A stretch of 64,000 nt of DNA from Arcticibacter tournemirensis (GTDB taxonomy: Bacteria > Bacteroidota > Bacteroidia > Sphingobacteriales > Sphingobacteriaceae). The DNA is taken from assembly GCF_006716645.1 (NCBI RefSeq), contig NZ_VFPL01000001.1, forward strand, positions 2,232,001-2,296,000. The letters run 5' to 3'. The notes beneath the pieces were generated by a model that was given only the letters and a program-made list of their open reading frames with translations, ran no database searches and was not told the DNA's origin. The position numbers and the translations under genes were made by a program. Below are positions 1 to 64,000 of this stretch, in pieces (position 1 is the first letter of the stretch; every line of letters starts with the position of its first letter).

Positions 1-2
1 AT

Positions 3-632
3 AAATACGAACATCTTTATGGATTAAATATAAAGGAGTTACTGGCAAAGAATTTAGGGATTGAATCTACCGATATAAAGATACTAAATGATGCCTGCGG
101 CTTTTTACAGGGTGAGGTATTAGGAACACTTGATTCGCAATATGATTCTGTAATGGGCTTTACCCTTGGAACTGGATTAGGGTCTGCGCTATACAGGGAT
201 GGGGAGGTAACAGACGCCGATTTATGGCGTATGCCATTTCGGGATGGTATTGCCGAAGATTACCTGTCTACACGTTGGTTTATCAGAAGATATAAGGAAC
301 TAAAGGGCGAAGATGTAAAGGATGTAAAACATTTACTTGAACGCCTGGATCAGGAACCGACCGTAGCTGAGATGTTCGTTGAGTTTGGCAATACGCTTGG
401 GACCTTCCTAAATGAATGCATCAATGCAAATCACCCCGAAGCAATAGTCCTTGGCGGAAACATTTCCAAATCCCCTGAACTATATCTTAAGCATACAGAA
501 AAGGTTCTGGCAGAAGCTGGCAATAATGTTCCTATAACCCTAGCAAAGCTTGGCGAAGAAGCAGCCCTGATTGGTGGTGCGGGTGTGTGGAAGAAAGTGT
601 TAACAGGTGATAAACAGCTGGTTAATAAATAA
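3..632 (+). CDS. ROK-family sugar kinase, C-terminal part
   Basis: The gene is open at the left window edge; the frame can be read from base 3, so at least the N-terminal ATP-binding strands are outside. The visible part carries a NDA motif followed by GFLQGE, where ROK kinases have the catalytic Asp region, and LGTGLGSALY, a variant of the phosphate-binding GTGxGGG loop. Later, VLGGNISKSPELY matches the conserved ROK C-terminal glycine-rich strand. ROK kinases phosphorylate hexoses such as glucose or N-acetyl sugars in the cytoplasm; the substrate cannot be told here. The zinc-binding CxCGxxGC motif typical of many ROK proteins is not visible. Tandem hairpins follow the stop. Confidence 0.8.
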   Translation, partial: KYEHLYGLNIKELLAKNLGIESTDIKILNDACGFLQGEVLGTLDSQYDSVMGFTLGTGLGSALYRDGEVTDADLWRMPFRDGIAEDYLSTRWFIRRYKELKGEDVKDVKHLLERLDQEPTVAEMFVEFGNTLGTFLNECINANHPEAIVLGGNISKSPELYLKHTEKVLAEAGNNVPITLAKLGEEAALIGGAGVWKKVLTGDKQLVNK

Positions 633-667
633 CAGCTGAATAAGAATTACTATTCCAATGCAAAGAG

Positions 668-722
668 AAAGAGCAGCGGTTGCTCTTTACAGACTGTCGT
701 AGCCGGCAGTCTGTTTTATTAT
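668..722 (+). terminator. Tandem hairpins, probable intrinsic terminator
   Basis: Two perfect 8-bp stems lie back to back after the kinase stop. The first is aaagagca/tgctcttt (668-675 with 681-688). The second is acagactg/cagtctgt (689-696 with 707-714), followed by a T-rich tail to 722. The second has the form of a rho-independent terminator; the first may reinforce it. Confidence 0.7.
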
Positions 723-782
723 TTTCTTTCTGCAAATTCTGATTACATTTGATGTCAAATTGACTGTCATAGGATATCATAC

Positions 783-1646
783 ATGGTCTTTGTTCTTCTA
801 AGTATTTGCTGCAGTGTTATCGTTTCCATTCTTTTAAAGCTTGCAAAACGGTATGAGATAAACATACCTCAGGCCGTGGTATGGAATTATCCCGTTGCTG
901 CATTTTTTACTTTTATAATCTATCGTCCTGATCTGACCGGTTTACATATAGCCACGGCGCCAGTAACTGTGTATTTACTTCTCGGCATTCTGTTGCCTTC
1001 TCTGTTTGTGATATTGGGCCTATCAGTCCGTTACACAGGCATCGTTAGAACCGATCTGGCGCAAAGGCTTTCTCTTTTTATTCCACTTCTAACCGCTTTC
1101 CTGTTTTTCAAAGAACAGGTGTCGATGATTAAGCTTACCGGAATTATAATGGGTTTTATAGCAATTGTATGTACTATACCCTGGCAAAAAGGAACCAGAA
1201 AGTCTGAGAAGCTTGCTTCCTGGATTTATCCTTTGATGGTCTTCGCAGGTATGGGTGTTATTGACGTCTTATTTAAACAGATTGCAGTCTATAGAGGACT
1301 GCCTTATACGACATCTCTCTTTATTGTCCTTCTACTGGCATTCATCATTTCGGTTATTACATTAGTGCTTTTTATCGTTACAGGGAAGGCCAAATTTAAC
1401 TGGGTGAATTTTGTGTCAGGTTTGATACTTGGCTTTTTCAACTTTGGTAATATTTTGTTCTACCTGAAAGCACATCGGGCCCTTCCTGAAAATCCTTCCC
1501 TCGTATTTTCGGCAATGAATATTGGTGTAATAGTTGCTGGCGCTATTGTAGGCGTGTTTTTATTTAAAGAGCGACTTAGCATAGTAAATAAGATCGGGAT
1601 CGTCATAGCCGTTATCTCGATATTAGTTATATCATTGGCTGGGTAA
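783..1646 (+). CDS. EamA/DMT-superfamily permease
   Basis: This 287-residue, strongly hydrophobic protein has about ten membrane segments in two similar halves, the EamA arrangement of drug/metabolite transporters. The second half starts near residue 145 (SWIYPLMVFAGMGVIDVLFK) and ends in GIVIAVISILVISL. It sits in the inner membrane and probably moves a small metabolite; the substrate is unknown. A TACATTTG box at 744-751 resembles the Bacteroidota -7 element and is well placed, but no clear -33 is seen. The next gene is convergent, with only 16 bases between. Confidence 0.75.
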   Translation: MVFVLLSICCSVIVSILLKLAKRYEINIPQAVVWNYPVAAFFTFIIYRPDLTGLHIATAPVTVYLLLGILLPSLFVILGLSVRYTGIVRTDLAQRLSLFIPLLTAFLFFKEQVSMIKLTGIIMGFIAIVCTIPWQKGTRKSEKLASWIYPLMVFAGMGVIDVLFKQIAVYRGLPYTTSLFIVLLLAFIISVITLVLFIVTGKAKFNWVNFVSGLILGFFNFGNILFYLKAHRALPENPSLVFSAMNIGVIVAGAIVGVFLFKERLSIVNKIGIVIAVISILVISLAG

Positions 1647-1662
1647 CTTCCCGCTAACTGAT

Positions 1663-2298
1663 TTAAAAAAAGTCTGTTATTTCCGGCATGTTCATCATTA
1701 TTTCATTCAGGTGATCCATGTTTTCTTTTGTCCCTGAGATCTGCAATACTGCATTTAATGTGTTGTTGTGCTTGGAGATCTGGACGGTCTTGCTTTTAAG
1801 CCTGTTCGCTTTTATTTTCTCTTCCAGAAGGGAGAGACTAGCACAATCTCCATCCCTGAAATTGATATTAACCGTTTTGTTCTTCTGAAGATTTTCAATA
1901 AGCCTTTCCACCCTGGTAACAAGCGATAAGATAATAAAAGTAAGAACGGTAAATATAAGGGCGATCCCATAATATCCAATTCCCACAGCCATGCCAATAG
2001 CTGCAGTTGTCCATATTACAGCCGCAGTAGTAAGGCCAAGAACAGAAAGCTTGTCTTTAAAGATAACCCCTGCTCCAATGAATCCTATTCCGGTAATAAT
2101 GTTGGCAGAAATGCGGTCGTCACTACCATCACCATATCGGGATACTATGGTAAAAAGTGTAGAGCCGAGGCAGATGAGAACAATGGTCCTGAAGCCTGTA
2201 GACTTATTTCTGAATTCGCGTTCAAAGCCTATAATACCCCCGCAAATGATAGATATAATGATACTGACCAGATCCTGATATTCGATAGAAAAATCCAT
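1663..2298 (-). CDS. MgtC/SapB-family membrane protein
   Basis: The protein has 211 residues. The N-terminal ~130 residues are membrane-embedded and show the MgtC signature: GGIIGFEREFRNKSTGFRT, CLGSTLFT, and TGIGFIGAGVIFKD. The C-terminal ~75 residues form a soluble, ACT-like tail. MgtC proteins are inner-membrane factors tied to growth at low magnesium and to control of the F-type ATPase in some pathogens; in free-living bacteria their role is poorly known. No magnesium-sensing leader was recognised upstream (2299-2399). It is convergent with the EamA gene. Confidence 0.85.
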   Translation of the reverse strand: MDFSIEYQDLVSIIISIICGGIIGFEREFRNKSTGFRTIVLICLGSTLFTIVSRYGDGSDDRISANIITGIGFIGAGVIFKDKLSVLGLTTAAVIWTTAAIGMAVGIGYYGIALIFTVLTFIILSLVTRVERLIENLQKNKTVNINFRDGDCASLSLLEEKIKANRLKSKTVQISKHNNTLNAVLQISGTKENMDHLNEIMMNMPEITDFF

Positions 2299-2399
2299 AG
2301 TATGTAAAGATGCTAAGTTCGAACCTTTTTAACGAAAAAAGGTTTGAAACAATATAAAGTTGTCCCCGTTGTAAATAGATAACCTTTGGAGGACATCGT

Positions 2400-2573
2400 A
2401 TGAAAACACCATCAAAAGACGAGGATAACAAACCAGTTACTGAAGGCCCTTTATCGGAAAAGGACGAGGTAAAGAAAGCAGAAGACAGAACCCGGAAAGC
2501 CCAGGATAAGGCCAGTGTAGCTTCGGAACTAAAAATCAGATCAAAGGATAATCCAGATAATAAGGAAGAGTAA
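2400..2573 (+). CDS. Small highly charged protein (57 aa)
   Basis: An ATG at 2400 is preceded by a good ribosome-binding site (ggagg, 2387-2391) at 8-base spacing. It opens a 57-residue frame starting MKTPSKDEDNK and ending DNPDNKEE. The product is rich in Lys, Glu, Asp and Gln, has no hydrophobic segment and no Cys, and is probably disordered or helical in the cytoplasm. It is divergent from the MgtC gene. I recognise no family. The RBS and composition are the only evidence that it is real. Confidence 0.5.
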   Translation: MKTPSKDEDNKPVTEGPLSEKDEVKKAEDRTRKAQDKASVASELKIRSKDNPDNKEE

Positions 2574-2627
2574 TCTTTACCGAAAGCAGACCAGGAGGTT
2601 ATAAACAGCGTTATCTGAGGTTATAAA

Positions 2628-2660
2628 TTTGGCATATAAAAGCAATTTTATCTAAGTTTG
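2628..2660 (+). promoter_or_regulatory. Bacteroidota-type promoter for the NCS2 permease
   Basis: TTTG at 2628-2631 and TAAGTTTG at 2653-2660 match the -33 and -7 (TAnnTTTG) elements of the Bacteroidota primary sigma factor, separated by 21 bases. The predicted transcript would start about 14-20 bases before the ATG at 2681, leaving no room for a purine riboswitch. Confidence 0.5.
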
Positions 2661-2680
2661 GTCCATCAGCATTCACATAA

Positions 2681-3985
2681 ATGGATTCATATTTTGGGCT
2701 AAAGAAAAATGGCAGCACGGTATCAACTGAAGTCATTGCAGGTATCTCTTCTTTTCTTGCTACCTCATACATTATTATTGTCAACCCATCAGTTCTAAGT
2801 CAGACCGGGATGCCTTTTACGGGTGTTCTTACGGCGACAGTAATAGTTTCTTTTTTTAGCAGTGTAATGATGGGGCTTTATGCCCGAAATCCCATTCTTG
2901 TAGCGCCGGGTATGGGGCTTAATGCTTTTTTCACCTTTTCGGTGGTTTTTGGACTTAACGTATCCTGGCAGGTGGCGCTCGGCGCTGTATTCTGGTCGGG
3001 CATAGTTTTTTTCCTTCTTTCTGTTTTTAATATCCGGACGCATATTGTAAAAGCTATACCACGTCCGCTTCGTTATGCTGTATCTGCTGGAATAGGTCTC
3101 TTCATCACGATGATTGGTCTATCCAATGCAAAGTTCATTGTGCCCAATCCCGCCACTCTAGTTTCTTTAGGCCCTATAACACCGGCTCTTCTTACATTCG
3201 TTGCAGGCCTGTTTGTAACTGCGATACTGGTAATGCGTAACGTAAAAGGGGGTATTCTGTTAGGTATCTTTTTTACGACACTTGCTGCTTATCCCATCGG
3301 TCGTTTGTGGGGAGTGGGTACAGATGTCCTTATAAGCTGGAAGGGGCTGTTTGCAGCGCCGGACTTTAGTTTGCTGTTTCAACTTGACCTTGTTAATTCG
3401 CTAAGCTGGGCCGTATTGCCGGTCATCTTTGCTTTTGTATTTACAGATATGTTTGATAGTCTTTCGACCTTTGTTGGTATTGCCGAAGCTGCCAATTTAT
3501 TGGATGAACAGGGGGAACCCCTGAATATAAAGCGATCGCTCCTCACGGATGCTGTCTCTACAACCCTGGCAGGACTCGTAGGATCGAGCCCTGGTACGGC
3601 TTATATAGAATCGGCTGTAGGGGTGGAGGCAGGAGGACGAACCGGGTTAACAGCTGTAGTTGCAGGCTTATTGTTTTTGCCTTTTTTGTTTCTCGCACCT
3701 TTGTTATCCATCGTACCTGGTATTGCAACAGCACCGGCGCTGGTGCTGGTTGGTGTCTTTATGATCCGACCGGTTGTTAAAATAGACTGGATGAAACTCG
3801 ATGATGCGATACCCTGCTTCATTGCAATGGTTTTAATACCTTTTACTTATTCTATCACTCATGGAATTACGTGGGGATTTCTTAGCTGGACCATCTTGAA
3901 GTTTGCTTCGGGTAAAAAAGAGGAGATCAGCCCAGCGCTGCTGATTATCGACATATTTATAATTCTCGCTCTGGTCATCGGATAA
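2681..3985 (+). CDS. NCS2-family purine permease (AzgA/PbuG-like)
   Basis: This 434-residue inner-membrane protein has 12-14 predicted helices. It begins FGLKKNGSTVSTEVIAGISSFLATSYII and contains APGMGLNAFF and FTDMFDSLSTFVG, hallmarks of the AzgA-like branch that takes up adenine, guanine or hypoxanthine with protons. Length is as expected for the family (430-450). SSPGTAYIES near residue 305 fits the second substrate-binding helix pair. It probably salvages purine bases; the exact base preference cannot be read. No purine metabolism gene is adjacent. Confidence 0.88.
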   Translation: MDSYFGLKKNGSTVSTEVIAGISSFLATSYIIIVNPSVLSQTGMPFTGVLTATVIVSFFSSVMMGLYARNPILVAPGMGLNAFFTFSVVFGLNVSWQVALGAVFWSGIVFFLLSVFNIRTHIVKAIPRPLRYAVSAGIGLFITMIGLSNAKFIVPNPATLVSLGPITPALLTFVAGLFVTAILVMRNVKGGILLGIFFTTLAAYPIGRLWGVGTDVLISWKGLFAAPDFSLLFQLDLVNSLSWAVLPVIFAFVFTDMFDSLSTFVGIAEAANLLDEQGEPLNIKRSLLTDAVSTTLAGLVGSSPGTAYIESAVGVEAGGRTGLTAVVAGLLFLPFLFLAPLLSIVPGIATAPALVLVGVFMIRPVVKIDWMKLDDAIPCFIAMVLIPFTYSITHGITWGFLSWTILKFASGKKEEISPALLIIDIFIILALVIG

Positions 3986-3999
3986 TGCCGGATGCGGTG

Positions 4000-5025
4000 T
4001 TAACATTTATTAAATAAATCTTCTTCTGTGCTTTTGTTTTTCAAAAGATAGAGGACCACCTTTCTGTACAACTCATCAGGTAGAAATGGCTTTACCAGAA
4101 TGTCATCCATGCCCGTTTTTTCCACCCTCTCCTTAATTTCGTCCGGGAGGTTGGCTGTAAGTGCAATAATGGGTAATGTAACGCCATTCCCCCTCATTTT
4201 CCTGGTTGCCTCATCGCCGTCCATTACGGGCATTTGGATATCAATGAGTATTAGATGGTGTCTGGCGGGCTCGACGATATTAAGGGCTTCCAGTCCATTC
4301 GAAGCTACGTCAACAGTTGCTCCCCAGCGGTTTAGAAAAGATTTAGCAACTAGCACATTCATTGGATTATCTTCAACCAAAAGAATGTTTACACCAGTAA
4401 GAGGCCGCTCTGCTTCCTTTTTGATAGTGTCGCTGATGTTTTCATGCTCAATAGTTTTGAAGCTTTTTTCGAAGGTTTGAACAAAGTAAAAGACGGAACC
4501 TTTGCCTTCTTCACTTATTAACTCAAGGGAGGAGTTTTGTAATTCTAATAACCTTTTACAAATGGACAAGCCGAGGCCTGTGCCTCCGAAACTACGAGAT
4601 GTGGAAGAATCGGCTTGTGTAAACCTTTCAAAGATCACTTTTCGTTTTTCTTCAGATATACCTATTCCTGTATCCTGTACCTGTATTTTAAGGGCGACAG
4701 TATTTTCTGTCTGATCTTTAATGTCAATGCTCAACTCTACAAAGCCTGCCTGGGTGAATTTGATCGCATTATGAACAAGGTTAGTTAACACTTGAGACGT
4801 CCTGGTGGGATCGCCTTTCAGCATGCTTTGCAGGTGGGGATCGGTCTTCAATCTTAAATTAATGTTCTTTTCCTGTGCAAGTTCCTGTAATCCTTTGACA
4901 ACATTACCTGCGATAGAACCAATATCCATTTCTACATTTTCAAAAGAAACTTTACCCGCTTCGATTTTGCTATAGTCCAGGATATCATTAACAATTGCCA
5001 ACAGATTATTCGCCGAAAAAAGCAT
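4000..5025 (-). pseudogene. Hybrid histidine kinase, C-terminal part after frameshift (HisKA end, HATPase, receiver)
   Basis: The 341 residues start inside the HisKA dimerisation helix (LAIVNDILDYSKIEAGK). They continue through the HATPase domain with N-box NLVHNAIKF, G1 DTGIGIS and G2 GGTGLGLSICKRL. A receiver domain follows, with acidic pair VEDN, phosphoacceptor Asp in LILIDIQMPVMDG, and Lys in LVKPF. There is no natural start: the frame continues upstream as EKIRHLEV before the ATG at 5025. It is the missing half of the kinase at 5030-6388, displaced by one base. See that entry for the break. Confidence 0.85.
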
Positions 5026-5029
5026 TACC

Positions 5030-6388
5030 TCAAGATGCCTGATCTTCTCTTGGGTTGTTTTTAAGCAGCAAATGATTCATCCCGATTACTGAATTGAGAG
5101 GTGTCCTGATTTCGTGGCTCATGGTGCTTAAAAAATCGCTTTTTGCCACTGATCCTTGCTGAGCTTCCTCCCATGCTTTTTTTAATGTATACGACACCCG
5201 GTTAGACAAAACAAGCGACTGAAGAAAGAAGAAGCCAACATATCCGGCAAAGCTCAGTAATTGTAAAGGCGGAATAAAGCCCCAATAATGTAAAAGCGAA
5301 ATAACAAATACCGGCATTAAGGTAAAGGAGCTTAATAATGAATATACGGCCCCTGGTCTGTTGTTCTTATACGCCACCCAATACACGTAAGGTAAGTACG
5401 TGATACAAAACACCATCAGTATTAAAAAGGGATTTATTAAATTGGTAAAATAAATTGGATCGAGGCATAGAGAGGCTGCTGCAAAGCTAAGACATATAGT
5501 AACAATGACGTTTATGACACGGTCATGTACATCTTTGGGATACAGACTTTTGGTAAACAGTGAGAAGAGTCCGATGCCAAGAAACAGGCTGATGTATTCT
5601 AACCGTATAGTAATATACCAGCTTATATCTGGTAAAGCCGAATGCAAAATATAGTTTTCTGTTCCGATAATTCTGTAACTGTACACAACAGAATACATTG
5701 AAAAAAAAAGTATCGCTTTATCTCTGTTTCCGAGAAGAAAAAGACCAAGGAAAAAAAAACCGCCCATAAATAAGCACCCTGTCAGCAAAAGGTCAATAGC
5801 TTCCGTCTGCCGCCTTTTTAAGGCGACTATACTTTTTTTGCCTATTACCAATGATTTGCTGATACCACCATTTTTGTGTGAAAAATTAGCGATGTGTAAG
5901 ATCACATTTAATGTATCAATGCCTGGAAGAATATCAACCGCCTTATATTCCCAATAAGGAACAAAATCTTTTTTGTTAGTACTGACCTTCCCGTTAACTG
6001 CCACCAGTTTGCCATTTATAAATAGTTGATAGGCACAATAGACATCAGGCATTCCAATACGTAAAGGCTCATTCATTTTAGGCAGCAGGATAGTGAGCCT
6101 GTAGGTAGCAAATCCAAAAGCAGGAAGTGTTTTCCCATTTATAGCAATTTCATTCCATTTAGAAGGAAAGTTTACGCGAATACCTCTGTTAATTGTGAAG
6201 TCGTTGGGTTTTAGGAATCGATTCCAATAAAAATTCCATTCGCCGTCCAGTTTTATTTCAGTTGAAAATGATTGTTTACGTAAATCTAATACACCTTTTT
6301 TTGCAATCGGTGCTACAGATCCGAAACTATAGGAGATACTACAACATAACAATAGTAAGACAATATTCAAGCTCCTCATGGCTATCAT
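5030..6388 (-). pseudogene. Hybrid histidine kinase, N-terminal part (7TMR-DISM sensor, HisKA start), frameshifted
   Basis: A signal peptide is followed by a periplasmic jelly-roll domain (about 25-180; LDGEWNFYWNRFL), seven membrane helices (about 195-410; 7TMR-DISM type), then the start of HisKA with H-box FLSTMSHEIRTPLNSVIGM. The frame ends at NNPREDQAS and a stop. Removing one base in the stretch near 5045-5050 (ccaagagaag on the coding strand) joins it to the part at 4000-5025 as a standard sensor-kinase-receiver protein of about 790 residues. Either the gene is inactive, or this is a sequencing error or recoding site. The shift separates the phosphoacceptor His from the ATPase. Confidence 0.85.
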
Positions 6389-6449
6389 AATGCTACAAAG
6401 TATTCTTCCCTTGATACATGCTTTATTATGTTTTGTTTAGCAACCGGCA

Positions 6450-8021
6450 TTACTTCTTTCTGTTCAGATCAAGATCATGAAAGTCGAAGCTGAAGTCGGT
6501 AAGGGGAGATATTGCTTTCATTTTAAAGCTGGATGCATTTCCTTCGTTGTCTAATACAAACATAGCGAAAGCATCGGCATCAAGGCTTCTGTCGTCCCAC
6601 TTAACAATAAAAGTATTTCCTTTATAGGGCAACATTTCGCCCTTAAGCCGTCGTGATTTTTGCGATTCGAATAACAGTTTATTCCCTTCTTGTTTTATAA
6701 CAACATCACCGAACCAGTGGTCATTGTACGTGCCTGTAAATACATTATTTTCACCGTTGTAAGAGCTGTTTTTTTGAGCCTCCTCTATTGTTTTCCATAT
6801 GCCTTGAGTAACTTCCATTGCTTCCTTCTGAGCGGAATGAAAGTTTTCTTCATTCTGTTTTATTCTGTCGATCCCTTTTATTCCGAGAAAGCGGTCTTTA
6901 ATTGTGTTCGTGATCGCTGTAAAAGCGTAGCCTGATTGCTGATTCGTTAAAACAATGATACCAAGCTTCATTTCCGGAATGAGAGTGACCTGCGTCACAA
7001 TTCCTGCCAGGCCTCCGGTGTGTGACACTTGTTTGTATCCTTTCACATCAGTAAGAAGCCACCCTAAGCCATAGGCGCCGAAATGACTGTTATAAGGAGG
7101 CTGAGTGTTAACCGGTAGAATAGTTTGGGCTGACCACATTTCGCTATGCTGAGATTTACTGAATAGTTGCTTTCCTGTATTTTGTATAACACCTTCATTC
7201 AACTGCGTATTTACCCATTTACACATATCCACAATATTGCTGTAAATACCTCCTGCGGCATTAGCCGGTTCACTAATATCACGATCTATGACTTTTAGCC
7301 CGCCGTTTACAGGTGCATGAGGATCTATCACATTTGACTTATCTTTAATTCTGGTATAGGAAGCCGCGCTTCCGGTCATGCCTAAGGGCCTCATTATACG
7401 GGTTTCAATAAACTCTTCCCAACTAATGCCCGATGCCCTTTTAATAACCTCACCTGCCACTATATACAGAAGGTTGTCGTAGTCAAACTTGGTCCGGAAT
7501 CCGGATACAGGCTTTAAGTACCTAAGATTATGAATGATTTCATCTGTTGTAAACTCAGCTCCTCCAGGCCAGATCATCAGGTCGCCCGCGCCGAGCCCCA
7601 GTCCGCTTCGGTGTGTCAACAAGTCCCTTATAGTGAATTCATCAGAAACATAAGGATTATATAACTTAAATTCAGGTATATAGTAGTTTACCTTGTCATC
7701 CCATTTGAGCTTTCCCTCTTCTATAAGGATTGCGAGAGCAGCAGCTGTAAAAGCTTTACTATTTGAGGCTATGGCAAATAATATATGTTCATCGGTTTTT
7801 TCGCCGGATGTGAGAGAACGAACTCCATATCCCTTAGAGTGAATAACCTTCCCGTCTTTTACAATGGCCAGGGCAATACCTGGAACATCGAACGTTTTCA
7901 TCGTGTTGGTTACCAGGCGGTCTATTTCTCCCGATGAAATTACCTGAGCGTTTAGATGGCCTGTAAAACTGAAAAGCAAGAAAAAGGATGAGAGAATCAA
8001 TTTCTGCGTATAAGACTTCAT
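6450..8021 (-). CDS. Exported serine hydrolase, beta-lactamase fold (PF00144)
   Basis: A signal peptide (FFLLFSFTGHLNAQ) precedes a class C beta-lactamase/D-Ala peptidase-like domain. Catalytic S-x-x-K is SNSK (Ser86, Lys89), the Tyr motif is YDN near residue 185, and the third motif is HTG (SHTGGLAG). The last ~100 residues match the beta-barrel tail (DUF3471-like: VFTGTYNDHWFGDVVIK) common in this group. The 523-residue length is typical. It probably cleaves a peptide, ester or beta-lactam in the periplasm; such proteins are seldom true resistance enzymes. It is read away from the AraC-type gene. Confidence 0.85.
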   Translation of the reverse strand: MKSYTQKLILSSFFLLFSFTGHLNAQVISSGEIDRLVTNTMKTFDVPGIALAIVKDGKVIHSKGYGVRSLTSGEKTDEHILFAIASNSKAFTAAALAILIEEGKLKWDDKVNYYIPEFKLYNPYVSDEFTIRDLLTHRSGLGLGAGDLMIWPGGAEFTTDEIIHNLRYLKPVSGFRTKFDYDNLLYIVAGEVIKRASGISWEEFIETRIMRPLGMTGSAASYTRIKDKSNVIDPHAPVNGGLKVIDRDISEPANAAGGIYSNIVDMCKWVNTQLNEGVIQNTGKQLFSKSQHSEMWSAQTILPVNTQPPYNSHFGAYGLGWLLTDVKGYKQVSHTGGLAGIVTQVTLIPEMKLGIIVLTNQQSGYAFTAITNTIKDRFLGIKGIDRIKQNEENFHSAQKEAMEVTQGIWKTIEEAQKNSSYNGENNVFTGTYNDHWFGDVVIKQEGNKLLFESQKSRRLKGEMLPYKGNTFIVKWDDRSLDADAFAMFVLDNEGNASSFKMKAISPLTDFSFDFHDLDLNRKK

Positions 8022-8257
8022 GATGTGTTAAGATTGTGTGTCTTTCTATATCAACAATGAATATACGGAAAGGAATTTGATTCAAAAGTATTAATGTAGA
8101 TAAGTCATATGCGACAATATGACTGGCCCTTCTACTGATGTAAAGAATAGCAGTTAAGAGCACGGCGTAGACCTGTTTTGAGATGCCGAATTAAATCATT
8201 ATATTTAATTTCTCCGTTAAGAAATGTCCCTTTTAGAATAAAACAGCAGAAGTAGTT

Positions 8258-8818
8258 TTGAAATTTTACATCCGAAATATGGTCTGCATTCGTTGCAAAA
8301 TGGTTGTAAAGCAGGAGCTTAAAAAGCTGGGCCTTCATTATGTAGTCGTGGAACTGGGAGAAGTGGAAATTCTGGAAGATATTTCAGTTGCTCAAAAAGA
8401 TGAGTTTAGCACTGCCTTACTTCGGTTTGGTCTGGAGTTGATGGATAACAAAAAGAGCATTCTGATTGAAAAGATTAAAAATGTAATCGTTGAACTGATT
8501 CATCATACAGAAGCGCCCTTAAAGACGAATTTCTCAGATCATTTAAGCGAAAGATTGAATCACGACTACACCTACCTTGCGAACTTGTTTTCCGAAGTTG
8601 AGGGGATTACCATCGAGCATTATATTATTACTCATAAAATAGAAAGAGTAAAGGAGTTGCTTGTATACGACGAACTATCACTAAAGGAAATCTCTTACAA
8701 ATTACATTACAGTAGTATTGCTCATCTATCTAATCAGTTTAAGAAGATAACAGGCTTAACTCCTTCGCATTTTAAGAAGCTTAAAGACTATAGACGTCAG
8801 GGCATTGAAAATGTGTGA
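8258..8818 (+). CDS. AraC-type regulator with CxxC HMA-like N-terminal domain
   Basis: The 186-residue protein has two parts. Residues 1-70 (MKFYIRNMVCIRCKMVVKQEL...) have the length, strand-helix pattern and MxCxxC-like motif (Cys10, Cys13) of a ferredoxin-like HMA metal-binding fold. Residues 85-180 form the AraC DNA-binding domain with two helix-turn-helix units (LSLKEISYKLHYSSIAHLSNQFKKITGLTPSHFKK). The start used is TTG at 8258, because the first beta strand would be lost from the ATG at 8279. It may sense a metal or a thiol-reactive signal; this is inference. It is divergent from the serine hydrolase gene, a possible target. Confidence 0.8.
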   Translation: MKFYIRNMVCIRCKMVVKQELKKLGLHYVVVELGEVEILEDISVAQKDEFSTALLRFGLELMDNKKSILIEKIKNVIVELIHHTEAPLKTNFSDHLSERLNHDYTYLANLFSEVEGITIEHYIITHKIERVKELLVYDELSLKEISYKLHYSSIAHLSNQFKKITGLTPSHFKKLKDYRRQGIENV

Positions 8819-8870
8819 ATCATGTAACTCTTTTCAAAAGAAGTGTAACTATCCGGCTCAATCGGCGGCG

Positions 8871-8878
8871 TATCTTTG
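8871..8878 (+). promoter_or_regulatory. Possible -7 element upstream of the glycosyltransferase gene
   Basis: TATCTTTG matches TAnnTTTG. No good -33 TTTG lies at the expected distance, and the start codon is about 150 bases downstream, so the transcript would have a long leader. Confidence 0.25.
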
Positions 8879-9025
8879 TTCAGTGAGAATATTCACCTTA
8901 TATAGTGCCATAAAATGAGAATAGACACAGCATTGATTGTTGATTGTCTGTATGTTTTCGCAAAAACTGTCTCATTATTTTACCATGACTCATAGCAGAA
9001 CCTCTGCTTTTAAAACCCCAACAAC

Positions 9026-11299
9026 ATGACCGAAAAGGATCAGAATAACCTGCCTGAAATTTTATTTGTTACATCCTATCCCCCGCGGGAGTGTGGTATA
9101 GCTACTTATTCTCAGGATTTGATAAAGGCCCTTAATAATAAATTTAATGATTCTTTTACCATTCCGGTTTGCGCACTCGAATCTGAAAAGGAGATCCATA
9201 GTTATACCAGTGAAGTGCGCTATATTCTCGATACCTCGGTATCGTCCTCTTTCTCGGAAGTATCGCGTGAGATTAGTCAGAATGCTGCTATAAGGATTGT
9301 AATGGTGCAGCATGAGTTCGGTTTTTTTGATTCTGACCACGAAGCCGACTTTCTTCAATTTCTGTGTGATATCAGAAAGCCTGTCATTATCACTTTTCAT
9401 ACGATATTGCCACATCCCGATGCTGCGCTTAAACTAAAAGTGGAAGAAATAACTTCAGTGTGCGCATCGGTGGTGGTTATGACCCAAAATGCTGCTACAA
9501 TCTTATCCAGGGACTATCAGATTCCTACAGATAAAATAATTGTTATCCCTCACGGAGTACACCTTGTTCCCCATGCTGATAAAGAGACGCTCAAGCGTAA
9601 GTACGATGTAGAAGGCCGCACAATTCTTTCTACGTTCGGGCTGATTGGTTCGGGGAAGAGTATCGAAACAACCATCGACGCGTTACCTTCAATTGTCAAG
9701 GAGAATCCATCGGTGTTGTTCCTGGTAATTGGGAAAACACATCCCAATATTATAAAACACGACGGCGAGGTTTACCGTGAAATGCTTAAAGAAAAAGTAG
9801 AGCAATTACGATTGCAGCAACATGTAAGATTTATAAATAAGTATTTGCCTTTGGATCAGTTGCTAGAATACCTGCAGCTTACAGATATTTATTTGTTTAC
9901 TTCCAAGGATCCAAACCAGGCCGTAAGCGGGACGTTTTCCTATGCTATAAGTTGTGCATGCCCAATTATATCCACCCCTATTCCGCATGCAAGAGAAGTT
10001 CTTCGTGATGACGCTGGAGTGATTATTGACTTTCAAAACTCCCCGCAGCTAGCCAAAGCAGTAAACCTTCTTCTTGGAAATGAAGAGTTAAGAAGGACTT
10101 ACAGCAATAATGGATTACAGAGAATAGAGCCAAGCGCCTGGGAAAATGTAGCTGTGGCATACTCTGCGTTATTCAGGCGTATTTCACGTGATATTTCCCT
10201 GGTATTTCAAATTCCCGAGTTAAATCTATCTCATATTAAGCATCTCACTACCGAGTTTGGAATGATCCAGTTTGCAAAAATCAATCATCCCGATTTGGGT
10301 TCAGGATATACTATCGATGATAACGCCAGGGCCATGGTCGCCCTGATAATGCATTATAAAGCGACAGGAGACAAAGCGGACCTTTCTTATATAGAGACCT
10401 ATCTTAACTTTATAAAGTTCTGTCAGCAGAATAACGGTGAATTCCTGAATTATGTTGATGAGAACAAAGAATTTACGAAACAGAACTATGAGACTAACCT
10501 GGAAGATTCTAATGGCAGGACGATTTGGGCGCTGGGATATTTAATTGCTGAAGAAGAGTTATTTCCGGCATCATTAATTAAGACGGCAGAAGAGGTAATT
10601 AGCAGGGCTATCCCGGGAATTGAAGGTATGTTTTCTTCGAGGACGATGGCGTTTGCAATAAAGGGTTTGCATTATTACAATCTTAGAAGAGCGTCTCCTG
10701 AAAATCTCTCATTGATAAATACCCTTGCGGAGAGACTGGTGGAAATGTTTAAACATGAGGGAGAGTTACGCTGGGAGTGGTTTGAAAGTTACTTAACATA
10801 CGGCAACAGCATCCTTCCTGAAGCTTTACTATGTGCTTATCAGGCGACGAATAATCTGATATATAAAGAAACGGCTCAGGCATCATTTGCTTTTCTTCTG
10901 GATAAGACCTTTACCCGGAACAGAATTAAGGTTATTTCCAATCAGGACTGGCTGAAGAAAGGCAAGGACGCAGCTGATTATGGCGAACAACCAATTGACG
11001 TGGCCTACACTATCCTGGCCCTGGATAAGTTCTACCAGGTATTTGGCGATGCTGAATATCTCAATAAAATGCACATTGCCTTTAACTGGTTTTTAGGCAA
11101 CAACCACCTGCACCAGATAATTTACAATCCATGTACTGGTGGCTGTTATGATGGACTTGAGGAATATGGAGTAAACCTCAACCAGGGTGCAGAGTCTACA
11201 GTAACCTACTTGATGGCAAGGTTAACCATGGAGCAGTATACAGAAGGCAGCGGCTCCGACTTTGTCGCGTTTGCTACCGAAGAATCGGAAACCTATTAA
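9026..11299 (+). CDS. GT4-type glycosyltransferase fused to an all-helical toroid domain
   Basis: Residues 1-385 form a GT-B glycosyltransferase of family 4: SYPPRECGIATYSQDL near the N-terminus, VMVQHEFGFF, the acceptor-donor hinge FGLIGSGKSIETTIDALP, and the C-terminal nucleotide-sugar region SKDPNQAVSGTFSYAISCACPIIST. Residues 400-757 look like an (alpha/alpha) toroid as in glycoside hydrolases or epimerases (GYTIDDNARAMVAL, DSNGRTIWALGY, YGNSILPEALL). Such two-domain proteins occur in Bacteroidota, often beside mannoside enzymes. The acceptor is unknown. No signal peptide, so cytoplasmic. Two small genes follow closely and may share the transcript. Confidence 0.8.
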   Translation: MTEKDQNNLPEILFVTSYPPRECGIATYSQDLIKALNNKFNDSFTIPVCALESEKEIHSYTSEVRYILDTSVSSSFSEVSREISQNAAIRIVMVQHEFGFFDSDHEADFLQFLCDIRKPVIITFHTILPHPDAALKLKVEEITSVCASVVVMTQNAATILSRDYQIPTDKIIVIPHGVHLVPHADKETLKRKYDVEGRTILSTFGLIGSGKSIETTIDALPSIVKENPSVLFLVIGKTHPNIIKHDGEVYREMLKEKVEQLRLQQHVRFINKYLPLDQLLEYLQLTDIYLFTSKDPNQAVSGTFSYAISCACPIISTPIPHAREVLRDDAGVIIDFQNSPQLAKAVNLLLGNEELRRTYSNNGLQRIEPSAWENVAVAYSALFRRISRDISLVFQIPELNLSHIKHLTTEFGMIQFAKINHPDLGSGYTIDDNARAMVALIMHYKATGDKADLSYIETYLNFIKFCQQNNGEFLNYVDENKEFTKQNYETNLEDSNGRTIWALGYLIAEEELFPASLIKTAEEVISRAIPGIEGMFSSRTMAFAIKGLHYYNLRRASPENLSLINTLAERLVEMFKHEGELRWEWFESYLTYGNSILPEALLCAYQATNNLIYKETAQASFAFLLDKTFTRNRIKVISNQDWLKKGKDAADYGEQPIDVAYTILALDKFYQVFGDAEYLNKMHIAFNWFLGNNHLHQIIYNPCTGGCYDGLEEYGVNLNQGAESTVTYLMARLTMEQYTEGSGSDFVAFATEESETY

Positions 11300-11312
11300 T
11301 TATAAAAGAACC

Positions 11313-11660
11313 ATGATGAATATGATTTCGCAGAAGTATTACCGGGTCTATAAAAACGAGACAGCCGTGTCTGAAATCTCCGATTTGGATTTCAAGCCAG
11401 GCTTTGCCACTCATTTTGAAAGAGGTAATATTTATTCAATTCCCCAGGATAATAAGATGTTTTATGATTATACGGATAGAATTGATGCGATGAAGAAGGC
11501 TAAGGCTGGAGCCCTGTTTTATATTAATTTACTGATAAAGAAAGCTGAAAATGGTATTGACAATTTGAAGCAATACCGGATAGACCATTATGACGATTTA
11601 AATATAAATCTTATCGATTCGAATATCCGAAGGTTGGAGCGTGAAATGCATATCAAATAA
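11313..11660 (+). CDS. Hypothetical protein (115 aa) downstream of the glycosyltransferase
   Basis: The frame begins at tandem ATGs (11313/11316), 13 bases after the glycosyltransferase stop. An earlier TTG-type start would overlap that gene and is less likely. The product is soluble and mixed in charge (ISQKYYRVYKNETAVSEI ... NIRRLEREMHIK), with a central part (YDYTDRIDAMKKAKAGALFYINLLIKKAENGIDNL) likely to be helical. No known domain is recognised. Close spacing suggests coexpression with the glycosyltransferase. Confidence 0.6.
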   Translation: MMNMISQKYYRVYKNETAVSEISDLDFKPGFATHFERGNIYSIPQDNKMFYDYTDRIDAMKKAKAGALFYINLLIKKAENGIDNLKQYRIDHYDDLNINLIDSNIRRLEREMHIK

Positions 11661-11689
11661 GAGACAATATCCACAAAATAGAAAATATT

Positions 11690-12007
11690 ATGATAAATCA
11701 AGCAGTTGAAAAACAAGTAAGAAGTATTGTGTACGATTTAAATAATTGTGCAAACGAGTATGGTTTTAAGACGGAAGGATGGCGGTTGAAAGCGGTTACT
11801 ACTACTGAAAAAGCGGAGCTTGAAAAAAAGTATTATCCTACAATTTCTCTTAAAGTCGTACCTGAAGCTTTAACTGAATTGTTAAGAGCAGTGAATGAGA
11901 AGCTGGTAAAAAGTTCCTCTGACTACGAAAAGGACAGGGATACAGAGGATAAAGGCAACCGAAATTTTGAATATTTAGTTGCCTTTAATCCTGAGAGGGT
12001 CCGATAG
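11690..12007 (+). CDS. Hypothetical protein (105 aa)
   Basis: This is a soluble, charged protein with no signal peptide or membrane segment (MINQAVEKQVRSIVYDLNNCANEYGFKTEGWRLKAVTTT). It is likely the third gene of the run that starts with the glycosyltransferase (29-base gap). No family is recognised. It is convergent with the MATE gene, with 22 bases between the stops. Confidence 0.55.
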   Translation: MINQAVEKQVRSIVYDLNNCANEYGFKTEGWRLKAVTTTEKAELEKKYYPTISLKVVPEALTELLRAVNEKLVKSSSDYEKDRDTEDKGNRNFEYLVAFNPERVR

Positions 12008-12029
12008 ATGAAAATTCCACCCGGCGGTA

Positions 12030-13454
12030 TTATACCTGTATCTTTTTCCATGTACCTTTTTTAAATAAATAGTAAGCCGTAAGTGTAATTCCTACTTCTG
12101 CAATAGGAATCGCTATAAACACGCCGACTGGTCCCATTTCGAGATACCTTGCTAAAAACCATGCAAAGGGAATCTGGAAGATCCAGAAGGCGAACACGTT
12201 GATTCGTGTAGGCGTCCATGTATCTCCGGCACCGTTAAAAGCACTGGTAAATACCATTCCGCTTCCATAGATTACAAATCCTATGCTCATAATACGAAGG
12301 GCCTTAACTGCTACCTGCTTTATCTGCTCATCTTCAGTAAAGAACTGAACAAAGAAGCCTGCTGACGATAAAAACAGTACGGTAACAACTGCCATAAAGC
12401 CCATGGTGTATTTCATTGTTGCAAAAACTGAGTGTTCAGCACGTTTGAATTGGCGTGCTCCAAGGTTTTGGCCTACAAGCGTTGCTGCTGCGTTACTGAG
12501 TCCCCAGGCGGGCAGCATAAAGAACATCATCAGCCGGAGCGCGGTTTGATAACCGGCTGAACCATGATCGCCTCCTGTTGTCGCGACGAGCTGGGCAAGG
12601 AAGATCCAACTACAGCTGGCAATTACAAATTGCATCACAGCAGGAGCCGCAACTTTTATAATCGCAACTATCTGATTTTTTACCGGAATAAAATAAGTAA
12701 GCTTAATCTTGATTACATTTTGGCCGTTAAAAAGATGATATATCTGGTAAATGACACCGATGCCTCTTCCTATGCAGGTAGCTATAGCGGCCCCCGTCAG
12801 GCCGAAAGCAGGTATGGGGCCGAAACCATTGATGAATATGGGGCACAGAATAATATTGAATATATTCGCTATCCATAAACTCTTCATTGCAATTGCAGCA
12901 TTTCCAGCTCCTCTGAAAATGCCGTTAATCAAAAACAAAAGCATAATGATCAGGCTGCTTCCCATCATGATTTTAACAAAAGGTGTTCCGTGGGCAACTG
13001 TTTCGGCTGACGCTCCCATTAAAAAGAGGATATCTGCGGCGAACCATACTCCGGTAAAAGCAAGCACGAGAGTCACTGCCACTGCGATTACAACCGACTG
13101 CATGCCAGCTCTCGAAGCGGCCTCCGGATTTTTTTCTCCTATTCGACGGGCTACAACCGCTGTTGCAGCCATACTCATTCCAACAGCAAGGGAGTAAATC
13201 ACCGTTAGCACAGATTCTGTCAGACCCACGGTCTGAATAGCGTGACTGCTATTTTCAAGATGGCCGACAAAATAAAGGTCAACCAGGGCGAAGACGGATT
13301 CCATCGCCATTTCAAGCATCATGGGTATAGCCAACAGAATGATCGCTTTATGGATAGAGACAGAAGTAAGGTCGGTCTCTTCGCCACGAAGAGACTGTTT
13401 TAAAATGGTTATCAGTTGAGACACTTTGCCTCTTTGATTCACAGAAGGAGACAT
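12030..13454 (-). CDS. MATE-family multidrug/Na+ antiporter (NorM-like)
   Basis: The ATG at 13454 (MSPSVNQRGKVSQL) gives about 474 residues with twelve hydrophobic helices in two bundles, the MATE layout. Family features include AIPMMLEMAMESVFALVDLYFVGHL in helix 1 and the mirrored AAPAVMQFVIASCSWIF in helix 7. A TTG start at 13484 would only add ten hydrophobic residues. MATE proteins export cationic drugs or metabolites in exchange for Na+ or H+ across the inner membrane. The first IS21 copy sits 118 bases upstream and may have separated the gene from its native upstream region. Confidence 0.88.
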   Translation of the reverse strand: MSPSVNQRGKVSQLITILKQSLRGEETDLTSVSIHKAIILLAIPMMLEMAMESVFALVDLYFVGHLENSSHAIQTVGLTESVLTVIYSLAVGMSMAATAVVARRIGEKNPEAASRAGMQSVVIAVAVTLVLAFTGVWFAADILFLMGASAETVAHGTPFVKIMMGSSLIIMLLFLINGIFRGAGNAAIAMKSLWIANIFNIILCPIFINGFGPIPAFGLTGAAIATCIGRGIGVIYQIYHLFNGQNVIKIKLTYFIPVKNQIVAIIKVAAPAVMQFVIASCSWIFLAQLVATTGGDHGSAGYQTALRLMMFFMLPAWGLSNAAATLVGQNLGARQFKRAEHSVFATMKYTMGFMAVVTVLFLSSAGFFVQFFTEDEQIKQVAVKALRIMSIGFVIYGSGMVFTSAFNGAGDTWTPTRINVFAFWIFQIPFAWFLARYLEMGPVGVFIAIPIAEVGITLTAYYLFKKGTWKKIQV

Positions 13455-13590
13455 ATAAAAAAATAAATATGGGAAACTAAACAAGCAGAGGTAGATCTGC
13501 AGGCATATCGGAATATGCTAATTTGTTGAAGAGGTAGTCCTCGGTTTTTAAAACCTCAGGCGGACTGCATATTGGATAAAACACACCAAA

Positions 13591-13696
13591 CTGACCCCTT
13601 TTGGCCAATTGAAAATGCCCCCCTCTGCCAGAGCAAAGTGATCCCCTTCGGCCAAAGTAAACTGTCCCCCTTTGGCCAAATCAAAGTGATCCCCTG
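13591..13696. repeat. Subterminal repeats of IS21 left end (copy 1)
   Basis: Five related units of about 18 bases with ~23-base spacing start near 13591, 13616, 13638, 13661 and 13686 (pattern ctg/gtg-a/t-ccccctttggccaaa). IS21 elements carry such repeats as transposase binding sites. Inverted counterparts lie near the right end (about 16182-16222). The same array occurs in copy 2 at 29014-29119. Confidence 0.7.
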
Positions 13697-13773
13697 AAAA
13701 GAACATAAAGTTTAGTTCCGAAGGTTTCTATGGACCGGGTTTTTGTTAGCTTTTCGCTAAACACAAATCCTTG

Positions 13774-15324
13774 ATGCCAATGTCCAATAAACCAATTCAA
13801 ATGAATAAACTTAGGCAGATTATCCGTCTTTATTGCCAGGGAACCGGCACCAAGACCATTAATGGGATGGTCGGCAGTTCCCGTACTACCGTAAAAAAGT
13901 ATGTTCGCGTGTGGCATCAGCTTGGTATTACCCACGAAGAATTCAGTGCCAAGAGCGATAGTGAACTGTCGGTACTTTTCATGACTTCGGCAGCCAAGAC
14001 TGTAAACAGTCCCCGGCGGCAGGAACTTGAGTTACTGCTTCCTGAGTATTGTAAAAGACTAAAAAAGAAGGGTGTAACCCGTGAGCTATTGCATGTGGAA
14101 TACTTAGCGAAACATCCTGGAGGTTACGGACGATCCCGTTTTAACAATGCTATCCATACTTATCTTCAGCTTTCCAAACCTGTGATGCATATTGATCACA
14201 AAGCAGGTGATAAGATGTATATCGACTTTGCCGGGAGCAAACTTCAATTTCATCCTGCTGATGGTCCTGAACGTGATGCAGAGGTGTTTGTAGCCATATT
14301 GGGCTGCAGCCAGCTTACATACGTGGAAGCTGTGGAAAGCCAGCGCAAGGAAGATCTGATCAGGGCCTGCGAGAATGCCCTGCACTATTTCGAGGGTGTG
14401 CCCCGGGCGATCGTTCCAGATAATCTGCGTTCAGCGGTAACCAAAGGGAGCAAGTATGAGGCAGTGCTCAATGATGAGTTCGCAGCTTTTGCGGAGCATT
14501 ATTCGGTAACTGTAGTTCCTGCAAGAGCTTATAAGCCGCGCGACAAGTCTTTGGTGGAAGGGGCTGTTAAACTGATCTACCGGAGTATTTACCAGCGACT
14601 GGAGGGCCGCAGGTTCAGTGACCTGGAATCGCTGAACGCTGCCATACGTCCGGCGCTGGAGATTCATAACAACAAACCTTTTTCTGGTCGCAGCTATTCG
14701 AGGCGTGAACAGTTTGAAGAGATTGAACGGGAAGCCCTTGGCACACTTAACCCAATACGGTACGAAGTGCACAAACAAGTCATGGCAACAGTGATGAAGA
14801 ACGGTTATGTGCGCTTAGGCGAAGATATTCACTATTACAGCGTGCCCTACACTTATATTGGTAAGAAGGTAAAAGTACTTTATACCTCTGCTATAGTCCG
14901 GATCTATTTCCATTACACGCAGGTTGCTGCCCATAAGCGCAACCGGATCAAGTACCATTATACTACTGACAAAGAGCATCTGGCCTCACAGCACCGCTTT
15001 TTAACCGAATGGACACCCGAAAAGTTTATACAGGAAGCGGAACAGATCCATGAAGATGTAGCACGATATATCGCCCAGGTACTGGAGCACAAAGCCTATC
15101 CTGAGCAGGCTTATAAATCATGTTCCGGTATCCTGAGCTTTGCCAGACGGGTAGGCTCCGACCGCCTTGCCGGCGCCTGCCGCTGGGCCGACAACATTGG
15201 ACAGTACAACTATCCGGTCATAGAGGAGATCCTCCGTAAACGCCTGGACCAGCTTACCCCTGAAGATGAACCGGCCACTATTCCTCTACACAACAACATC
15301 CGGGGTAAAGAATATTATCAGTAA
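13774..15324 (+). CDS. istA: IS21-family transposase IstA (copy 1)
   Basis: About 516 residues from the ATG at 13774 (TTG at 13771 also possible). An N-terminal helix-turn-helix (TKTINGMVGSSRTTVKKYVRVW) is followed by an rve integrase core. The likely DDE residues are Asp in MYIDFAGSK, Asp in VPDNLRSAV and Glu in KSLVEGAVK. The C-terminal region (HYYSVPYTYIGKKVKVLYT) matches the IstA beta domain. It catalyses strand transfer with IstB as helper. istB follows after 24 bases. The copy at 29197-30747 is identical in protein sequence. Confidence 0.93.
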   Translation: MPMSNKPIQMNKLRQIIRLYCQGTGTKTINGMVGSSRTTVKKYVRVWHQLGITHEEFSAKSDSELSVLFMTSAAKTVNSPRRQELELLLPEYCKRLKKKGVTRELLHVEYLAKHPGGYGRSRFNNAIHTYLQLSKPVMHIDHKAGDKMYIDFAGSKLQFHPADGPERDAEVFVAILGCSQLTYVEAVESQRKEDLIRACENALHYFEGVPRAIVPDNLRSAVTKGSKYEAVLNDEFAAFAEHYSVTVVPARAYKPRDKSLVEGAVKLIYRSIYQRLEGRRFSDLESLNAAIRPALEIHNNKPFSGRSYSRREQFEEIEREALGTLNPIRYEVHKQVMATVMKNGYVRLGEDIHYYSVPYTYIGKKVKVLYTSAIVRIYFHYTQVAAHKRNRIKYHYTTDKEHLASQHRFLTEWTPEKFIQEAEQIHEDVARYIAQVLEHKAYPEQAYKSCSGILSFARRVGSDRLAGACRWADNIGQYNYPVIEEILRKRLDQLTPEDEPATIPLHNNIRGKEYYQ

Positions 15325-15348
15325 CCAGCTATAAAATTATAAAGAATA

Positions 15349-16095
15349 ATGAACAACGAAACACTAGAGAAGATGCGTCAGCTTCGCCTTTACGGCATGT
15401 ATGATGCTTTTAAAACAAATCTGGAGACTTCAGTGAAAGAATCCCTCACGGCCGATCAGTTTGTCTCCCTGCTGGTGGCCAGTGAATGGGACGACAGACG
15501 TAACCGCTTCATCGAAAGAACCATCAGGACAGCTAACTTCAGGTACAAAGCATCTTTGGAACAGGTAGATTACTCCTTTGACCGCGGACTGGATAAAAAC
15601 CAGGTGCACCGGCTGGCAGGACTGGACTTTATCAAAGAACACAAAGACCTGTTTATCACCGGTTCTACAGGAACCGGCAAGAGTTACCTGGCTACCGCTC
15701 TTGGGTATCATGCATGCCAGAACGGGTATAAAGTCATGTATGTAAATACAGCTAAGCTGATGGGCCAGTTAAAGCTGGCTAAGGCAAAAGGAACTATGCT
15801 GGCAGAACTCAAGCGGATAGAGCGTCTGGACATGCTCATCCTGGATGACTTTGGTCTGCAGCCCTTTGATCCTCAATCCAGACTTGCATTGCTTGATATC
15901 ATTGAGGACAGGCACCAAAAACGGTCCACGGTGATCACGTCGCAGATTCCGGTTAAGGATTGGTATGATATCATTGGTGAAAAGACAATCGCTGACGCGG
16001 TACTTGACCGTATCGTTCACCACTCTTTAAGAGTCGAATTGTTTGGAGAATCTCTAAGGAGAAAAAAATCCAAACCGGAAAATGTATTTTTGTAA
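15349..16095 (+). CDS. istB: IS21-family helper ATPase IstB (copy 1)
   Basis: This 248-residue AAA+ protein of the DnaC/IstB group has Walker A GSTGTGKS (about residues 104-111), Walker B LILDDFG and sensor motif VITSQIP. The N-terminal 60 residues are the helical IstB extension. IstB binds target DNA and stimulates IstA. Length is standard for the family, and both copies in the window encode the same protein. Confidence 0.93.
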   Translation: MNNETLEKMRQLRLYGMYDAFKTNLETSVKESLTADQFVSLLVASEWDDRRNRFIERTIRTANFRYKASLEQVDYSFDRGLDKNQVHRLAGLDFIKEHKDLFITGSTGTGKSYLATALGYHACQNGYKVMYVNTAKLMGQLKLAKAKGTMLAELKRIERLDMLILDDFGLQPFDPQSRLALLDIIEDRHQKRSTVITSQIPVKDWYDIIGEKTIADAVLDRIVHHSLRVELFGESLRRKKSKPENVFL

Positions 16096-16233
16096 AAATA
16101 ATAGTTGTTAAACCGGACTAAAAGCATCAGTTCAAAGTGCCAATCTGTACAACAACTTTTGTTCTTTTCAAACCTCAACTCTGAGGGGACAGTTTGCAGT
16201 GGCGAACGGGGGACACTTTAATTGGTATATCCA

Positions 16234-16665
16234 ATCTAAGCTCAATTTTATATCGTACTTGCCCCTGATAAAATATTTTTCATCAAGATAGGTATTGTTT
16301 GTTCTGTAATACTTGTAAAAGTCGAGGTTGTTATCAAAATACCTTTTCAGCTTTGCAAGTTCATTACCGATATATTTCTTTATGGCTTTGCCATTGCCAT
16401 AAGGCTTTTTAGTTTCTATTTTATAGATGGCATTGTGATAAATGAGCTTGGAAAGAAAAACTGGTTTTATATGTTTGAAGAAATAGATCTCTTCGTCAAC
16501 ATTTTTAAAACCATTTTCCATTACATAAGATTTTAGTTCAGCCATACAACCTAATAGGAGTTCTATTAATTGATGAGCTAAGCCAATCGGGTTCTCCGCT
16601 TCGGCTGTCAATTCTTCAATCTTATGTTCTAAGTTTTGTACGTAATTTTCATATTGTTTATCCAT
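16234..16665 (-). pseudogene. rteC: RteC-like protein, 3' end removed by IS21
   Basis: From the ATG at 16665 (MDKQYENYVQNLEHKIEEL) about 144 native residues can be read before the frame enters the IS end at 16233. It then stops inside the IS at 16168 after a foreign tail (LKCPPFATANCPLRVEV). The part FYKYYRTNNTYLDEKYFIRGKYD is characteristic of RteC, a regulator of excision and transfer in CTnDOT-type conjugative transposons; full-length proteins are nearly twice as long. It is a strong hint that the neighbouring cargo came from such an element. It lies 54 bases after the SoxB-like gene. Confidence 0.8.
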
Positions 16666-16719
16666 AGCTTGCAGCTTAATGTTAAAATAATTACGAGTAA
16701 AACCCGTATTCCCGCAGGA

Positions 16720-18138
16720 TCATTCTCCCGAAAAATTGGCATCCGAGCCAACGCTACTTTCGTTCAAGTAAGTAATTAGGGCTTGTACGGTAGTTACTTC
16801 TAAATCTATTCTGTTACTGCCGTATTTATCCGAAACACCTTGTTGGGTGATGTAGGCAACCTTATAGATGCTTTGCTTATTAAGATGTACGCCCTCGAAT
16901 AAGATTTCTTCTATTCGGTAACCACAGGGGTTTTCGATATGGAATTTAATTTGTAAGCCTATATGCCTTTTGCAATATCCGCCCATTTGCTGCATTGGAT
17001 TAGTTGCAAATGTTCGTTCAAAGTTCTCTTCCAGCATATCAATTATTTCTTGCCCCGTCATATCTACGGTGGTAATTACAGGGTTCATCGGAACCATATT
17101 GTACAAATCCCACACGGTGATATCCCCCTTGTCAATAGGCGCACCATATCGCCAGCCGTTTGAGAATGCAATAGCTACACCTGCCGCTTTATGGACAGCT
17201 TCTAATAATAAATCATCCATTGACGATGAAAACGTAGAATATCGGTGCAGAATGTTGTCTGTCTTTGCGACTACCTGCTTTTGCAGGCTTCTGTATGAAA
17301 CCATAATATCGTTTACCATCTGCTCCACAGATCTGTCGCTGGCAACTTGCTCATTGACTTCTATAAGCTCATATTCGTGGTGTGTGATTTTATTGTCTGA
17401 AACAGATAGCTTCAAATGTCCCACAAAAGAGCCGTGGCAACCGCATTGAATTACAATAGTATCATTCACTTTTACAGGTTCATACAGCCTGTTATGGGTA
17501 TGCGCACTAAGGCAAATATCAATCCCAACGGTGTGTTTCAGCAACTCAATATCCTGCGGAAAGCCGTTGTGTGAAAGAAGTATAATAAGGTCAGCACCCT
17601 GATTTTTCACTTCGTCCACGTAGCCGTTTATTTCCTGCATTGCATCGGTTACATATATTCCTTTGCTGAATTTATCGGGCATTGTTTTATCTATAATGTT
17701 GGCGCAAATACCTATCACGGCTACTTTGATATTGCCAGTTTCGATAAATGAATAGGGCTTTAGGAATAGTGTGCCGTCCTCGTTAAAAACATTAATCGCC
17801 AGTACAGGGTAATTGAGCTGTTCTGCCAGCGAGAGCAGATGATCGGGTGTGTAAGCGAAATCCCAATGTCCAACCATCCCACTAAGACCGAGCTGGTTTA
17901 GAATAGGTACAATTGCTTCGCCTTTTGAAGATACTACTGGCAGGGTTCCGTGAAAGGTGTCGCCACCATCGAAAAATAAAGCGTGTTCATTTTCGCTTTT
18001 TATCTTCTCAAAAATGGTTGCAATCCTTGCATATCCGCCCGCTGTTTTTATATATTCTCCGTCTTTGTTGTAAAACAGTTCGGGATGTGGTTCGAGATAG
18101 CCGTGTACATCGTTTATAAATCCTATTGATAATTCCAT
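16720..18138 (-). CDS. SoxB-like metallophosphatase/5'-nucleotidase-family protein, no signal peptide
   Basis: The 472-residue protein is built as the UshA/SoxB superfamily: an N-terminal dinuclear metallophosphoesterase (about 1-260) and a C-terminal nucleotidase-type domain (about 285-470). Metal-site motifs are NDVHG (Asp10, His12), DGGD (57-60), GHWDF (90-94), LSHNG (His190) and SAHTH (His213, His215). GHWDF replaces the GNH(D/E) of nucleotidases and resembles the GHWEF of SoxB thiosulfohydrolases, as does SNGWRYG (326-332). Unlike SoxB or UshA, the protein begins directly at the first motif with no export signal, so it is probably cytoplasmic. Substrate unknown. A DsrE-like gene precedes it. 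Confidence 0.8.
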   Translation of the reverse strand: MELSIGFINDVHGYLEPHPELFYNKDGEYIKTAGGYARIATIFEKIKSENEHALFFDGGDTFHGTLPVVSSKGEAIVPILNQLGLSGMVGHWDFAYTPDHLLSLAEQLNYPVLAINVFNEDGTLFLKPYSFIETGNIKVAVIGICANIIDKTMPDKFSKGIYVTDAMQEINGYVDEVKNQGADLIILLSHNGFPQDIELLKHTVGIDICLSAHTHNRLYEPVKVNDTIVIQCGCHGSFVGHLKLSVSDNKITHHEYELIEVNEQVASDRSVEQMVNDIMVSYRSLQKQVVAKTDNILHRYSTFSSSMDDLLLEAVHKAAGVAIAFSNGWRYGAPIDKGDITVWDLYNMVPMNPVITTVDMTGQEIIDMLEENFERTFATNPMQQMGGYCKRHIGLQIKFHIENPCGYRIEEILFEGVHLNKQSIYKVAYITQQGVSDKYGSNRIDLEVTTVQALITYLNESSVGSDANFSGE

Positions 18139-18171
18139 AATATTGAATTTTGGGTTTGAAACATTTTTTGA

Positions 18172-18627
18172 TTAAGGATGAACAATTGCCCAACCCTCAT
18201 ATTGCCTTAATATAATTTCTCCGTTACCGCTCGGAACATAATTCACGAAATCAAACAGTTCTTTTTTTTCAATTTTTCGTTCCTCCATCGTTTTTGAACA
18301 TTGAGCGAATACTACGCCCTTGTCTTTTAGCGCAATCAATAATTCCTGATAGCTGTTCGCTTTTTTATACATTTCCACCCCGTCAGAAAATGCAATGACT
18401 TCTATGTGTAGCTTGCCTTTCAGTCGTGGGTCAGTCAATACATTATTTATATTGCGAAGTATGCCCCTTACTTTTTTATCTTCTGCTTCGTTCAAGATGT
18501 ATAGAGCGTTGTAATGTTTTTTATATGCTTTTGCAGGCTCAAAAACTGCATCGGTTTTTTGCTGTGCAAAAATGCTGACAGATGTAAAACACAATACCAC
18601 TATAAACAAGGCTTGTAATCTTTTCAT
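18172..18627 (-). CDS. Exported DsrE/DsrF-like protein
   Basis: The start chosen is the ATG at 18627, which follows a strong ribosome-binding site (aaaggag). An upstream ATG at 18657 overlaps the preceding gene and has no such site. The product (151 residues) has a signal peptide (ALFIVVLCFTSVSIFAQ) and a DsrE-like fold with one conserved cysteine (GVVFAQCSKTM, Cys110). In DsrE/TusD-type proteins such a cysteine carries sulfane sulfur. Periplasmic single-domain DsrE proteins are known but poorly understood. Its place between thioredoxins and a SoxB-like enzyme suggests sulfur or thiol handling. Confidence 0.78.
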   Translation of the reverse strand: MKRLQALFIVVLCFTSVSIFAQQKTDAVFEPAKAYKKHYNALYILNEAEDKKVRGILRNINNVLTDPRLKGKLHIEVIAFSDGVEMYKKANSYQELLIALKDKGVVFAQCSKTMEERKIEKKELFDFVNYVPSGNGEIILRQYEGWAIVHP

Positions 18628-18649
18628 TTTAAAAACTCCTTTTGTTTCG

Positions 18650-19273
18650 TTATTCATTTATTAACTCTTCTATCTGCTTTACGAACTTGTCTGAGGCGTA
18701 ATTGGCAAATCCTGCGTGGTGCAATCTGACTTTTCCTTTTTTATCCAATACAACGGTAGTAGGCAATGAACCAGAGTAAATTTCTGCCGGAACATTACCA
18801 TTGGATTGATACATCGGGACTGAAAATTTCTCTTTTTCCAAATACGCCTTTCCTGCTGCGGGGTCATTGTCTTCGTTGATGGTCAGAAAGACCATATCAG
18901 GGTTGTTTTTGAATTGGGTATAAAGTGTTTCGATTGAGGGAAATTCAGCCCTGCAAGGCGGACACCACGATGCCCAAAAATTGATAAACACAACTTTACC
19001 TCTTAATGATGCGGTATTTTGTACATTGCCTTTTTCATCCGTAAAGTCAAAATCCGTGTTCGCCTGGCTCGCCGTAGCCGCATCCTTTTTATCCATACTT
19101 GCATTAAAAAGCCCTGTTGCCATTAGCTGCCGCAGCACGAATGATTTTGCATCGGGGCTGACAAACATTATTCCTACAAAAATGACCATTACAATGGTAA
19201 AGGCATTTTTCTTGATGTACTGCCATTTACTGGCAGGCGGTTTTTTTTTGGAAACCTCTTTATTGTTCAGCAT
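18650..19273 (-). CDS. TlpA-like thioredoxin, membrane-anchored
   Basis: The 207-residue protein has a cytoplasmic start, one membrane helix (about 24-40, FTIVMVIFVGIMFVSP) and a periplasmic thioredoxin fold of the TlpA/ResA kind. The redox motif is WCPPC (Cys104, Cys107), and the cis-Pro loop is SLPTTVV. TlpA proteins reduce disulfides in the periplasm using electrons from DsbD or CcdA. It is transcribed from the dsbD side, with 17 bases to the preceding TlpA gene, and its end overlaps the possible upstream start of the DsrE-like gene. Confidence 0.88.
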   Translation of the reverse strand: MLNNKEVSKKKPPASKWQYIKKNAFTIVMVIFVGIMFVSPDAKSFVLRQLMATGLFNASMDKKDAATASQANTDFDFTDEKGNVQNTASLRGKVVFINFWASWCPPCRAEFPSIETLYTQFKNNPDMVFLTINEDNDPAAGKAYLEKEKFSVPMYQSNGNVPAEIYSGSLPTTVVLDKKGKVRLHHAGFANYASDKFVKQIEELINE

Positions 19274-19290
19274 AATCCTATTTTTATCTG

Positions 19291-19869
19291 TTAGTTACTT
19301 TCTACCAATTCATTCAGGGCTTTGATAATTTCGGGGCTTGTATAATCCCTGCCGCCCTCCATACGGGCTATCATATCTCCGCTTTTATCGAGTATAACCG
19401 TAGTCGGGATAGCACTGCCTAAATAGTCTTGGGGTATATCTCCTGCCGGAACATAAACAGGCAAATCATATCCTTTATCTTTCATAAAGGCAGTGGACTT
19501 CTCTATCTTGTTATCCACGTCCACCATTAAAAACGCGATATCATCATTATCTTTAAAAGACTGTTTGAGTTTGTTTATAGAGGGCATTTCGTGGATGCAG
19601 GGCGGACACCACGTAGCCCAAAAGTTGATGAATACCACGTTGCCTTTTAAGGAACTTAACAATACCGTTTTACCGCTTTTGTCCTTAAAAGAAATATCCG
19701 AAGCTGCCGGAGCAGGGGCTTCCGTTGTTGCAACTTCTTCCGTCGGGGTATTTCCGCTTTCTACCTTGTTCTCTTTGTTCTTATCCGTATTTCCACAAGC
19801 TGCCAGCGAGATAGCTGTAATAATGAAAATCCCGGAACGAACTGCCAAATTTCTAAACTGCGTTTTCAT
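19291..19869 (-). CDS. TlpA-like thioredoxin lipoprotein
   Basis: A lipoprotein signal with lipobox LAAC (Cys25) is followed by a low-complexity Glu/Thr/Ala/Pro linker to about residue 57 and a TlpA thioredoxin domain. The redox motif is WCPPC (Cys88, Cys91), and the cis-Pro loop is AIPTTVI. The domain is strikingly similar to that of the protein at 22081-22647 (shared CIHEMPSIN, FLMVDVD, IEKS), so the two are recent paralogues flanking the split DsbD. It is tethered to a membrane facing the periplasm, presumably receiving electrons from DsbD encoded 28 bases upstream. Confidence 0.9.
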   Translation of the reverse strand: MKTQFRNLAVRSGIFIITAISLAACGNTDKNKENKVESGNTPTEEVATTEAPAPAASDISFKDKSGKTVLLSSLKGNVVFINFWATWCPPCIHEMPSINKLKQSFKDNDDIAFLMVDVDNKIEKSTAFMKDKGYDLPVYVPAGDIPQDYLGSAIPTTVILDKSGDMIARMEGGRDYTSPEIIKALNELVESN

Positions 19870-19897
19870 ATTCTGTGATTTTTTACTGTTTCTAATT

Positions 19898-21574
19898 CTA
19901 TTTTTTATTCTTGTATCGGTCTATCGCAGATTGCAAAAAGCTGTAATAGCTTTTCGGGTCATAATCTGCTCCGATAGGGTTTACCAAAATTTCTTCGTTG
20001 GCGGGGTTTAAAAGCACATAAAAGGGTTGCGAATTGGCGTTGTATTTACTCGCCTGAAAATCGCTCCATTTATTACCTATGGTGCGTATATTTTTACCAC
20101 TGAACGATGATACAAATTGCTCTGCCTCCGGTAAGGCGGTCTTGTCATCCACATAAAGCTGTATGATAACCAACTCTTCGTTCAATAGCCGGAGTACATC
20201 TTTGTCTGACCATACCGATGCTTCCATCTTACGGCAGTTCACGCAGGCGTGTCCTGTAAAATCGAGCATCACAGGCTTGCCTGCTTTTTTAGCATATTCC
20301 ATTCCCTCGTCGTAATCAAAAAATACGTTCAGGTTTAACGGAGCGTGGAATATATCGGAATATTTATGGGCTTTGCCATCCGTTGAATAGCTTGCTTGTG
20401 TTCTGCCTAATGACGAAGTATAAAGGTCAAAATCCTGTGTAGCCTGTGGGGGTAAAAATGCTGAAATGGATTTAAGGGGTGCGCCCCATAATCCCGGAAC
20501 CATATACAGGGTAAATGCAAGCACCACCATTGACAGCACCATTCTTGGCAGGCTTATATCTACCGCAGGACTATCGCCGGGAAAGCGTAGCTTGCCCAAT
20601 AAGTAAAAGCCCAAATACCCGAAAATAATAATCCATAGTGCTAAAAAGACCTCCCTGTCAAACCAATTCCAATGATAGGCAAGGTCAACGTTGCTTAAAA
20701 ATTTCAGTGCAAGAGCCAGTTCCAAAAAGCCGAGCGTAATCTTAACGCTGTTCAGCCAGCCTCCCGAAGACGGCAGGCTTTTTAAAAGGCTTGGGAACAT
20801 TGCAAAAAGTGTAAACGGTATTGCCAAAGCCAATGCAAAGCCGAGCATCCCGATGGCGGGACCTAAAAGTTCGCCCATTGTGGCAGCCTGTACCAGCAAG
20901 GTTCCGATAATCGGACCCGTACAGGAAAATGACACGACCGCTAATGTTGCCGCCATAAAGAAAAGCCCCAACAAACCGCCTCGGTCAGCCTTACGGTCTA
21001 ACTTGTTTGCAAGCGAAGCGGGCAAAGAAAGTTCAAACGCACCGAAAAATGAAAAGGCGAAAACCACCAAAAGAACGAAGAAAGCAAAATTAAAAATCCC
21101 GTTTGTGGAAAGGCTGTTAAGCGCATCCGCCCCGAAAATAACCGTTATCAAAATGCCTAATAACACGTAAATGAGTATGATGGATAAGCCATACATCATT
21201 GCTTGCATTACGGCTCTGCCTTTGGTATGCCCGCTTTTGGTAAAGAAACTTACCGTTAAGGGCAGCATCGGGAAAATACAGGGCATCAGCAATGCTGCAA
21301 AGCCGCCAATAAAACCCGCAATGAAAATTGCCCATAATGAACCTTTATTCGTTGCGGGTTCATTCTTTTGCAAGGTAGTCCCGTTTTCTTGTGTTAACGA
21401 AGTTTCCGGCTCTTTTGATGCTTCGATACTGTCCTGCTGAACAGGCTGCTGCTCCGTTATTTCCGTAAACTCCACATCATCATAGGATACAAGACTGTCC
21501 GTCTGCGCATTTGCAGTAACAGCCATCAAACCACTGATGAATAGTACAATTAATATTTTCGCTATTAATCTCAT
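19898..21574 (-). CDS. dsbD: DsbD-like thiol:disulfide interchange protein lacking the alpha domain
   Basis: The 558 residues comprise a signal peptide, an 80-residue Glu/Gln/Thr-rich linker, the eight-helix DsbD transmembrane domain (about 80-370; it contains LMPCIFPMLPLTVSFF and SCTGPIIGTLL with the two membrane cysteines), and a C-terminal thioredoxin domain with CVNC (GHACVNCRKME). It carries electrons from cytoplasmic thioredoxin to periplasmic acceptors. The N-terminal DsbD alpha domain is absent here and is encoded by the preceding gene (21585-22031). Three TlpA genes lie around it as likely clients. Confidence 0.9.
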   Translation of the reverse strand: MRLIAKILIVLFISGLMAVTANAQTDSLVSYDDVEFTEITEQQPVQQDSIEASKEPETSLTQENGTTLQKNEPATNKGSLWAIFIAGFIGGFAALLMPCIFPMLPLTVSFFTKSGHTKGRAVMQAMMYGLSIILIYVLLGILITVIFGADALNSLSTNGIFNFAFFVLLVVFAFSFFGAFELSLPASLANKLDRKADRGGLLGLFFMAATLAVVSFSCTGPIIGTLLVQAATMGELLGPAIGMLGFALALAIPFTLFAMFPSLLKSLPSSGGWLNSVKITLGFLELALALKFLSNVDLAYHWNWFDREVFLALWIIIFGYLGFYLLGKLRFPGDSPAVDISLPRMVLSMVVLAFTLYMVPGLWGAPLKSISAFLPPQATQDFDLYTSSLGRTQASYSTDGKAHKYSDIFHAPLNLNVFFDYDEGMEYAKKAGKPVMLDFTGHACVNCRKMEASVWSDKDVLRLLNEELVIIQLYVDDKTALPEAEQFVSSFSGKNIRTIGNKWSDFQASKYNANSQPFYVLLNPANEEILVNPIGADYDPKSYYSFLQSAIDRYKNKK

Positions 21575-21584
21575 ATTGTATCCT

Positions 21585-22031
21585 TTAATTTACAGGAATG
21601 CTGAACGCCACTTCTTCAGGCGGTAAGCATTGTTTGTCGTTACAAACCATATAGGTAAGCGTACCTTTTACCGTAGGCGAATTACCTGTTAGTTTTACCT
21701 TTTGCTGGAACACCACAGATTTTTTGTAGTAACCCACTTCCATATCAAAAGTCGGGTCGTGCTTTACAATAGGTTTAGCTGCCAATACCTTTCCGTTCAA
21801 TTGGTAGGCTTTCGACGCTTGGAACGAAAAACTTGTCGGCTGCGGACCGTTTTTAGGAACCGTCTGCGAATAGATATGCCAGCCGTCTTCTATGGTTGCC
21901 TTTAAAAGCAGTACAGCTTCTTTATCGTTGATGCGTTTTGAAGCATAAGACCATTTTACAGGCTTTAGTATTTGTCCGAATGATGCGGCACTTATGAATA
22001 AGAATGCGACAAAAAATATTATCCTTTTCAT
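21585..22031 (-). CDS. Stand-alone DsbD N-terminal (alpha) domain protein
   Basis: The 148-residue exported protein (signal peptide IIFFVAFLFISAASFGQ) matches the immunoglobulin-like alpha domain of DsbD. The active pair lies in the late motif MVCNDKQCLPP, where DsbD has the two cysteines that pass electrons to clients. It is separated from the DsbD core gene by only 10 bases. In E. coli these parts are one protein; splitting is common in Bacteroidota. The alpha domain would shuttle electrons between the DsbD thioredoxin domain and the TlpA clients. Confidence 0.88.
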   Translation of the reverse strand: MKRIIFFVAFLFISAASFGQILKPVKWSYASKRINDKEAVLLLKATIEDGWHIYSQTVPKNGPQPTSFSFQASKAYQLNGKVLAAKPIVKHDPTFDMEVGYYKKSVVFQQKVKLTGNSPTVKGTLTYMVCNDKQCLPPEEVAFSIPVN

Positions 22032-22080
22032 TGTTTTTATCTTTTAATTGTTACTGAATATTTTTCTTATTTATTACCAA

Positions 22081-22647
22081 CTATTTTTCGTTTAAAAGTT
22101 TCGTCATCAGGTCAATGACTTCTTTAGACGAATAGTCTGCGCCGCCCACCTGCCTGCCGATGATGTTGTTTTGCTTATCTACAATAATGGTGGTCGGGAT
22201 AGAACCTGTAAATAGTTCACGGGGTATGTCGCCGTCGGGAACGTGTACTGGGAGGTCAAATTTTTTGTTTTTCATCCACTCTTTTGACTTTTCTATTTTC
22301 CCGTCCACATCGACCATCAGGAATACCAGATCCTTGTTATCCTTAAAGGTCTTCCGCAGGTCGTTAATAGAGGGCATTTCGTGAATACACGGCGGACACC
22401 ACGTTGCCCAAAGATTGATAAAGACAACCTTGCCCTTTAAGGAGTGTAACGAAATGGTTTTTCCGTTTTCGTCCTTGAACTTTAAATCAGGCGTTGGTTG
22501 CGCATTTGACACTAATGGCTTTTCGCCATTAGTGTTTTGATTTTTATTCATACTTCCATCAATACCATTGTTATTGATTGCTGCGTATGCCCATCCCGTA
22601 ATCGCTATTAGCGGGAGCAGGGCTATTTTTTTTATGTTCAACTTCAT
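22081..22647 (-). CDS. TlpA-like thioredoxin, exported
   Basis: The 188-residue protein has an N-terminal export signal or anchor (IALLPLIAITGWAYA), an Asn-rich linker (25-50) and a TlpA domain. The redox motif is WCPPC (Cys84, Cys87), and the cis-Pro loop is SIPTTII. It is a close paralogue of 19291-19869, but has no lipobox cysteine, so it may be soluble in the periplasm. It begins 5 bases after the adaptor gene stop, which ties the efflux genes and the redox genes into one transcript. Confidence 0.9.
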   Translation of the reverse strand: MKLNIKKIALLPLIAITGWAYAAINNNGIDGSMNKNQNTNGEKPLVSNAQPTPDLKFKDENGKTISLHSLKGKVVFINLWATWCPPCIHEMPSINDLRKTFKDNKDLVFLMVDVDGKIEKSKEWMKNKKFDLPVHVPDGDIPRELFTGSIPTTIIVDKQNNIIGRQVGGADYSSKEVIDLMTKLLNEK

Positions 22648-22652
22648 AATCC

Positions 22653-23765
22653 CTATTTTTTAATTCTGCCCTCTTTGATTTCTTCCGAAGGCTTTACAAT
22701 AATTTTATCCTGTTGAGAAAGATTACCGAACACTTCGGTCAGCGTATCCAAACGAACGCCCTCACTTACAGCTATACGTTTTACCTCATTGTCGTTTAAG
22801 GTCAGTACATACGTTCCCGACTGTGTGTTCAACACGCTTTTGCTCTGAACCCAATAAGTAGGATTTTTGCGCTGTAATTTTAGCTTTACCTGTGCATAGT
22901 CGCCACCCTGTAATTCGCCGGACGGATTGCTCACATCAAACTCCAATGTAAGGGAACGGTCTTGCTGGTCGAGCAAGCCCGATGTACGGGAAAGAACGGC
23001 ATTGAATGTTTTGCCGGGCTGTGAGCTGATTGTAAATGTAGCAGGCATACCCTGCTTTACAGATGAAGCGTGTTTTTCAGGCAATGATAAGGTTAATCTT
23101 AGCTTATTGCTTTGAGCCATCATAAATAAGGGCGTATTGCTTCCAGTTCCTGCCAATGCACCAACCGAAACATTCCTGTCGGTAATCACACCGTCAAACG
23201 GTGCTGTAATGCGGAGATACTGCTGCAATTGCGAAGAATGCGCCGTACCTGCTTTAGAAGCATCATAAGCTGATTTGGCACTTTGCATTGCGCTTTTTGC
23301 CCTGTCCAGCTCAATATCTGCTACCGCTCCCGTTGTTTTGGAAGCGGTTACCAATCTGTCATAAGCCTGTTTTGCGTATAGGTAATCACTATATACCTTT
23401 TGCTCCGTGGACTTATCAGAAAGATATTGCTGGTTCATTTCGGGAGCTTCCAGCACCGCCAAAAGCTGACCTCTACGCACACGATCCCCTCTGTCTACGT
23501 ACATTCGTTTTACAAAACCTGTAACCTTTGCATAAACGGCTACCTGCTCATACGGTTTCAATTCTGCGGGTACAGATATTTCGTATTCGGGATTGATGAA
23601 CTGCACAGGTTTGGCAGGATAGTTAACAGCCTTTACTTCCTGCTTTTTTTGCCCCTGTCCTTTTTCTTCCGTTTTATTTGAACAGGAAGCGAAAACCATT
23701 GTCAGCACTGCCGCCATTGCCAGTCCTATACCTGATTTTTTATTTATTGAAATGCTTTGATACAT
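22653..23765 (-). CDS. RND efflux periplasmic adaptor (MFP) lipoprotein
   Basis: The chosen start (ATG 23765, MYQSISINKK) leaves a 20-base gap after the permease. Starting further upstream would overlap that gene and bury the lipoprotein signal, whose lipobox is FASC (Cys28). The ~370 residues show the adaptor order: lipoyl half-motif (VYAKVTGFVKRMYVDRGDRV), helical hairpin (about 100-165), second lipoyl half (ITAPFDGVITDRNVSVG) and beta-barrel/membrane-proximal parts. It connects the RND pump to TolC. It belongs to the AcrA/MexA-like group; no metal-binding extension is visible. Confidence 0.9.
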   Translation of the reverse strand: MYQSISINKKSGIGLAMAAVLTMVFASCSNKTEEKGQGQKKQEVKAVNYPAKPVQFINPEYEISVPAELKPYEQVAVYAKVTGFVKRMYVDRGDRVRRGQLLAVLEAPEMNQQYLSDKSTEQKVYSDYLYAKQAYDRLVTASKTTGAVADIELDRAKSAMQSAKSAYDASKAGTAHSSQLQQYLRITAPFDGVITDRNVSVGALAGTGSNTPLFMMAQSNKLRLTLSLPEKHASSVKQGMPATFTISSQPGKTFNAVLSRTSGLLDQQDRSLTLEFDVSNPSGELQGGDYAQVKLKLQRKNPTYWVQSKSVLNTQSGTYVLTLNDNEVKRIAVSEGVRLDTLTEVFGNLSQQDKIIVKPSEEIKEGRIKK

Positions 23766-23785
23766 TGTATTTAATATTTTAAGAG

Positions 23786-26700
23786 TTATGATATAGTTTG
23801 TTGTGCCGATGGCTCCTTGTAATATCTGCTTTCGCAATCATCAGGGTCTAATGACGGGCTAATCACTTTAGTTCTCGACAGCAGGGAAGAGAAGAAATGC
23901 GGAACCAACAAAAGGATAGTTACCGTAGAAGCGATAAGCCCCCCGATAACGGCTCTGCCCAATGGTGCTACCTGCTCGGCTCCATCGCCTAAGCCCATTG
24001 CCATTGGCAACATACCCGCCAACATAGCTGCGGCAGTCATTATTACAGGTCTTAACCTGGATGAAGCGGCAAGCCTTGCAGCATTCTTCGGTTTTAATCC
24101 TAATTTCTTGCGGTAGAACTCTGCCTGATTAACCAATAATACCGCATTGGACACCGATACACCGAGCGACATAATGATACCCATATACGATTGCAGGTTA
24201 AGTGTACTTCCGGTAATGAAAAGGATAATCAGACTTCCGGCAATTACGGCAGGTAAAACAGAAAGTATAATCAACGGTACTTTGAACGATTGGTAATAAG
24301 CCGAAAGCATCAGGAATATGGCAATAATGGCTACGCCCAAACCAGCTAACAGGCTTCCTAATGTATCATCCAATAATTGTAATGTTCCCTCCGTCCAAAC
24401 GTTTGTACCACGTGGCGGTTCCCCGGCATCTTTAATGGCTTGCTTAACCGCTTTGGAAGCTGTACCCAAATCTTTACCATATACATTGGCAACTACGGTA
24501 ACGTAGCGGTTCGGTCCCTTACGGTTTACCTGTGCAGGCGATGTAACTTTGCGTATGGTCGCCACATCTTCCAACACAGGGCGAAGGCTTCCTTTTTTGA
24601 GCGGAAGCGACCGCAGCTTTTCTTCGGATTGCATAATTGCTTCAGGTATCTGCACTTGTGTTTGGAATACCAATCCCGATTTCGGGTCTATCCACAGGTT
24701 CTTATCGGTATATCTTGTTGAAGAAGTAGCGGCAACAAGGCTTCGGGTAACATCCTGCATTGTAAGCCCGAACTGCCCCGCAAGGTCACGGTTTACATCT
24801 ATTTCCAATGTAGGATAAGCGATAGCTTCGGCAATGCGGACATCACGCAGGTAAGGCACTTTTTTAAGATTGGCTTCAATCTTTGATGCGTGCGCAAATG
24901 CTCCTTTTATCTGATTGGCTCCTACTTTTACTTCGATAGGTGTCATTGCACCCTGTCCCATAATCTTTTCGGTAAGCTCCATCGGCTCAAAATTGAAAGC
25001 GACATCCGGATGCTTTTCGGCAATCTTTTTCCGTATGTTTTCTTTCAGTTCTTCCATAGAACCCTCATACACATCCTGATTGACCGATACCTGCAATACT
25101 GCTTCGTGTGAAGCACTTGTAAATAGGAATATCGGGTTGATAGGCGTTCCTGCGGCGTGTGTTCCTACAAATGCGGAAGTTAGTTTGATGCCGTTTTCAG
25201 GGATTATCTCACGAATATCATCAGTAACATCTCTTACAAGCTGCTCTGTTTTTTCGAGCCTGCTTCCCTGCGGGGCTTGCAGTCGTAGCTGAAAATCGCC
25301 GTTATTGGAAACAGGCATTACGTCTGTACCCACTACGTTAAGCAATAAAGCAGTAACCAATCCTGCAACCAAAACATATCCTATAAAAAGCGGGGTTGCC
25401 TTTGTTGACCATTTACGCATCCGGTAGGAATAGTTGACACGGAACTTGTCAAAGAATGCCCGTTTTCTTGGTGTGTTGGCTTCATCATTATGCTTGTTCT
25501 TCATCATCCAGTTTGCCAAAATCGGCACAAACGTTTGCGAAGCCAAAAAGGAAGCGACCATTGCAAATGCCACTGCCATAGACAAAGGCATAAACATATC
25601 TTTCGGAATACCTGTCATAATAAAGGCAGGTGTAAGTACCGCAAGGATACAGAGCAATATCAGTAATTTAGGAATAGAGATTTCGAGCAAGGCATCTACG
25701 ATTGCCCGCTGTTTGGATTTGCCCATTTCCATATGCTGGTGTATGTTCTCTATCGTTACCGTGGCTTCATCGACCAGGATACCGATGGAAAGGGCAAGCC
25801 CGCTCAATGTCATAATATTAATGGTTTGCCCGAAAAGATGCAGTGCTGTAACGGCTGATAGGATAGCAATCGGGATAGTCAGTACCACAATAATCGCTCC
25901 CCGAGTATCGCCTAAAAACAGCAATATCACTAAGCCTGTGAAAACTGCTCCCAATATGCCCTCGTGTATCAGGTTGGAAAGCGAACGTTCGATGTAGGTC
26001 GATTGGTCAAATTCGTAACGGACATCAACATCTTCAGGCAACTGGCTTTTGAGCATCGGTATAGAAGCCTTTAAGTTCTTTACGGCATCTAAAGTGGAGG
26101 CATCTGCTTTTTTGATGATAGGCAGGTAAACCGACCTTTTGCCATTAACCACCGCATAACCTACGGTCTGATCTGCACCGTCCAACACGCTTGCCACATC
26201 ACGCACATAAATAGTTCGGTTATCACTTGTTTTTACAGGCGTGTTCAAAAATTCTTCGGGATTTTTGGCAATGGAGTTAATCGGAGCCATCAAATTTTCA
26301 TCGCCTATGCGGATATTTCCGGCAGGCGAAGGAAGACTGTTTTTAGTAATGGCGGCTGTTATTTCTTCGGGGCTTAGCCCGCTCGCCTGCATTGCTTCGG
26401 GATTGATGTTTACAATTATCGAACGGATATTACCCCCAAACGGTGCTGGAGAAGTGATACCGAGAATTTCGGTAAACATCGGTCTGATTTTCGTAATGGC
26501 GAGTGTCTGCAATTCGTTTACCGAACGCTGCTCACTTTCAAATACCAATTGTCCAACAGGGAGTGAGCTACCATCAAACCGTACTACCATTGGCGGTACG
26601 GCTCCGGGCGGCAGGAAGCCCATTGCCCGGTTGGTAAAGGTAGAAACCTCTCCGGCTGCCTGTGCCATATCCGTTCCGGGATAAAATGTTAGCTTCATCA

Positions 26701-26974
26701 GTGTTAATCCCTGTACGCTTTTGAAGTCGATGTTCTTTACACCGCTTACAAACAGGAGTACCTTTTGGAATTCATTTGCCATAAACCCGTCCATATAGGC
26801 TGGCGACAAACCACCATAAGGCATAGCAATATATATCGCAGGCAATTCCACTTCGGGGAATATATCTACGTTTATTTTTTTTACTGTGTTATAGGAAAAG
26901 AAAGCTATCGTAAGCACTGCTACCATAATAGCAATCGGTTTCCTTAACGCAAATCTTATCAGGTTCATAAGCAA
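23786..26974 (-). CDS. RND-family efflux permease
   Basis: The 1062-residue inner-membrane pump has twelve helices and two large periplasmic loops, the full length for AcrB-type proteins. The start LIRFALRKPIAIMVAVLTI and GGLSPAYMD are typical. Helix 4 reads LSIGILVDEATVTIENI in place of the usual GLxVDDAIVxxEN, a variant also unlike the heavy-metal CzcA pattern. It is driven by the proton gradient; substrate not known. It is flanked by tolC and adaptor genes in the same transcript. Its unusual company of thiol-redox genes is discussed under findings. Confidence 0.92.
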   Translation of the reverse strand: MLMNLIRFALRKPIAIMVAVLTIAFFSYNTVKKINVDIFPEVELPAIYIAMPYGGLSPAYMDGFMANEFQKVLLFVSGVKNIDFKSVQGLTLMKLTFYPGTDMAQAAGEVSTFTNRAMGFLPPGAVPPMVVRFDGSSLPVGQLVFESEQRSVNELQTLAITKIRPMFTEILGITSPAPFGGNIRSIIVNINPEAMQASGLSPEEITAAITKNSLPSPAGNIRIGDENLMAPINSIAKNPEEFLNTPVKTSDNRTIYVRDVASVLDGADQTVGYAVVNGKRSVYLPIIKKADASTLDAVKNLKASIPMLKSQLPEDVDVRYEFDQSTYIERSLSNLIHEGILGAVFTGLVILLFLGDTRGAIIVVLTIPIAILSAVTALHLFGQTINIMTLSGLALSIGILVDEATVTIENIHQHMEMGKSKQRAIVDALLEISIPKLLILLCILAVLTPAFIMTGIPKDMFMPLSMAVAFAMVASFLASQTFVPILANWMMKNKHNDEANTPRKRAFFDKFRVNYSYRMRKWSTKATPLFIGYVLVAGLVTALLLNVVGTDVMPVSNNGDFQLRLQAPQGSRLEKTEQLVRDVTDDIREIIPENGIKLTSAFVGTHAAGTPINPIFLFTSASHEAVLQVSVNQDVYEGSMEELKENIRKKIAEKHPDVAFNFEPMELTEKIMGQGAMTPIEVKVGANQIKGAFAHASKIEANLKKVPYLRDVRIAEAIAYPTLEIDVNRDLAGQFGLTMQDVTRSLVAATSSTRYTDKNLWIDPKSGLVFQTQVQIPEAIMQSEEKLRSLPLKKGSLRPVLEDVATIRKVTSPAQVNRKGPNRYVTVVANVYGKDLGTASKAVKQAIKDAGEPPRGTNVWTEGTLQLLDDTLGSLLAGLGVAIIAIFLMLSAYYQSFKVPLIILSVLPAVIAGSLIILFITGSTLNLQSYMGIIMSLGVSVSNAVLLVNQAEFYRKKLGLKPKNAARLAASSRLRPVIMTAAAMLAGMLPMAMGLGDGAEQVAPLGRAVIGGLIASTVTILLLVPHFFSSLLSRTKVISPSLDPDDCESRYYKEPSAQQTIS

Positions 26975-26977
26975 TAA

Positions 26978-28363
26978 TTAAAGATTGTTAAACAAGAAAT
27001 CGAAGTTGGCGGTCAGTTCCGCCTCGTAAGCAAGGAGCATCCAATAATCACGGGAAGCCTCTATGTGGGCATTCTCTGCCTGTTCCAGCAAAATGCGTAT
27101 CTGTAATAATTCGCTTAAAGTGATCAGACCGCTTTTGTACCTTGCCAGATACATATTGTAAGCGTCCTGCGATTGCTGTACAGCAAGTTTCGTTTTCCTG
27201 AGTTGTTCGTACTGCTGAATGATTTTTGCCTGCGAAGCAGATAGATCTGCCTGCATTGCCTGTTCGTATTGTGAATGCAGCAATTTGGTACTTTCCGCTT
27301 CTTTGAACAATTGTTCCCCTTTCATACGGTTGGTATGCAGGCTCGTCAAATTCCACGTAATACCAATGCCCGCCAAAAAGTTATTGGTCGTATTGCTGAA
27401 CCCGTTTATCCACGCTCCCGATACTGTTCCGTTAGGGTTGATACCTGTACCCCGATAAGCGTAACCGCCTAACAGGTTAATGGATGGCAAGGATGACCTT
27501 TTCTGTGCTTCGCCGCTTAACGTATAATAGGCTGATTGTTTATCCAAAGCATCTAAAATTGGATGCGATGGGCTTATACTATTTACTCTATTGAAATTAT
27601 TTTCTGCGGGATTACCGAAGCGGCTGGCAGATGCAGTATAATTAACGCTGTCATTACCGTACAATTCCAGCAATTTGATAAGGGAAGCATTTTTAAATCC
27701 ATTCCATTTATCATTTTCGCCCAATGCCTGTACATAGGATGAGGAAGCAAGCAGGCTGTCTGCTGCCGGTCTTAAACCCGAAGCGGATAAGCTCGAAGTT
27801 ATTTTGCGAATATCATCCAAACGTCCTGCGTTATTCGCTGTCCAGTCCAGCTTGGCATTGTTGTACAAAAGTGTAATGTATCTTTCGGATAGTATCTTTT
27901 TAAGGTTGAGTATGTAAGCATCTTTATCACTTACCGATTTATCATATAAAGCACCCGCAGCCTCGTTCTGCTTGCGCAACTTTCCGAAAGAAAATACTTC
28001 CCATTGAACAATGGCGGAGCCAAAAGTATTGGCAGCCGTAGAACTACCGTCCAGTGGTACTGCCGAACCGCTAACATTGAAAAAGCCTGCCTGCGGAAAA
28101 AACGCTCCTGCGCTTCCCTCATACGTTCCGTAGGTATTCTGTGCCTGTGCGTTTACCTGTGGGAGCATATTGCCCTTAACCGCCCGTTGGTTGAACTTTG
28201 CGGCATCTATCGCCGATGTTTTTACCCCAACGCCGGGATAGGTTTCTTCGACTTTAGACCACAAGCTGCCTAAAGTATATTCCTGTTGTTGCTGTGCATA
28301 TAGTGGAAGCGCAGCAACAATGGCTAACCATAATAATGTGGTTGCCATAATATGTTTTATCAT
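26978..28363 (-). CDS. TolC-family outer-membrane efflux channel
   Basis: The chosen start is the ATG at 28363 (MIKHIMATTLLWLAIVAALPLYAQ gives a clean signal peptide); a TTG four codons earlier is possible. About 461 residues form the duplicated coiled-coil/beta layout of TolC, with long helical stretches (SQAKIIQQYEQLRKTKLAVQQSQDAYN; YKSGLITLSELLQIRILLEQAENAHIEASRDYW). It completes the tripartite pump with the RND permease, whose gene begins 4 bases after its stop. It is the first of the tightly spaced genes. Confidence 0.88.
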   Translation of the reverse strand: MIKHIMATTLLWLAIVAALPLYAQQQQEYTLGSLWSKVEETYPGVGVKTSAIDAAKFNQRAVKGNMLPQVNAQAQNTYGTYEGSAGAFFPQAGFFNVSGSAVPLDGSSTAANTFGSAIVQWEVFSFGKLRKQNEAAGALYDKSVSDKDAYILNLKKILSERYITLLYNNAKLDWTANNAGRLDDIRKITSSLSASGLRPAADSLLASSSYVQALGENDKWNGFKNASLIKLLELYGNDSVNYTASASRFGNPAENNFNRVNSISPSHPILDALDKQSAYYTLSGEAQKRSSLPSINLLGGYAYRGTGINPNGTVSGAWINGFSNTTNNFLAGIGITWNLTSLHTNRMKGEQLFKEAESTKLLHSQYEQAMQADLSASQAKIIQQYEQLRKTKLAVQQSQDAYNMYLARYKSGLITLSELLQIRILLEQAENAHIEASRDYWMLLAYEAELTANFDFLFNNL

Positions 28364-28383
28364 ATTATGATACAATTTTGGAG

Positions 28384-28401
28384 AGGTCGCTTATACGACC
28401 T
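28384..28401. promoter_or_regulatory. Perfect 6-bp inverted repeat before tolC, possible operator
   Basis: AGGTCG-CTTATA-CGACCT lies 21-38 bases upstream of the tolC ATG. It has the size of a binding site for a dimeric repressor and can also fold as a hairpin in the leader. No regulator gene is present in the IS-bounded segment, so any repressor would act from elsewhere. Confidence 0.35.
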
Positions 28402-28409
28402 AAGATTAT

Positions 28410-28461
28410 TTTAAAATGAAAACAATAGAAAGCCTATTGAAACTGCATCACAGTCAATAGG
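28410..28461 (-). terminator. Hairpin after the small lipoprotein gene
   Basis: On the minus strand the stem cctattga/tcaatagg (28454-28461 with 28433-28440, 13-base loop) is followed by a T-rich stretch. It could end or attenuate transcription between the 28471-28890 gene and tolC. Confidence 0.45.
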
Positions 28462-28470
28462 AAAAAAGAA

Positions 28471-28890
28471 TTAGCGGGCAAAGTGGATGATGAGCTTCCG
28501 GTATTCCAAAAAGATAGGAATAGAACTACGGATTTTGTTGCTACCGCTATAAAGTGGATGCTTGTTTTCTTTATTTAACGGACGGAAGCCGATAAGGAAA
28601 AGAAGCGAAGCCGTAAAAAGAAGAACGGGTAATAAATCGTTCGCCTTAAAATTAAAGTTTTGGACAATCTGGTTGTCGGCAGTTTCAATCTTGCTACATT
28701 TTTCCAGCGAGCTTGCCGGAAAACTATGATTGGTCTTAGGAACGCCGCTTTCTGTTTGTGTGGGCAGACCTGCAAAAATTTTAATGCTGCTTTTGATTGG
28801 GCAGGATGTAAGCAATACCAACAAGAACGTGGCGAATACAAAGAAGTATCGCCTGTAAGTTGCTGAAATATGTGGTACAGTCCTGTTCAT
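28471..28890 (-). CDS. Small hypothetical lipoprotein/membrane protein
   Basis: The product (about 139 residues) begins with a hydrophobic signal (FFVFATFLLVLLTSC, possible lipobox Cys). It has a polar middle (KSSIKIFAGLPTQTESG) and a second hydrophobic segment (LLPVLLFTASLLFLIGF) before a basic tail. No family is recognised. The ATG at 28890 is used; the recorded frame can also start at TTG 28893. The predicted promoter would start transcription almost at the ATG, so the mRNA may be leaderless. It is oriented with the efflux operon, separated by a hairpin. Confidence 0.55.
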   Translation of the reverse strand: MNRTVPHISATYRRYFFVFATFLLVLLTSCPIKSSIKIFAGLPTQTESGVPKTNHSFPASSLEKCSKIETADNQIVQNFNFKANDLLPVLLFTASLLFLIGFRPLNKENKHPLYSGSNKIRSSIPIFLEYRKLIIHFAR

Positions 28891-28897
28891 CAATTTA

Positions 28898-28928
28898 CAA
28901 AAATACTTTTAATTCTTTAAGCATACAA
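28898..28928 (-). promoter_or_regulatory. Bacteroidota-type promoter for the cargo genes
   Basis: On the minus strand TTG (28926-28928), a 20-base spacer and TATTTTTG (28898-28905) fit the -33/-7 consensus. It lies between IS copy 2 and the small lipoprotein gene and could drive the whole leftward cargo. Confidence 0.5.
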
Positions 28929-29013
28929 GAAGAAATGGGTATTTTAGTGTTTTTTAACACGAAAAGATGTGAAGTCTGGTATGTTTTACCGATATTGGAT
29001 AAAACACACCAAA

Positions 29014-29119
29014 CTGACCCCTTTTGGCCAATTGAAAATGCCCCCCTCTGCCAGAGCAAAGTGATCCCCTTCGGCCAAAGTAAACTGTCCCCCTTTGGCC
29101 AAATCAAAGTGATCCCCTG
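29014..29119. repeat. Subterminal repeats of IS21 left end (copy 2)
   Basis: Same five-unit array as in copy 1, probable IstA binding sites. Confidence 0.65.
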
Positions 29120-29196
29120 AAAAGAACATAAAGTTTAGTTCCGAAGGTTTCTATGGACCGGGTTTTTGTTAGCTTTTCGCTAAACACAAATCCTTG

Positions 29197-30747
29197 ATGC
29201 CAATGTCCAATAAACCAATTCAAATGAATAAACTTAGGCAGATTATCCGTCTTTATTGCCAGGGAACCGGCACCAAGACCATTAATGGGATGGTCGGCAG
29301 TTCCCGTACTACCGTAAAAAAGTATGTTCGCGTGTGGCATCAGCTTGGTATTACCCACGAAGAATTCAGTGCCAAGAGCGATAGTGAACTGTCGGTACTT
29401 TTCATGACTTCGGCAGCCAAGACTGTAAACAGTCCCCGGCGGCAGGAACTTGAGTTACTGCTTCCTGAGTATTGTAAAAGACTAAAAAAGAAGGGTGTAA
29501 CCCGTGAGCTATTGCATGTGGAATACTTAGCGAAACATCCTGGAGGTTACGGACGATCCCGTTTTAACAATGCTATCCATACTTATCTTCAGCTTTCCAA
29601 ACCTGTGATGCATATTGATCACAAAGCAGGTGATAAGATGTATATCGACTTTGCCGGGAGCAAACTTCAATTTCATCCTGCTGATGGTCCTGAACGTGAT
29701 GCAGAGGTGTTTGTAGCCATATTGGGCTGCAGCCAGCTTACATACGTGGAAGCTGTGGAAAGCCAGCGCAAGGAAGATCTGATCAGGGCCTGCGAGAATG
29801 CCCTGCACTATTTCGAGGGTGTGCCCCGGGCGATCGTTCCAGATAATCTGCGTTCAGCGGTAACCAAAGGGAGCAAGTATGAGGCAGTGCTCAATGATGA
29901 GTTCGCAGCTTTTGCGGAGCATTATTCGGTAACTGTAGTTCCTGCAAGAGCTTATAAGCCGCGCGACAAGTCTTTGGTGGAAGGGGCTGTTAAACTGATC
30001 TACCGGAGTATTTACCAGCGACTGGAGGGCCGCAGGTTCAGTGACCTGGAATCGCTGAACGCTGCCATACGTCCGGCGCTGGAGATTCATAACAACAAAC
30101 CTTTTTCTGGTCGCAGCTATTCGAGGCGTGAACAGTTTGAAGAGATTGAACGGGAAGCCCTTGGCACACTTAACCCAATACGGTACGAAGTGCACAAACA
30201 AGTCATGGCAACAGTGATGAAGAACGGTTATGTGCGCTTAGGCGAAGATATTCACTATTACAGCGTGCCCTACACTTATATTGGTAAGAAGGTAAAAGTA
30301 CTTTATACCTCTGCTATAGTCCGGATCTATTTCCATTACACGCAGGTTGCTGCCCATAAGCGCAACCGGATCAAGTACCATTATACTACTGACAAAGAGC
30401 ATCTGGCCTCACAGCACCGCTTTTTAACCGAATGGACACCCGAAAAGTTTATACAGGAAGCGGAACAGATCCATGAAGATGTAGCACGATATATCGCCCA
30501 GGTACTGGAGCACAAAGCCTATCCTGAGCAGGCTTATAAATCATGTTCCGGTATCCTGAGCTTTGCCAGACGGGTAGGCTCCGACCGCCTTGCCGGCGCC
30601 TGCCGCTGGGCCGACAACATTGGACAGTACAACTATCCGGTCATAGAGGAGATCCTCCGTAAACGCCTGGACCAGCTTACCCCTGAAGATGAACCGGCCA
30701 CTATTCCTCTACACAACAACATCCGGGGTAAAGAATATTATCAGTAA
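29197..30747 (+). CDS. istA: IS21-family transposase IstA (copy 2)
   Basis: The protein is identical to the product of 13774-15324: N-terminal helix-turn-helix, rve core with Asp-Asp-Glu in YIDFAG, VPDNLR and LVEGAVK, and C-terminal beta domain. It is intact, so this copy could also transpose. Start as for copy 1 (ATG after a TTG). Confidence 0.93.
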   Translation: MPMSNKPIQMNKLRQIIRLYCQGTGTKTINGMVGSSRTTVKKYVRVWHQLGITHEEFSAKSDSELSVLFMTSAAKTVNSPRRQELELLLPEYCKRLKKKGVTRELLHVEYLAKHPGGYGRSRFNNAIHTYLQLSKPVMHIDHKAGDKMYIDFAGSKLQFHPADGPERDAEVFVAILGCSQLTYVEAVESQRKEDLIRACENALHYFEGVPRAIVPDNLRSAVTKGSKYEAVLNDEFAAFAEHYSVTVVPARAYKPRDKSLVEGAVKLIYRSIYQRLEGRRFSDLESLNAAIRPALEIHNNKPFSGRSYSRREQFEEIEREALGTLNPIRYEVHKQVMATVMKNGYVRLGEDIHYYSVPYTYIGKKVKVLYTSAIVRIYFHYTQVAAHKRNRIKYHYTTDKEHLASQHRFLTEWTPEKFIQEAEQIHEDVARYIAQVLEHKAYPEQAYKSCSGILSFARRVGSDRLAGACRWADNIGQYNYPVIEEILRKRLDQLTPEDEPATIPLHNNIRGKEYYQ

Positions 30748-30771
30748 CCAGCTATAAAATTATAAAGAATA

Positions 30772-31518
30772 ATGAACAACGAAACACTAGAGAAGATGCG
30801 TCAGCTTCGCCTTTACGGCATGTATGATGCTTTTAAAACAAATCTGGAGACTTCAGTGAAAGAATCCCTCACGGCCGATCAGTTTGTCTCCCTGCTGGTG
30901 GCCAGTGAATGGGACGACAGACGTAACCGCTTCATCGAAAGAACCATCAGGACAGCTAACTTCAGGTACAAAGCATCTTTGGAACAGGTAGATTACTCCT
31001 TTGACCGCGGACTGGATAAAAACCAGGTGCACCGGCTGGCAGGACTGGACTTTATCAAAGAACACAAAGACCTGTTTATCACCGGTTCTACAGGAACCGG
31101 CAAGAGTTACCTGGCTACCGCTCTTGGGTATCATGCATGCCAGAACGGGTATAAAGTCATGTATGTAAATACAGCTAAGCTGATGGGCCAGTTAAAGCTG
31201 GCTAAGGCAAAAGGAACTATGCTGGCAGAACTCAAGCGGATAGAGCGTCTGGACATGCTCATCCTGGATGACTTTGGTCTGCAGCCCTTTGATCCTCAAT
31301 CCAGACTTGCATTGCTTGATATCATTGAGGACAGGCACCAAAAACGGTCCACGGTGATCACGTCGCAGATTCCGGTTAAGGATTGGTATGATATCATTGG
31401 TGAAAAGACAATCGCTGACGCGGTACTTGACCGTATCGTTCACCACTCTTTAAGAGTCGAATTGTTTGGAGAATCTCTAAGGAGAAAAAAATCCAAACCG
31501 GAAAATGTATTTTTGTAA
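30772..31518 (+). CDS. istB: IS21-family helper ATPase IstB (copy 2)
   Basis: The protein is identical to the product of 15349-16095, with Walker A GSTGTGKS and Walker B LILDDFG intact. It follows istA after 24 bases. Confidence 0.93.
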   Translation: MNNETLEKMRQLRLYGMYDAFKTNLETSVKESLTADQFVSLLVASEWDDRRNRFIERTIRTANFRYKASLEQVDYSFDRGLDKNQVHRLAGLDFIKEHKDLFITGSTGTGKSYLATALGYHACQNGYKVMYVNTAKLMGQLKLAKAKGTMLAELKRIERLDMLILDDFGLQPFDPQSRLALLDIIEDRHQKRSTVITSQIPVKDWYDIIGEKTIADAVLDRIVHHSLRVELFGESLRRKKSKPENVFL

Positions 31519-31656
31519 AAATAATAGTTGTTAAACCGGACTAAAAGCATCAGTTCAAAGTGCCAATCTGTACAACAACTTTTGTTCTTTTCAAACCTCA
31601 ACTCTGAGGGGACAGTTTGCAGTGGCGAACGGGGGACACTTTAATTGGTATATCCA

Positions 31657-32273
31657 CAGTTAAAATTTATGGTGTAAAAACAGCGGTAGTAAGTAAAATA
31701 GGAAAAAGCTACTTCACCAGCCTTAAAGAGAAGCCTAAATTGGAGATATTTAACCTCTGTGAAGAATTGTGGCTTTCGGGTTATATGGAAGAATCATTCA
31801 TTGCCTGCAACTGGTCGTATTATCTACATAAGACATATGAGCCTGGGGACTTTGCAATATTCAGCCGCTGGATAGATTTGTATGTAAGCAACTGGGCGTC
31901 ATGCGATACCTTATGCAATCATACAGTAGGGACGTTTATTGAAATGTATCCTGATTATATTCATTCTTTAAAACAATGGGCAGAATCGCCCAATCGCTGG
32001 ATGCGACGTGCGGCGGCAGTATCGCTCATTATACCGGCCCGCCGGGGCAAATTTCTGAATGAGATTTTTGAAATAGCGGAAATTCTTCTTTTGGATGGCG
32101 ACGATCTTGTACAGAAGGGTTATGGGTGGATGCTTAAAGCTGCGAGTGAATCATATCAAAAAGAGGTTTTCGAGTACGTTACTAAACATAAGGCGGTCAT
32201 GCCCCGAACAGCTTTAAGGTATGCTATTGAAAAAATGCCTGCGGAGCTAAAGGCTATTGCTATGCAAAAGTAA
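31657..32273 (+). pseudogene. AlkD-like DNA alkylation repair protein, 5' end replaced by IS21
   Basis: The native part begins right after the IS end and gives about 205 residues of HEAT-like helices: LKEKPKLEIFNLCEELWLSGYMEESFIACNW, RWIDLYVSNWASCDTLC, WMRRAAAVSLI and YGWMLKAASES, all familiar from the AlkD glycosylase family that removes N3/N7-alkylated bases. Complete proteins are about 25-40 residues longer at the N-terminus. The open frame runs back into the IS and could start at a TTG at 31617, giving a chimeric start. The active-site region WASCD/WMRRAA is kept, so activity is not excluded if it is expressed. Confidence 0.8.
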
Positions 32274-32303
32274 CTTGATCAGAAACTCGCTTTGCCGGGT
32301 TGA

Positions 32304-33173
32304 TTATTGTTTTGAGTTGTGGATCATCCCTGTATGTTTTGCCTTGTAGAATCTAAAGCCCATCCAAAAGACCAGTCCCAGAAGAATGAACACCCATAAA
32401 TGGACGAGCGCAACAAAGAAACTGATAAAAAGATGCCAGCCTGAATAAAAAGCGTTGCTCACCCTTTGCGAAATAGGAAGGTTGTGAACAGAAAGGTCGG
32501 AGTTAGCGATAACCTCTTTTTGGATCAAAGGCGGCTGTATAAGGTTGAGAGAAACAGCGCTGTATCGCACATCGGCATCTATCCGCCTCTTATTTATTTC
32601 CTGATCAATCTTTCCGTCTTCTTTCTCTATTAAGGCTGTAGCGTCAGCGGTTTTAACAGCTTTTTTTCTCCCGTCTATTAAGAGTTCCTGTCTTATTTTC
32701 TGTTTCATTGACGATGCAAGATAATCTATACTTTTATCCTCAATATCCAACCTGCTATTCAGAGTGAACGTAGCGACGGAGGCGATCTCATTCATGAATT
32801 TTTCGAGGTTATCTGTAGGTACTTTTACAGTTATATCGGCATGCGTCGAATAGGCGGAGATGACTAAGACGGAGTCTGCTGATATCTGGAGATTCTTTTC
32901 TTTATCCTGAAAGGTTTCAATGTTATGATGCGTAACAATACCGCCAAGAACTCGCGCCTTTTCTGAAATCGTCCGGCTGCTCTCATATATGTTCTTTACC
33001 TTGATGGTCATTCCGGCTGTTTTTACAAGCTTGATGGAATCGCCTCTCATTCCAGAGACCGACATTGAAGAGTCTGCACTTGGATACATTTCAGCACTTT
33101 CGTGCTTATTAGAACTGCAGGCGGCGAAGAAGAAAAAGATAACGGAGCAGAAAATGGAAGCGGGAGTTTTCAT
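32304..33173 (-). CDS. DUF4349-domain lipoprotein
   Basis: A lipoprotein signal (FFFAACSSNK) is followed by the DUF4349 pattern: VKTAGMTIKVKNIYESSRTI, GGIVTHHN, ADITVKVPTDNLEKFMNEIAS. A coiled-coil stretch lies in the middle (about 150-205), and a C-terminal membrane helix ends the protein (LFISFFVALVHLWVFILLGLVFWMGF). The 289-residue length fits the family. Such proteins are found in envelopes of many bacteria and have no assigned activity. The C-terminal helix would anchor it in the inner membrane even if the lipid signal is not used. Confidence 0.85.
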   Translation of the reverse strand: MKTPASIFCSVIFFFFAACSSNKHESAEMYPSADSSMSVSGMRGDSIKLVKTAGMTIKVKNIYESSRTISEKARVLGGIVTHHNIETFQDKEKNLQISADSVLVISAYSTHADITVKVPTDNLEKFMNEIASVATFTLNSRLDIEDKSIDYLASSMKQKIRQELLIDGRKKAVKTADATALIEKEDGKIDQEINKRRIDADVRYSAVSLNLIQPPLIQKEVIANSDLSVHNLPISQRVSNAFYSGWHLFISFFVALVHLWVFILLGLVFWMGFRFYKAKHTGMIHNSKQ

Positions 33174-33243
33174 ACTGGTTAATTTTTAAATTGATACGCC
33201 AGTCCATTAAAAGGTAACCTCTTTAGTATTTACAACAGAAAAG

Positions 33244-33306
33244 CCACAGTCCGGTAAGCCCCCGCCCTCTCTCTCCCCATCGCTGACAGGAACTTCCAAA
33301 CTGTGG
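33244..33306. repeat. Hairpin-bounded repeat unit 1
   Basis: A 63-base unit begins ccacagt and ends actgtgg (perfect 7-bp inverted ends). Inside are agtccggt and ccccatcgctgaca, which recur in altered form in the next unit. It lies in the 214-base gap between the DUF4349 gene and the secreted-repeat lipoprotein. Confidence 0.5.
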
Positions 33307-33315
33307 TATATGAGT

Positions 33316-33381
33316 CCGGTCATCTTTAGATCTTCCCCATCCGCTGGAGGCAACTCATTGAACAAGGAAGCAAATGACCGG
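33316..33381. repeat. Hairpin-bounded repeat unit 2
   Basis: A 66-base unit begins ccggtcat and ends atgaccgg (perfect 8-bp inverted ends). It shares agtccggt (overlapping its left end) and ccccatccgctgga with unit 1. Nine bases separate the two units. Confidence 0.5.
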
Positions 33382-33387
33382 ATAGCT

Positions 33388-34248
33388 TTACATGGATGCC
33401 GCTACCGCTGTACTTGTATTGACAATGGGCCATATAGCAGCGCCGGGTACGGGTACACTTATTCCTAAAGTTTTACCACGTTGCATGTTATCGGGTCCAA
33501 AGTAGTAGAGAGGCCATCCTTTATAGACCAACTGAGTTTTGCCGAAAACGGTTATAACATCAAACTGTGTTTTATCCAGTATTGAAGGAATGCTGCCGAT
33601 GCTGTTAATAGCATATACCGGCCACACCCCGTCATGGACAGGATCGTTATTTGAATATTTGTTTTGTTTAAACCTATCATTCTTAAAAGCATACAGCGTA
33701 TTACCATTAGGGTCAGTTAAGTACTGTGATATTCCCACTCCCGCCTGACCGCTACTATTGTACTGCACTCCGTCATCCCCTACCAGCTGTGTGTAGGAAA
33801 CCATCACCGTATAGTCCGCTTTAGCAACAAACCAGTTATTACCCACGCCGTCGCCTTTTACTTCTCCCGCCTTAGTATCGCTCTGGTAGTAATATAATGG
33901 CCATCCTTTGTAGGTTGTTTGTTTTGATCCATCGGCACGGGTGATAGTTCCAAAATCAGAGGCATTCAATCCGGCACCAATAGATAGATTGTCTTTGTAA
34001 AAAACAGGCCACACAACAAGACAGCCATCAGTACAGCTTGAACTTCCGGTCGCATCATTCGAAAAAAAGTAAAGTGCCTGACCGGTGTTATCGGTAATAA
34101 TGTTTCCAAAAGTAGCATTTGAGCTAAGTTGAACACCCGTGACCGTTGATGTGTTATCACCGTTGTCGTCGTCATCTTTGCTGCAGGATGAGCCTGTTAG
34201 GATAAGAGCCCCAACTGTCAGCAGATAGCATAGTTTTTTTAGTTCCAT
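33388..34248 (-). CDS. Lipoprotein with secreted repeats (PF03640-like)
   Basis: The ATG at 34248 is chosen because it starts a proper lipoprotein signal (LCYLLTVGALILTGSSCSKDDDD); an earlier in-frame start adds 30 non-signal residues. The ~286 residues contain repeats of the type ALYFFSNDATGSSSCTDGCLVVWPVF ... TTYKGWPLYYYQSD, recurring near the C-terminus as LVYKGWPLYYFGPD. This is the short secreted repeat common in actinobacterial and Bacteroidota lipoproteins, function unknown. It is divergent from the sigma factor operon. Confidence 0.85.
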   Translation of the reverse strand: MELKKLCYLLTVGALILTGSSCSKDDDDNGDNTSTVTGVQLSSNATFGNIITDNTGQALYFFSNDATGSSSCTDGCLVVWPVFYKDNLSIGAGLNASDFGTITRADGSKQTTYKGWPLYYYQSDTKAGEVKGDGVGNNWFVAKADYTVMVSYTQLVGDDGVQYNSSGQAGVGISQYLTDPNGNTLYAFKNDRFKQNKYSNNDPVHDGVWPVYAINSIGSIPSILDKTQFDVITVFGKTQLVYKGWPLYYFGPDNMQRGKTLGISVPVPGAAIWPIVNTSTAVAASM

Positions 34249-34546
34249 AATAAATGTAATTAATAAATGAGTTTGCTGATAGTGATTACGCCCTGAAAAA
34301 TTGAAAGGTTGCCTGTGGTGGAAAATGTTTTTGTGCAAATGAGTAAGATTATATCAAAGGAGGCTTTATTGAGGGCTATTGCGCGGTGATTTTGAAAATT
34401 TCATATATTTAATATTGATTATGTACCGATGAATTATTTATCTGAGAAAAAAATAAAAAAAAGTCAATACCAAGGCAACCAAACAGCTGTTCATTCCGTG
34501 ATATGTTAAAAAAAGGCAGAAACTTTTAGAAAAGCATGTACCCGTT

Positions 34547-35179
34547 ATGGGCGAGGCAGAACTACATCAACTAATAGCAGGCTGCTTAAAGCAGGACCGA
34601 AAGGATCAGAAAGTGCTTTATAAGGCATTCTATGGATTTGCGATGAGCATATGCCTTCGTTATGCAGGTAATCGTTATGAAGCGGCTGAAATTATGAATA
34701 ATGGCTTTTTTAAAATTTTCACGCATCTTGATAAGTACAGTCATGATAAGCCCTTTAAAGCATGGATGGGGAAGATTATGACGAATACGGCAATAGATTA
34801 TTATCGGAGCAATTTGAAAATGGCGAACACTGACGGCCTTGAAAAAGCTGAAGATATTGGTCACGATGATTTTCCGGATAAAAAATTACGTTATGACGAT
34901 CTGTTGGCAATGGTTCAGCAACTTCCTAATGCCTATCGTACAGTATTTAATCTTTATGCTATTGAGGGATATAGTCATGAAGAAATAGGAGAAATGCTTG
35001 GTATTAGCGCTGGAACGTCTAAGTCTAATTTATTTAAGGCACGGGATAAATTGAAGCGAATGGTCTTGCAAGCTGATTCTATTGGTGGAAATGCAAGTGG
35101 TGATTCCTACACAACTATAGTTGCCATTAATCCAATTAATTTAAGTGTTACTTTTTTTAACAACGGGATATTTAAATGA
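34547..35179 (+). CDS. ECF-type RNA polymerase sigma factor
   Basis: The 210-residue protein has region 2 (CLRYAGNRYEAAEIMNNGFFKIFTHLDKYSHDKPFKAWMGKIMTNTAIDYYR) and region 4 (LPNAYRTVFNLYAIEGYSHEEIGEMLGISAGTSKSNLFKARDKLKRM), the two parts of ECF sigma factors. A tail of about 35 residues follows region 4. Its stop overlaps the next start by 4 bases (ATGA), so translation is probably coupled to the membrane protein downstream, a likely anti-sigma partner. Confidence 0.9.
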   Translation: MGEAELHQLIAGCLKQDRKDQKVLYKAFYGFAMSICLRYAGNRYEAAEIMNNGFFKIFTHLDKYSHDKPFKAWMGKIMTNTAIDYYRSNLKMANTDGLEKAEDIGHDDFPDKKLRYDDLLAMVQQLPNAYRTVFNLYAIEGYSHEEIGEMLGISAGTSKSNLFKARDKLKRMVLQADSIGGNASGDSYTTIVAINPINLSVTFFNNGIFK

Positions 35180-36369
35180 AGACTCCTGACGAAAATAAAA
35201 TAGATCGCCAGTTCAGAGAAGGACTAAACAGCTCTGAGGGGAATGCTGAATTTCGTGAGGAGGATTGGACGGTACTGGAGAAAATGATGAATGAAAGCCG
35301 GCCCCGTAAAAACAGTGTAATTTGGTTGTATGTTGTCTCAGCTGGTATTGCTGCTGTATTTCTCTTGTTTTTAATTCTTCCTTTTTTAAAACCAGTTACA
35401 ACAGTCAGCAACCGGGTTAATAAGGTGGTCGGCGTACAGCATAGAAAAAGTAATAAGCCGTTAGGTAAAACCTATGCGGAACCCCCGAGGGCCTTAAGTC
35501 CGACGAACGAGAAGAAGGAGGTTGACAGTAAGAATAACATTGAGAAAGCAGTAGTATTTGAGCGGTTGCCGTTTAGTGAAATATCCAGGGCTTATATGGC
35601 AGGGATAGGCAGGGATTCAAATACCAGCGCGTTTACAGGAAGTAAAATATCGCTCGACAGCATTATTCCTGAGTCTACTCCTGTCTTTGCAGGCGTTGAG
35701 CCAGAGAAGGCAGATGCATTGGATATAGCAGCGGACAGCCGCGAGGAGAGGAAAGCAGCGACCAGCAAAGTTCCACGTATTTCCCTGGCTGTTATCACGG
35801 CCCCTGATGTAAATGGCGTCAATTCGTTTGCGAATGGGCAGGTAGGAGTAAACGCAGGAATACAATTGTCGCTGCAATTATCGCCTAAGTGGAGCCTCTC
35901 GACCGGGATGGGATATGCAGTTAAACCTTATAAGATTGGCTCCGAGCAATTTAAAGCAGGCGACTATTCTTACTCTTATGGCAATCGTCAGACGGACAAT
36001 GTGGTTGCTAACTGCAAGGTTCTTGATGTTCCTGTTAATGTCAATTACCAATTTTTCAGGAACGGAAAAAGTACGTTTAGCTTGGGCACAGGATTATCGT
36101 CCTATTTTATGCTTCGCGAGAAATACACGTTCAACTACACAGATAATAGCGAGTACACTTATCGGGTATCGAACCAGAACAAACATATATTAGGAGTGCT
36201 GAACCTGAATGCTACCTATCAGCGCGAAGTAAGTAAAAGTTTGAACTTAATAATGCAGCCCTATTTAAAGCTACCCTTAACTGATATTGGTAACGAAGGA
36301 ATAGATCTAAGGTCGGTAGGAGTAGCTTTTGGCGTGGGGTGGAACATTAATAGCCGAAGAAAACAATAG
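35176..36369 (+). CDS. Membrane-anchored beta-barrel-like protein, possible anti-sigma partner
   Basis: The 397 residues divide into a cytoplasmic part (1-50; FREEDWTVLEKMMNESRPRK), one membrane helix (about 53-73; VIWLYVVSAGIAAVFLLFLILPFL), a polar linker, and a C-terminal region of amphipathic strands like PorT/OmpX-type beta barrels (GIQLSLQLSPKWSLSTGMGYAVKPY ... SVGVAFGVGWNI). A sigma-coupled gene with a cytoplasmic head and one helix suggests anti-sigma control, while the barrel-like domain would lie in the periplasm or outer membrane. This combination recurs in Bacteroidota; its mechanism is not established. Confidence 0.7.
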   Translation: MKTPDENKIDRQFREGLNSSEGNAEFREEDWTVLEKMMNESRPRKNSVIWLYVVSAGIAAVFLLFLILPFLKPVTTVSNRVNKVVGVQHRKSNKPLGKTYAEPPRALSPTNEKKEVDSKNNIEKAVVFERLPFSEISRAYMAGIGRDSNTSAFTGSKISLDSIIPESTPVFAGVEPEKADALDIAADSREERKAATSKVPRISLAVITAPDVNGVNSFANGQVGVNAGIQLSLQLSPKWSLSTGMGYAVKPYKIGSEQFKAGDYSYSYGNRQTDNVVANCKVLDVPVNVNYQFFRNGKSTFSLGTGLSSYFMLREKYTFNYTDNSEYTYRVSNQNKHILGVLNLNATYQREVSKSLNLIMQPYLKLPLTDIGNEGIDLRSVGVAFGVGWNINSRRKQ

Positions 36370-36373
36370 TCGT

Positions 36374-36919
36374 ATGAAATATATCGCTTTTATTTTGCTT
36401 GCCGGATTCGGGATGAATCAGGCAGGAGGGGAGAGCTACGTCTCAAAGAACGCACGTATCAGCCTCTATTCCAAGGCTCCGCTTGAAGATATCGAAGCGG
36501 TGTCGGGAAAAGGTGTGTCGGTACTCAATACCACTACCGGAGCCGTTGCTTTTACAGTCCCTATTAAGTCCTTCCAATTCGATAAGTCACTTATGCAGGA
36601 GCATTTCAACGAGAACTATATGGAAAGTGATAAGTTTCCCAACGCTTCATTCAAAGGAAAGATTCAGGAGAAGTTCGATGTTTCAAAAGAAGGAACATAT
36701 CCGGTTCGCGCCATAGGCATATTGGACGTTCATGGCGTAAAACAAAGCAGGACCATTCCGGGCACCATTATCGTAAATAAAAATACCGTGAGACTGACTT
36801 CAGAGTTCACTGTCCAATGTAAAGATCACAAAATAGAGATACCGCGACTGGTTTTCCAGAAGATTGCCGAAAGTATTCAGGTAAAGGTTTCCACTGATTA
36901 CACTAATTATCAAAAATAA
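36374..36919 (+). CDS. YceI-family exported protein
   Basis: The ATG at 36374 gives a signal peptide (YIAFILLAGFGMNQAGG); an earlier in-frame start overlaps the upstream gene. The 181 residues match the YceI lipocalin-like fold: ISLYSKAPLEDIEAVSGK, GAVAFTVPIKSFQF, MQEHFNENYMESDKFPNASFKGKI, GILDVHGVKQSRTIPG. YceI proteins bind isoprenoid lipids in an eight-strand barrel; roles in stress or quinone handling are proposed. It is in the sigma factor operon, 4 bases after the preceding stop. Confidence 0.9.
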   Translation: MKYIAFILLAGFGMNQAGGESYVSKNARISLYSKAPLEDIEAVSGKGVSVLNTTTGAVAFTVPIKSFQFDKSLMQEHFNENYMESDKFPNASFKGKIQEKFDVSKEGTYPVRAIGILDVHGVKQSRTIPGTIIVNKNTVRLTSEFTVQCKDHKIEIPRLVFQKIAESIQVKVSTDYTNYQK

Positions 36920-36940
36920 TCACCCATACTCCCCAATGTT

Positions 36941-37873
36941 ATGAGAAAAACGCTGATATCTATGCTCCTGCTTGTATCGACAGCTGCGCTGGCGCAGGAA
37001 GCCGATTCTACATCAACTGATTCTATTATGAACGCTTTAGTCGATAAGGACAAGGCAGAGCCGGTAATAGCATCATTTAAATCTACAAGGCTGATTCTGA
37101 CCTCAACTACTGAAACTATAAAGAAAAATAACCTAAACTTTATGGTAGTTCACCGCTTTGGCGATGTTGCCGGATCTGGGGGCGGGGCAGAGACCTTGTG
37201 GGGGCTGGATAATTCTTCCGATATTTATATTGGCTTTGAGTACGGCCTTAGGGATAACCTGGATATTACATTTGGCCGGAGTAAGTATGAACAGCTGCTT
37301 GATCTGGGACTGAAATATAATGTTCTTAAACAAACGTCGGACAACAGTGTGCCTTTTGCTGCTACACTTATTGCGTCTATTGGACTAAAACCTTACAAGG
37401 TAACTACAAATGTCTTTGACGATTACTCAAACAGGCTCTCGTATTTTTACCAGGCTATTATCTCACGTAAGTTCTCTTCGCGGTTTTCACTGGAAATTGC
37501 ACCTTCTTTTTTAAGGAATAATCTTCCCTTTCCATATATAGCAGGCAACGAAAGGAATATCTTTTCGTTATCGGCAGCTGGTCGCTTGAAAGTGACAAAG
37601 CGTATGGGTATTGTAGTTGACTATGCTCACCCTTTCTCTAAGTTCAGAAACGACAGTGAAGCTCCAAAGTTTTATGATCCTTCTGCTGCAGGCATTGAAA
37701 TTGAAACTGGAGGGCATGTTTTTACGCTCAACTTCAGTAATGCACAGGCTATATCACCTATAAATTACCTTGCTGATACTGAATCCAAATGGACAGACGG
37801 CCAATATCGTATCGGATTTACTATTACACGTGTGTTTGATTTTAACCGCGGACATAAAAGTACATATAAGTAA
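36941..37873 (+). CDS. DUF5777-type outer-membrane beta-barrel protein
   Basis: A signal peptide (LISMLLLVSTAALAQ) precedes about 290 residues of alternating strands ending in an aromatic residue pattern (IGFTITRVFDF). Motifs include LNFMVVHRFGDVAGSGGGAETLWGLDNSSDIYIGFEYGL, which I associate with the DUF5777 barrel family. It is probably an outer-membrane protein of unknown cargo. It stands between YceI and Rieske genes with short gaps (21 and 23 bases), which suggests a shared redox or respiratory task. Confidence 0.75.
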   Translation: MRKTLISMLLLVSTAALAQEADSTSTDSIMNALVDKDKAEPVIASFKSTRLILTSTTETIKKNNLNFMVVHRFGDVAGSGGGAETLWGLDNSSDIYIGFEYGLRDNLDITFGRSKYEQLLDLGLKYNVLKQTSDNSVPFAATLIASIGLKPYKVTTNVFDDYSNRLSYFYQAIISRKFSSRFSLEIAPSFLRNNLPFPYIAGNERNIFSLSAAGRLKVTKRMGIVVDYAHPFSKFRNDSEAPKFYDPSAAGIEIETGGHVFTLNFSNAQAISPINYLADTESKWTDGQYRIGFTITRVFDFNRGHKSTYK

Positions 37874-37896
37874 TTCATCAATTAAACATCAATAAC

Positions 37897-38334
37897 ATGG
37901 AAAGAAAAGAATTCTTGTCTACGTTGGGCATTAGCCTTGCAGCAGTATGTATGGGTTGTAGTCTGGCTTCCTGCGGAAGCAGCCCTGCCGAAGAAGCAAC
38001 TCCTGACCCGGATGGCGGCGATGGCCCCGATGGGTTGTTGACCGTTAACCTTGATGCCGAAATGAAGAATACAGGTGAATTTAAAACTGGTAACGGTATA
38101 ATCCTCGTCAGAATTGCACAAAATAATTTGCCTGCCTCTTTTGCTGCCTTACAAATAGCCTGCACGCACCAGGGGACGCCGGTGACTTACAGCAATGCAC
38201 AGGGCAAATTTATTTGCCCGAACCATGGCAGTGAATTCAGTACCACAGGAGCGGTTTTACAGGGGCCGGCAACTACGCCCCTTAAAACTTATACAGTACA
38301 AATTACCGGTTCAACATTGACAGTATCTTCATAA
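37897..38334 (+). CDS. Rieske [2Fe-2S] lipoprotein
   Basis: The 145-residue protein starts with an export signal (STLGISLAAVCMGCSLASC, lipobox LASC, Cys26) and a Pro/Asp/Gly linker. The Rieske domain has both cluster motifs, CTHQG (Cys89, His91) and CPNHGSEF (Cys107, His110). It is a small electron-transfer protein, tethered to a membrane facing the periplasm. It is not part of a visible bc-type complex; its partners are probably the YceI and barrel proteins of the same operon, or an unlinked cytochrome. Confidence 0.92.
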   Translation: MERKEFLSTLGISLAAVCMGCSLASCGSSPAEEATPDPDGGDGPDGLLTVNLDAEMKNTGEFKTGNGIILVRIAQNNLPASFAALQIACTHQGTPVTYSNAQGKFICPNHGSEFSTTGAVLQGPATTPLKTYTVQITGSTLTVSS

Positions 38335-38457
38335 AGGAAGACACTGTATTCTTTTACAGATCCCGTGCAGATCCCGTTGTTATAGAGTGAAGTAATATTT
38401 CTCAGATAAGTATTTATTTTAGAACATAAAAACGTATCTTCAATAAATCATTTTGTT

Positions 38458-38865
38458 ATGGGATTTGTAAAAGAATTTAAAGAGTTCGCAATGCGGGGCA
38501 ATGTTATTGATCTCGCAGTTGGTGTAATTATCGGTGCCTCTTTTGGTAAAATAGTCACATCTCTGGTGGATGATCTGATTATGCCTCCTATAGGATTTCT
38601 TACCGGAGGGATTGATTTTTCTGAAAAAAAATGGATCTTGAAGCCGGCCGATACAGCTAATTCTGTGGCAGAGGTATCCGTAAAATACGGCAATTTCCTA
38701 AATACACTCATTCAGTTTCTTATCATTGCCCTTTGTATTTTTATTATTGTTAAGGTAATAAATCAATTGAATCGTAAGAAGGCTGATAGTCCTGCCGTTC
38801 CGCCTGCACCTACTAAACAGGAAGTGCTGCTCACAGAGATACGTGATCTCCTGAAAACGAAATAA
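38458..38865 (+). CDS. mscL: Large-conductance mechanosensitive channel
   Basis: At 135 residues the protein is full length for MscL. It shows the signature [40 protein letters not shown] in helix 1 and a second helix ([26 protein letters not shown]). The C-terminal helix bundle follows ([12 protein letters not shown]). It opens under membrane tension to release solutes during osmotic downshock. It is a single gene in its own transcript. Confidence 0.95.
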
Positions 38866-38948
38866 TGCACGTTTAGCTAGTGTAATTATCCTCCGGAACG
38901 CTTGAGGCGGGAGGGTTGTGTTCCTTTGGCCTATCCTAATTTATTAAC

Positions 38949-40013
38949 ATGAAACATATTCTCGTTTATTGCTTATTATCAGCTGTTTTGGTTTGTCGGG
39001 CGCAGCAACCTTTAAGAGTTGGTATTGCAGGTTTAAGTCATGATCATGTGCATAATGCGATGAACCAGTATAAACGGGGAGAAGTGATTATTGTGGGCAT
39101 CGCAGAACCAGATAAAAGAATAGCAGCCCGGTTTATTAAAACATACAACCTCCCCGAATCACTTTTTTTTAAAGATCTGCCTGCTCTTTTAAGGCACACT
39201 AAGCCCGACGCCGTTCTGGCATATAATTCTATTGCGGATCATTTAGGTGTGGTTGAAACTTGTGCCCCTCAGGGAGTTTCGGTTATGGTGGAGAAACCAC
39301 TTGCTACTACAGTGAAAGATGCTGAACGAATAGCGAGCCTCGCCGCCAGATATAATATTCATGTGCTCACTAATTACGAAACAACCTGGTATAACTCGAA
39401 TCAGCAGGTTAATACATTGGTGCAATCGGGTAATATTAGCGAGATACGGAAAATGATCGTGCACGATGGACATAATGGTCCAAAGGAAATAGGATGCAGC
39501 GCTGATTTCTTAAGCTGGCTTACCGACCCTATTCAGAATGGAGGAGGTGCGATCAGGGATTTTGGTTGTTATGGAGCAAATCTGATGACCTGGATAATGA
39601 AGGGACAAATGCCAATAGCAGTTACTGCTATTACCCGGCAAATCAAGCCTTCTGTTTATCCTGAGGTTGACGATGACGCTACTATCTTACTTGAATATCC
39701 GCGGGCGACAGGTATAATCGAAGCCTCGTGGAACTGGCCGTTTAATATTAAGGATCTTGAGGTTTTTGGTACAGGCGGATACCTTCATGCTCTGGACAAT
39801 AGTAACTTATACCAGAGAAAGAAGGATATTACGGAAAAAATAGAGGTTAAACCTGCTATATACCAGGATAATCTTTCCTATTTAGCAGATGTGTTGAGAG
39901 GGAAGGTGCAGCCCGGCGATGATCTTTCATCATTGTCTAATAATTTGATTGTGGTTAGAATACTTGAGGCTGCCTCTCGTTCAGCAAAAGAAGGCAAGCG
40001 AATAGTGTTTTAA
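38949..40013 (+). CDS. Gfo/Idh/MocA-family oxidoreductase with Sec-type signal peptide
   Basis: After a signal peptide (HILVYCLLSAVLVCRAQQ) the protein has a Rossmann domain and an EKPLA motif (VMVEKPLATTVKDAERIA). The substrate domain follows from about residue 135 (GGGAIRDFGCYGANLMTWIM, with the usual D-x-x-x-H/Y pattern altered). The nucleotide loop reads GIAGLSHDH rather than GxGxxG. Family members oxidise or reduce sugars and inositols with NAD(P) or act on glycosides. The Sec-like signal without twin arginines is odd for an NAD-binding protein; see findings. Confidence 0.82.
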   Translation: MKHILVYCLLSAVLVCRAQQPLRVGIAGLSHDHVHNAMNQYKRGEVIIVGIAEPDKRIAARFIKTYNLPESLFFKDLPALLRHTKPDAVLAYNSIADHLGVVETCAPQGVSVMVEKPLATTVKDAERIASLAARYNIHVLTNYETTWYNSNQQVNTLVQSGNISEIRKMIVHDGHNGPKEIGCSADFLSWLTDPIQNGGGAIRDFGCYGANLMTWIMKGQMPIAVTAITRQIKPSVYPEVDDDATILLEYPRATGIIEASWNWPFNIKDLEVFGTGGYLHALDNSNLYQRKKDITEKIEVKPAIYQDNLSYLADVLRGKVQPGDDLSSLSNNLIVVRILEAASRSAKEGKRIVF

Positions 40014-40122
40014 TAATAGTGAATTCAAAAAATCCTTTCAGATAAAGTCTTTGGCCTTGCGCATGCAACTTTATAGGATAAAGTCTGTATAACCACAGTG
40101 ATGAATACAAGTTATTGTCATA

Positions 40123-41652
40123 ATGGATAATATACCAGAAAGTGAAGATAAGGTAAGTAGTCAGTCGACTGAGGGACGACCGAAAATTGATTATAACGGA
40201 ATCCTAAGTTCGATTACAGAAGGTATTTTTGCTCTTGATCAGCAAGGGCTGTGTGTATACTGCAATTTAGCGAGTTTGAGAATGCTGGGATATAGTTCTG
40301 AGAAGGAGTTTCTCGGGAAGAAGCTTCATAGTTTGCTGCATTTCGCCCACCCTGATGGCCGCTCATACCCAGTAGATGAGTGTAAAATTCTACATGCATC
40401 CACTTCTGGAATTCATATTTCCGTAAACGATGAAGTGTTCTGGAGGGCTGATGGAATTCCAATACCCGTTAGTTACTCCTGTTATCCGCAGTTGGTGGAC
40501 GGGAAGTTAACCGGCACAGTAATAACCTTTTCAGATCTCTCAGAACAAAAATTACAGCAGAAGAAACTTGAATCGAGCGAAGCCAAATATCGTAATATCT
40601 TTAAAAATGCGAACACCGGAATTATTTATGTTAATGAGTACGGATATACGGTTTCAGCCAACCAATCATTTTTGTCACTTATTCAATTTTCTCTGGCTGA
40701 ACTTCAGATGATGCATTACTCTGAGTTTACCAACAAGGAAGACTTCGAAACAGAAGTGCTTTTGAGGAGAGAAATGAAAGAAGGGAAACGGGAAGAGTAC
40801 AAAATTGAAAAGAGGTACCGTCGGAAGGATGGGAGGATAATCTGGGTGAGTTCCTGTGTTTCGGCCTTTCGTGAACAATTATCCCATCCTCTCTTCTATG
40901 TGGCTGTTGTTCATGATATTACAGATCGAAAGGAGTACGAGCAAAAACTGCTGAACAGTAACAATACAAAAGACAAGTTCTTCTCCATAATTGCACATGA
41001 CCTGCGCAATCCCGTGGGGTCACTGAAGATAATGAGCGACCTCTTAAATCAGGATCTGCAAAAGGGTAATATCTCCGGTGTCACAGAAATAGCGGGGATT
41101 ATGGACAAGCAGATTGGTAACACACTTAGTTTACTAAATGATCTGCTCGAGTGGAGCCGGGCGCAGACAGAAAACATTGCCTTTTCGCCGACGCCCGTTA
41201 ATGTAAGAGACATATTTTCTGAACGCTCAGACTTCCTGATGATACAGGCTGGTAATAAAAACATTACTATTGAATATGACACAGATAGTGATCTGATGGT
41301 TTATGCCGACCGGCAAATGTTAAATACAATCATGCGCAACCTAATCACAAATGCTATTAAGTTTAGCTACGAAAAGAGCATTATTTTTCTTCATGCTGAA
41401 GAAAGAGTAGGGTGGGTCTTGATTTCAATCACAGATCGTGGCATTGGGATACCGAAAGTACTTCTTGAAAAATTATTCCTTCCTGATTCTAAATTTAGCA
41501 CTTACGGAACTAAAAATGAAAGTGGCACAGGCTTAGGGTTGTTGCTGTGTAAAGAGTTTGTAGAACGGCACGGTGGCAGGATATGGGCTGAGAGCGAAGA
41601 AGGACAAGGAACGAAATTACTGTTTACGCTACCAATATATCGCAAGAACTGA
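40123..41652 (+). CDS. PAS-PAS sensor histidine kinase
   Basis: There is no membrane segment: the 509 residues consist of two PAS domains (about 20-135 and 150-265, the second followed by a PAC motif ERRYRRKDG-like stretch), HisKA (IIAHDLRNPVGSL, phosphoacceptor His about 291) and HATPase with N-box IMRNLITNAIKF, G1 ITDRGIGIP and G2 GTGLGLLLCKEF. It is probably a cytoplasmic sensor of light, redox or a small ligand. No response regulator is adjacent, so its partner is an orphan. All catalytic boxes look intact. Confidence 0.88.
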   Translation: MDNIPESEDKVSSQSTEGRPKIDYNGILSSITEGIFALDQQGLCVYCNLASLRMLGYSSEKEFLGKKLHSLLHFAHPDGRSYPVDECKILHASTSGIHISVNDEVFWRADGIPIPVSYSCYPQLVDGKLTGTVITFSDLSEQKLQQKKLESSEAKYRNIFKNANTGIIYVNEYGYTVSANQSFLSLIQFSLAELQMMHYSEFTNKEDFETEVLLRREMKEGKREEYKIEKRYRRKDGRIIWVSSCVSAFREQLSHPLFYVAVVHDITDRKEYEQKLLNSNNTKDKFFSIIAHDLRNPVGSLKIMSDLLNQDLQKGNISGVTEIAGIMDKQIGNTLSLLNDLLEWSRAQTENIAFSPTPVNVRDIFSERSDFLMIQAGNKNITIEYDTDSDLMVYADRQMLNTIMRNLITNAIKFSYEKSIIFLHAEERVGWVLISITDRGIGIPKVLLEKLFLPDSKFSTYGTKNESGTGLGLLLCKEFVERHGGRIWAESEEGQGTKLLFTLPIYRKN

Positions 41653-41795
41653 TTGTTTGTCAGTGTTTTATTTTAATTTATTGATTCAAACGGTTTGTGC
41701 CCATGTTGGTTCTCCAAAGAAATCAAACTTTCTTAGGATTGAATAGTTATTTATTATTGGTTTAACTAATTTAATCAGAATAAGGATTTAGGAAC

Positions 41796-42659
41796 ATGAA
41801 TTTTCGAATATCAATATTGGCACTTGTCGCTGTAGCAGTGATGAGCCAAAGTTGTGTTACTACAAAAAAATATGATGCGCTTCAAACCAAGTACAACAAA
41901 CTTGACAGTAACACCCGCGACCTTCGCCGGCAATATCTGCTGACCGAGAGAAACCTTGCTGTTTCTACCAACAGGGTCTCAAGCCTAGAAGATCAGATTG
42001 CTTCAGAAAAAGCAAATGTAAAGTCGCTGCAGGATGCGCTCGACAAATGTTTGAATTCTTCAAATCAGGGAAGCGTAAATATTTCAAAACTTGTTGATGA
42101 GATAAACAGCTCCAATAAGTATATTCAACAGCTTGTAAATGCGAAGAATAAAAGTGATTCGCTTAATATGGTGTTAACCAATAACCTAACTCGTTCATTG
42201 AGTCAGCAGGAAATGCGTGACGTTAATGTGCAGGTATTAAAGGGTGTAGTTTATATCTCGCTTTCAGATAATATGCTCTACAAATCGGGCAGCTATGAAA
42301 TTTCGGAAAAAGCCGGAGAAACGCTCAGCAAAATATCGAAGATCATCAAAGATTATAAGGATTATGATGTTTTGATCGAAGGTAATACTGATAACGTGCC
42401 TATTTCTCAAAAAAATATCCGGAATAACTGGGACTTAAGTGCTTTACGTGCTTCATCTGTTGTTCAGGCCCTCCAGAATACTTACGGTGTTGAACCGAAG
42501 CGTTTAACTGCCGGGGGACGAGGTGAATACAACCCCATCGCAAGTAACAATACCGAGGAGGGGAAAGCTAAAAACAGGCGTACTCAGATTATTATCACAC
42601 CAAAGCTGGATCAGTTTATGGAACTGATAGACAAAGCACCTGAAAATCCACAGGAATAA
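41796..42659 (+). CDS. OmpA-family lipoprotein with coiled coil
   Basis: The protein (287 residues) has a lipoprotein signal (ALVAVAVMSQSC), a long coiled-coil region (about 30-130: ALQTKYNKLDSNTRDLRRQ, SSLEDQIASEKANVKSLQDALDKC) and a C-terminal OmpA peptidoglycan-binding domain (VLIEGNTDNVPIS, NWDLSALRASSVVQAL, NRRTQIIITPK). It probably links the outer membrane to the cell wall. A very strong palindromic terminator follows 16 bases after the stop. Confidence 0.9.
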   Translation: MNFRISILALVAVAVMSQSCVTTKKYDALQTKYNKLDSNTRDLRRQYLLTERNLAVSTNRVSSLEDQIASEKANVKSLQDALDKCLNSSNQGSVNISKLVDEINSSNKYIQQLVNAKNKSDSLNMVLTNNLTRSLSQQEMRDVNVQVLKGVVYISLSDNMLYKSGSYEISEKAGETLSKISKIIKDYKDYDVLIEGNTDNVPISQKNIRNNWDLSALRASSVVQALQNTYGVEPKRLTAGGRGEYNPIASNNTEEGKAKNRRTQIIITPKLDQFMELIDKAPENPQE

Positions 42660-42675
42660 GACAGGCGTAAATTGC

Positions 42676-42724
42676 AATGCATAAAAACAAAGGCGCGATT
42701 TTCGCGCCTTTGTTTTTATGCATT
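42676..42724. terminator. Perfect 23-bp palindrome, bidirectional terminator
   Basis: Arms 42676-42698 and 42702-42724 are exact reverse complements around a 3-base loop. The GC core is ggcgcga/tcgcgcc, and each side has an A- or T-rich outer part. It serves the convergent OmpA (+) and VOC (-) genes. The right arm includes the last codons and stop of the VOC gene. Confidence 0.9.
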
Positions 42725-43561
42725 TTCCAGGTCGGCGATAACTAATTTTTTCATTTGCATTAACGCTCCCATTACCCGCTGAGCCCTTTCAGGATCTTTA
42801 ATTAGCCCCGGCAATGCCTTGGGTATTATTTGCCAGCTTATACCATATTTATCAGTCAACCATCCGCAGGCAACTTCTTTTCCTCCGTCGGCTGTGAGTT
42901 TTTCCCAGTAACGGTCGATTTCATTTTGACTATCACACTCTACCACCATAGAAATTGCATCATTGAATCCGAAACCGTGGTCTGCCGAGCTATCCATGGC
43001 CATTACGCTGAAGTCCTTTATTTTAAACTGAGCATGTTTAACAAATTCTGGTCTCTCGCCGTCCTTCTGACTATAGTTTAATATGCCATGAATGCTGGAC
43101 TCTGGAAATAGATCGGTGTAAAATTGAATAGCCTGGGCGGCTTTACCAGCGTTTGTGCCTGTAAACATCAGTGTCGGGCAAAATTTCTGCGGCGTATCGC
43201 TTTTATCCTGGGTTGTATATAATTGCCAGGAGACACCGTATTTATCCTGCAGCCATCCATACTTCGGGCTCCAGTCGTAGCTATCCAACGGCATTAAAGG
43301 AATTCCTTCTGTGATCAGCTTGTTCCAGTAATGCTCTGTTTCTTCAGCATTTTCAGATGTCACCATGAATGAAATAGATGGATTAGGCGATGCCGCCGGG
43401 CCATCATTGAGGAGCATGAATTTTTGCCCGCTCAGGTCAATCTGGATAACAAAGGGCATTTCCTGTATAATCTTTCCGTTGCCGAAGCAGCCGACATAAT
43501 AAGCAGCGGCCTCCTGGATCATGCCTTTGATGCAAAGACATGGATATATCGAATTATTCAT
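42716..43561 (-). CDS. Double VOC-domain protein (PhnB/3-demethylubiquinone methyltransferase-like)
   Basis: The 281 residues contain two similar VOC modules (1-135 and 138-281). Each shows the pattern of a buried strand YPCLCIKG or CPTLMFTG, a helix with YVGCFGNGKI or FYTDLFPESS, and the closing KYGWLQDKYGVSWQL or WLTDKYGISWQI. This is the PhnB-like group of the glyoxalase fold. Reaction unknown; many members are seen in resistance or repair settings but lack proof. It shares a transcript with the SRPBCC gene, 10 bases upstream. Confidence 0.88.
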   Translation of the reverse strand: MNNSIYPCLCIKGMIQEAAAYYVGCFGNGKIIQEMPFVIQIDLSGQKFMLLNDGPAASPNPSISFMVTSENAEETEHYWNKLITEGIPLMPLDSYDWSPKYGWLQDKYGVSWQLYTTQDKSDTPQKFCPTLMFTGTNAGKAAQAIQFYTDLFPESSIHGILNYSQKDGERPEFVKHAQFKIKDFSVMAMDSSADHGFGFNDAISMVVECDSQNEIDRYWEKLTADGGKEVACGWLTDKYGISWQIIPKALPGLIKDPERAQRVMGALMQMKKLVIADLENA

Positions 43562-43571
43562 GTTTGATTCT

Positions 43572-44450
43572 CTAGAGTTCGCAGATTTCTTTTAGTTTAT
43601 TCAGCGCCTGTGGCCATGCGGTCGTAAAGAAGTCCTGATATTCTTTTGTCCCCGTGACATCGACGGATAACAATGTACCTCCGTTTTCCTCGGTAAAGGT
43701 GTAATTCTCATATGCGCCGGCCCAGCTTTCAACTTCTGGTCCTTCCGTTACTTCCTCGTCGCCTTTTAATAACCCATCATATTTAATCGAAATAAATTTT
43801 CCCGGTATATTCTCTGCTATGTGTGCCACCATACCACCTTTCTCCCCTTTTTCGTCGGTGCCAATGAACAGGATTTTTGATCCCTTCTCCCAGGACCCAT
43901 CAAAGTATGAAGTTGGACAGAAAGGTGCTGTCCAAACGCTGTACTGCTCTCTGTTGAGCATAGTATCAAATACTTTTAGCGTTGGCGCATTAATATTGAT
44001 CTCAAAATGGAGTTCTACGAGGTTGTTTTGCATTTCAATATAGTTTTTTAAGTTATTCAGTATTGCTTGCCAGCCTTCGCGCTGCATTTCTACCGGGTTC
44101 ATGTCCTCTGCTTCGAAGGATTCCACAACATGGGTCTCATCTCCTTTTGAGGTAAAGAATATCTTTACTTTGCGGTCATCGCCAAGAGTATATTCAAGGT
44201 ATTCGTTGGGCTTTACAATGTTGAATACACCCTCGAAATCGAACCCGAAGCTTCCATCTTTGGCCTCCATACGGTAGTTGAATGTTCCTCCTGGCCGTAG
44301 GTCATGTTCAGCTTTCGGCGTATGCCAGTCAGGCGATGCACTGTTCCATTTGGTAATGGCATCGGTGTTCGTCCAGGTGTTCCAAACTTTCTCTACAGGC
44401 GCGTTAATTGTCGTTTCAATTGTAATGATGGTTTTGCTTGTTGTTTCCAT
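43572..44450 (-). CDS. Double SRPBCC (AHSA1-like) protein
   Basis: Two START/SRPBCC domains of the AHSA1 kind occupy 1-145 and 145-292. Each begins with a strand and the typical INAPVEKVWNTWTN or INAPTLKVFDTML and carries a cavity-lining WKxxxNxW-like ending (REGWQAILNNLKNYIE; FTTAWPQALNKLKEI). Such proteins bind lipophilic ligands or act as chaperone activators. It is coupled to the VOC gene, a pair often seen in Bacteroidota. No export signal, so cytoplasmic. Confidence 0.88.
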   Translation of the reverse strand: METTSKTIITIETTINAPVEKVWNTWTNTDAITKWNSASPDWHTPKAEHDLRPGGTFNYRMEAKDGSFGFDFEGVFNIVKPNEYLEYTLGDDRKVKIFFTSKGDETHVVESFEAEDMNPVEMQREGWQAILNNLKNYIEMQNNLVELHFEININAPTLKVFDTMLNREQYSVWTAPFCPTSYFDGSWEKGSKILFIGTDEKGEKGGMVAHIAENIPGKFISIKYDGLLKGDEEVTEGPEVESWAGAYENYTFTEENGGTLLSVDVTGTKEYQDFFTTAWPQALNKLKEICEL

Positions 44451-44574
44451 GACTCATTTTCAATTTGGTTAATTACGATGTAAGTTGTTTTAGATGTCTG
44501 ATAAACAAAATTACACACCATATACACAACCAGAAGGGGGTAATAACGACAATAAAGGGGGAGATTGCGACGTT

Positions 44575-46065
44575 TTAAAACGCTTCGTTCAATCCAAGAA
44601 AAAATCCACGCGCGCCATATTTTCCAAAGGCATAGTCGAGGCACAGATTCGTTCGTGTTGATTTGTTAAACAGGACACGGAGACCGGCACCGCCGCCTGG
44701 CTGCCATTTTTCGAATAGCCTGGTTTCAGCTTCGTCGTTTGCAGTTTGGATATTGAAGAAAGCAACACCACTGATGAACTTGTTTTTTAGGATGGGGAAA
44801 CGATACTCCGTTTCGGAATAGAAGTATTTCGTCCCCTTAAAGTAGGAGAAAGTATATCCCCTGCCGCTGCGTGCGGCAGGATCTTTCCCCGTGCCGGGCA
44901 ACTCAAAATAGGGTAGCGCTCCGCTTAGTACAGACGAGCCCCAGCTCCAGAATGCCAGAACATGTTCCGGGTTCCGGTGAGAAAGACTCCAATATTTTCT
45001 AAAATCGCCTGTTAATTGTACCGCATTTCTTGAACTACCTATCCAGGTCTGATTTGCGCGAATCCCAACGTCGGCATAAATGCCTTTATATGCCCGGTTT
45101 TGATTATCGCGCGATGTGTACTGTATATTAAATAGGAATCCATTCGACATATAGTTGCCCGGATCAAATCCATAGCGGCCACTATAAACAGAGTAAGGTG
45201 TGATACCCGTTGATCTCCTGTCCTCAATTTTTCTCCTGATATCAAAAGACACTCCCGCTCCAATAAAAAGGTTTTCGCGAACCTGCTTATATATCTTTTC
45301 TCTGATATTGTAAAATCGGGCGTGCAGGACGTAGCCTTTTCGGTCGGGATTAGCTAATATACGGTCCTCTTCGTCTCCTCCGGGTTCATTGCCTATTCCT
45401 AATCCAAAATCGGGTGTAACCGTCTTAGCGGCTATCAAACTTCCCTGAAGGTTCCATTTATTCCCCGGCGTGAAAATGTTATGACTGATGTAGAAATATA
45501 TTATACCTTTTGTTGTAATGGATGCCGAAGTTGCAGCTACCGACATCAGCGTATTGGGATCTTTACCCAGTATTTTTCCGGCTACTGCTTTAATTCCGAT
45601 CTGTGCACCGATACTAGGGTTATATGCCACATTAGGCATTGGCGTAATTCCCGACTTCTTGCGAAGAGAGTCTGGTTTTCTGTTGGGATGGATAATGTCT
45701 TTAATCAAGTCGGCCATATCATACTGCTTGAGTATAGAATGATCTGGCCTTTCTGTTATTCCTGGCTTTGCTTTTAAAGAATCATTTTTTAAAGAATCTA
45801 TCGGATTGGTTATCTGGCTATAACTGTTGCCGCAAAAGCACACTGCTACAGTATGAAAGAAAAGCTTTAAGAATGAAGGAATCCATCTGTAGAGTATTAA
45901 ATGACGCCTTTGAGTTTGAAGTGAATGTCCCAAGTTCAATTTATTTATTTCTGCAAGCCGATGTAGAATTTTGAACCGCAGAGTTGCCAAAATGTTTGTA
46001 TCTGATTTTAAATTGAGATTGTGCGGGTGCCCGTCAGCTTTTACCGGTTTTATTCGGGCATTCAC
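44575..46065 (-). CDS. Omp85/BamA-like outer-membrane barrel protein
   Basis: About residue 70 begins a likely signal peptide (WIPSFLKLFFHTVAVCFCGNSYSQ), so the annotated N-terminus is probably too long, but no ATG is present nearer. The mature part has a linker and a C-terminal barrel: GIQIGIKAVAGKIL-like strands, YSETEYRFPILKN and AGLRVLFNKSTRTNLCLDYAFGKYGARGFFLGLNEAF, which match the surface-antigen (D15) domain. No POTRA repeats are evident. Probably an outer-membrane pore or secretion part of unknown role. Confidence 0.7.
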   Translation of the reverse strand: MNARIKPVKADGHPHNLNLKSDTNILATLRFKILHRLAEINKLNLGHSLQTQRRHLILYRWIPSFLKLFFHTVAVCFCGNSYSQITNPIDSLKNDSLKAKPGITERPDHSILKQYDMADLIKDIIHPNRKPDSLRKKSGITPMPNVAYNPSIGAQIGIKAVAGKILGKDPNTLMSVAATSASITTKGIIYFYISHNIFTPGNKWNLQGSLIAAKTVTPDFGLGIGNEPGGDEEDRILANPDRKGYVLHARFYNIREKIYKQVRENLFIGAGVSFDIRRKIEDRRSTGITPYSVYSGRYGFDPGNYMSNGFLFNIQYTSRDNQNRAYKGIYADVGIRANQTWIGSSRNAVQLTGDFRKYWSLSHRNPEHVLAFWSWGSSVLSGALPYFELPGTGKDPAARSGRGYTFSYFKGTKYFYSETEYRFPILKNKFISGVAFFNIQTANDEAETRLFEKWQPGGGAGLRVLFNKSTRTNLCLDYAFGKYGARGFFLGLNEAF

Positions 46066-46137
46066 CGCCTTATCTTGTAGTTGTACCTAATTAGGCTGGT
46101 ATTCGATGGTCACGACTTATAGTTTTGGTTGTAGAAA

Positions 46138-46437
46138 ATGCATGTCAGGATGAACCAGGTTAGAAATTTAATTTTACCTTCCGTCGTTGGGAAAAGGGTT
46201 TCAGAATTCTCCCCGAACAGCAAGTCAGGTGCGAATTTACGTTGTACTTTTTTACAGCTTGTCAGAGAGTTGTGCGGTAAAGTTACCGTACTTATAAGCC
46301 CTTTCCTGTTGTTGCTGCTTCCCATGGTTTTCGGCCTGCTCATTTATTCGGGACAATATAGAACCCGGAGCTATAAGACATCGGAGGAGAAAGCAAGGCC
46401 AGTCGTCATTAGGGAAGTAAATACCCGTGTTAAGTGA
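46138..46437 (+). CDS. Possible small membrane protein (99 aa)
   Basis: The frame encodes a basic N-terminus, one strong hydrophobic helix (VLISPFLLLLLPMVFGLLIY) and a charged tail (RTRSYKTSEEKARPVVIREV). It starts at an ATG but no good ribosome-binding site is seen. It ends 10 bases before the convergent nitrilase-like gene. No family is recognised; it could be a chance frame. Confidence 0.35.
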   Translation: MHVRMNQVRNLILPSVVGKRVSEFSPNSKSGANLRCTFLQLVRELCGKVTVLISPFLLLLLPMVFGLLIYSGQYRTRSYKTSEEKARPVVIREVNTRVK

Positions 46438-46446
46438 GTATTCCCT

Positions 46447-47241
46447 TTATTCACCCGTATAAAGCTCACTCTTATATCTTTTTGCCAGCAAACCTGTAGC
46501 AAACGAAAGATCAATATCAGAAACAATCACACCCGCGTTGCCATATGTTTCGTGAGCGGTACATGTCCCGTCCGGGGCCACTATAGCGCTTGCTGATTCA
46601 GGGTAGATAAAACAATAGTTCGAGCTTGCGAAATATATAGTGTTCTCTAATGCTCTCATCATCATTGCCTTTTCGTAGTAGGGATTGTCTCTATTGCCCC
46701 ATTCAGTCAGTTTTGGTCCTTCTATATTACTACCGGCGCAATGAGGATGAAATACTATTTTAGCCCCTTGCCTCGCCGCCCACCTTACAGATTCGGGATA
46801 GCGAAACCCTTCATGGCATATAGTAATGCCGAATCTTACTCCATTCACTTCGAATATAGCACGCTCGGTGCCGGGAACCCAAAGATGGTCTTCTGTCGGG
46901 TCTAACTGGTTCTTGGTTTGATATCCCAATACGGCTCCCGTTGAAGATATAACAAAAGCTAAGTTGGAGAGTCCCGCAGGAAGCTTCCAGTCCATTGGCA
47001 TTATAATGTTAAGGGAATACATAGCTGCTATTTCACAAACCTTATCCAATGCGCTCTTTAGCTTTTCAAAAGAGCGCTCCAGAGGGTCAAATGTCGTTAA
47101 GGGATATCCCGGAATATATGACTCCGGAAAACAAATGATCTCGACCTGCTTCTCTGCAGCCTCTTTAACTAGTTTTTCCGTCCAGTACAGGCAATCGTCA
47201 ATAGATTTTGGAAGGGGAGGGGAAGCTATTGCAATTTTCAT
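46447..47241 (-). CDS. Carbon-nitrogen hydrolase (nitrilase superfamily)
   Basis: The 264 residues show the catalytic triad of the superfamily: Glu40 in FPESYIPGYP, Lys110 in YQTKNQL and Cys142 in TICHEGFRYPE, with the alpha-beta-beta-alpha fold spacing. GYP after the Glu is as in nitrilases and amidases. It hydrolyses an amide or nitrile in the cytoplasm; the substrate cannot be set from the sequence. The length is near the short end for nitrilases and typical for omega-amidase-like members. Confidence 0.88.
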   Translation of the reverse strand: MKIAIASPPLPKSIDDCLYWTEKLVKEAAEKQVEIICFPESYIPGYPLTTFDPLERSFEKLKSALDKVCEIAAMYSLNIIMPMDWKLPAGLSNLAFVISSTGAVLGYQTKNQLDPTEDHLWVPGTERAIFEVNGVRFGITICHEGFRYPESVRWAARQGAKIVFHPHCAGSNIEGPKLTEWGNRDNPYYEKAMMMRALENTIYFASSNYCFIYPESASAIVAPDGTCTAHETYGNAGVIVSDIDLSFATGLLAKRYKSELYTGE

Positions 47242-47353
47242 GAATATGATGCTGTTTGTTTGACGTTTCTAAATGTATGGGAACATGGTGAATAATTTCG
47301 CCGTTTCAATTCCTTCATTTACCGAATTCCTTCTGGTGTCTGCCTAATATGCG

Positions 47354-47384
47354 TTGAAGGACCTTAAAGGTGCAACTATCTTTG
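47354..47384 (+). promoter_or_regulatory. Bacteroidota-type promoter for the WGSPED repeat gene
   Basis: TTG (47354-47356), a 20-base spacer and TATCTTTG (47377-47384) fit the -33/-7 consensus. The transcript would start near 47391, giving a leader of about 30 bases before the ATG at 47421. Confidence 0.55.
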
Positions 47385-47420
47385 ATTTATCAAAACGAAA
47401 ATAACTTAAAAATTAAAAAA

Positions 47421-47813
47421 ATGAAAACGCTTACTACAATTACCGCCGCAGTATTATTAGCTACAGTATTTGCTGCATCAGCAGATGAAAGAACAGAATT
47501 AAAAAGCGAAACAACCGCCGTCAGCATTAAGGCGCCCGTTTTCGAATTTGGCAGTCCTGAAGATTTAAATTATGCGGATGTTGAAAAACTAAAGACTATA
47601 AGCTTCAGAGCTCCGGAGTTTGTTTGGGGAAGTCCTGAGGATTCGGATCTGTCTGAACTGAAGAATATCAAAACAGCGACTAGAGTATTACAAGCGCCAG
47701 CGTTCGAATGGGGTTCCCCTGAAGACGTAAATACAGTTGATGTGCGTCTCCTTAAATTCCGGGCGCCAGCATTTGTATGGGGATCACCAGAAGAAGTAAA
47801 TATAGGCGGATGA
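47421..47813 (+). CDS. Secreted small protein with four APxFxWGSPED repeats
   Basis: The ATG at 47421 gives a signal peptide (TLTTITAAVLLATVFAASA) and a mature chain of about 110 residues. It consists almost only of four repeats: APVFEFGSPEDLN, APEFVWGSPEDSD, APAFEWGSPEDVN and APAFVWGSPEEVN, spaced by 10-15-residue linkers rich in Lys, Leu and Asp. No Cys is present. The last repeat ends the protein (NIGG). I recognise no named family. The small size, export and near-identical cores resemble multi-core peptide precursors or surface-binding repeat proteins; neither is proven. It has its own promoter. Confidence 0.8.
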   Translation: MKTLTTITAAVLLATVFAASADERTELKSETTAVSIKAPVFEFGSPEDLNYADVEKLKTISFRAPEFVWGSPEDSDLSELKNIKTATRVLQAPAFEWGSPEDVNTVDVRLLKFRAPAFVWGSPEEVNIGG

Positions 47814-47818
47814 ACTTT

Positions 47819-48679
47819 CTAGTCCGGCAAGCTGTAATACGGGTAGGTTCCGGAAATATGAAAGCCTAATTTTTGGGCCAGCTTGAGCGAACAGGTATTC
47901 TCTTTCCTGCACGACCAGACAGGAGTGAAGCCGTTTTTCAGGCAATAGTCAATAAGGGCGTTGCATGAACGTATAGCAAAGCCCTTTCCGCGGTATGAAC
48001 AAAGAGTCTCAACCCCGATTTCGAGCTCATTGTTTTTTATGTAAGCCGAAAAAGCCAGACTCACTATTCGGCCCTCTTTTACTACACCAAAGGCTATCCC
48101 TTTTTGTATAAACTCTTCGTAACTGTTCCAAAAAAAACGAGGTACTACGTTTCCGAGCATTTCATGCATTGTAGCATCTATACGTTTTAACTCAAAGCCT
48201 TCGGGAAGCACGGTATTTACTCGATGATATTCGCTCTGCTCGAAATTGAAATTGACCCTGTTCCAGCGAATAATATGGCTGTGCCCCGTTTCTTTTATCA
48301 GATAATCACGTTCGCAATTATTCGCATATAGTTCATCACAATAATTTACAAGTTTGTCTTTTAGCAAAATGGTGAACACATCATTCCATTTAGACGGATA
48401 CACCTGCAACCATTCTTTTTGTTTCCTGTATTCCCAGTTGTTATCCTGCAGATAATACATCAGGTTCTCGTTAAAACTATAGTTATCAGGATTCCCACAT
48501 AATAGCGACATGCCGTAAGGGTGTACTATGTACGCCGTTTTTGGTGCGTCGATCGAGTCAACATATATTTCACCTTTTACATCCCCGTCCGTTACAGCGC
48601 GGGCAAACAATATATTAAATGGGATACCTTCGAGAAGAGGGGTGACTTTATGATAGTTATGTTCTTTAATCTTCAGCAC
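47819..48679 (-). CDS. GNAT-family acetyltransferase
   Basis: The 286-residue protein ends in a GNAT domain with the acetyl-CoA loop CSYRGKGFAIRSCNALIDYCL and the C-terminal strand NTCSLKLAQKLGF. The N-terminal half is a non-catalytic domain of the GNAT_acetyltr_2 kind (VHPYGMSLLCG). The start codon is GTG at 48679; no ATG is available before conserved sequence begins. Substrate unknown. It is convergent with the repeat-protein gene, five bases apart. Confidence 0.8.
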   Translation of the reverse strand: MLKIKEHNYHKVTPLLEGIPFNILFARAVTDGDVKGEIYVDSIDAPKTAYIVHPYGMSLLCGNPDNYSFNENLMYYLQDNNWEYRKQKEWLQVYPSKWNDVFTILLKDKLVNYCDELYANNCERDYLIKETGHSHIIRWNRVNFNFEQSEYHRVNTVLPEGFELKRIDATMHEMLGNVVPRFFWNSYEEFIQKGIAFGVVKEGRIVSLAFSAYIKNNELEIGVETLCSYRGKGFAIRSCNALIDYCLKNGFTPVWSCRKENTCSLKLAQKLGFHISGTYPYYSLPD

Positions 48680-48938
48680 AGCAGGATTGATTAGGTAATT
48701 ACTTGAGCTGGTAAATTTATATTGAAATCGCTGAAGAAAAAGTGATTATGGTCATACCTGCGGCAAAAAAACAGGTATTTTGATTGATTTCATGAGATCA
48801 ACAACTGCAATATATCTACCCAGCCGATTTTATCAGTGGTAAAATAACTATGAACCTGTGCTGTATCTTTATCAGGGTCGGTGGGCTAACAGGTATTCGA
48901 AGTAAAGGCCCAATTCCTCTTTGCTTCAAGGTAGTCGC

Positions 48939-49292
48939 TTAATTCGTTTTGTTTAAACGTTCTTCATCTGATCCTTCAAGCTTGCAGATATTCTTTTTTA
49001 CTATTGTTTTTTCCTCATCTGTATGAGCAAGGTCTAGCGCGGCTTTAAAGTGACTTAAGGCGCGGTAACGGTCTATGCCAGAGTAAAGATTCCCAAGCAG
49101 CGAAAAATAAAAATGGCTGTTGCTGATGTTCAGTTTTTCAGCCTCAGCAATCGCTGGTTCTTTGCCGCGCGCTTTTGCAAGGGCGAAGGTTCTGTTGAGT
49201 GCGGCAACAGGTGAATACTCAAGTATAAGCAAGTTGTTATATTGACCAAAAAGGGTAAAGGGCAGTCATACGTTCCGCTTTTTATTTTCCCC
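48939..49292 (-). pseudogene. Remnant of a sigma factor (DUF6596/SigJ-like C-terminal part)
   Basis: The open frame from 49232 (MLILEYSPVAALNRTFALAKARGKEPAIAEAEKL) and its upstream continuation (LPFTLFGQYNNLL, to about 49278) match the C-terminal helical extension of long ECF-like sigma factors: SPVxALNR, then HFYFSLLGNLYSG and HFKAALDLAHTDEEK. The DNA- and core-binding regions 2 and 4 are absent, and a stop lies just before. The gene is a decayed fragment and unlikely to act as a sigma factor. Confidence 0.65.
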
Positions 49293-49726
49293 GAACAAAA
49301 AATTTTCTCACTACGGGGCACCTTTGATATTTATTCGAGTAATGTTCCCAAATTTTGACGATTCATTAAGATGAATCCTTAGGACGATGGTGGTAAGGGG
49401 TTCGAAAATGAGATACTGCATTATTATATACCTTCTTATCCAGGCATTACTGCCTCTTCTCTCAGTAGAGTACGGGGAAACTCGTAATTCCATTCAAAAT
49501 CTTGCCAAATGTAAACGAGTTTTTATACTTGATTGCTGAATTTTGCACGGTATCGATGTCCCCTTTTTTTATGTGGATCGTCAAATGTTGAGAGTTTATT
49601 GCCTGCTTTAATGTCTTTTTTGCCTGCAAGACGCTATCTCCGCTGGACGTGTGAATTGCTTAATCATATTTTAGCAACATTGTTACGAAAAATGAAATAA
49701 GGTATATAAAAAACGAAAAAGAAAAA
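49293..49726. other. Intergenic stretch without recognised gene
   Basis: About 430 bases between the sigma-factor remnant and the next operon. Short frames occur but none has a ribosome-binding site or known motif. No sigma regions 2 or 4 were found here, so the rest of that gene is gone. AT-rich sequence immediately before 49727 probably holds the operon promoter, not resolved. Confidence 0.4.
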
Positions 49727-50749
49727 ATGAGAAAAATAATTCCTATGGTGATTATAGCCACTGTTTTATCAATACAGCATATCCATGCCCAATTTGGGAA
49801 ATTGAAGAACAGCGTGGATAAAGCAAAGAATGTCACCAGCCAAACACAGAGTGCTGCTGAAAAAGCGAACGATGCAAAAGAAAAGGTGGAAGGGGCTTCG
49901 TCCGAGGTGAACAAGAAAATGGGCAAGGTGAATATTTACTTCTCTAAGGCGAGGTTTAATGGAAATACTCAAAGTGCTACCAAAGACTTTGGAGAGGGAG
50001 ACAACATTTATGGCCATATCGTTTTCCCAAAACCGATAAGGGAATATGTAACCGACAATACATTGACGTTTGACGTAGCGTACAAAAAAGACGGAGAGGA
50101 TAATTACTCAGTCAACTATGTAAAAATAGATGCTACCAAAATTAACCAGGATGCAAAAGAGCTGGATTTTGATGTACTGGCAAAACCATCAGAGGCCACT
50201 ACATTGTATGCGGATAGAATGCAGGCACCTTCATTAATAGCAATGGTTATGCAAACCTCCGAACCCGGAACCAAAACGGAATTTAGCTGGAAAATAGAAG
50301 GCTTGCAAGGTAACTTTTACCTTACTATGAAAAGTGCCAAAAGCTTTGCCGCTTTTGTAACCCCGATACAGCAAAAAGCAAATGGCTTTGCACAAAACGA
50401 CGATGCCATGAAAGCAGAACTACCCAAAGAATTCAGCCAGAAAAGTTACGCTTTCGCCGATCCGCAGCTCAGCAAAACGGCCATCATTAAGTTCCTGCCT
50501 GCCGGTGTAGAGGTGCTGAAATTTGTAGTAGGGCCGGGTGATGATTATAAAGTAATGAAGAATGAGCTGGGTGTTATCATTTACAAACAAACTGCCCGTT
50601 ACATTATGATTGCCTACAAAGACAAAAAGAATGGAAACTGCTATTATGACAACATGATCTTTGAACGTCCTTATGAAGGTAACGGTAAGTACGGTAGCCT
50701 GAAAGTCCGCACTAACGGCGAGCGGATTGATTGTAGTAAAATAAAATAA
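49727..50749 (+). CDS. Exported protein of unknown function, first of a three-gene operon
   Basis: A signal peptide (IPMVIIATVLSIQHIHAQ) is followed by a short helical, Lys/Ala-rich stretch (FGKLKNSVDKAKNVTSQTQSAAEKANDAKEKVEG) and a 270-residue domain of mixed strands (IYGHIVFPKPIREYVTDNTLTFDV; TEFSWKIEGLQGNFYLTMKSAKSF; NGNCYYDNMIFERPYEG). No known family. The stop overlaps the next start (TAATG). The N-terminal stretch resembles LEA/apolipoprotein-like amphipathic repeats and may bind membrane. Confidence 0.65.
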   Translation: MRKIIPMVIIATVLSIQHIHAQFGKLKNSVDKAKNVTSQTQSAAEKANDAKEKVEGASSEVNKKMGKVNIYFSKARFNGNTQSATKDFGEGDNIYGHIVFPKPIREYVTDNTLTFDVAYKKDGEDNYSVNYVKIDATKINQDAKELDFDVLAKPSEATTLYADRMQAPSLIAMVMQTSEPGTKTEFSWKIEGLQGNFYLTMKSAKSFAAFVTPIQQKANGFAQNDDAMKAELPKEFSQKSYAFADPQLSKTAIIKFLPAGVEVLKFVVGPGDDYKVMKNELGVIIYKQTARYIMIAYKDKKNGNCYYDNMIFERPYEGNGKYGSLKVRTNGERIDCSKIK

Positions 50750-52098
50750 TGATGCAAAAGACGATACATTTTTACAGCGAGGGCTTACGACTGGCGGGTA
50801 ATTTATACTTACCAGAGGATATTGTCCCAGGGAAGAAATATCCCGCTATAATCGTTGGTGGCTCCTGGACAACCGTAAAGGAACAGATGAGCGGTGCATA
50901 TGCAAAGCGCCTGAGCAAACACGGGTTCATTACTCTTGCATTCGACCCAAGGTATTTTGGGGAGAGCGAAGGGCAGCCGAGGTATTGGGAAAACCCCGAA
51001 GCAAAGATTACAGATTATGCCAATGCAATAAGCTACCTGCAAACATTGAACGAGGTAAACCCGGAAGGAATTTTTCTGACTTCAGTTTGTGCAAGTGCAG
51101 GATACATGGCGGTTTTAGCGGCGAAAGACGACCGTATAAAGGGGATAGCCATGGTGGCAGCATGGCTGCATGATGCGAATGCTGTACGGCTGATTTATGG
51201 CGGTGAGCAAGGTGTGCAGAATAAAATAAATGCTGCGCAAAAAGCCTATCAAATCTTTAGTGAAACAGGCGAAGTAACCTATATCCCCGTCATCAGTACC
51301 ACGGACACCTCAGCAGCCATGTTTGGCGAATATGACTATTATTTAAACGCAAAGCGGGGGGCTGTGCCGCAATGGAACGCCGATAAATTTGCAGTTATGA
51401 GCTGGGAAGGATGGCTCACATTCAATCCTATGCCATTGGCTACCGCTGTTATGCAGCCAGTGTTAATGGTACACGCTGACGACGCTGTACTTTCTGAAAA
51501 TGCAAAGCAGTTTTTTGCCGCCATTCCACATACACAAAAAGTATTACACTGGACAGAGGGGACACAATTTGATTTTTACGATAACCCTCTACAACTAACC
51601 GAGGCTGTTGCAGCGGTAAGCGTCTTTTTTAAAAGTGTTTTGGTATCATCTGGTTTTCAGGAAAACAGTAACGGGATTATTCGACAGATAAACAAACTGT
51701 TTACCGGAGTCGATGATCGTAATTGGCAAGAAGTGATGTCTGTTATGTATGAAACGGTATTGCTCGATTACTCTTCTATGAACGGAAATCCGGCCAACAT
51801 GCTTACACCAAAAGAAATTACTGACGCCTGGGCAGCTTTCTTGCCGGGCTTTGACAAAACGTATCATCAACTATCGCAATTTGAGCTACAGCCATTGGGA
51901 ACCCATCTTACCGCGCATTTTAAAGGATTGGCTGAGCATTGGTTAGGTGACGAATGCTGGACTGTAGAAGGTAGCTATGATATGGTCTTCAATTTTATTA
52001 ATGGCGTATGGTTGCTTACCGAAATGAAATTCAATTTTGAAAAGCAAAATGGCAATACAGAGCTACCTGGTTTAATAACAACAAGAATAAATAAATAA
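50749..52098 (+). CDS. Alpha/beta hydrolase fused to a SnoaL/NTF2-like domain
   Basis: The first ~300 residues are an alpha/beta hydrolase with no signal peptide: oxyanion-region VGGSWTTVKEQMSG, nucleophile elbow SVCASAGYMA, acid region VLMVHADDAVLS and a late His (AIPHTQKVLHWTEG). Residues about 305-449 (INKLFTGVDDRNWQEVMSVMYETVLLDYSS ... GVWLLTEMKFNFE) fit the SnoaL/NTF2-like cone fold. One frame covers both, with no internal start. The hydrolase part resembles dienelactone- or DltD-type peptidase-like hydrolases. Translationally coupled to the upstream gene. Confidence 0.8.
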   Translation: MMQKTIHFYSEGLRLAGNLYLPEDIVPGKKYPAIIVGGSWTTVKEQMSGAYAKRLSKHGFITLAFDPRYFGESEGQPRYWENPEAKITDYANAISYLQTLNEVNPEGIFLTSVCASAGYMAVLAAKDDRIKGIAMVAAWLHDANAVRLIYGGEQGVQNKINAAQKAYQIFSETGEVTYIPVISTTDTSAAMFGEYDYYLNAKRGAVPQWNADKFAVMSWEGWLTFNPMPLATAVMQPVLMVHADDAVLSENAKQFFAAIPHTQKVLHWTEGTQFDFYDNPLQLTEAVAAVSVFFKSVLVSSGFQENSNGIIRQINKLFTGVDDRNWQEVMSVMYETVLLDYSSMNGNPANMLTPKEITDAWAAFLPGFDKTYHQLSQFELQPLGTHLTAHFKGLAEHWLGDECWTVEGSYDMVFNFINGVWLLTEMKFNFEKQNGNTELPGLITTRINK

Positions 52099-52103
52099 AA
52101 ATC

Positions 52104-53108
52104 ATGAGAAGAAAAATTTCACTGATGATGTTCGCTGTGGCTTTAATATTTACAGGATGCAGCAAAGATGATAAAGACACCGATGTCGCTCCGACCGTTT
52201 ATGTAGCGGGAGAACAAAATGTTCCGGGCAGCGGATTAGTCGTTGCTAAGTTGTGGAAAAATGGTGTTGCTGATGATCTTTCCAATGGAACTACAAATGC
52301 CACTACAACATCGGTATTTGTATCAGGAAGCGATGTATATGTAACCGGTAATGAAGCAACACCCACTACCATTAATGCAAAACTGTGGAAAAACGGAGTT
52401 GCCACTACGCTGCCAACCTCGGCAACCGTGGCAACCGCATCAAAAGTTGTAGTATCAGGCAACGATGTGTATGTGGCGGGCTTTACCAATGAAGGCGCAA
52501 GGTTGTGGAAAAATGGTGTTGAAACTAAACTCACAAACAACACAAATCCCGGATACATTACCGATATGGTAATATCAGGGAGTGATGTATATGTTATCGG
52601 GTATGAAATTGAGAATAGCAGAGTTATAGCCAAAATATGGAAAAACAATGTGGTAACAAATATTACAGACGGTACTTATAACGCTAATGCTAATGCCCTG
52701 GCCGTAGCAGGCAGTGATGTATATGTAGTCGGCTGGCGTCGAGTGGGAGCAAAAGCTACAGCAGTGATTTGGAAAAATGGGGTACCAGCAGATATTACAG
52801 ATGGCACAAAAAGCGCTACAGCTAATGGCATTTATGTGTACAACAACGACATTTACGTATGCGGATCGGAAGATAATGGAACGGTAAGTGTTGCCAAACT
52901 ATGGAAAAACGGCACGCCAACCAACCTGAGCGATGTTACAAAGAGGGCAGAAGCATTAAGCATATATGGCTTTGGCAGCGACGTATATATCGTAGGGTAT
53001 GAATATAATGCCACTAATGCTGTAGCTACTGTGTGGAAAAACGGAGTAGCAGAAAGGCTTAGTGATGGCGCCACCTATGCAAAGGCTTCGGGCATTTTTG
53101 TAAAATAA
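52104..53108 (+). CDS. Lipoprotein with seven WKNG repeats, probable beta-propeller
   Basis: A lipoprotein signal (MMFAVALIFTGCSKDD) precedes seven repeats of about 45 residues. Each has a DVYVxG strand and an AKLWKNGV strand, followed by a loop ending in L/I-S/T-D/N-GT. The count and length fit a seven-bladed propeller. The final repeat ends near the stop (ASGIFVK). Such repeats often lie on cell-surface proteins of Bacteroidota. It follows the hydrolase gene by 5 bases, so all three genes form one operon. Confidence 0.8.
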   Translation: MRRKISLMMFAVALIFTGCSKDDKDTDVAPTVYVAGEQNVPGSGLVVAKLWKNGVADDLSNGTTNATTTSVFVSGSDVYVTGNEATPTTINAKLWKNGVATTLPTSATVATASKVVVSGNDVYVAGFTNEGARLWKNGVETKLTNNTNPGYITDMVISGSDVYVIGYEIENSRVIAKIWKNNVVTNITDGTYNANANALAVAGSDVYVVGWRRVGAKATAVIWKNGVPADITDGTKSATANGIYVYNNDIYVCGSEDNGTVSVAKLWKNGTPTNLSDVTKRAEALSIYGFGSDVYIVGYEYNATNAVATVWKNGVAERLSDGATYAKASGIFVK

Positions 53109-53644
53109 TGGAATTAAATTTCGCATTGCTCTGGACAGGGAATGTCCTATCCTAACATTGATATCAATCCATTATGACCGTATATCAGAAAATTTCATTC
53201 AGGCTAAACTACACAACCGATCATTGCCGGTAATATATTTTGGTTGGGAGAGAATGGATATAGACATAAAAGGTGTAGGCAGGATTATGCATCAAAAACT
53301 CACAATTCCAGTCAAAAAAGAGCCTGAATGGCGGCAATCACATGTCGTCATTCAGACTTTAACGCAATTATAAAAAACAATTATAACGTTCACGAACAGT
53401 TGGTAAACAGAATCCGAATTATTCCAGCAGATATTTCTTGTCTTGAAATAAACGAGAAGGAAATCCGACGCCTTTTGTTTTGTAGCAGCCTGGCAGTTGT
53501 AATTAGATGGATCGTAGGAATTACAAGTAAGGATAGGAAAATACTTTTCATATGTGCACTTTGGATTCTTGCCAATGTAAAAAAGAAAATAGCACTCATA
53601 TCCTTTAATTAATAGAATGTTTGCTCTGACGTCATGAATTGTCG
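53109..53644. other. Intergenic stretch without recognised gene
   Basis: The 536 bases contain only short frames without signal peptides, known motifs or ribosome-binding sites. Composition is AT-rich. It may hold remnants too decayed to recognise. Confidence 0.4.
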
Positions 53645-55858
53645 TTACCTCACCTTTAACATTACCGTGCCATGAGGTGCAAGTGTATAGCTCCAGTGTG
53701 ATTTAATCTCATTGAGATCTTTCTGACGCCATAGATCACGAACCTGTTTTACTGAACCCAGATTAAGGCTATTCCAATTAAGAACTATGGGTTTATACAC
53801 TTCTGTAAGATTAAAAACTCCGATTGCTTTACTTCCGTCGGCAAGTTGTTTTATATAAACCTGATAATCATCATTAGCAAAAACACGCTCAGCTTGTCTG
53901 CCGAGTACGTCCTGGTTTACTGCTATGACCTCGTCGTTAGTTAGAAGACTGAGGGTGAAGTCATCCATCTGACTGATATCGCAACCAATTAATAAAGGCG
54001 ATGATAGCAAGCTCCACAATGTAATATGTGTATACTGTTCGTCGGGAGTAAGACGCGTATTGCGGAGATTACCGCTCCAACCTACGCGACCTACAATAAG
54101 CATGTCGGGGTCATTCCAGCGACCTGGTTTAGCGAAGGCTGAAAGCTTGTACTGCCTGAAACCGATGTCATATAAACTGGCCCAGGTATCTGTAATATCA
54201 CCAGTGGTGCGCCAACTATTTGCATCCACATCCGGGCCCCATTTCCAAACATCACCCATTCCATATTGGCAGAGACTGTAGTAAATATCGCGCGGCTGGG
54301 AACGAAGTGCTTTTTGCATTACCCGATATGGTTTTACGTACGCTTCACGCGAAGTGTCATTACCTGCCACCTTGCCATAAGAGCACCAGTCGTGTTTCAA
54401 ATAGTCAACGCCCCATGAGTTATAAGTTTCAGCATCCTGTGATTCATGGTCCAGCGAACCGAGAAAGCCGCCGCAAGTGAGCGTTCCTGGAGATGAGTAG
54501 ATTCCAAACTTCAATCCGTGGCTGTGTAACCAGTCGCCAAGACCCTTCATGTCTGGAAATTTGTCGTTAGTGCCAATCGTCCCATCGGAATTGCGGCTTG
54601 CCGATTCCCATCCATCGTCGATGTTGATATAAGTCCAACCATGATCAATAAGGCCCTTGTCTATTAAAGCCTGTGCAGAGCTTTTTACTTTATCGGCAGT
54701 GACCGAAAGCCCCCAGCAGTTCCAGCTATTCCATCCCATAGCTGGCGTTAATGCAAGCAGATCGCCAACTTTTACAGTCAGCATGCGTTCCGCCTTACCA
54801 AGCGCATTGTTAACTGTAAGTTTTATCTGATAGTCGCCCCTCTGGGCAATCCTGCCACTGATTATACCTGTTGAATGATCTAATTTCAGGCCCTCCGGTA
54901 ATGGGGATGCATCGTATCGCAGTGGTTTTTTGCCCGTTGCCGCGATCTTATATAGGAAAGGAGAACCCGGCCTCACGCCACTGGCCTCAGCACCATTTAT
55001 TCGGGGAGTAACCGGCGATTTTGGGGTCAGGATGTAGGGCATAGGATCATCTTCAGTAATTCTTTTTCCGGTAATTTTTTCGGTAAAAATGTATGTAAGC
55101 GAGAGCCCTTCTTTGTTTTCGTTACGAACGTTTATCGTTTTGGTTCCCCCTGAGGGAAGATGAAGGAGGTACTTACCAGTGGTAGCAGATTTACCTGTCC
55201 GGTTATCTTTTACAGCTACCTCCAATGTGCCATTTACCGCGATCTTGTTTTTATTGACAACACTGACTGCCTTAGTTGCCGAAGCTGCGCTGAATGTAAA
55301 ACTTTTACTTTTGTCAATGCTGATGGAATTAATAATATCAAGCATGGCAATATATGGCTTGGCGCCTCCTATACCGCCATCGCCGCCGCCATCATAAACT
55401 TTTATTGCGAGTATATTGTCTTTATCCCAATTCATGCGGAGCTTGCTGAGAGGTAAATGGTACATGCGTTCCTGAAAGTACGCTGTTTGGTAGTTTGCAC
55501 CATTATCAGGCATTATGCCGGTTTTTCCAACCTGCACGCCATTAAAAAATACTTCATCGCAGTCGTCGATATAGCCAAGATAAACAGCCAGCGAATCTTT
55601 GAGACGTGAATTTGTTTTCATAGCCGAAGGCATAACGACATGAAAGCGATACCAGGAATATCCATCATAATCAATTCCCTGATGTTCATAAAACGTCGTC
55701 GTTTTAATAGTCTTCCATGACGAGTCGTCAAAATCAGGACTGCTCCAGATAACTTCATTGCCGGTTTGAAATTTGGCTTCTGTTAAAAACAGCCTGTTCT
55801 GGGAATTTACCGTGAGGCCCCACACCAAAAGGCACAAGGAAAATAAGAGTTTACGCAT
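53645..55858 (-). CDS. GH27 alpha-galactosidase with N-terminal jelly-roll and Ig-like domains
   Basis: The 737-residue exported protein (signal LFSLCLLVWGLTVNSQ) has a sugar-binding jelly roll (about 25-180), an Ig/cadherin-like module (280-365, GVRPGSPFLYKIAATGKKPL...GDYQIKLTVNNA) and a GH27 catalytic barrel (370-737). The barrel starts TPAMGWNSWNCWG. The nucleophile is Asp490 in YLKHDWC and the acid/base is in WNDPDML (Asp585). GH27 enzymes release alpha-linked galactose from galactosides. It is divergent from the SusC/SusD pair and probably part of that sugar locus. Three domains are more than the minimal enzyme needs. Confidence 0.93.
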   Translation of the reverse strand: MRKLLFSLCLLVWGLTVNSQNRLFLTEAKFQTGNEVIWSSPDFDDSSWKTIKTTTFYEHQGIDYDGYSWYRFHVVMPSAMKTNSRLKDSLAVYLGYIDDCDEVFFNGVQVGKTGIMPDNGANYQTAYFQERMYHLPLSKLRMNWDKDNILAIKVYDGGGDGGIGGAKPYIAMLDIINSISIDKSKSFTFSAASATKAVSVVNKNKIAVNGTLEVAVKDNRTGKSATTGKYLLHLPSGGTKTINVRNENKEGLSLTYIFTEKITGKRITEDDPMPYILTPKSPVTPRINGAEASGVRPGSPFLYKIAATGKKPLRYDASPLPEGLKLDHSTGIISGRIAQRGDYQIKLTVNNALGKAERMLTVKVGDLLALTPAMGWNSWNCWGLSVTADKVKSSAQALIDKGLIDHGWTYINIDDGWESASRNSDGTIGTNDKFPDMKGLGDWLHSHGLKFGIYSSPGTLTCGGFLGSLDHESQDAETYNSWGVDYLKHDWCSYGKVAGNDTSREAYVKPYRVMQKALRSQPRDIYYSLCQYGMGDVWKWGPDVDANSWRTTGDITDTWASLYDIGFRQYKLSAFAKPGRWNDPDMLIVGRVGWSGNLRNTRLTPDEQYTHITLWSLLSSPLLIGCDISQMDDFTLSLLTNDEVIAVNQDVLGRQAERVFANDDYQVYIKQLADGSKAIGVFNLTEVYKPIVLNWNSLNLGSVKQVRDLWRQKDLNEIKSHWSYTLAPHGTVMLKVR

Positions 55859-56137
55859 CGGTTTAAAATTGAATGTGCAAATTACATAATTGTTGTCAAA
55901 TTCATGAAAACTCTTAAGGAGAGGATGGGTTGACTATTCTCATTCTTGTAGATATTGTTAGGGTATGAATTGTTGCTTTTCTGCTGATTTAATATATTTA
56001 ATTGAAATAAAATGAATAATGGTTAAAAAATGACTGCTTTAGATTAAAATTCGGTAACTGGTTTTGGCGGCGAAGGGTTAGTTTTGATGTAAATAGTTTG
56101 AAGTCTATCAATTCTGTTTAATGAAAAACAATTTACT
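55859..56137. other. Divergent intergenic region between GH27 and SusC genes
   Basis: The 279 bases must hold promoters for both genes. TAGTTTTG near 56079 fits the -7 motif, but no -33 at a proper distance was found. No coding content is evident. Confidence 0.35.
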
Positions 56138-59100
56138 ATGAGAAAAAAAGCCTTTACGCTTTTGTTAGCTGGGTTTTTCTTATCTGCACCTCTTTATGCG
56201 CAAATCTTATTGCGCGGAACGGTAGTAGACAAAGAAAAACAGCCGATCCCAGGGGTCTCAATTAGTCTTGCCAATGGCAAAGGAACATCTACCGGGCCTA
56301 ATGGAGAGTTTTCCATAACTTACGACGGTCCTGGTATATTAAAAATATTCGCTATAGGATATGAGCGACAGCAGATTCGTTTGACGAGTCAAACCCGGCT
56401 GGATATCCTATTGAAGGATGATCAGCAAGTTCTGAATGAAGTTGTCGTTACAGCATTGGGTATTTCACGTGAAAAGAAGTCCCTCGGGTATGCCAGTCAG
56501 GAAGTGAAATCCGAAGAACTTACTAAAGCTGGTCAACTGAGTGTAACCGGATCGCTTGCCGGGAAAGTTGCAGGTGTACAAATCAATCAGTTTGGTGGTA
56601 CAGTTGGGGCTTCATCTAGAATTACAGTAAGGGGCAATTCTTCACTACGTCCCGATCAGCAGCCGCTGATCGTTGTAGACGGAATTCCTATTTCAAACGA
56701 TATTCAACGTACGGGTGATAATACTTATAACGGAGTGGATTATGGCTCTGGTTTAAACGACATCAATCCAAATGATATTGAGTCAGTAACGGTCTTGAAA
56801 GGAGGAGCGGCTGCACTCTATGGTATGCGGGCGGGCAACGGGGTTATATTGATTACAACCAAGTCGGGGAAAGGCGGCGACAAGGGCGTTACAATATCTT
56901 ACGATGGCAACTACACAGTCGATCAGGCGTCCACGTTCCCGAAGCTACAAAATCTGTATGGACAAGGTTCTATCGGCGATGAGTACCATTATGGCCTAAA
57001 CGCGAAAGGGCTAAGTTACCAGGATTATGCTTCTCAAAAGTCGTTTACTTATGTTGACGGAACAGGAAGTGGCGGAGGTGTATATGACGGATTTGACGAG
57101 TCCTGGGGGCCGCGATTAGATGCCGGACTGAAACTTGCTCAGTTTGACAGCCCGGTAGTAAATGGTGTACGTCAGCAAACTGACTGGATCTCTCACCCCG
57201 ATAATGTGAAGGATTTTTTCCGGATTGGCTATTCAATGAACCACAATCTGTCATTGTTGTCCCGCACAGATAAGTCAAATACACGCGTCTCTGTATCTTA
57301 TCGTGACCAGGAAGGAACTGTACCTAATACTGATCAACGCAGGTATGGTATACAGCTCAATAATAATATGAATATCAGCGAGAAGGTATCATATGATGTC
57401 ACTGCAAGTTATACCCGGACGGAGAGTGATAACCTGTTAAATCAGGGATATGGGGGAAATAATCCAATGAATGGATTTATCTGGTCTGGCCGTCAGATGA
57501 ATATGAAAAGTCTGGAAGAAAACTGGGATCAGCGCGACGAAAAGGGAAATTATACGTACTATAATTGGAATACTAATTACCATATCAATCCTTTTTTTAA
57601 TGTGCATGAAAATACCAACGGCTATCAAAGGGACCGTTTTTTTGGCAAGACGTCGTTGTATTATCAGCCCTACCAATTTCTAAAAATTGAAGGCCGAATG
57701 GGGCTTGACTATTATGGTTCCAAGATGCTGGAGAAGAACTATTATAGTAGCGATTTTCCTTTTGGAGGCTTCAGAGATATAAATATCGATAATACAGAAT
57801 TCAATCTCGACTTCATAGCATCCTTTAACAAACAGTTTGGTGTTTTTAATTTATCAGCTAACGCTGGGGCCAACTATCGCGACGCTCAATGGGCCAGATC
57901 TTTACAGGGGGCTGATGCGCTGGCGGTTTTAGGCAGCTATACTATTTCAAATAAGTCTGGAGATGCCATTACAGAGATGGATCATACTCATGTTCGCTCT
58001 AACTCAGTATATGCAGCAGCTTCTTTAGGGTGGAAAGATCAGCTGTATATCGATGCAAGCGCACGTAATGACTGGAGTTCAACCATCCGCGACGATTTCT
58101 TTTATCCTTCGGTAAGCTTGAGCTGGCTGCCGACCACGTCGTTCGGGGGATTGAAAGGGGGCATATTATCCTTTTGGAAGCTGCGTGCATCATGGGCTGA
58201 GATAGGGGCAGGCACAACTGCTTATAACGACAGGCTGTATTACTATCCACAAACAAAGTCTTTTGATGGTGTCGCCCAGATATACAAAAGTATGGTATAT
58301 CCCAATAAGAACTTACGTCCGGAAAGTATTAAAACCTGGGAAGTCGGTACCGAATTAGGTTTTTTTCATGATCGTCTGCATACTGATATTACCTATTATC
58401 ATAAAACTGCTACAGACCAGATTCTAAACGTAGCAACATCAAACGTGGTAGGCTTTAACTCGATGGTCCTCAATGCTGGTAAGATTGAAAATAAAGGAAT
58501 TGAAATTCAACTGTACGGCGATATCCTCCGGAAAAAAGACGATCTGGTATGGAGAAGTACGTTTAACTTTGCCAAAGACCAAAGCAAAGTTATCGAACTT
58601 TACCCTCAACTGGATGTTGACACGTATCAAATAGGCTGGACATGGGGTATTGCCACCATGGCCAAAGCAGGGGAGAAGTGGGGGGCTCTTGTTGGGACCG
58701 GTTATGACAGGGTAGAAGACGGTCCGATGAAAGGTGCTATCAAAGTTAGATCAAACGGTCTGATTGTGGATAAGGCATCCCAAAATATTGGAAATGTAAC
58801 CCCCGATTTCCTGTTAAGCTGGCGGAACGATGTTACGATAAAAGATTTCTCTTTCGGTCTCTTTCTGGATATGCGTAAGGGCGGCGACATCTGGTCTCAG
58901 ACCATGAGCCACGGCTATGCTGCCGGGACGGCCTCTATTACAGCAGAAGGTGGAATTCGCGAACGGGCTATAGTCGCGGGTGTCGATGTAATGACTGACG
59001 AACGTTTTGCCATGCAGGCCGCCGGCGGTTCTTGGGTTCCTAACACGATTGCAACCAATGCGCAATCCTGGTATGAAAGCGGTGGTATTTCACAAATGTA

Positions 59101-59371
59101 TGTATTCGACGGATCATTTATTAAACTAAGAGAGGCATCTATTACATATAATGTCCCTCAGAAATACCTTCAAAGGATAAAAGGCATAAAGCGGGCAACT
59201 GTCTCTCTAATAGGATCGAACCTCGCGTTACTTTGGGTTGACGACTCGAATACTATGCGTCTCGACCCTGAAACAGGAGGAGTATCGAGCGACAGTAGAG
59301 GAGTCGGATTTGAGCAGGCTTCGGTTCCAACATCGCGCAGTTTTGGGCTGAAGTTAGGTGTTACATTTTAA
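56138..59371 (+). CDS. SusC/RagA-type TonB-dependent outer-membrane transporter
   Basis: The 1077 residues begin with a signal peptide (LLLAGFFLSAPLYAQ). Next come a carboxypeptidase-like domain (RGTVVDKEKQPIPGVSISLANGKGTST), the TonB box region (EVVVTALGISREKKSLGY), the plug (about 115-245; SLAGKVAGVQINQFGG, VTVLKGGAAALYGMRAGNGVILITTK) and a 22-strand barrel to the end (ASVPTSRSFGLKLGVTF). It imports oligosaccharides with its SusD partner. No STN domain, so it is not a transducer. A GH27 enzyme lies divergent upstream. Confidence 0.95.
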   Translation: MRKKAFTLLLAGFFLSAPLYAQILLRGTVVDKEKQPIPGVSISLANGKGTSTGPNGEFSITYDGPGILKIFAIGYERQQIRLTSQTRLDILLKDDQQVLNEVVVTALGISREKKSLGYASQEVKSEELTKAGQLSVTGSLAGKVAGVQINQFGGTVGASSRITVRGNSSLRPDQQPLIVVDGIPISNDIQRTGDNTYNGVDYGSGLNDINPNDIESVTVLKGGAAALYGMRAGNGVILITTKSGKGGDKGVTISYDGNYTVDQASTFPKLQNLYGQGSIGDEYHYGLNAKGLSYQDYASQKSFTYVDGTGSGGGVYDGFDESWGPRLDAGLKLAQFDSPVVNGVRQQTDWISHPDNVKDFFRIGYSMNHNLSLLSRTDKSNTRVSVSYRDQEGTVPNTDQRRYGIQLNNNMNISEKVSYDVTASYTRTESDNLLNQGYGGNNPMNGFIWSGRQMNMKSLEENWDQRDEKGNYTYYNWNTNYHINPFFNVHENTNGYQRDRFFGKTSLYYQPYQFLKIEGRMGLDYYGSKMLEKNYYSSDFPFGGFRDINIDNTEFNLDFIASFNKQFGVFNLSANAGANYRDAQWARSLQGADALAVLGSYTISNKSGDAITEMDHTHVRSNSVYAAASLGWKDQLYIDASARNDWSSTIRDDFFYPSVSLSWLPTTSFGGLKGGILSFWKLRASWAEIGAGTTAYNDRLYYYPQTKSFDGVAQIYKSMVYPNKNLRPESIKTWEVGTELGFFHDRLHTDITYYHKTATDQILNVATSNVVGFNSMVLNAGKIENKGIEIQLYGDILRKKDDLVWRSTFNFAKDQSKVIELYPQLDVDTYQIGWTWGIATMAKAGEKWGALVGTGYDRVEDGPMKGAIKVRSNGLIVDKASQNIGNVTPDFLLSWRNDVTIKDFSFGLFLDMRKGGDIWSQTMSHGYAAGTASITAEGGIRERAIVAGVDVMTDERFAMQAAGGSWVPNTIATNAQSWYESGGISQMYVFDGSFIKLREASITYNVPQKYLQRIKGIKRATVSLIGSNLALLWVDDSNTMRLDPETGGVSSDSRGVGFEQASVPTSRSFGLKLGVTF

Positions 59372-59387
59372 TTGGAGGAATTACTTT

Positions 59388-60878
59388 ATGAAGATTATAT
59401 TTTGCAAAATCGGGATACCCGTCATAGTGGCATTAACCATATTAAGCAGTTGCTCTAAGTCATTTGAAGAAGTTAACACAGACCCGGATGCACTAACCAG
59501 TACCCCTCCCACCAATCAATTGGCCAATGTGATTCGAAATACAGGCGAGCAGTTTGGTGGCGATGTAGATGGTTTCGGTACTTTTGCCGGGTATATCGTT
59601 AAAATTCAGTATCTGGACTATATGGGCGGTTTGAAACCCGACAATAATGGATACGGCAACCGTTGGTATGCTTGCTATTATAATAATACTCAGTTAAAGG
59701 ACCTCCTCGAGAAAACAGAAGCGGCTGCAGATTCTTATAAGAATATCCGTATGGTTGCCCGCATTTGGCAATGCTATATGTGGCAGTATTTAACTGACGG
59801 CTGGCGGGATGTACCCTATACGGAGGCTCTGAAAGGATCGGAGGAGGAGGGTAGTATCCTCAGGTCGAAATATGATAAACAAGAGGATATCTATCCTTCA
59901 GTGATGGCCGACCTAAAAGCTGTTGCAGACGAAATGGCTGCAGGTTTTGGCACTGACGAGTTAGGTGAAGGTGACTTAATCTACAAAGAGGGTGGGAGAG
60001 AAATGGAAAGGTGGCAACGCTTTTGCAATTCGCTTCGCCTACGCATGGCTATTCGCATTTCAGGAGTGTCCCCGGTACTTGCAAAATCTACGATTGAGGA
60101 GATTTGCGGTAATCCCGATAAGTATCCGGTAATAGAGTCGAATGTTGATAATTGTTACCTGAAATGGCCTGGTGCCGCTCCTTATTATGAGCCTTGGTAC
60201 AAAACTGGCTATGTAGACAGACGGATTGACAACTTTGGTATGTCCGACATTTTTATTGATCACCTAAAACAAACGCAAGACCCCCGTATCCGAACTGTTG
60301 CCAACGCAGCCAGTGATGGAGAGTATCGCGGTTATCAGAATGGAGCGGCAACGATACCTCCAGAACTCAGCGAAATTTCCTTTATCGGCGATCGGTATAT
60401 GAAAGACGCAGGAGGATTCACTCCTTTCTTTAAGTCCTGTGAGAGTTATTATATTATAGCTGAAGCGGCGATGCTGGGTTATTCGGTAGGTATTAGCGCT
60501 CAGAATGCTTATGAGAAGGCGGTTAGGTTATCTATGGAAGACAATGGATTAACAACAGCCGATGCCAATACATATTTGGCAGGAAAGGGGAAATGGAATA
60601 ACACTAAAGAACGTATATGGTGGGATATGTGGGTTGCGTTATTTAAAAATAACTTCGAGGCATGGGCCTTATACCGGAGGACAGGCATTCCTTCGACAAA
60701 TTATCCTTCGTTGAATTCTGTTTATGGTGATGCACATAACGATCAGCCGTTTCGAATCCCTTATCCCAATAATCAATATCTCTACAATAAGAAGAATCTT
60801 GATGTGGTATTGGCAAACGTCGTTGATTATGCCTGGGGGCAGCAAATGTGGTGGGATACAAGGACTGGTGTTAAGTAG
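59388..60878 (+). CDS. SusD/RagB-type glycan-binding lipoprotein
   Basis: The ATG at 59388 has an RBS (ggagg) at 59374-59378 and gives a lipoprotein signal (IVALTILSSCSKSFEEVNTDP); an earlier start overlaps SusC. The 496 residues match the SusD-like family (SusD/RagB, with the TPR-rich helices and the typical beginning NxDPN...). Near the C-terminus WWDMWVALFKNNFEAWALYRRTGIPS is characteristic. It caps the SusC channel on the cell surface and captures sugar. A strong terminator follows. Confidence 0.93.
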   Translation: MKIIFCKIGIPVIVALTILSSCSKSFEEVNTDPDALTSTPPTNQLANVIRNTGEQFGGDVDGFGTFAGYIVKIQYLDYMGGLKPDNNGYGNRWYACYYNNTQLKDLLEKTEAAADSYKNIRMVARIWQCYMWQYLTDGWRDVPYTEALKGSEEEGSILRSKYDKQEDIYPSVMADLKAVADEMAAGFGTDELGEGDLIYKEGGREMERWQRFCNSLRLRMAIRISGVSPVLAKSTIEEICGNPDKYPVIESNVDNCYLKWPGAAPYYEPWYKTGYVDRRIDNFGMSDIFIDHLKQTQDPRIRTVANAASDGEYRGYQNGAATIPPELSEISFIGDRYMKDAGGFTPFFKSCESYYIIAEAAMLGYSVGISAQNAYEKAVRLSMEDNGLTTADANTYLAGKGKWNNTKERIWWDMWVALFKNNFEAWALYRRTGIPSTNYPSLNSVYGDAHNDQPFRIPYPNNQYLYNKKNLDVVLANVVDYAWGQQMWWDTRTGVK

Positions 60879-60886
60879 CATTCTGT

Positions 60887-60928
60887 AAATAAACAAACAC
60901 CGTCTGCGAAGACGGTGTTTGTTTATTT
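60887..60928. terminator. Bidirectional terminator after susD
   Basis: An 18-bp perfect stem (60887-60904 with 60911-60928, 6-base loop tgcgaa) with T-rich outer parts on both strands. It lies between the convergent SusD and sigma genes and covers the sigma stop codon. Confidence 0.85.
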
Positions 60929-61500
60929 TAAAGCAAATCAAGCAGCACACAAGCAATCAGTATCTCGCTTCGCGATAAGCGAAGGTGCTTCAGCGCATGT
61001 GTAATCTGGTTTTCAACGGTTCTTTTGGTTATTCCCAGTTTTTGTGCGATTTCGTCGTTTGTGAGTTGTTCCAGTCGGCTCATGAGGAATATCCTACGGC
61101 ACGCTTCCGGAAGTTCCGAAAGACATTTTTTTAAATTATATACAACATCGTCATGACTTATCCTGTCTTCTGCTATATTTAGGACCGTTGCCAGTTCATT
61201 GTAATCCTCCAGAGACTCTGTTTGTATTCGTTTCGGTGCGCGCAGATGCTTGTACACCTGGTATTTGGTAGTAACGTAGATATAACTGTTAAAGTTCTCG
61301 ATTTTCAGATGTTTTCGTCGTTGCCAAAGCGTTACAAAAGCATCGTGAAGTATTTGCTCTGCCGTGTCTGAATCTTTCAGATAGTACATCGCCGTATTGT
61401 AGAGTTTCTTCCAATGCCGGTTATATAGCACGGCAAATGCTCTCGTATTATCAGCAACTACTTTTTCCCATAGGTCTTTATCTGATAGATCGTGGTTCAT
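60928..61500 (-). CDS. ECF sigma factor (FecI/RpoE-like)
   Basis: The 190-residue protein carries region 2 (AFAVLYNRHWKKLYNTAMYYLKDSDTAEQILHDAFVTLWQRR) and region 4 (ELPEACRRIFLMSRLEQLTNDEIAQKLGITKRTVENQITHALKHLR). The length is typical of the Bacteroidota FecI-like group. It is divergent from a FecR-type anti-sigma gene and an STN-SusC that together form a transmembrane signalling triad. It probably activates the carbohydrate locus when its substrate is sensed. Confidence 0.92.
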   Translation of the reverse strand: MNHDLSDKDLWEKVVADNTRAFAVLYNRHWKKLYNTAMYYLKDSDTAEQILHDAFVTLWQRRKHLKIENFNSYIYVTTKYQVYKHLRAPKRIQTESLEDYNELATVLNIAEDRISHDDVVYNLKKCLSELPEACRRIFLMSRLEQLTNDEIAQKLGITKRTVENQITHALKHLRLSRSEILIACVLLDLL

Positions 61501-61593
61501 ATCTGGCTTCCGTAAAGTTAGTTAATGAAAAAAATAAATGCAAGCGGTGTGTGTGTGGGCAGAAAAAATACCTCTTTAGTAGAAAAGGAAGTA

Positions 61594-62745
61594 ATGGAAA
61601 CTGACCAATACCTGTTACTGTATGAAAAATACCTGGCCGGAAAATGCACTCCGGAAGAGGAAGAGCAACTGTTTAGCGATAAGCCAGACGGATTTACGTT
61701 GTACGAATCCTTCGACGGTGCAGATTTGCGAGAGGAGAAAGAACGTCGCAGGCGAGTTTTTCAGCAGATTCGTGGAACTATTACCAGAAAGCGAAAACGC
61801 GTTCTCACTCTGCGCATGCTTTATGCTGCAGCGGCTAGCGTCGCTTTGATTTTGCTTGCAGGTATTTTCAATAAGGATGCAATTTTACCCGCGGTTCAAT
61901 CTCAAAAAAAAGTATCTGTTTCTAAAATGCCAGTGATAAAGCCGGGCAGTAATGCCGCAGTGTTAACCTTATCCGACGGCTCTGTCATCCATATTGACGA
62001 GTCGGCAAATGGCCTTATTGCCTCGGAAGGAAAAACACATGTCAGGAAGCTGACAGATGGCCGGATTATATATGAAACCGGCGGACCAGATAATAAGCAG
62101 AAAACCTCATTATTCAATACAATATCAATACCAAGAGCCGGACAATACAACGTTACACTCCCCGACGGTACACAGGTATGGCTCAATTCAGAATCCACAC
62201 TTATTTTTCCTGTGGCCTTTACAGGTCGTGATAGAAGAGTGAGACTGAAAGGGGAAGCTTATTTTGAAGTAGCAAATGATGCAAAGAAACCCTTCATGGT
62301 AGAAACAGAAACTGCTGATATAGAGGTATTAGGTACCCATTTTAATGTTCGCGCCTATCCGGCTGATGACGCTGTTTATGCTACCCTTCTTGAAGGCGCA
62401 GTTAAGTTAAATAATGGCCGGGACGGCAAAATACTGTCGCCCGGCGAGCAGGGCATCTCCTTATCATCAAATGATGCAATCAGCGTCAGAAAGGTTCGTG
62501 TTAGCGATGCAATCGCCTGGAAGAATGGTTTGTTCGTCTTCCGCGATAACACTGTAAGAGAGATTATGGAACAGGTTGCAAGGTGGTATGACGTGGAAAT
62601 AGAGTTCCAGGGAAACGTGGAGGAAAGAACCTTTGGCGGCGTGTATTCAAAAAACAGGGACCTGGCGCAACTTCTTGCCAGCATGGAGCTGACTGGATTG
62701 GTTCACTTTAAAGCAGAAGGAAGGAGGATTATTGTTATGCCATAA
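61594..62745 (+). CDS. FecR-family anti-sigma factor
   Basis: The ATG at 61594, with aaaagga ahead, is preferred to an upstream start at 61525 that adds 23 unrelated residues. The protein (about 383 residues) has a short cytoplasmic domain (LLLYEKYLAGKCTPEEEEQL), one membrane helix (about 74-91, AAAASVALILLAGIF) and the periplasmic FecR fold (RAGQYNVTLPDGTQVWLNSESTLIFP, LKGEAYFEVANDAKKPFMVET, LGTHFNVRAY). The C-terminal DUF4974-like portion (RWYDVEIEFQGN) ends it. It holds the divergent sigma factor and receives a signal from the STN domain of the next SusC. Confidence 0.93.
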   Translation: METDQYLLLYEKYLAGKCTPEEEEQLFSDKPDGFTLYESFDGADLREEKERRRRVFQQIRGTITRKRKRVLTLRMLYAAAASVALILLAGIFNKDAILPAVQSQKKVSVSKMPVIKPGSNAAVLTLSDGSVIHIDESANGLIASEGKTHVRKLTDGRIIYETGGPDNKQKTSLFNTISIPRAGQYNVTLPDGTQVWLNSESTLIFPVAFTGRDRRVRLKGEAYFEVANDAKKPFMVETETADIEVLGTHFNVRAYPADDAVYATLLEGAVKLNNGRDGKILSPGEQGISLSSNDAISVRKVRVSDAIAWKNGLFVFRDNTVREIMEQVARWYDVEIEFQGNVEERTFGGVYSKNRDLAQLLASMELTGLVHFKAEGRRIIVMP

Positions 62746-62863
62746 ACACCGACCTAATATGAAATAGCCCGGCATGTTCGCTGCATACCAGGCCATTCGT
62801 ACTGAAATTGTAAGCAATTTATTATCGCAGCTAACGACAATTGTAAATTAAACCTACATTCAA

Positions 62864-64000
62864 ATGTATAAAAAAAATACTGCATTCAGGTGCGGGAGGA
62901 CCCATTACATCCTTACTAAAATCCTGCTCATTATGAAATTAAGCTTCATCCTACTTTTTTTGGCCATTATACAGGTGCGAGCTTCTTCCTTTGCGCAAAA
63001 GATCACCATCCAGGTGAAGGAGAAGAACTTCGAAGACTTTCTCATGGATATACAACAGCAAAGCGGGTATGATTTTATCTACAGTGCCAAACTGGCTAAA
63101 CATGCAAAACCCGTAACATTCAGTTGCAGAAATGCAGACATCGAAGAAGTATTGAAGAAATCGCTTTTTAATCAACCTTTCACATACGTCGTGCGGGGTA
63201 GAGCCGTCACGCTTATTGAAAAGCAACAAACCGTGCAATACGATCAGCAAGCGCAGGTAGCGGGCAAAGTAACTGACGAGAACAATCAACCCTTGCCCGG
63301 CGTGACGGTTCATGTAAAGAACAGTAGCGAAACAACGGCAACTAACGCCGAGGGAAATTATAAGATCACTGCCGGCGCCAATGCCGTCCTGATATTCCGC
63401 TTCATCGGCTTTGCAGAGCAGGAGATCGCCACGCAAGGCAGGAGCACTATTAACGTGAGTATGCGGCCCGATATAAAGGGACTTAATGAAGTTGTAGTGG
63501 TAGGATACGGAACGCAGAAAAAGGTAAACCTTACAGGTGCCGTGAGTTCGGTTTCGGGGGCTGATCTGGCACTGCGGCCAGCGGGACAAACCTCCGCTGC
63601 TTTGCAGGGCGTCGCTTCAGGCGTCACCGTGATCCAGGGCTCAGGTAGACCGGGAGGTGATAACGCCAGTATCCGGATCCGGGGGGTTGGCACCATATCC
63701 ACTGCCGACCCTCTTGTTCTGATCGATGGTGTCGAAGGGTCGATCAACAATATAGACCCCAATATTATTGAATCAGTATCTATTTTAAAGGACGCTGCGT
63801 CATCGTCTATTTACGGATCAAGGGCTGCAAATGGTGTTATTCTGGTTACCACAAAGAGAGGAACAGGTGACAAGATCTCTCTGGGTTATAATAATTATGT
63901 GGGATGGCAGAAAGAAACCAACACGCCCGATATTGTAAATGCCCTCGACCATATGTTACTGCTAAATGAAGCTTATGTCAACGCGGGCAGTACTCCCATT
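62864..64000 (+). CDS. SusC/RagA-type TonB-dependent transporter with STN domain, N-terminal part
   Basis: The gene starts at an ATG at 62864 and runs off the window (379 codons visible). It shows a signal peptide (LLFLAIIQVRASSFAQ), an STN/secretin domain (about 45-115; DFLMDIQQQSGYDFIYSAKLAKHAKPVTFS), a carboxypeptidase-like domain (GKVTDENNQPLPGVTVHVKNSSE), the TonB box (LNEVVVVGYGTQKKVNLTGA) and plug (SILKDAASSSIYGSRAANGVILVTT). The STN domain marks it as a transducer that signals through the FecR-type protein just upstream. Its SusD partner is not in view. Confidence 0.93.
   Translation, partial: MYKKNTAFRCGRTHYILTKILLIMKLSFILLFLAIIQVRASSFAQKITIQVKEKNFEDFLMDIQQQSGYDFIYSAKLAKHAKPVTFSCRNADIEEVLKKSLFNQPFTYVVRGRAVTLIEKQQTVQYDQQAQVAGKVTDENNQPLPGVTVHVKNSSETTATNAEGNYKITAGANAVLIFRFIGFAEQEIATQGRSTINVSMRPDIKGLNEVVVVGYGTQKKVNLTGAVSSVSGADLALRPAGQTSAALQGVASGVTVIQGSGRPGGDNASIRIRGVGTISTADPLVLIDGVEGSINNIDPNIIESVSILKDAASSSIYGSRAANGVILVTTKRGTGDKISLGYNNYVGWQKETNTPDIVNALDHMLLLNEAYVNAGSTPI

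Follow-up and report, generated by a model that had tools for sequence, protein, structure and literature searches.

A mobile efflux and thiol-redox gene block with a SoxB-like protein in Arcticibacter tournemirensis, and its probable role against reactive sulfur species

A compact block of genes between two insertion sequences

The window (the whole stretch of 64,000 nucleotides of Arcticibacter tournemirensis DNA that was analysed) contains ten intact ORFs between positions 28375 and 16720, all on the minus strand and read leftward, with concordant Pfam and NCBIfam names. With in-frame ATG starts assumed, their coordinates give intergenic gaps of 3 (tolC to the RND gene), about 20, 5, 49, 10, 28, 17, about 22 and 33 bases, which bears out the packing, with gaps of 3 to 49 bases, described in the first-pass annotation.

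The pump genes come first: a TolC-family outer membrane channel (26978-28375; NCBIfam TolC/NodT family matches), an RND permease of a distinct subfamily (23786-26974; PF00873, 1.6e-187) and an RND periplasmic adaptor (22653-23837; TIGR01730, 6.8e-55), likely starting at an ATG near 23765. Adjoining them is a secreted TlpA-like thiol reductase (22081-22647), followed by the periplasmic N-terminal domain of DsbD as a separate protein (21585-22031; PF11412, 9.6e-16), and by the DsbD transmembrane domain with a C-terminal thioredoxin domain (19898-21574; PF02683, 1.7e-25, and PF13899). Two further TlpA-like proteins, one with a lipoprotein signal (LAAC; 19291-19869) and one membrane-anchored (18650-19273), share with the first the Pfam/NCBIfam assignment and the motif WCPPC. 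The block ends with a secreted DsrE-family protein (18172-18657; PF02635, 1.7e-8), whose single invariant cysteine lies in FAQCSKTM (10 homologues aligned), and a SoxB-like protein, hereafter SoxBL (16720-18138).

The first-pass annotation had singled out the split DsbD. The split itself is confirmed, by domains in adjacent genes and by the cysteines CNDKQC, LMPC, FSC and CVNC; it is not a novelty, however, because the same chromosome carries a second split copy (58% identity), and such a split is ordinary in the family.

Upstream of tolC lies ORFup (28471-28893, minus strand), a small membrane or lipoprotein-like protein of 140 aa. Searches of Pfam, and of NCBIfam with a relative's protein, returned no family for it, and an alignment from 9 loci shows two invariant cysteines. 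It stands directly upstream of tolC in relatives and is an eleventh gene of the unit, giving the order ORFup-TolC-RND-MFP-TlpA-DsbD-TlpA-TlpA-DsrE-SoxBL in the window. Before it, a candidate Bacteroidota-type promoter, CTTG-N20-TATTTTTG, was found by pattern match on the minus strand (28898-28929); this pattern has 2 matches in the window versus 1.1 expected by chance. The box TATTTTTG is retained in Niabella, and other relatives have similar boxes.

Two identical copies of an IS21-family element bracket the block (13569-16233 and 28992-31656). The true element measures 2661 bp, with ends TGGATA...TATCCA, and is present in 5 copies in the genome; in the window it occupies 13573-16233 (istA 13771-15324, istB 15349-16095) and 28996-31656, both on the plus strand. 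The right end of the second copy overlaps the opening bases of an ORF (31617-32273). The first copy cuts rteC, a conjugative-transposon regulator, of which a fragment remains on the minus strand (16168-16665; PF09357, 5.5e-31, profile positions 1-98 of 219). This fragment aligns to its relatives over residues 1-158 only, while full-length rteC there has 274-276 aa. A strict composite transposon is not demonstrated, because the outer flanks of the identical copies lack a matching target duplication. Another IS21 pair in this genome flanks copper-type genes.

The block in relatives and the wider sulfur island

The same ten genes are found in Paenimyroides, Halpernia and two Flavobacterium species, with SoxBL 77-79% identical; several genera preserve the gene order, with DNA identity of 78-83%. 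A Niabella version has apparent frameshifts and three undetected genes. In all these relatives the block adjoins rteC of a CTnDOT-like conjugative element, with MobC and relaxase-like genes among the linked functions, and the window retains the truncated rteC only. The mobility proposed at first reading is thus upheld by the identical flanking IS21 copies and by an IS-truncated rteC that is full-length beside the block in relatives. The check named beforehand, co-occurrence of efflux and redox genes in other genomes, likewise supports one conserved mobile system.

Directly upstream of the block, relatives carry a reactive-sulfur island, with cytochrome bd in some. By Pfam and NCBIfam, its members include a protein resembling type III sulfide:quinone reductase (SQR), MBL+rhodanese persulfide dioxygenases, YeeE proteins (Sulf_transp, PmpAB/TsuA-like), TauE and a thiopurine-methyltransferase-like protein. 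The window holds a fragment of a larger mobile sulfur-detoxification island, trimmed by the IS copies. Protection against sulfur species, one of the earlier proposals, fits this wider island with its SQR-like protein, persulfide dioxygenase, YeeE/YedE and TauE; metals, silver and hypochlorite are not supported as primary targets, since genes for them are absent from the islands read.

Independent arrangements in which SoxBL or a closest relative is linked to PDO, YeeE, TauE, TusA, rhodanese and TlpA occur in Sphingobacteriaceae and other Bacteroidota, and on plasmids from Alphaproteobacteria and Bacillota. The plasmid-borne relatives recovered by the plasmid search are all below 60% identity to SoxBL, and a search of viral contigs returned none. 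Three Bacteroidota genomes (L075, L077, L078) have SoxBL without the pump.

A SoxB-type protein outside the Sox system

SoxBL scores 302.5 bits against the SoxB model TIGR04486, under its equivalog cut-off of 550, and at most 140 against nucleotidase models. Alignment with annotated SoxB proteins and with PDB 2wdc, whose alignment does not cover the N-terminal DxH stretch, reveals the SoxB active-site motifs DxH, GGDT, HW[ED], LSHNG and HTH; the substrate-domain motif DP/NPxxQxGG is also present. The first-pass annotation had read GHWDF in place of the nucleotidase GNH(D/E). That reading stands, but the motif is not peculiar to SoxBL: it is the SoxB form (SHWEW in 2wdc, FHWEF or SHWEW in annotated soxB genes). 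In the tree, a check proposed in the first-pass annotation, the proteins form a clade of their own (support 100/100); it is apart from UshA and lies on the SoxB side, with nucleotidases split off at 100/98. Given these motifs and this tree, SoxBL is not an ordinary 5'-nucleotidase of the UshA kind, an identity named beforehand as refuting the idea of one system.

Only 8 residues precede the NDxH strand and a signal peptide is absent, here and across the clade; judged from the N-terminus, this suggests that SoxBL is cytoplasmic. SoxY was absent from the 15 genomes searched, including that of the window, while the same search detected it in both annotated controls; SoxBL therefore does not belong to a full Sox system. 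An AlphaFold model (six sequences) was weak, with a mean pLDDT of 61, and Foldseek matched it about equally to YunD, a putative nucleotidase and SoxB structures, so the model was not used for function. We know of no activity for any member of the clade.

Could the block serve energy-yielding oxidation of thiosulfate or tetrathionate, as in Erythrobacter flavus, SoxBL freeing sulfate from tetrathionate and zero-valent sulfur being exported or oxidised? The E. flavus genetics (PMC7608252) and the joint presence of a SoxB-like protein, a TsdA-like cytochrome and an MBL dioxygenase in four relatives (L003, L005, L071, L111) speak for it. However, TsdA-type cytochromes are absent from the window and from the stretches read in the four intact ten-gene relatives, and TsdA works in the periplasm whereas SoxBL has no signal peptide. 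We consider this scenario unlikely.

A distinct pump subfamily linked to TlpA

The RND permease falls below the multidrug (HAE) cut-offs of NCBIfam (543 and 399 versus 1250 bits) and that for CusA/CzcA (TIGR00914, 379 versus 701); its nearest solved structures are MdtB, ZneA and CusA. We defined its subfamily at 63% identity or more (30 loci) and compared it with the 18 next pumps. A TlpA gene lies beside the pump in 25 of the 30 loci against 0 of 18, and any sulfur marker lies nearby in 17 of 30 against 0 of 18 (p 5e-9 and 3e-5, Fisher tests in which related genomes count as independent). ORFup was found in 26 of the 30. In the other 13 loci, mostly ordinary chromosomal settings, sulfur markers other than TlpA are absent within about 10 kb; the pump may thus have a broader or another substrate.

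These 13 loci would suit an alternative in which the pump, paired with TlpA, handles drugs or metals in general and entered the sulfur islands as a passenger, while the redox genes maintain protein quality in the envelope under any thiol stress (metals, hypochlorite). So would the CusA/CzcA score, the copper-type genes within the second IS21 pair, and one locus (L178) where the pump's neighbours, read by eye, are an adaptor resembling CzcB and a gene for a histidine-rich, metal-ATPase-like protein. Yet that score is far under the metal-pump cut-off, and linkage to sulfur genes recurs across arrangements and taxa; this explanation, too, seems improbable to us.

Proposed role

A chance gathering of unrelated genes by IS and conjugative elements, devoid of joint function, would agree with the IS21 brackets and with genes also found apart, but is very improbable given an order kept at such DNA divergence across genera and re-linkage in different orders.

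We think it probable that the block forms one end, devoted to export and redox reactions, of a mobile island that CTnDOT-like conjugative elements carry, that IS21 has trimmed here and that acts against reactive sulfur species (sulfide, persulfides/polysulfides, thiosulfate, S-sulfonates). Its most likely contribution is to detoxify reactive sulfur at steps in the envelope and the cytoplasm; there is less support for metals or hypochlorite as targets. The analysis shows gene content, synteny, spread by horizontal transfer, the SoxB-type motifs, the lack of a signal peptide and of SoxY, and the ties of the pump subfamily to TlpA and sulfur genes; every substrate, the export step and the directions in which electrons and sulfur move are what we infer. 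Electrons from the cytoplasm would reach the three TlpA proteins through DsbD; with them the TlpA proteins would keep the cysteine of the periplasmic DsrE-type sulfur carrier reduced, comparably to SoxV/SoxW for SoxYZ, and break persulfide or disulfide bonds. The RND-TolC pump may expel sulfane-sulfur compounds or thiol adducts building up in the envelope. Sulfite from the persulfide dioxygenase, together with persulfides, could modify small thiols or carriers with S-sulfonate groups (R-S-SO3-), and the presumed cytoplasmic SoxB-type enzyme would hydrolyse these groups to sulfate and free thiol. More tentatively, and with considerable doubt, a dedicated RND-TolC subfamily with ORFup and TlpA/DsbD might export sulfane-sulfur compounds, and a new SoxYZ-independent cytoplasmic SoxB clade might hydrolyse S-sulfonates, jointly providing transmissible sulfur-stress resistance.

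If so, conjugative elements and plasmids in environmental Bacteroidota would carry, as one unit, sulfide and persulfide tolerance and the efflux pump belonging to it. The cassette suggests that resistance to toxic sulfur travels as a package including a dedicated pump, and RND export of sulfane sulfur becomes a testable question. Proteins of the SoxBL clade, annotated 'bifunctional metallophosphatase/5'-nucleotidase', gain a testable SoxB-type function.

Comparison with known systems

The earlier statement that no pathway with this gene set is described holds for the combination itself, for which a literature search found no describing paper; it is too strong as worded, since related systems are on record, namely sulfide-detoxification operons and, in Erythrobacter flavus, the TsdA-SoxB-sulfur dioxygenase pathway. 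E. flavus 21-3 has a TsdA-SoxB-SdoA/B thiosulfate pathway cluster, studied by genetics, and three SoxB-like proteins (PMC7608252). Like the relatives of the window, it combines SoxB-domain proteins annotated as metallophosphatase/5'-nucleotidase with an adjoining MBL-rhodanese dioxygenase and no full Sox system, and it shares a TsdA-like cytochrome with some of them; an RND pump, a TlpA/DsbD set and a conjugative carrier go unmentioned in the passages of that paper that we consulted. The window block, unlike that cluster, lacks tsdA and dioxygenase genes.

SoxB (PDB 2wdc, 4uwq; TIGR04486) and SoxBL share HW[ED][FW], GGDT, LSHNG, HTH and DP/NPxxQxGG, but SoxBL differs in its separate clade, its lack of a Tat signal and of a genomic SoxY, and its score (302 versus 550 bits). 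As in SoxV/SoxW and SoxS, which supply reductant to SoxYZ (SoxV reducing SoxW, according to a title cited in PMC10451225), a DsbD/CcdA-type transporter and periplasmic thioredoxin-like proteins stand beside a SoxB-type gene; unlike them, the cassette has a full split DsbD, three TlpA proteins and DsrE, instead of SoxYZ, as candidate client. Sulfide-detoxification operons (cst, bigR, sqr-pdo, PmpAB) resemble the wider island in their SQR-like protein, persulfide dioxygenase, rhodanese, TauE, YeeE halves, and ArsR or Crp regulators; to this set the island adds the pump, TlpA/DsbD/DsrE and a putative cytoplasmic SoxB-type enzyme. MexAB-OprM is, to our knowledge, a multidrug pump encoded in an operon without dedicated redox genes. 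MexR-regulated resistance is activated by sulfane sulfur, to judge from a title cited in PMC9774590, and MexAB-OprM under MexR would on the same title resemble the cassette as an RND pump tied to sulfane sulfur.

Structure and distribution of the block

The ten genes are packed leftward on the (-) strand from 28375 to 16720, with all ten reading frames intact and, using in-frame ATG starts, intergenic spacings of 3 to 49 bases. By Pfam and NCBIfam, their products include TolC, an RND permease, an RND adaptor (MFP), a DsbD N-terminal domain, a DsbD membrane domain carrying a C-terminal thioredoxin domain, three TlpA/ResA-type thiol reductases (each with WCPPC), DsrE and, last, a SoxB/5'-nucleotidase-family protein (SoxBL, 16720-18138). 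A scan of GTDB genomes recovered SoxB-like proteins 77 to 79% identical in Paenimyroides aquimaris, Halpernia humi, Flavobacterium hibernum, F. hydrocarbonoxydans and metagenome-derived genome fragments, as well as in Niabella defluvii (81%) and Zeaxanthinibacter (54%). The first four species retain the full ten-gene order, with proteins 75 to 96% identical; in Niabella apparent frameshifts break up several genes, and the search detected neither TlpA1 nor either DsbD part. In all five, rteC lies at the end of the block. Between Halpernia and F. hydrocarbonoxydans the DNA matches at 99.96% identity across 12 kb, and F. hibernum follows at 97% across 18 kb; such near-identity indicates recent transfer between genera. 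The single mobile system proposed in the first-pass annotation is real, mobile and recurrent.

In five other Sphingobacteriaceae, SoxBL (55 to 58% identical) and the RND pump (66 to 68%) have TolC, MFP, TlpA and DsrE genes within 20 kb; gene orders differ, most of these loci also hold a persulfide dioxygenase and YeeE halves, and two genomes of other families (G389, G562) show still other arrangements. Plasmid-borne SoxBL proteins (43 to 48%) occur in Bradyrhizobium, Bosea, Sphingobium, Hymenobacter and Pontibacter, in most cases beside ArsR, YeeE, TauE, dioxygenase, rhodanese, TlpA or DsbD genes; one Hymenobacter copy (L008) has none of these neighbours. Nearest relatives (36 to 41%, motif GNWD) on two Bacillota plasmids sit among TusA, TauE, dioxygenase-like, CcdA and TlpA genes.

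Insertion sequences

Two identical copies of an IS21-family element (2661 bp, ends TGGATA/TATCCA, set by comparison with three more genomic copies) stand one on each side of the block. The left copy truncates rteC, and the right end of the other falls within the first codons of an ORF at 31617. The block is bracketed, but because no matching target duplication was found across either pair of flanks, movement as a composite transposon is not demonstrated. Elsewhere in this genome, a second pair of the element, 13.3 kb apart (G000:C1:3790989-3806970), encloses a copper-resistance-like set of multicopper-oxidase-like and heavy-metal-binding proteins (identified by eye only), and a further copy (G000:C1:1529332-1531992) has a MobC-like gene some 5 kb away, possibly a second mobile element. 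At 56138-62745, a SusC/SusD-like pair precedes an ECF-sigma-like and a FecR-like gene (read by eye), an arrangement ordinary for Bacteroidota.

The SoxB-like protein

The motif GHWDF, noted at first as standing in place of the nucleotidase GNH(D/E), is present and takes the form that SoxB has at this site: FHWEF and SHWEW occur in genes annotated as soxB and SHWEW in PDB 2wdc, while nucleotidases have GNHEF. Two C-terminal domain segments, S[NP]xxR[YW]G and [DN]PxxQxGG, are common to SoxBL and SoxB and absent from the nucleotidases of the compared set. In a 42-row tree, the SoxBL clade is supported at 100/100, and nucleotidases are separated (100/98) from SoxB, the SoxBL clade and two further W-type groups. 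No signal peptide was found in SoxBL or its clade, the sequence beginning directly at the first strand, and SoxY was found in 0 of 15 genomes (14 with the block or parts of it, plus G016 with the pump island) by a search that did recover it from both records in which soxY is annotated. SoxBL is therefore SoxB-like in its site, yet falls outside the Sox system in its defined sense. A further SoxB-related group, with GNWEV replacing GNHE, forms a separate clade (L005, L017-L025, L071, L080) of longer proteins, mostly with signal-like N-termini and often near DsrE or TlpA genes.

The wider island and the pump

Upstream of the block, in the conjugative elements of relatives and in G052, we read an island of varying completeness: MobC-like and relaxase-like mobilisation genes, a Crp/Fnr regulator, TauE, a peroxiredoxin, a sulfide:quinone-reductase-like flavoprotein and, in F. 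hibernum and F. hydrocarbonoxydans, cytochrome bd. The flavoprotein scores highest against the NCBIfam model for type III SQR, at 244 bits, short of that model's cut-off of 525. The island further encodes one or two persulfide-dioxygenase-type proteins that combine MBL and rhodanese domains, one of them with an N-terminus resembling a signal peptide, together with a thiopurine-methyltransferase-like protein and a pair of YeeE/YedE halves similar to TsuA; the small protein ORFup and then the block follow. The window retains only the last part of this island. ORFup (28471-28893, (-) strand) and its homologues, which have two invariant cysteines and lie just upstream of tolC in the block's RND subfamily, gave no match in Pfam or NCBIfam; 5' of ORFup, a candidate Bacteroidota-type promoter is still present (pattern match, 2 found versus 1.1 expected by chance). 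Far from the window, a chromosomal persulfide-dioxygenase-like gene (G000:C1:4233051-4235004), 61% identical to that of G012, is overlapped by a TlpA-like ORF.

Strong matches to the block's RND permease in 201 Sphingobacteriaceae genomes split into two groups, with an identity gap between 63% and 52%. Taking genomes as they come, their kinship ignored, ORFup is nearby in 26 of the 30 first-group loci, window included, and TlpA in 25, while 17 have one or more sulfur markers (dioxygenase, YeeE, SQR, SoxB family, DsrE, TauE or TsdA); all three are absent from the 18 second-group loci. Since 13 first-group loci have no other sulfur marker and stand mostly in ordinary chromosomal settings, the association of the pump with sulfur genes is strong but not exclusive.

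Possible function

Metals and hypochlorite, also raised earlier, are less probable targets, since the islands read contain no gene recognised as dedicated to either, though one chromosomal pump locus (L178) adjoins metal-resistance-like genes. The content, order, spread, motifs and association of the block are observed directly, and family knowledge suggests how its parts may act on sulfur compounds: DsbD would pass electrons to TlpA, DsrE (one invariant Cys in the alignment of homologues) would carry sulfur, SoxBL may hydrolyse S-sulfonate, and the pump would export sulfane-sulfur compounds. Two systems support this mechanism by analogy. Erythrobacter flavus converts thiosulfate to zero-valent sulfur via TsdA and a SoxB-domain protein (PMC7608252), two additional SoxB-like genes of the cluster being dispensable; the YeeE halves PmpA and PmpB are proposed to work jointly, like full-length YeeE proteins. 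Judging by its genes, the block is a variant of known sulfide/thiosulfate detoxification islands, set apart by an unusual pump and a predicted cytoplasmic SoxB-type clade.
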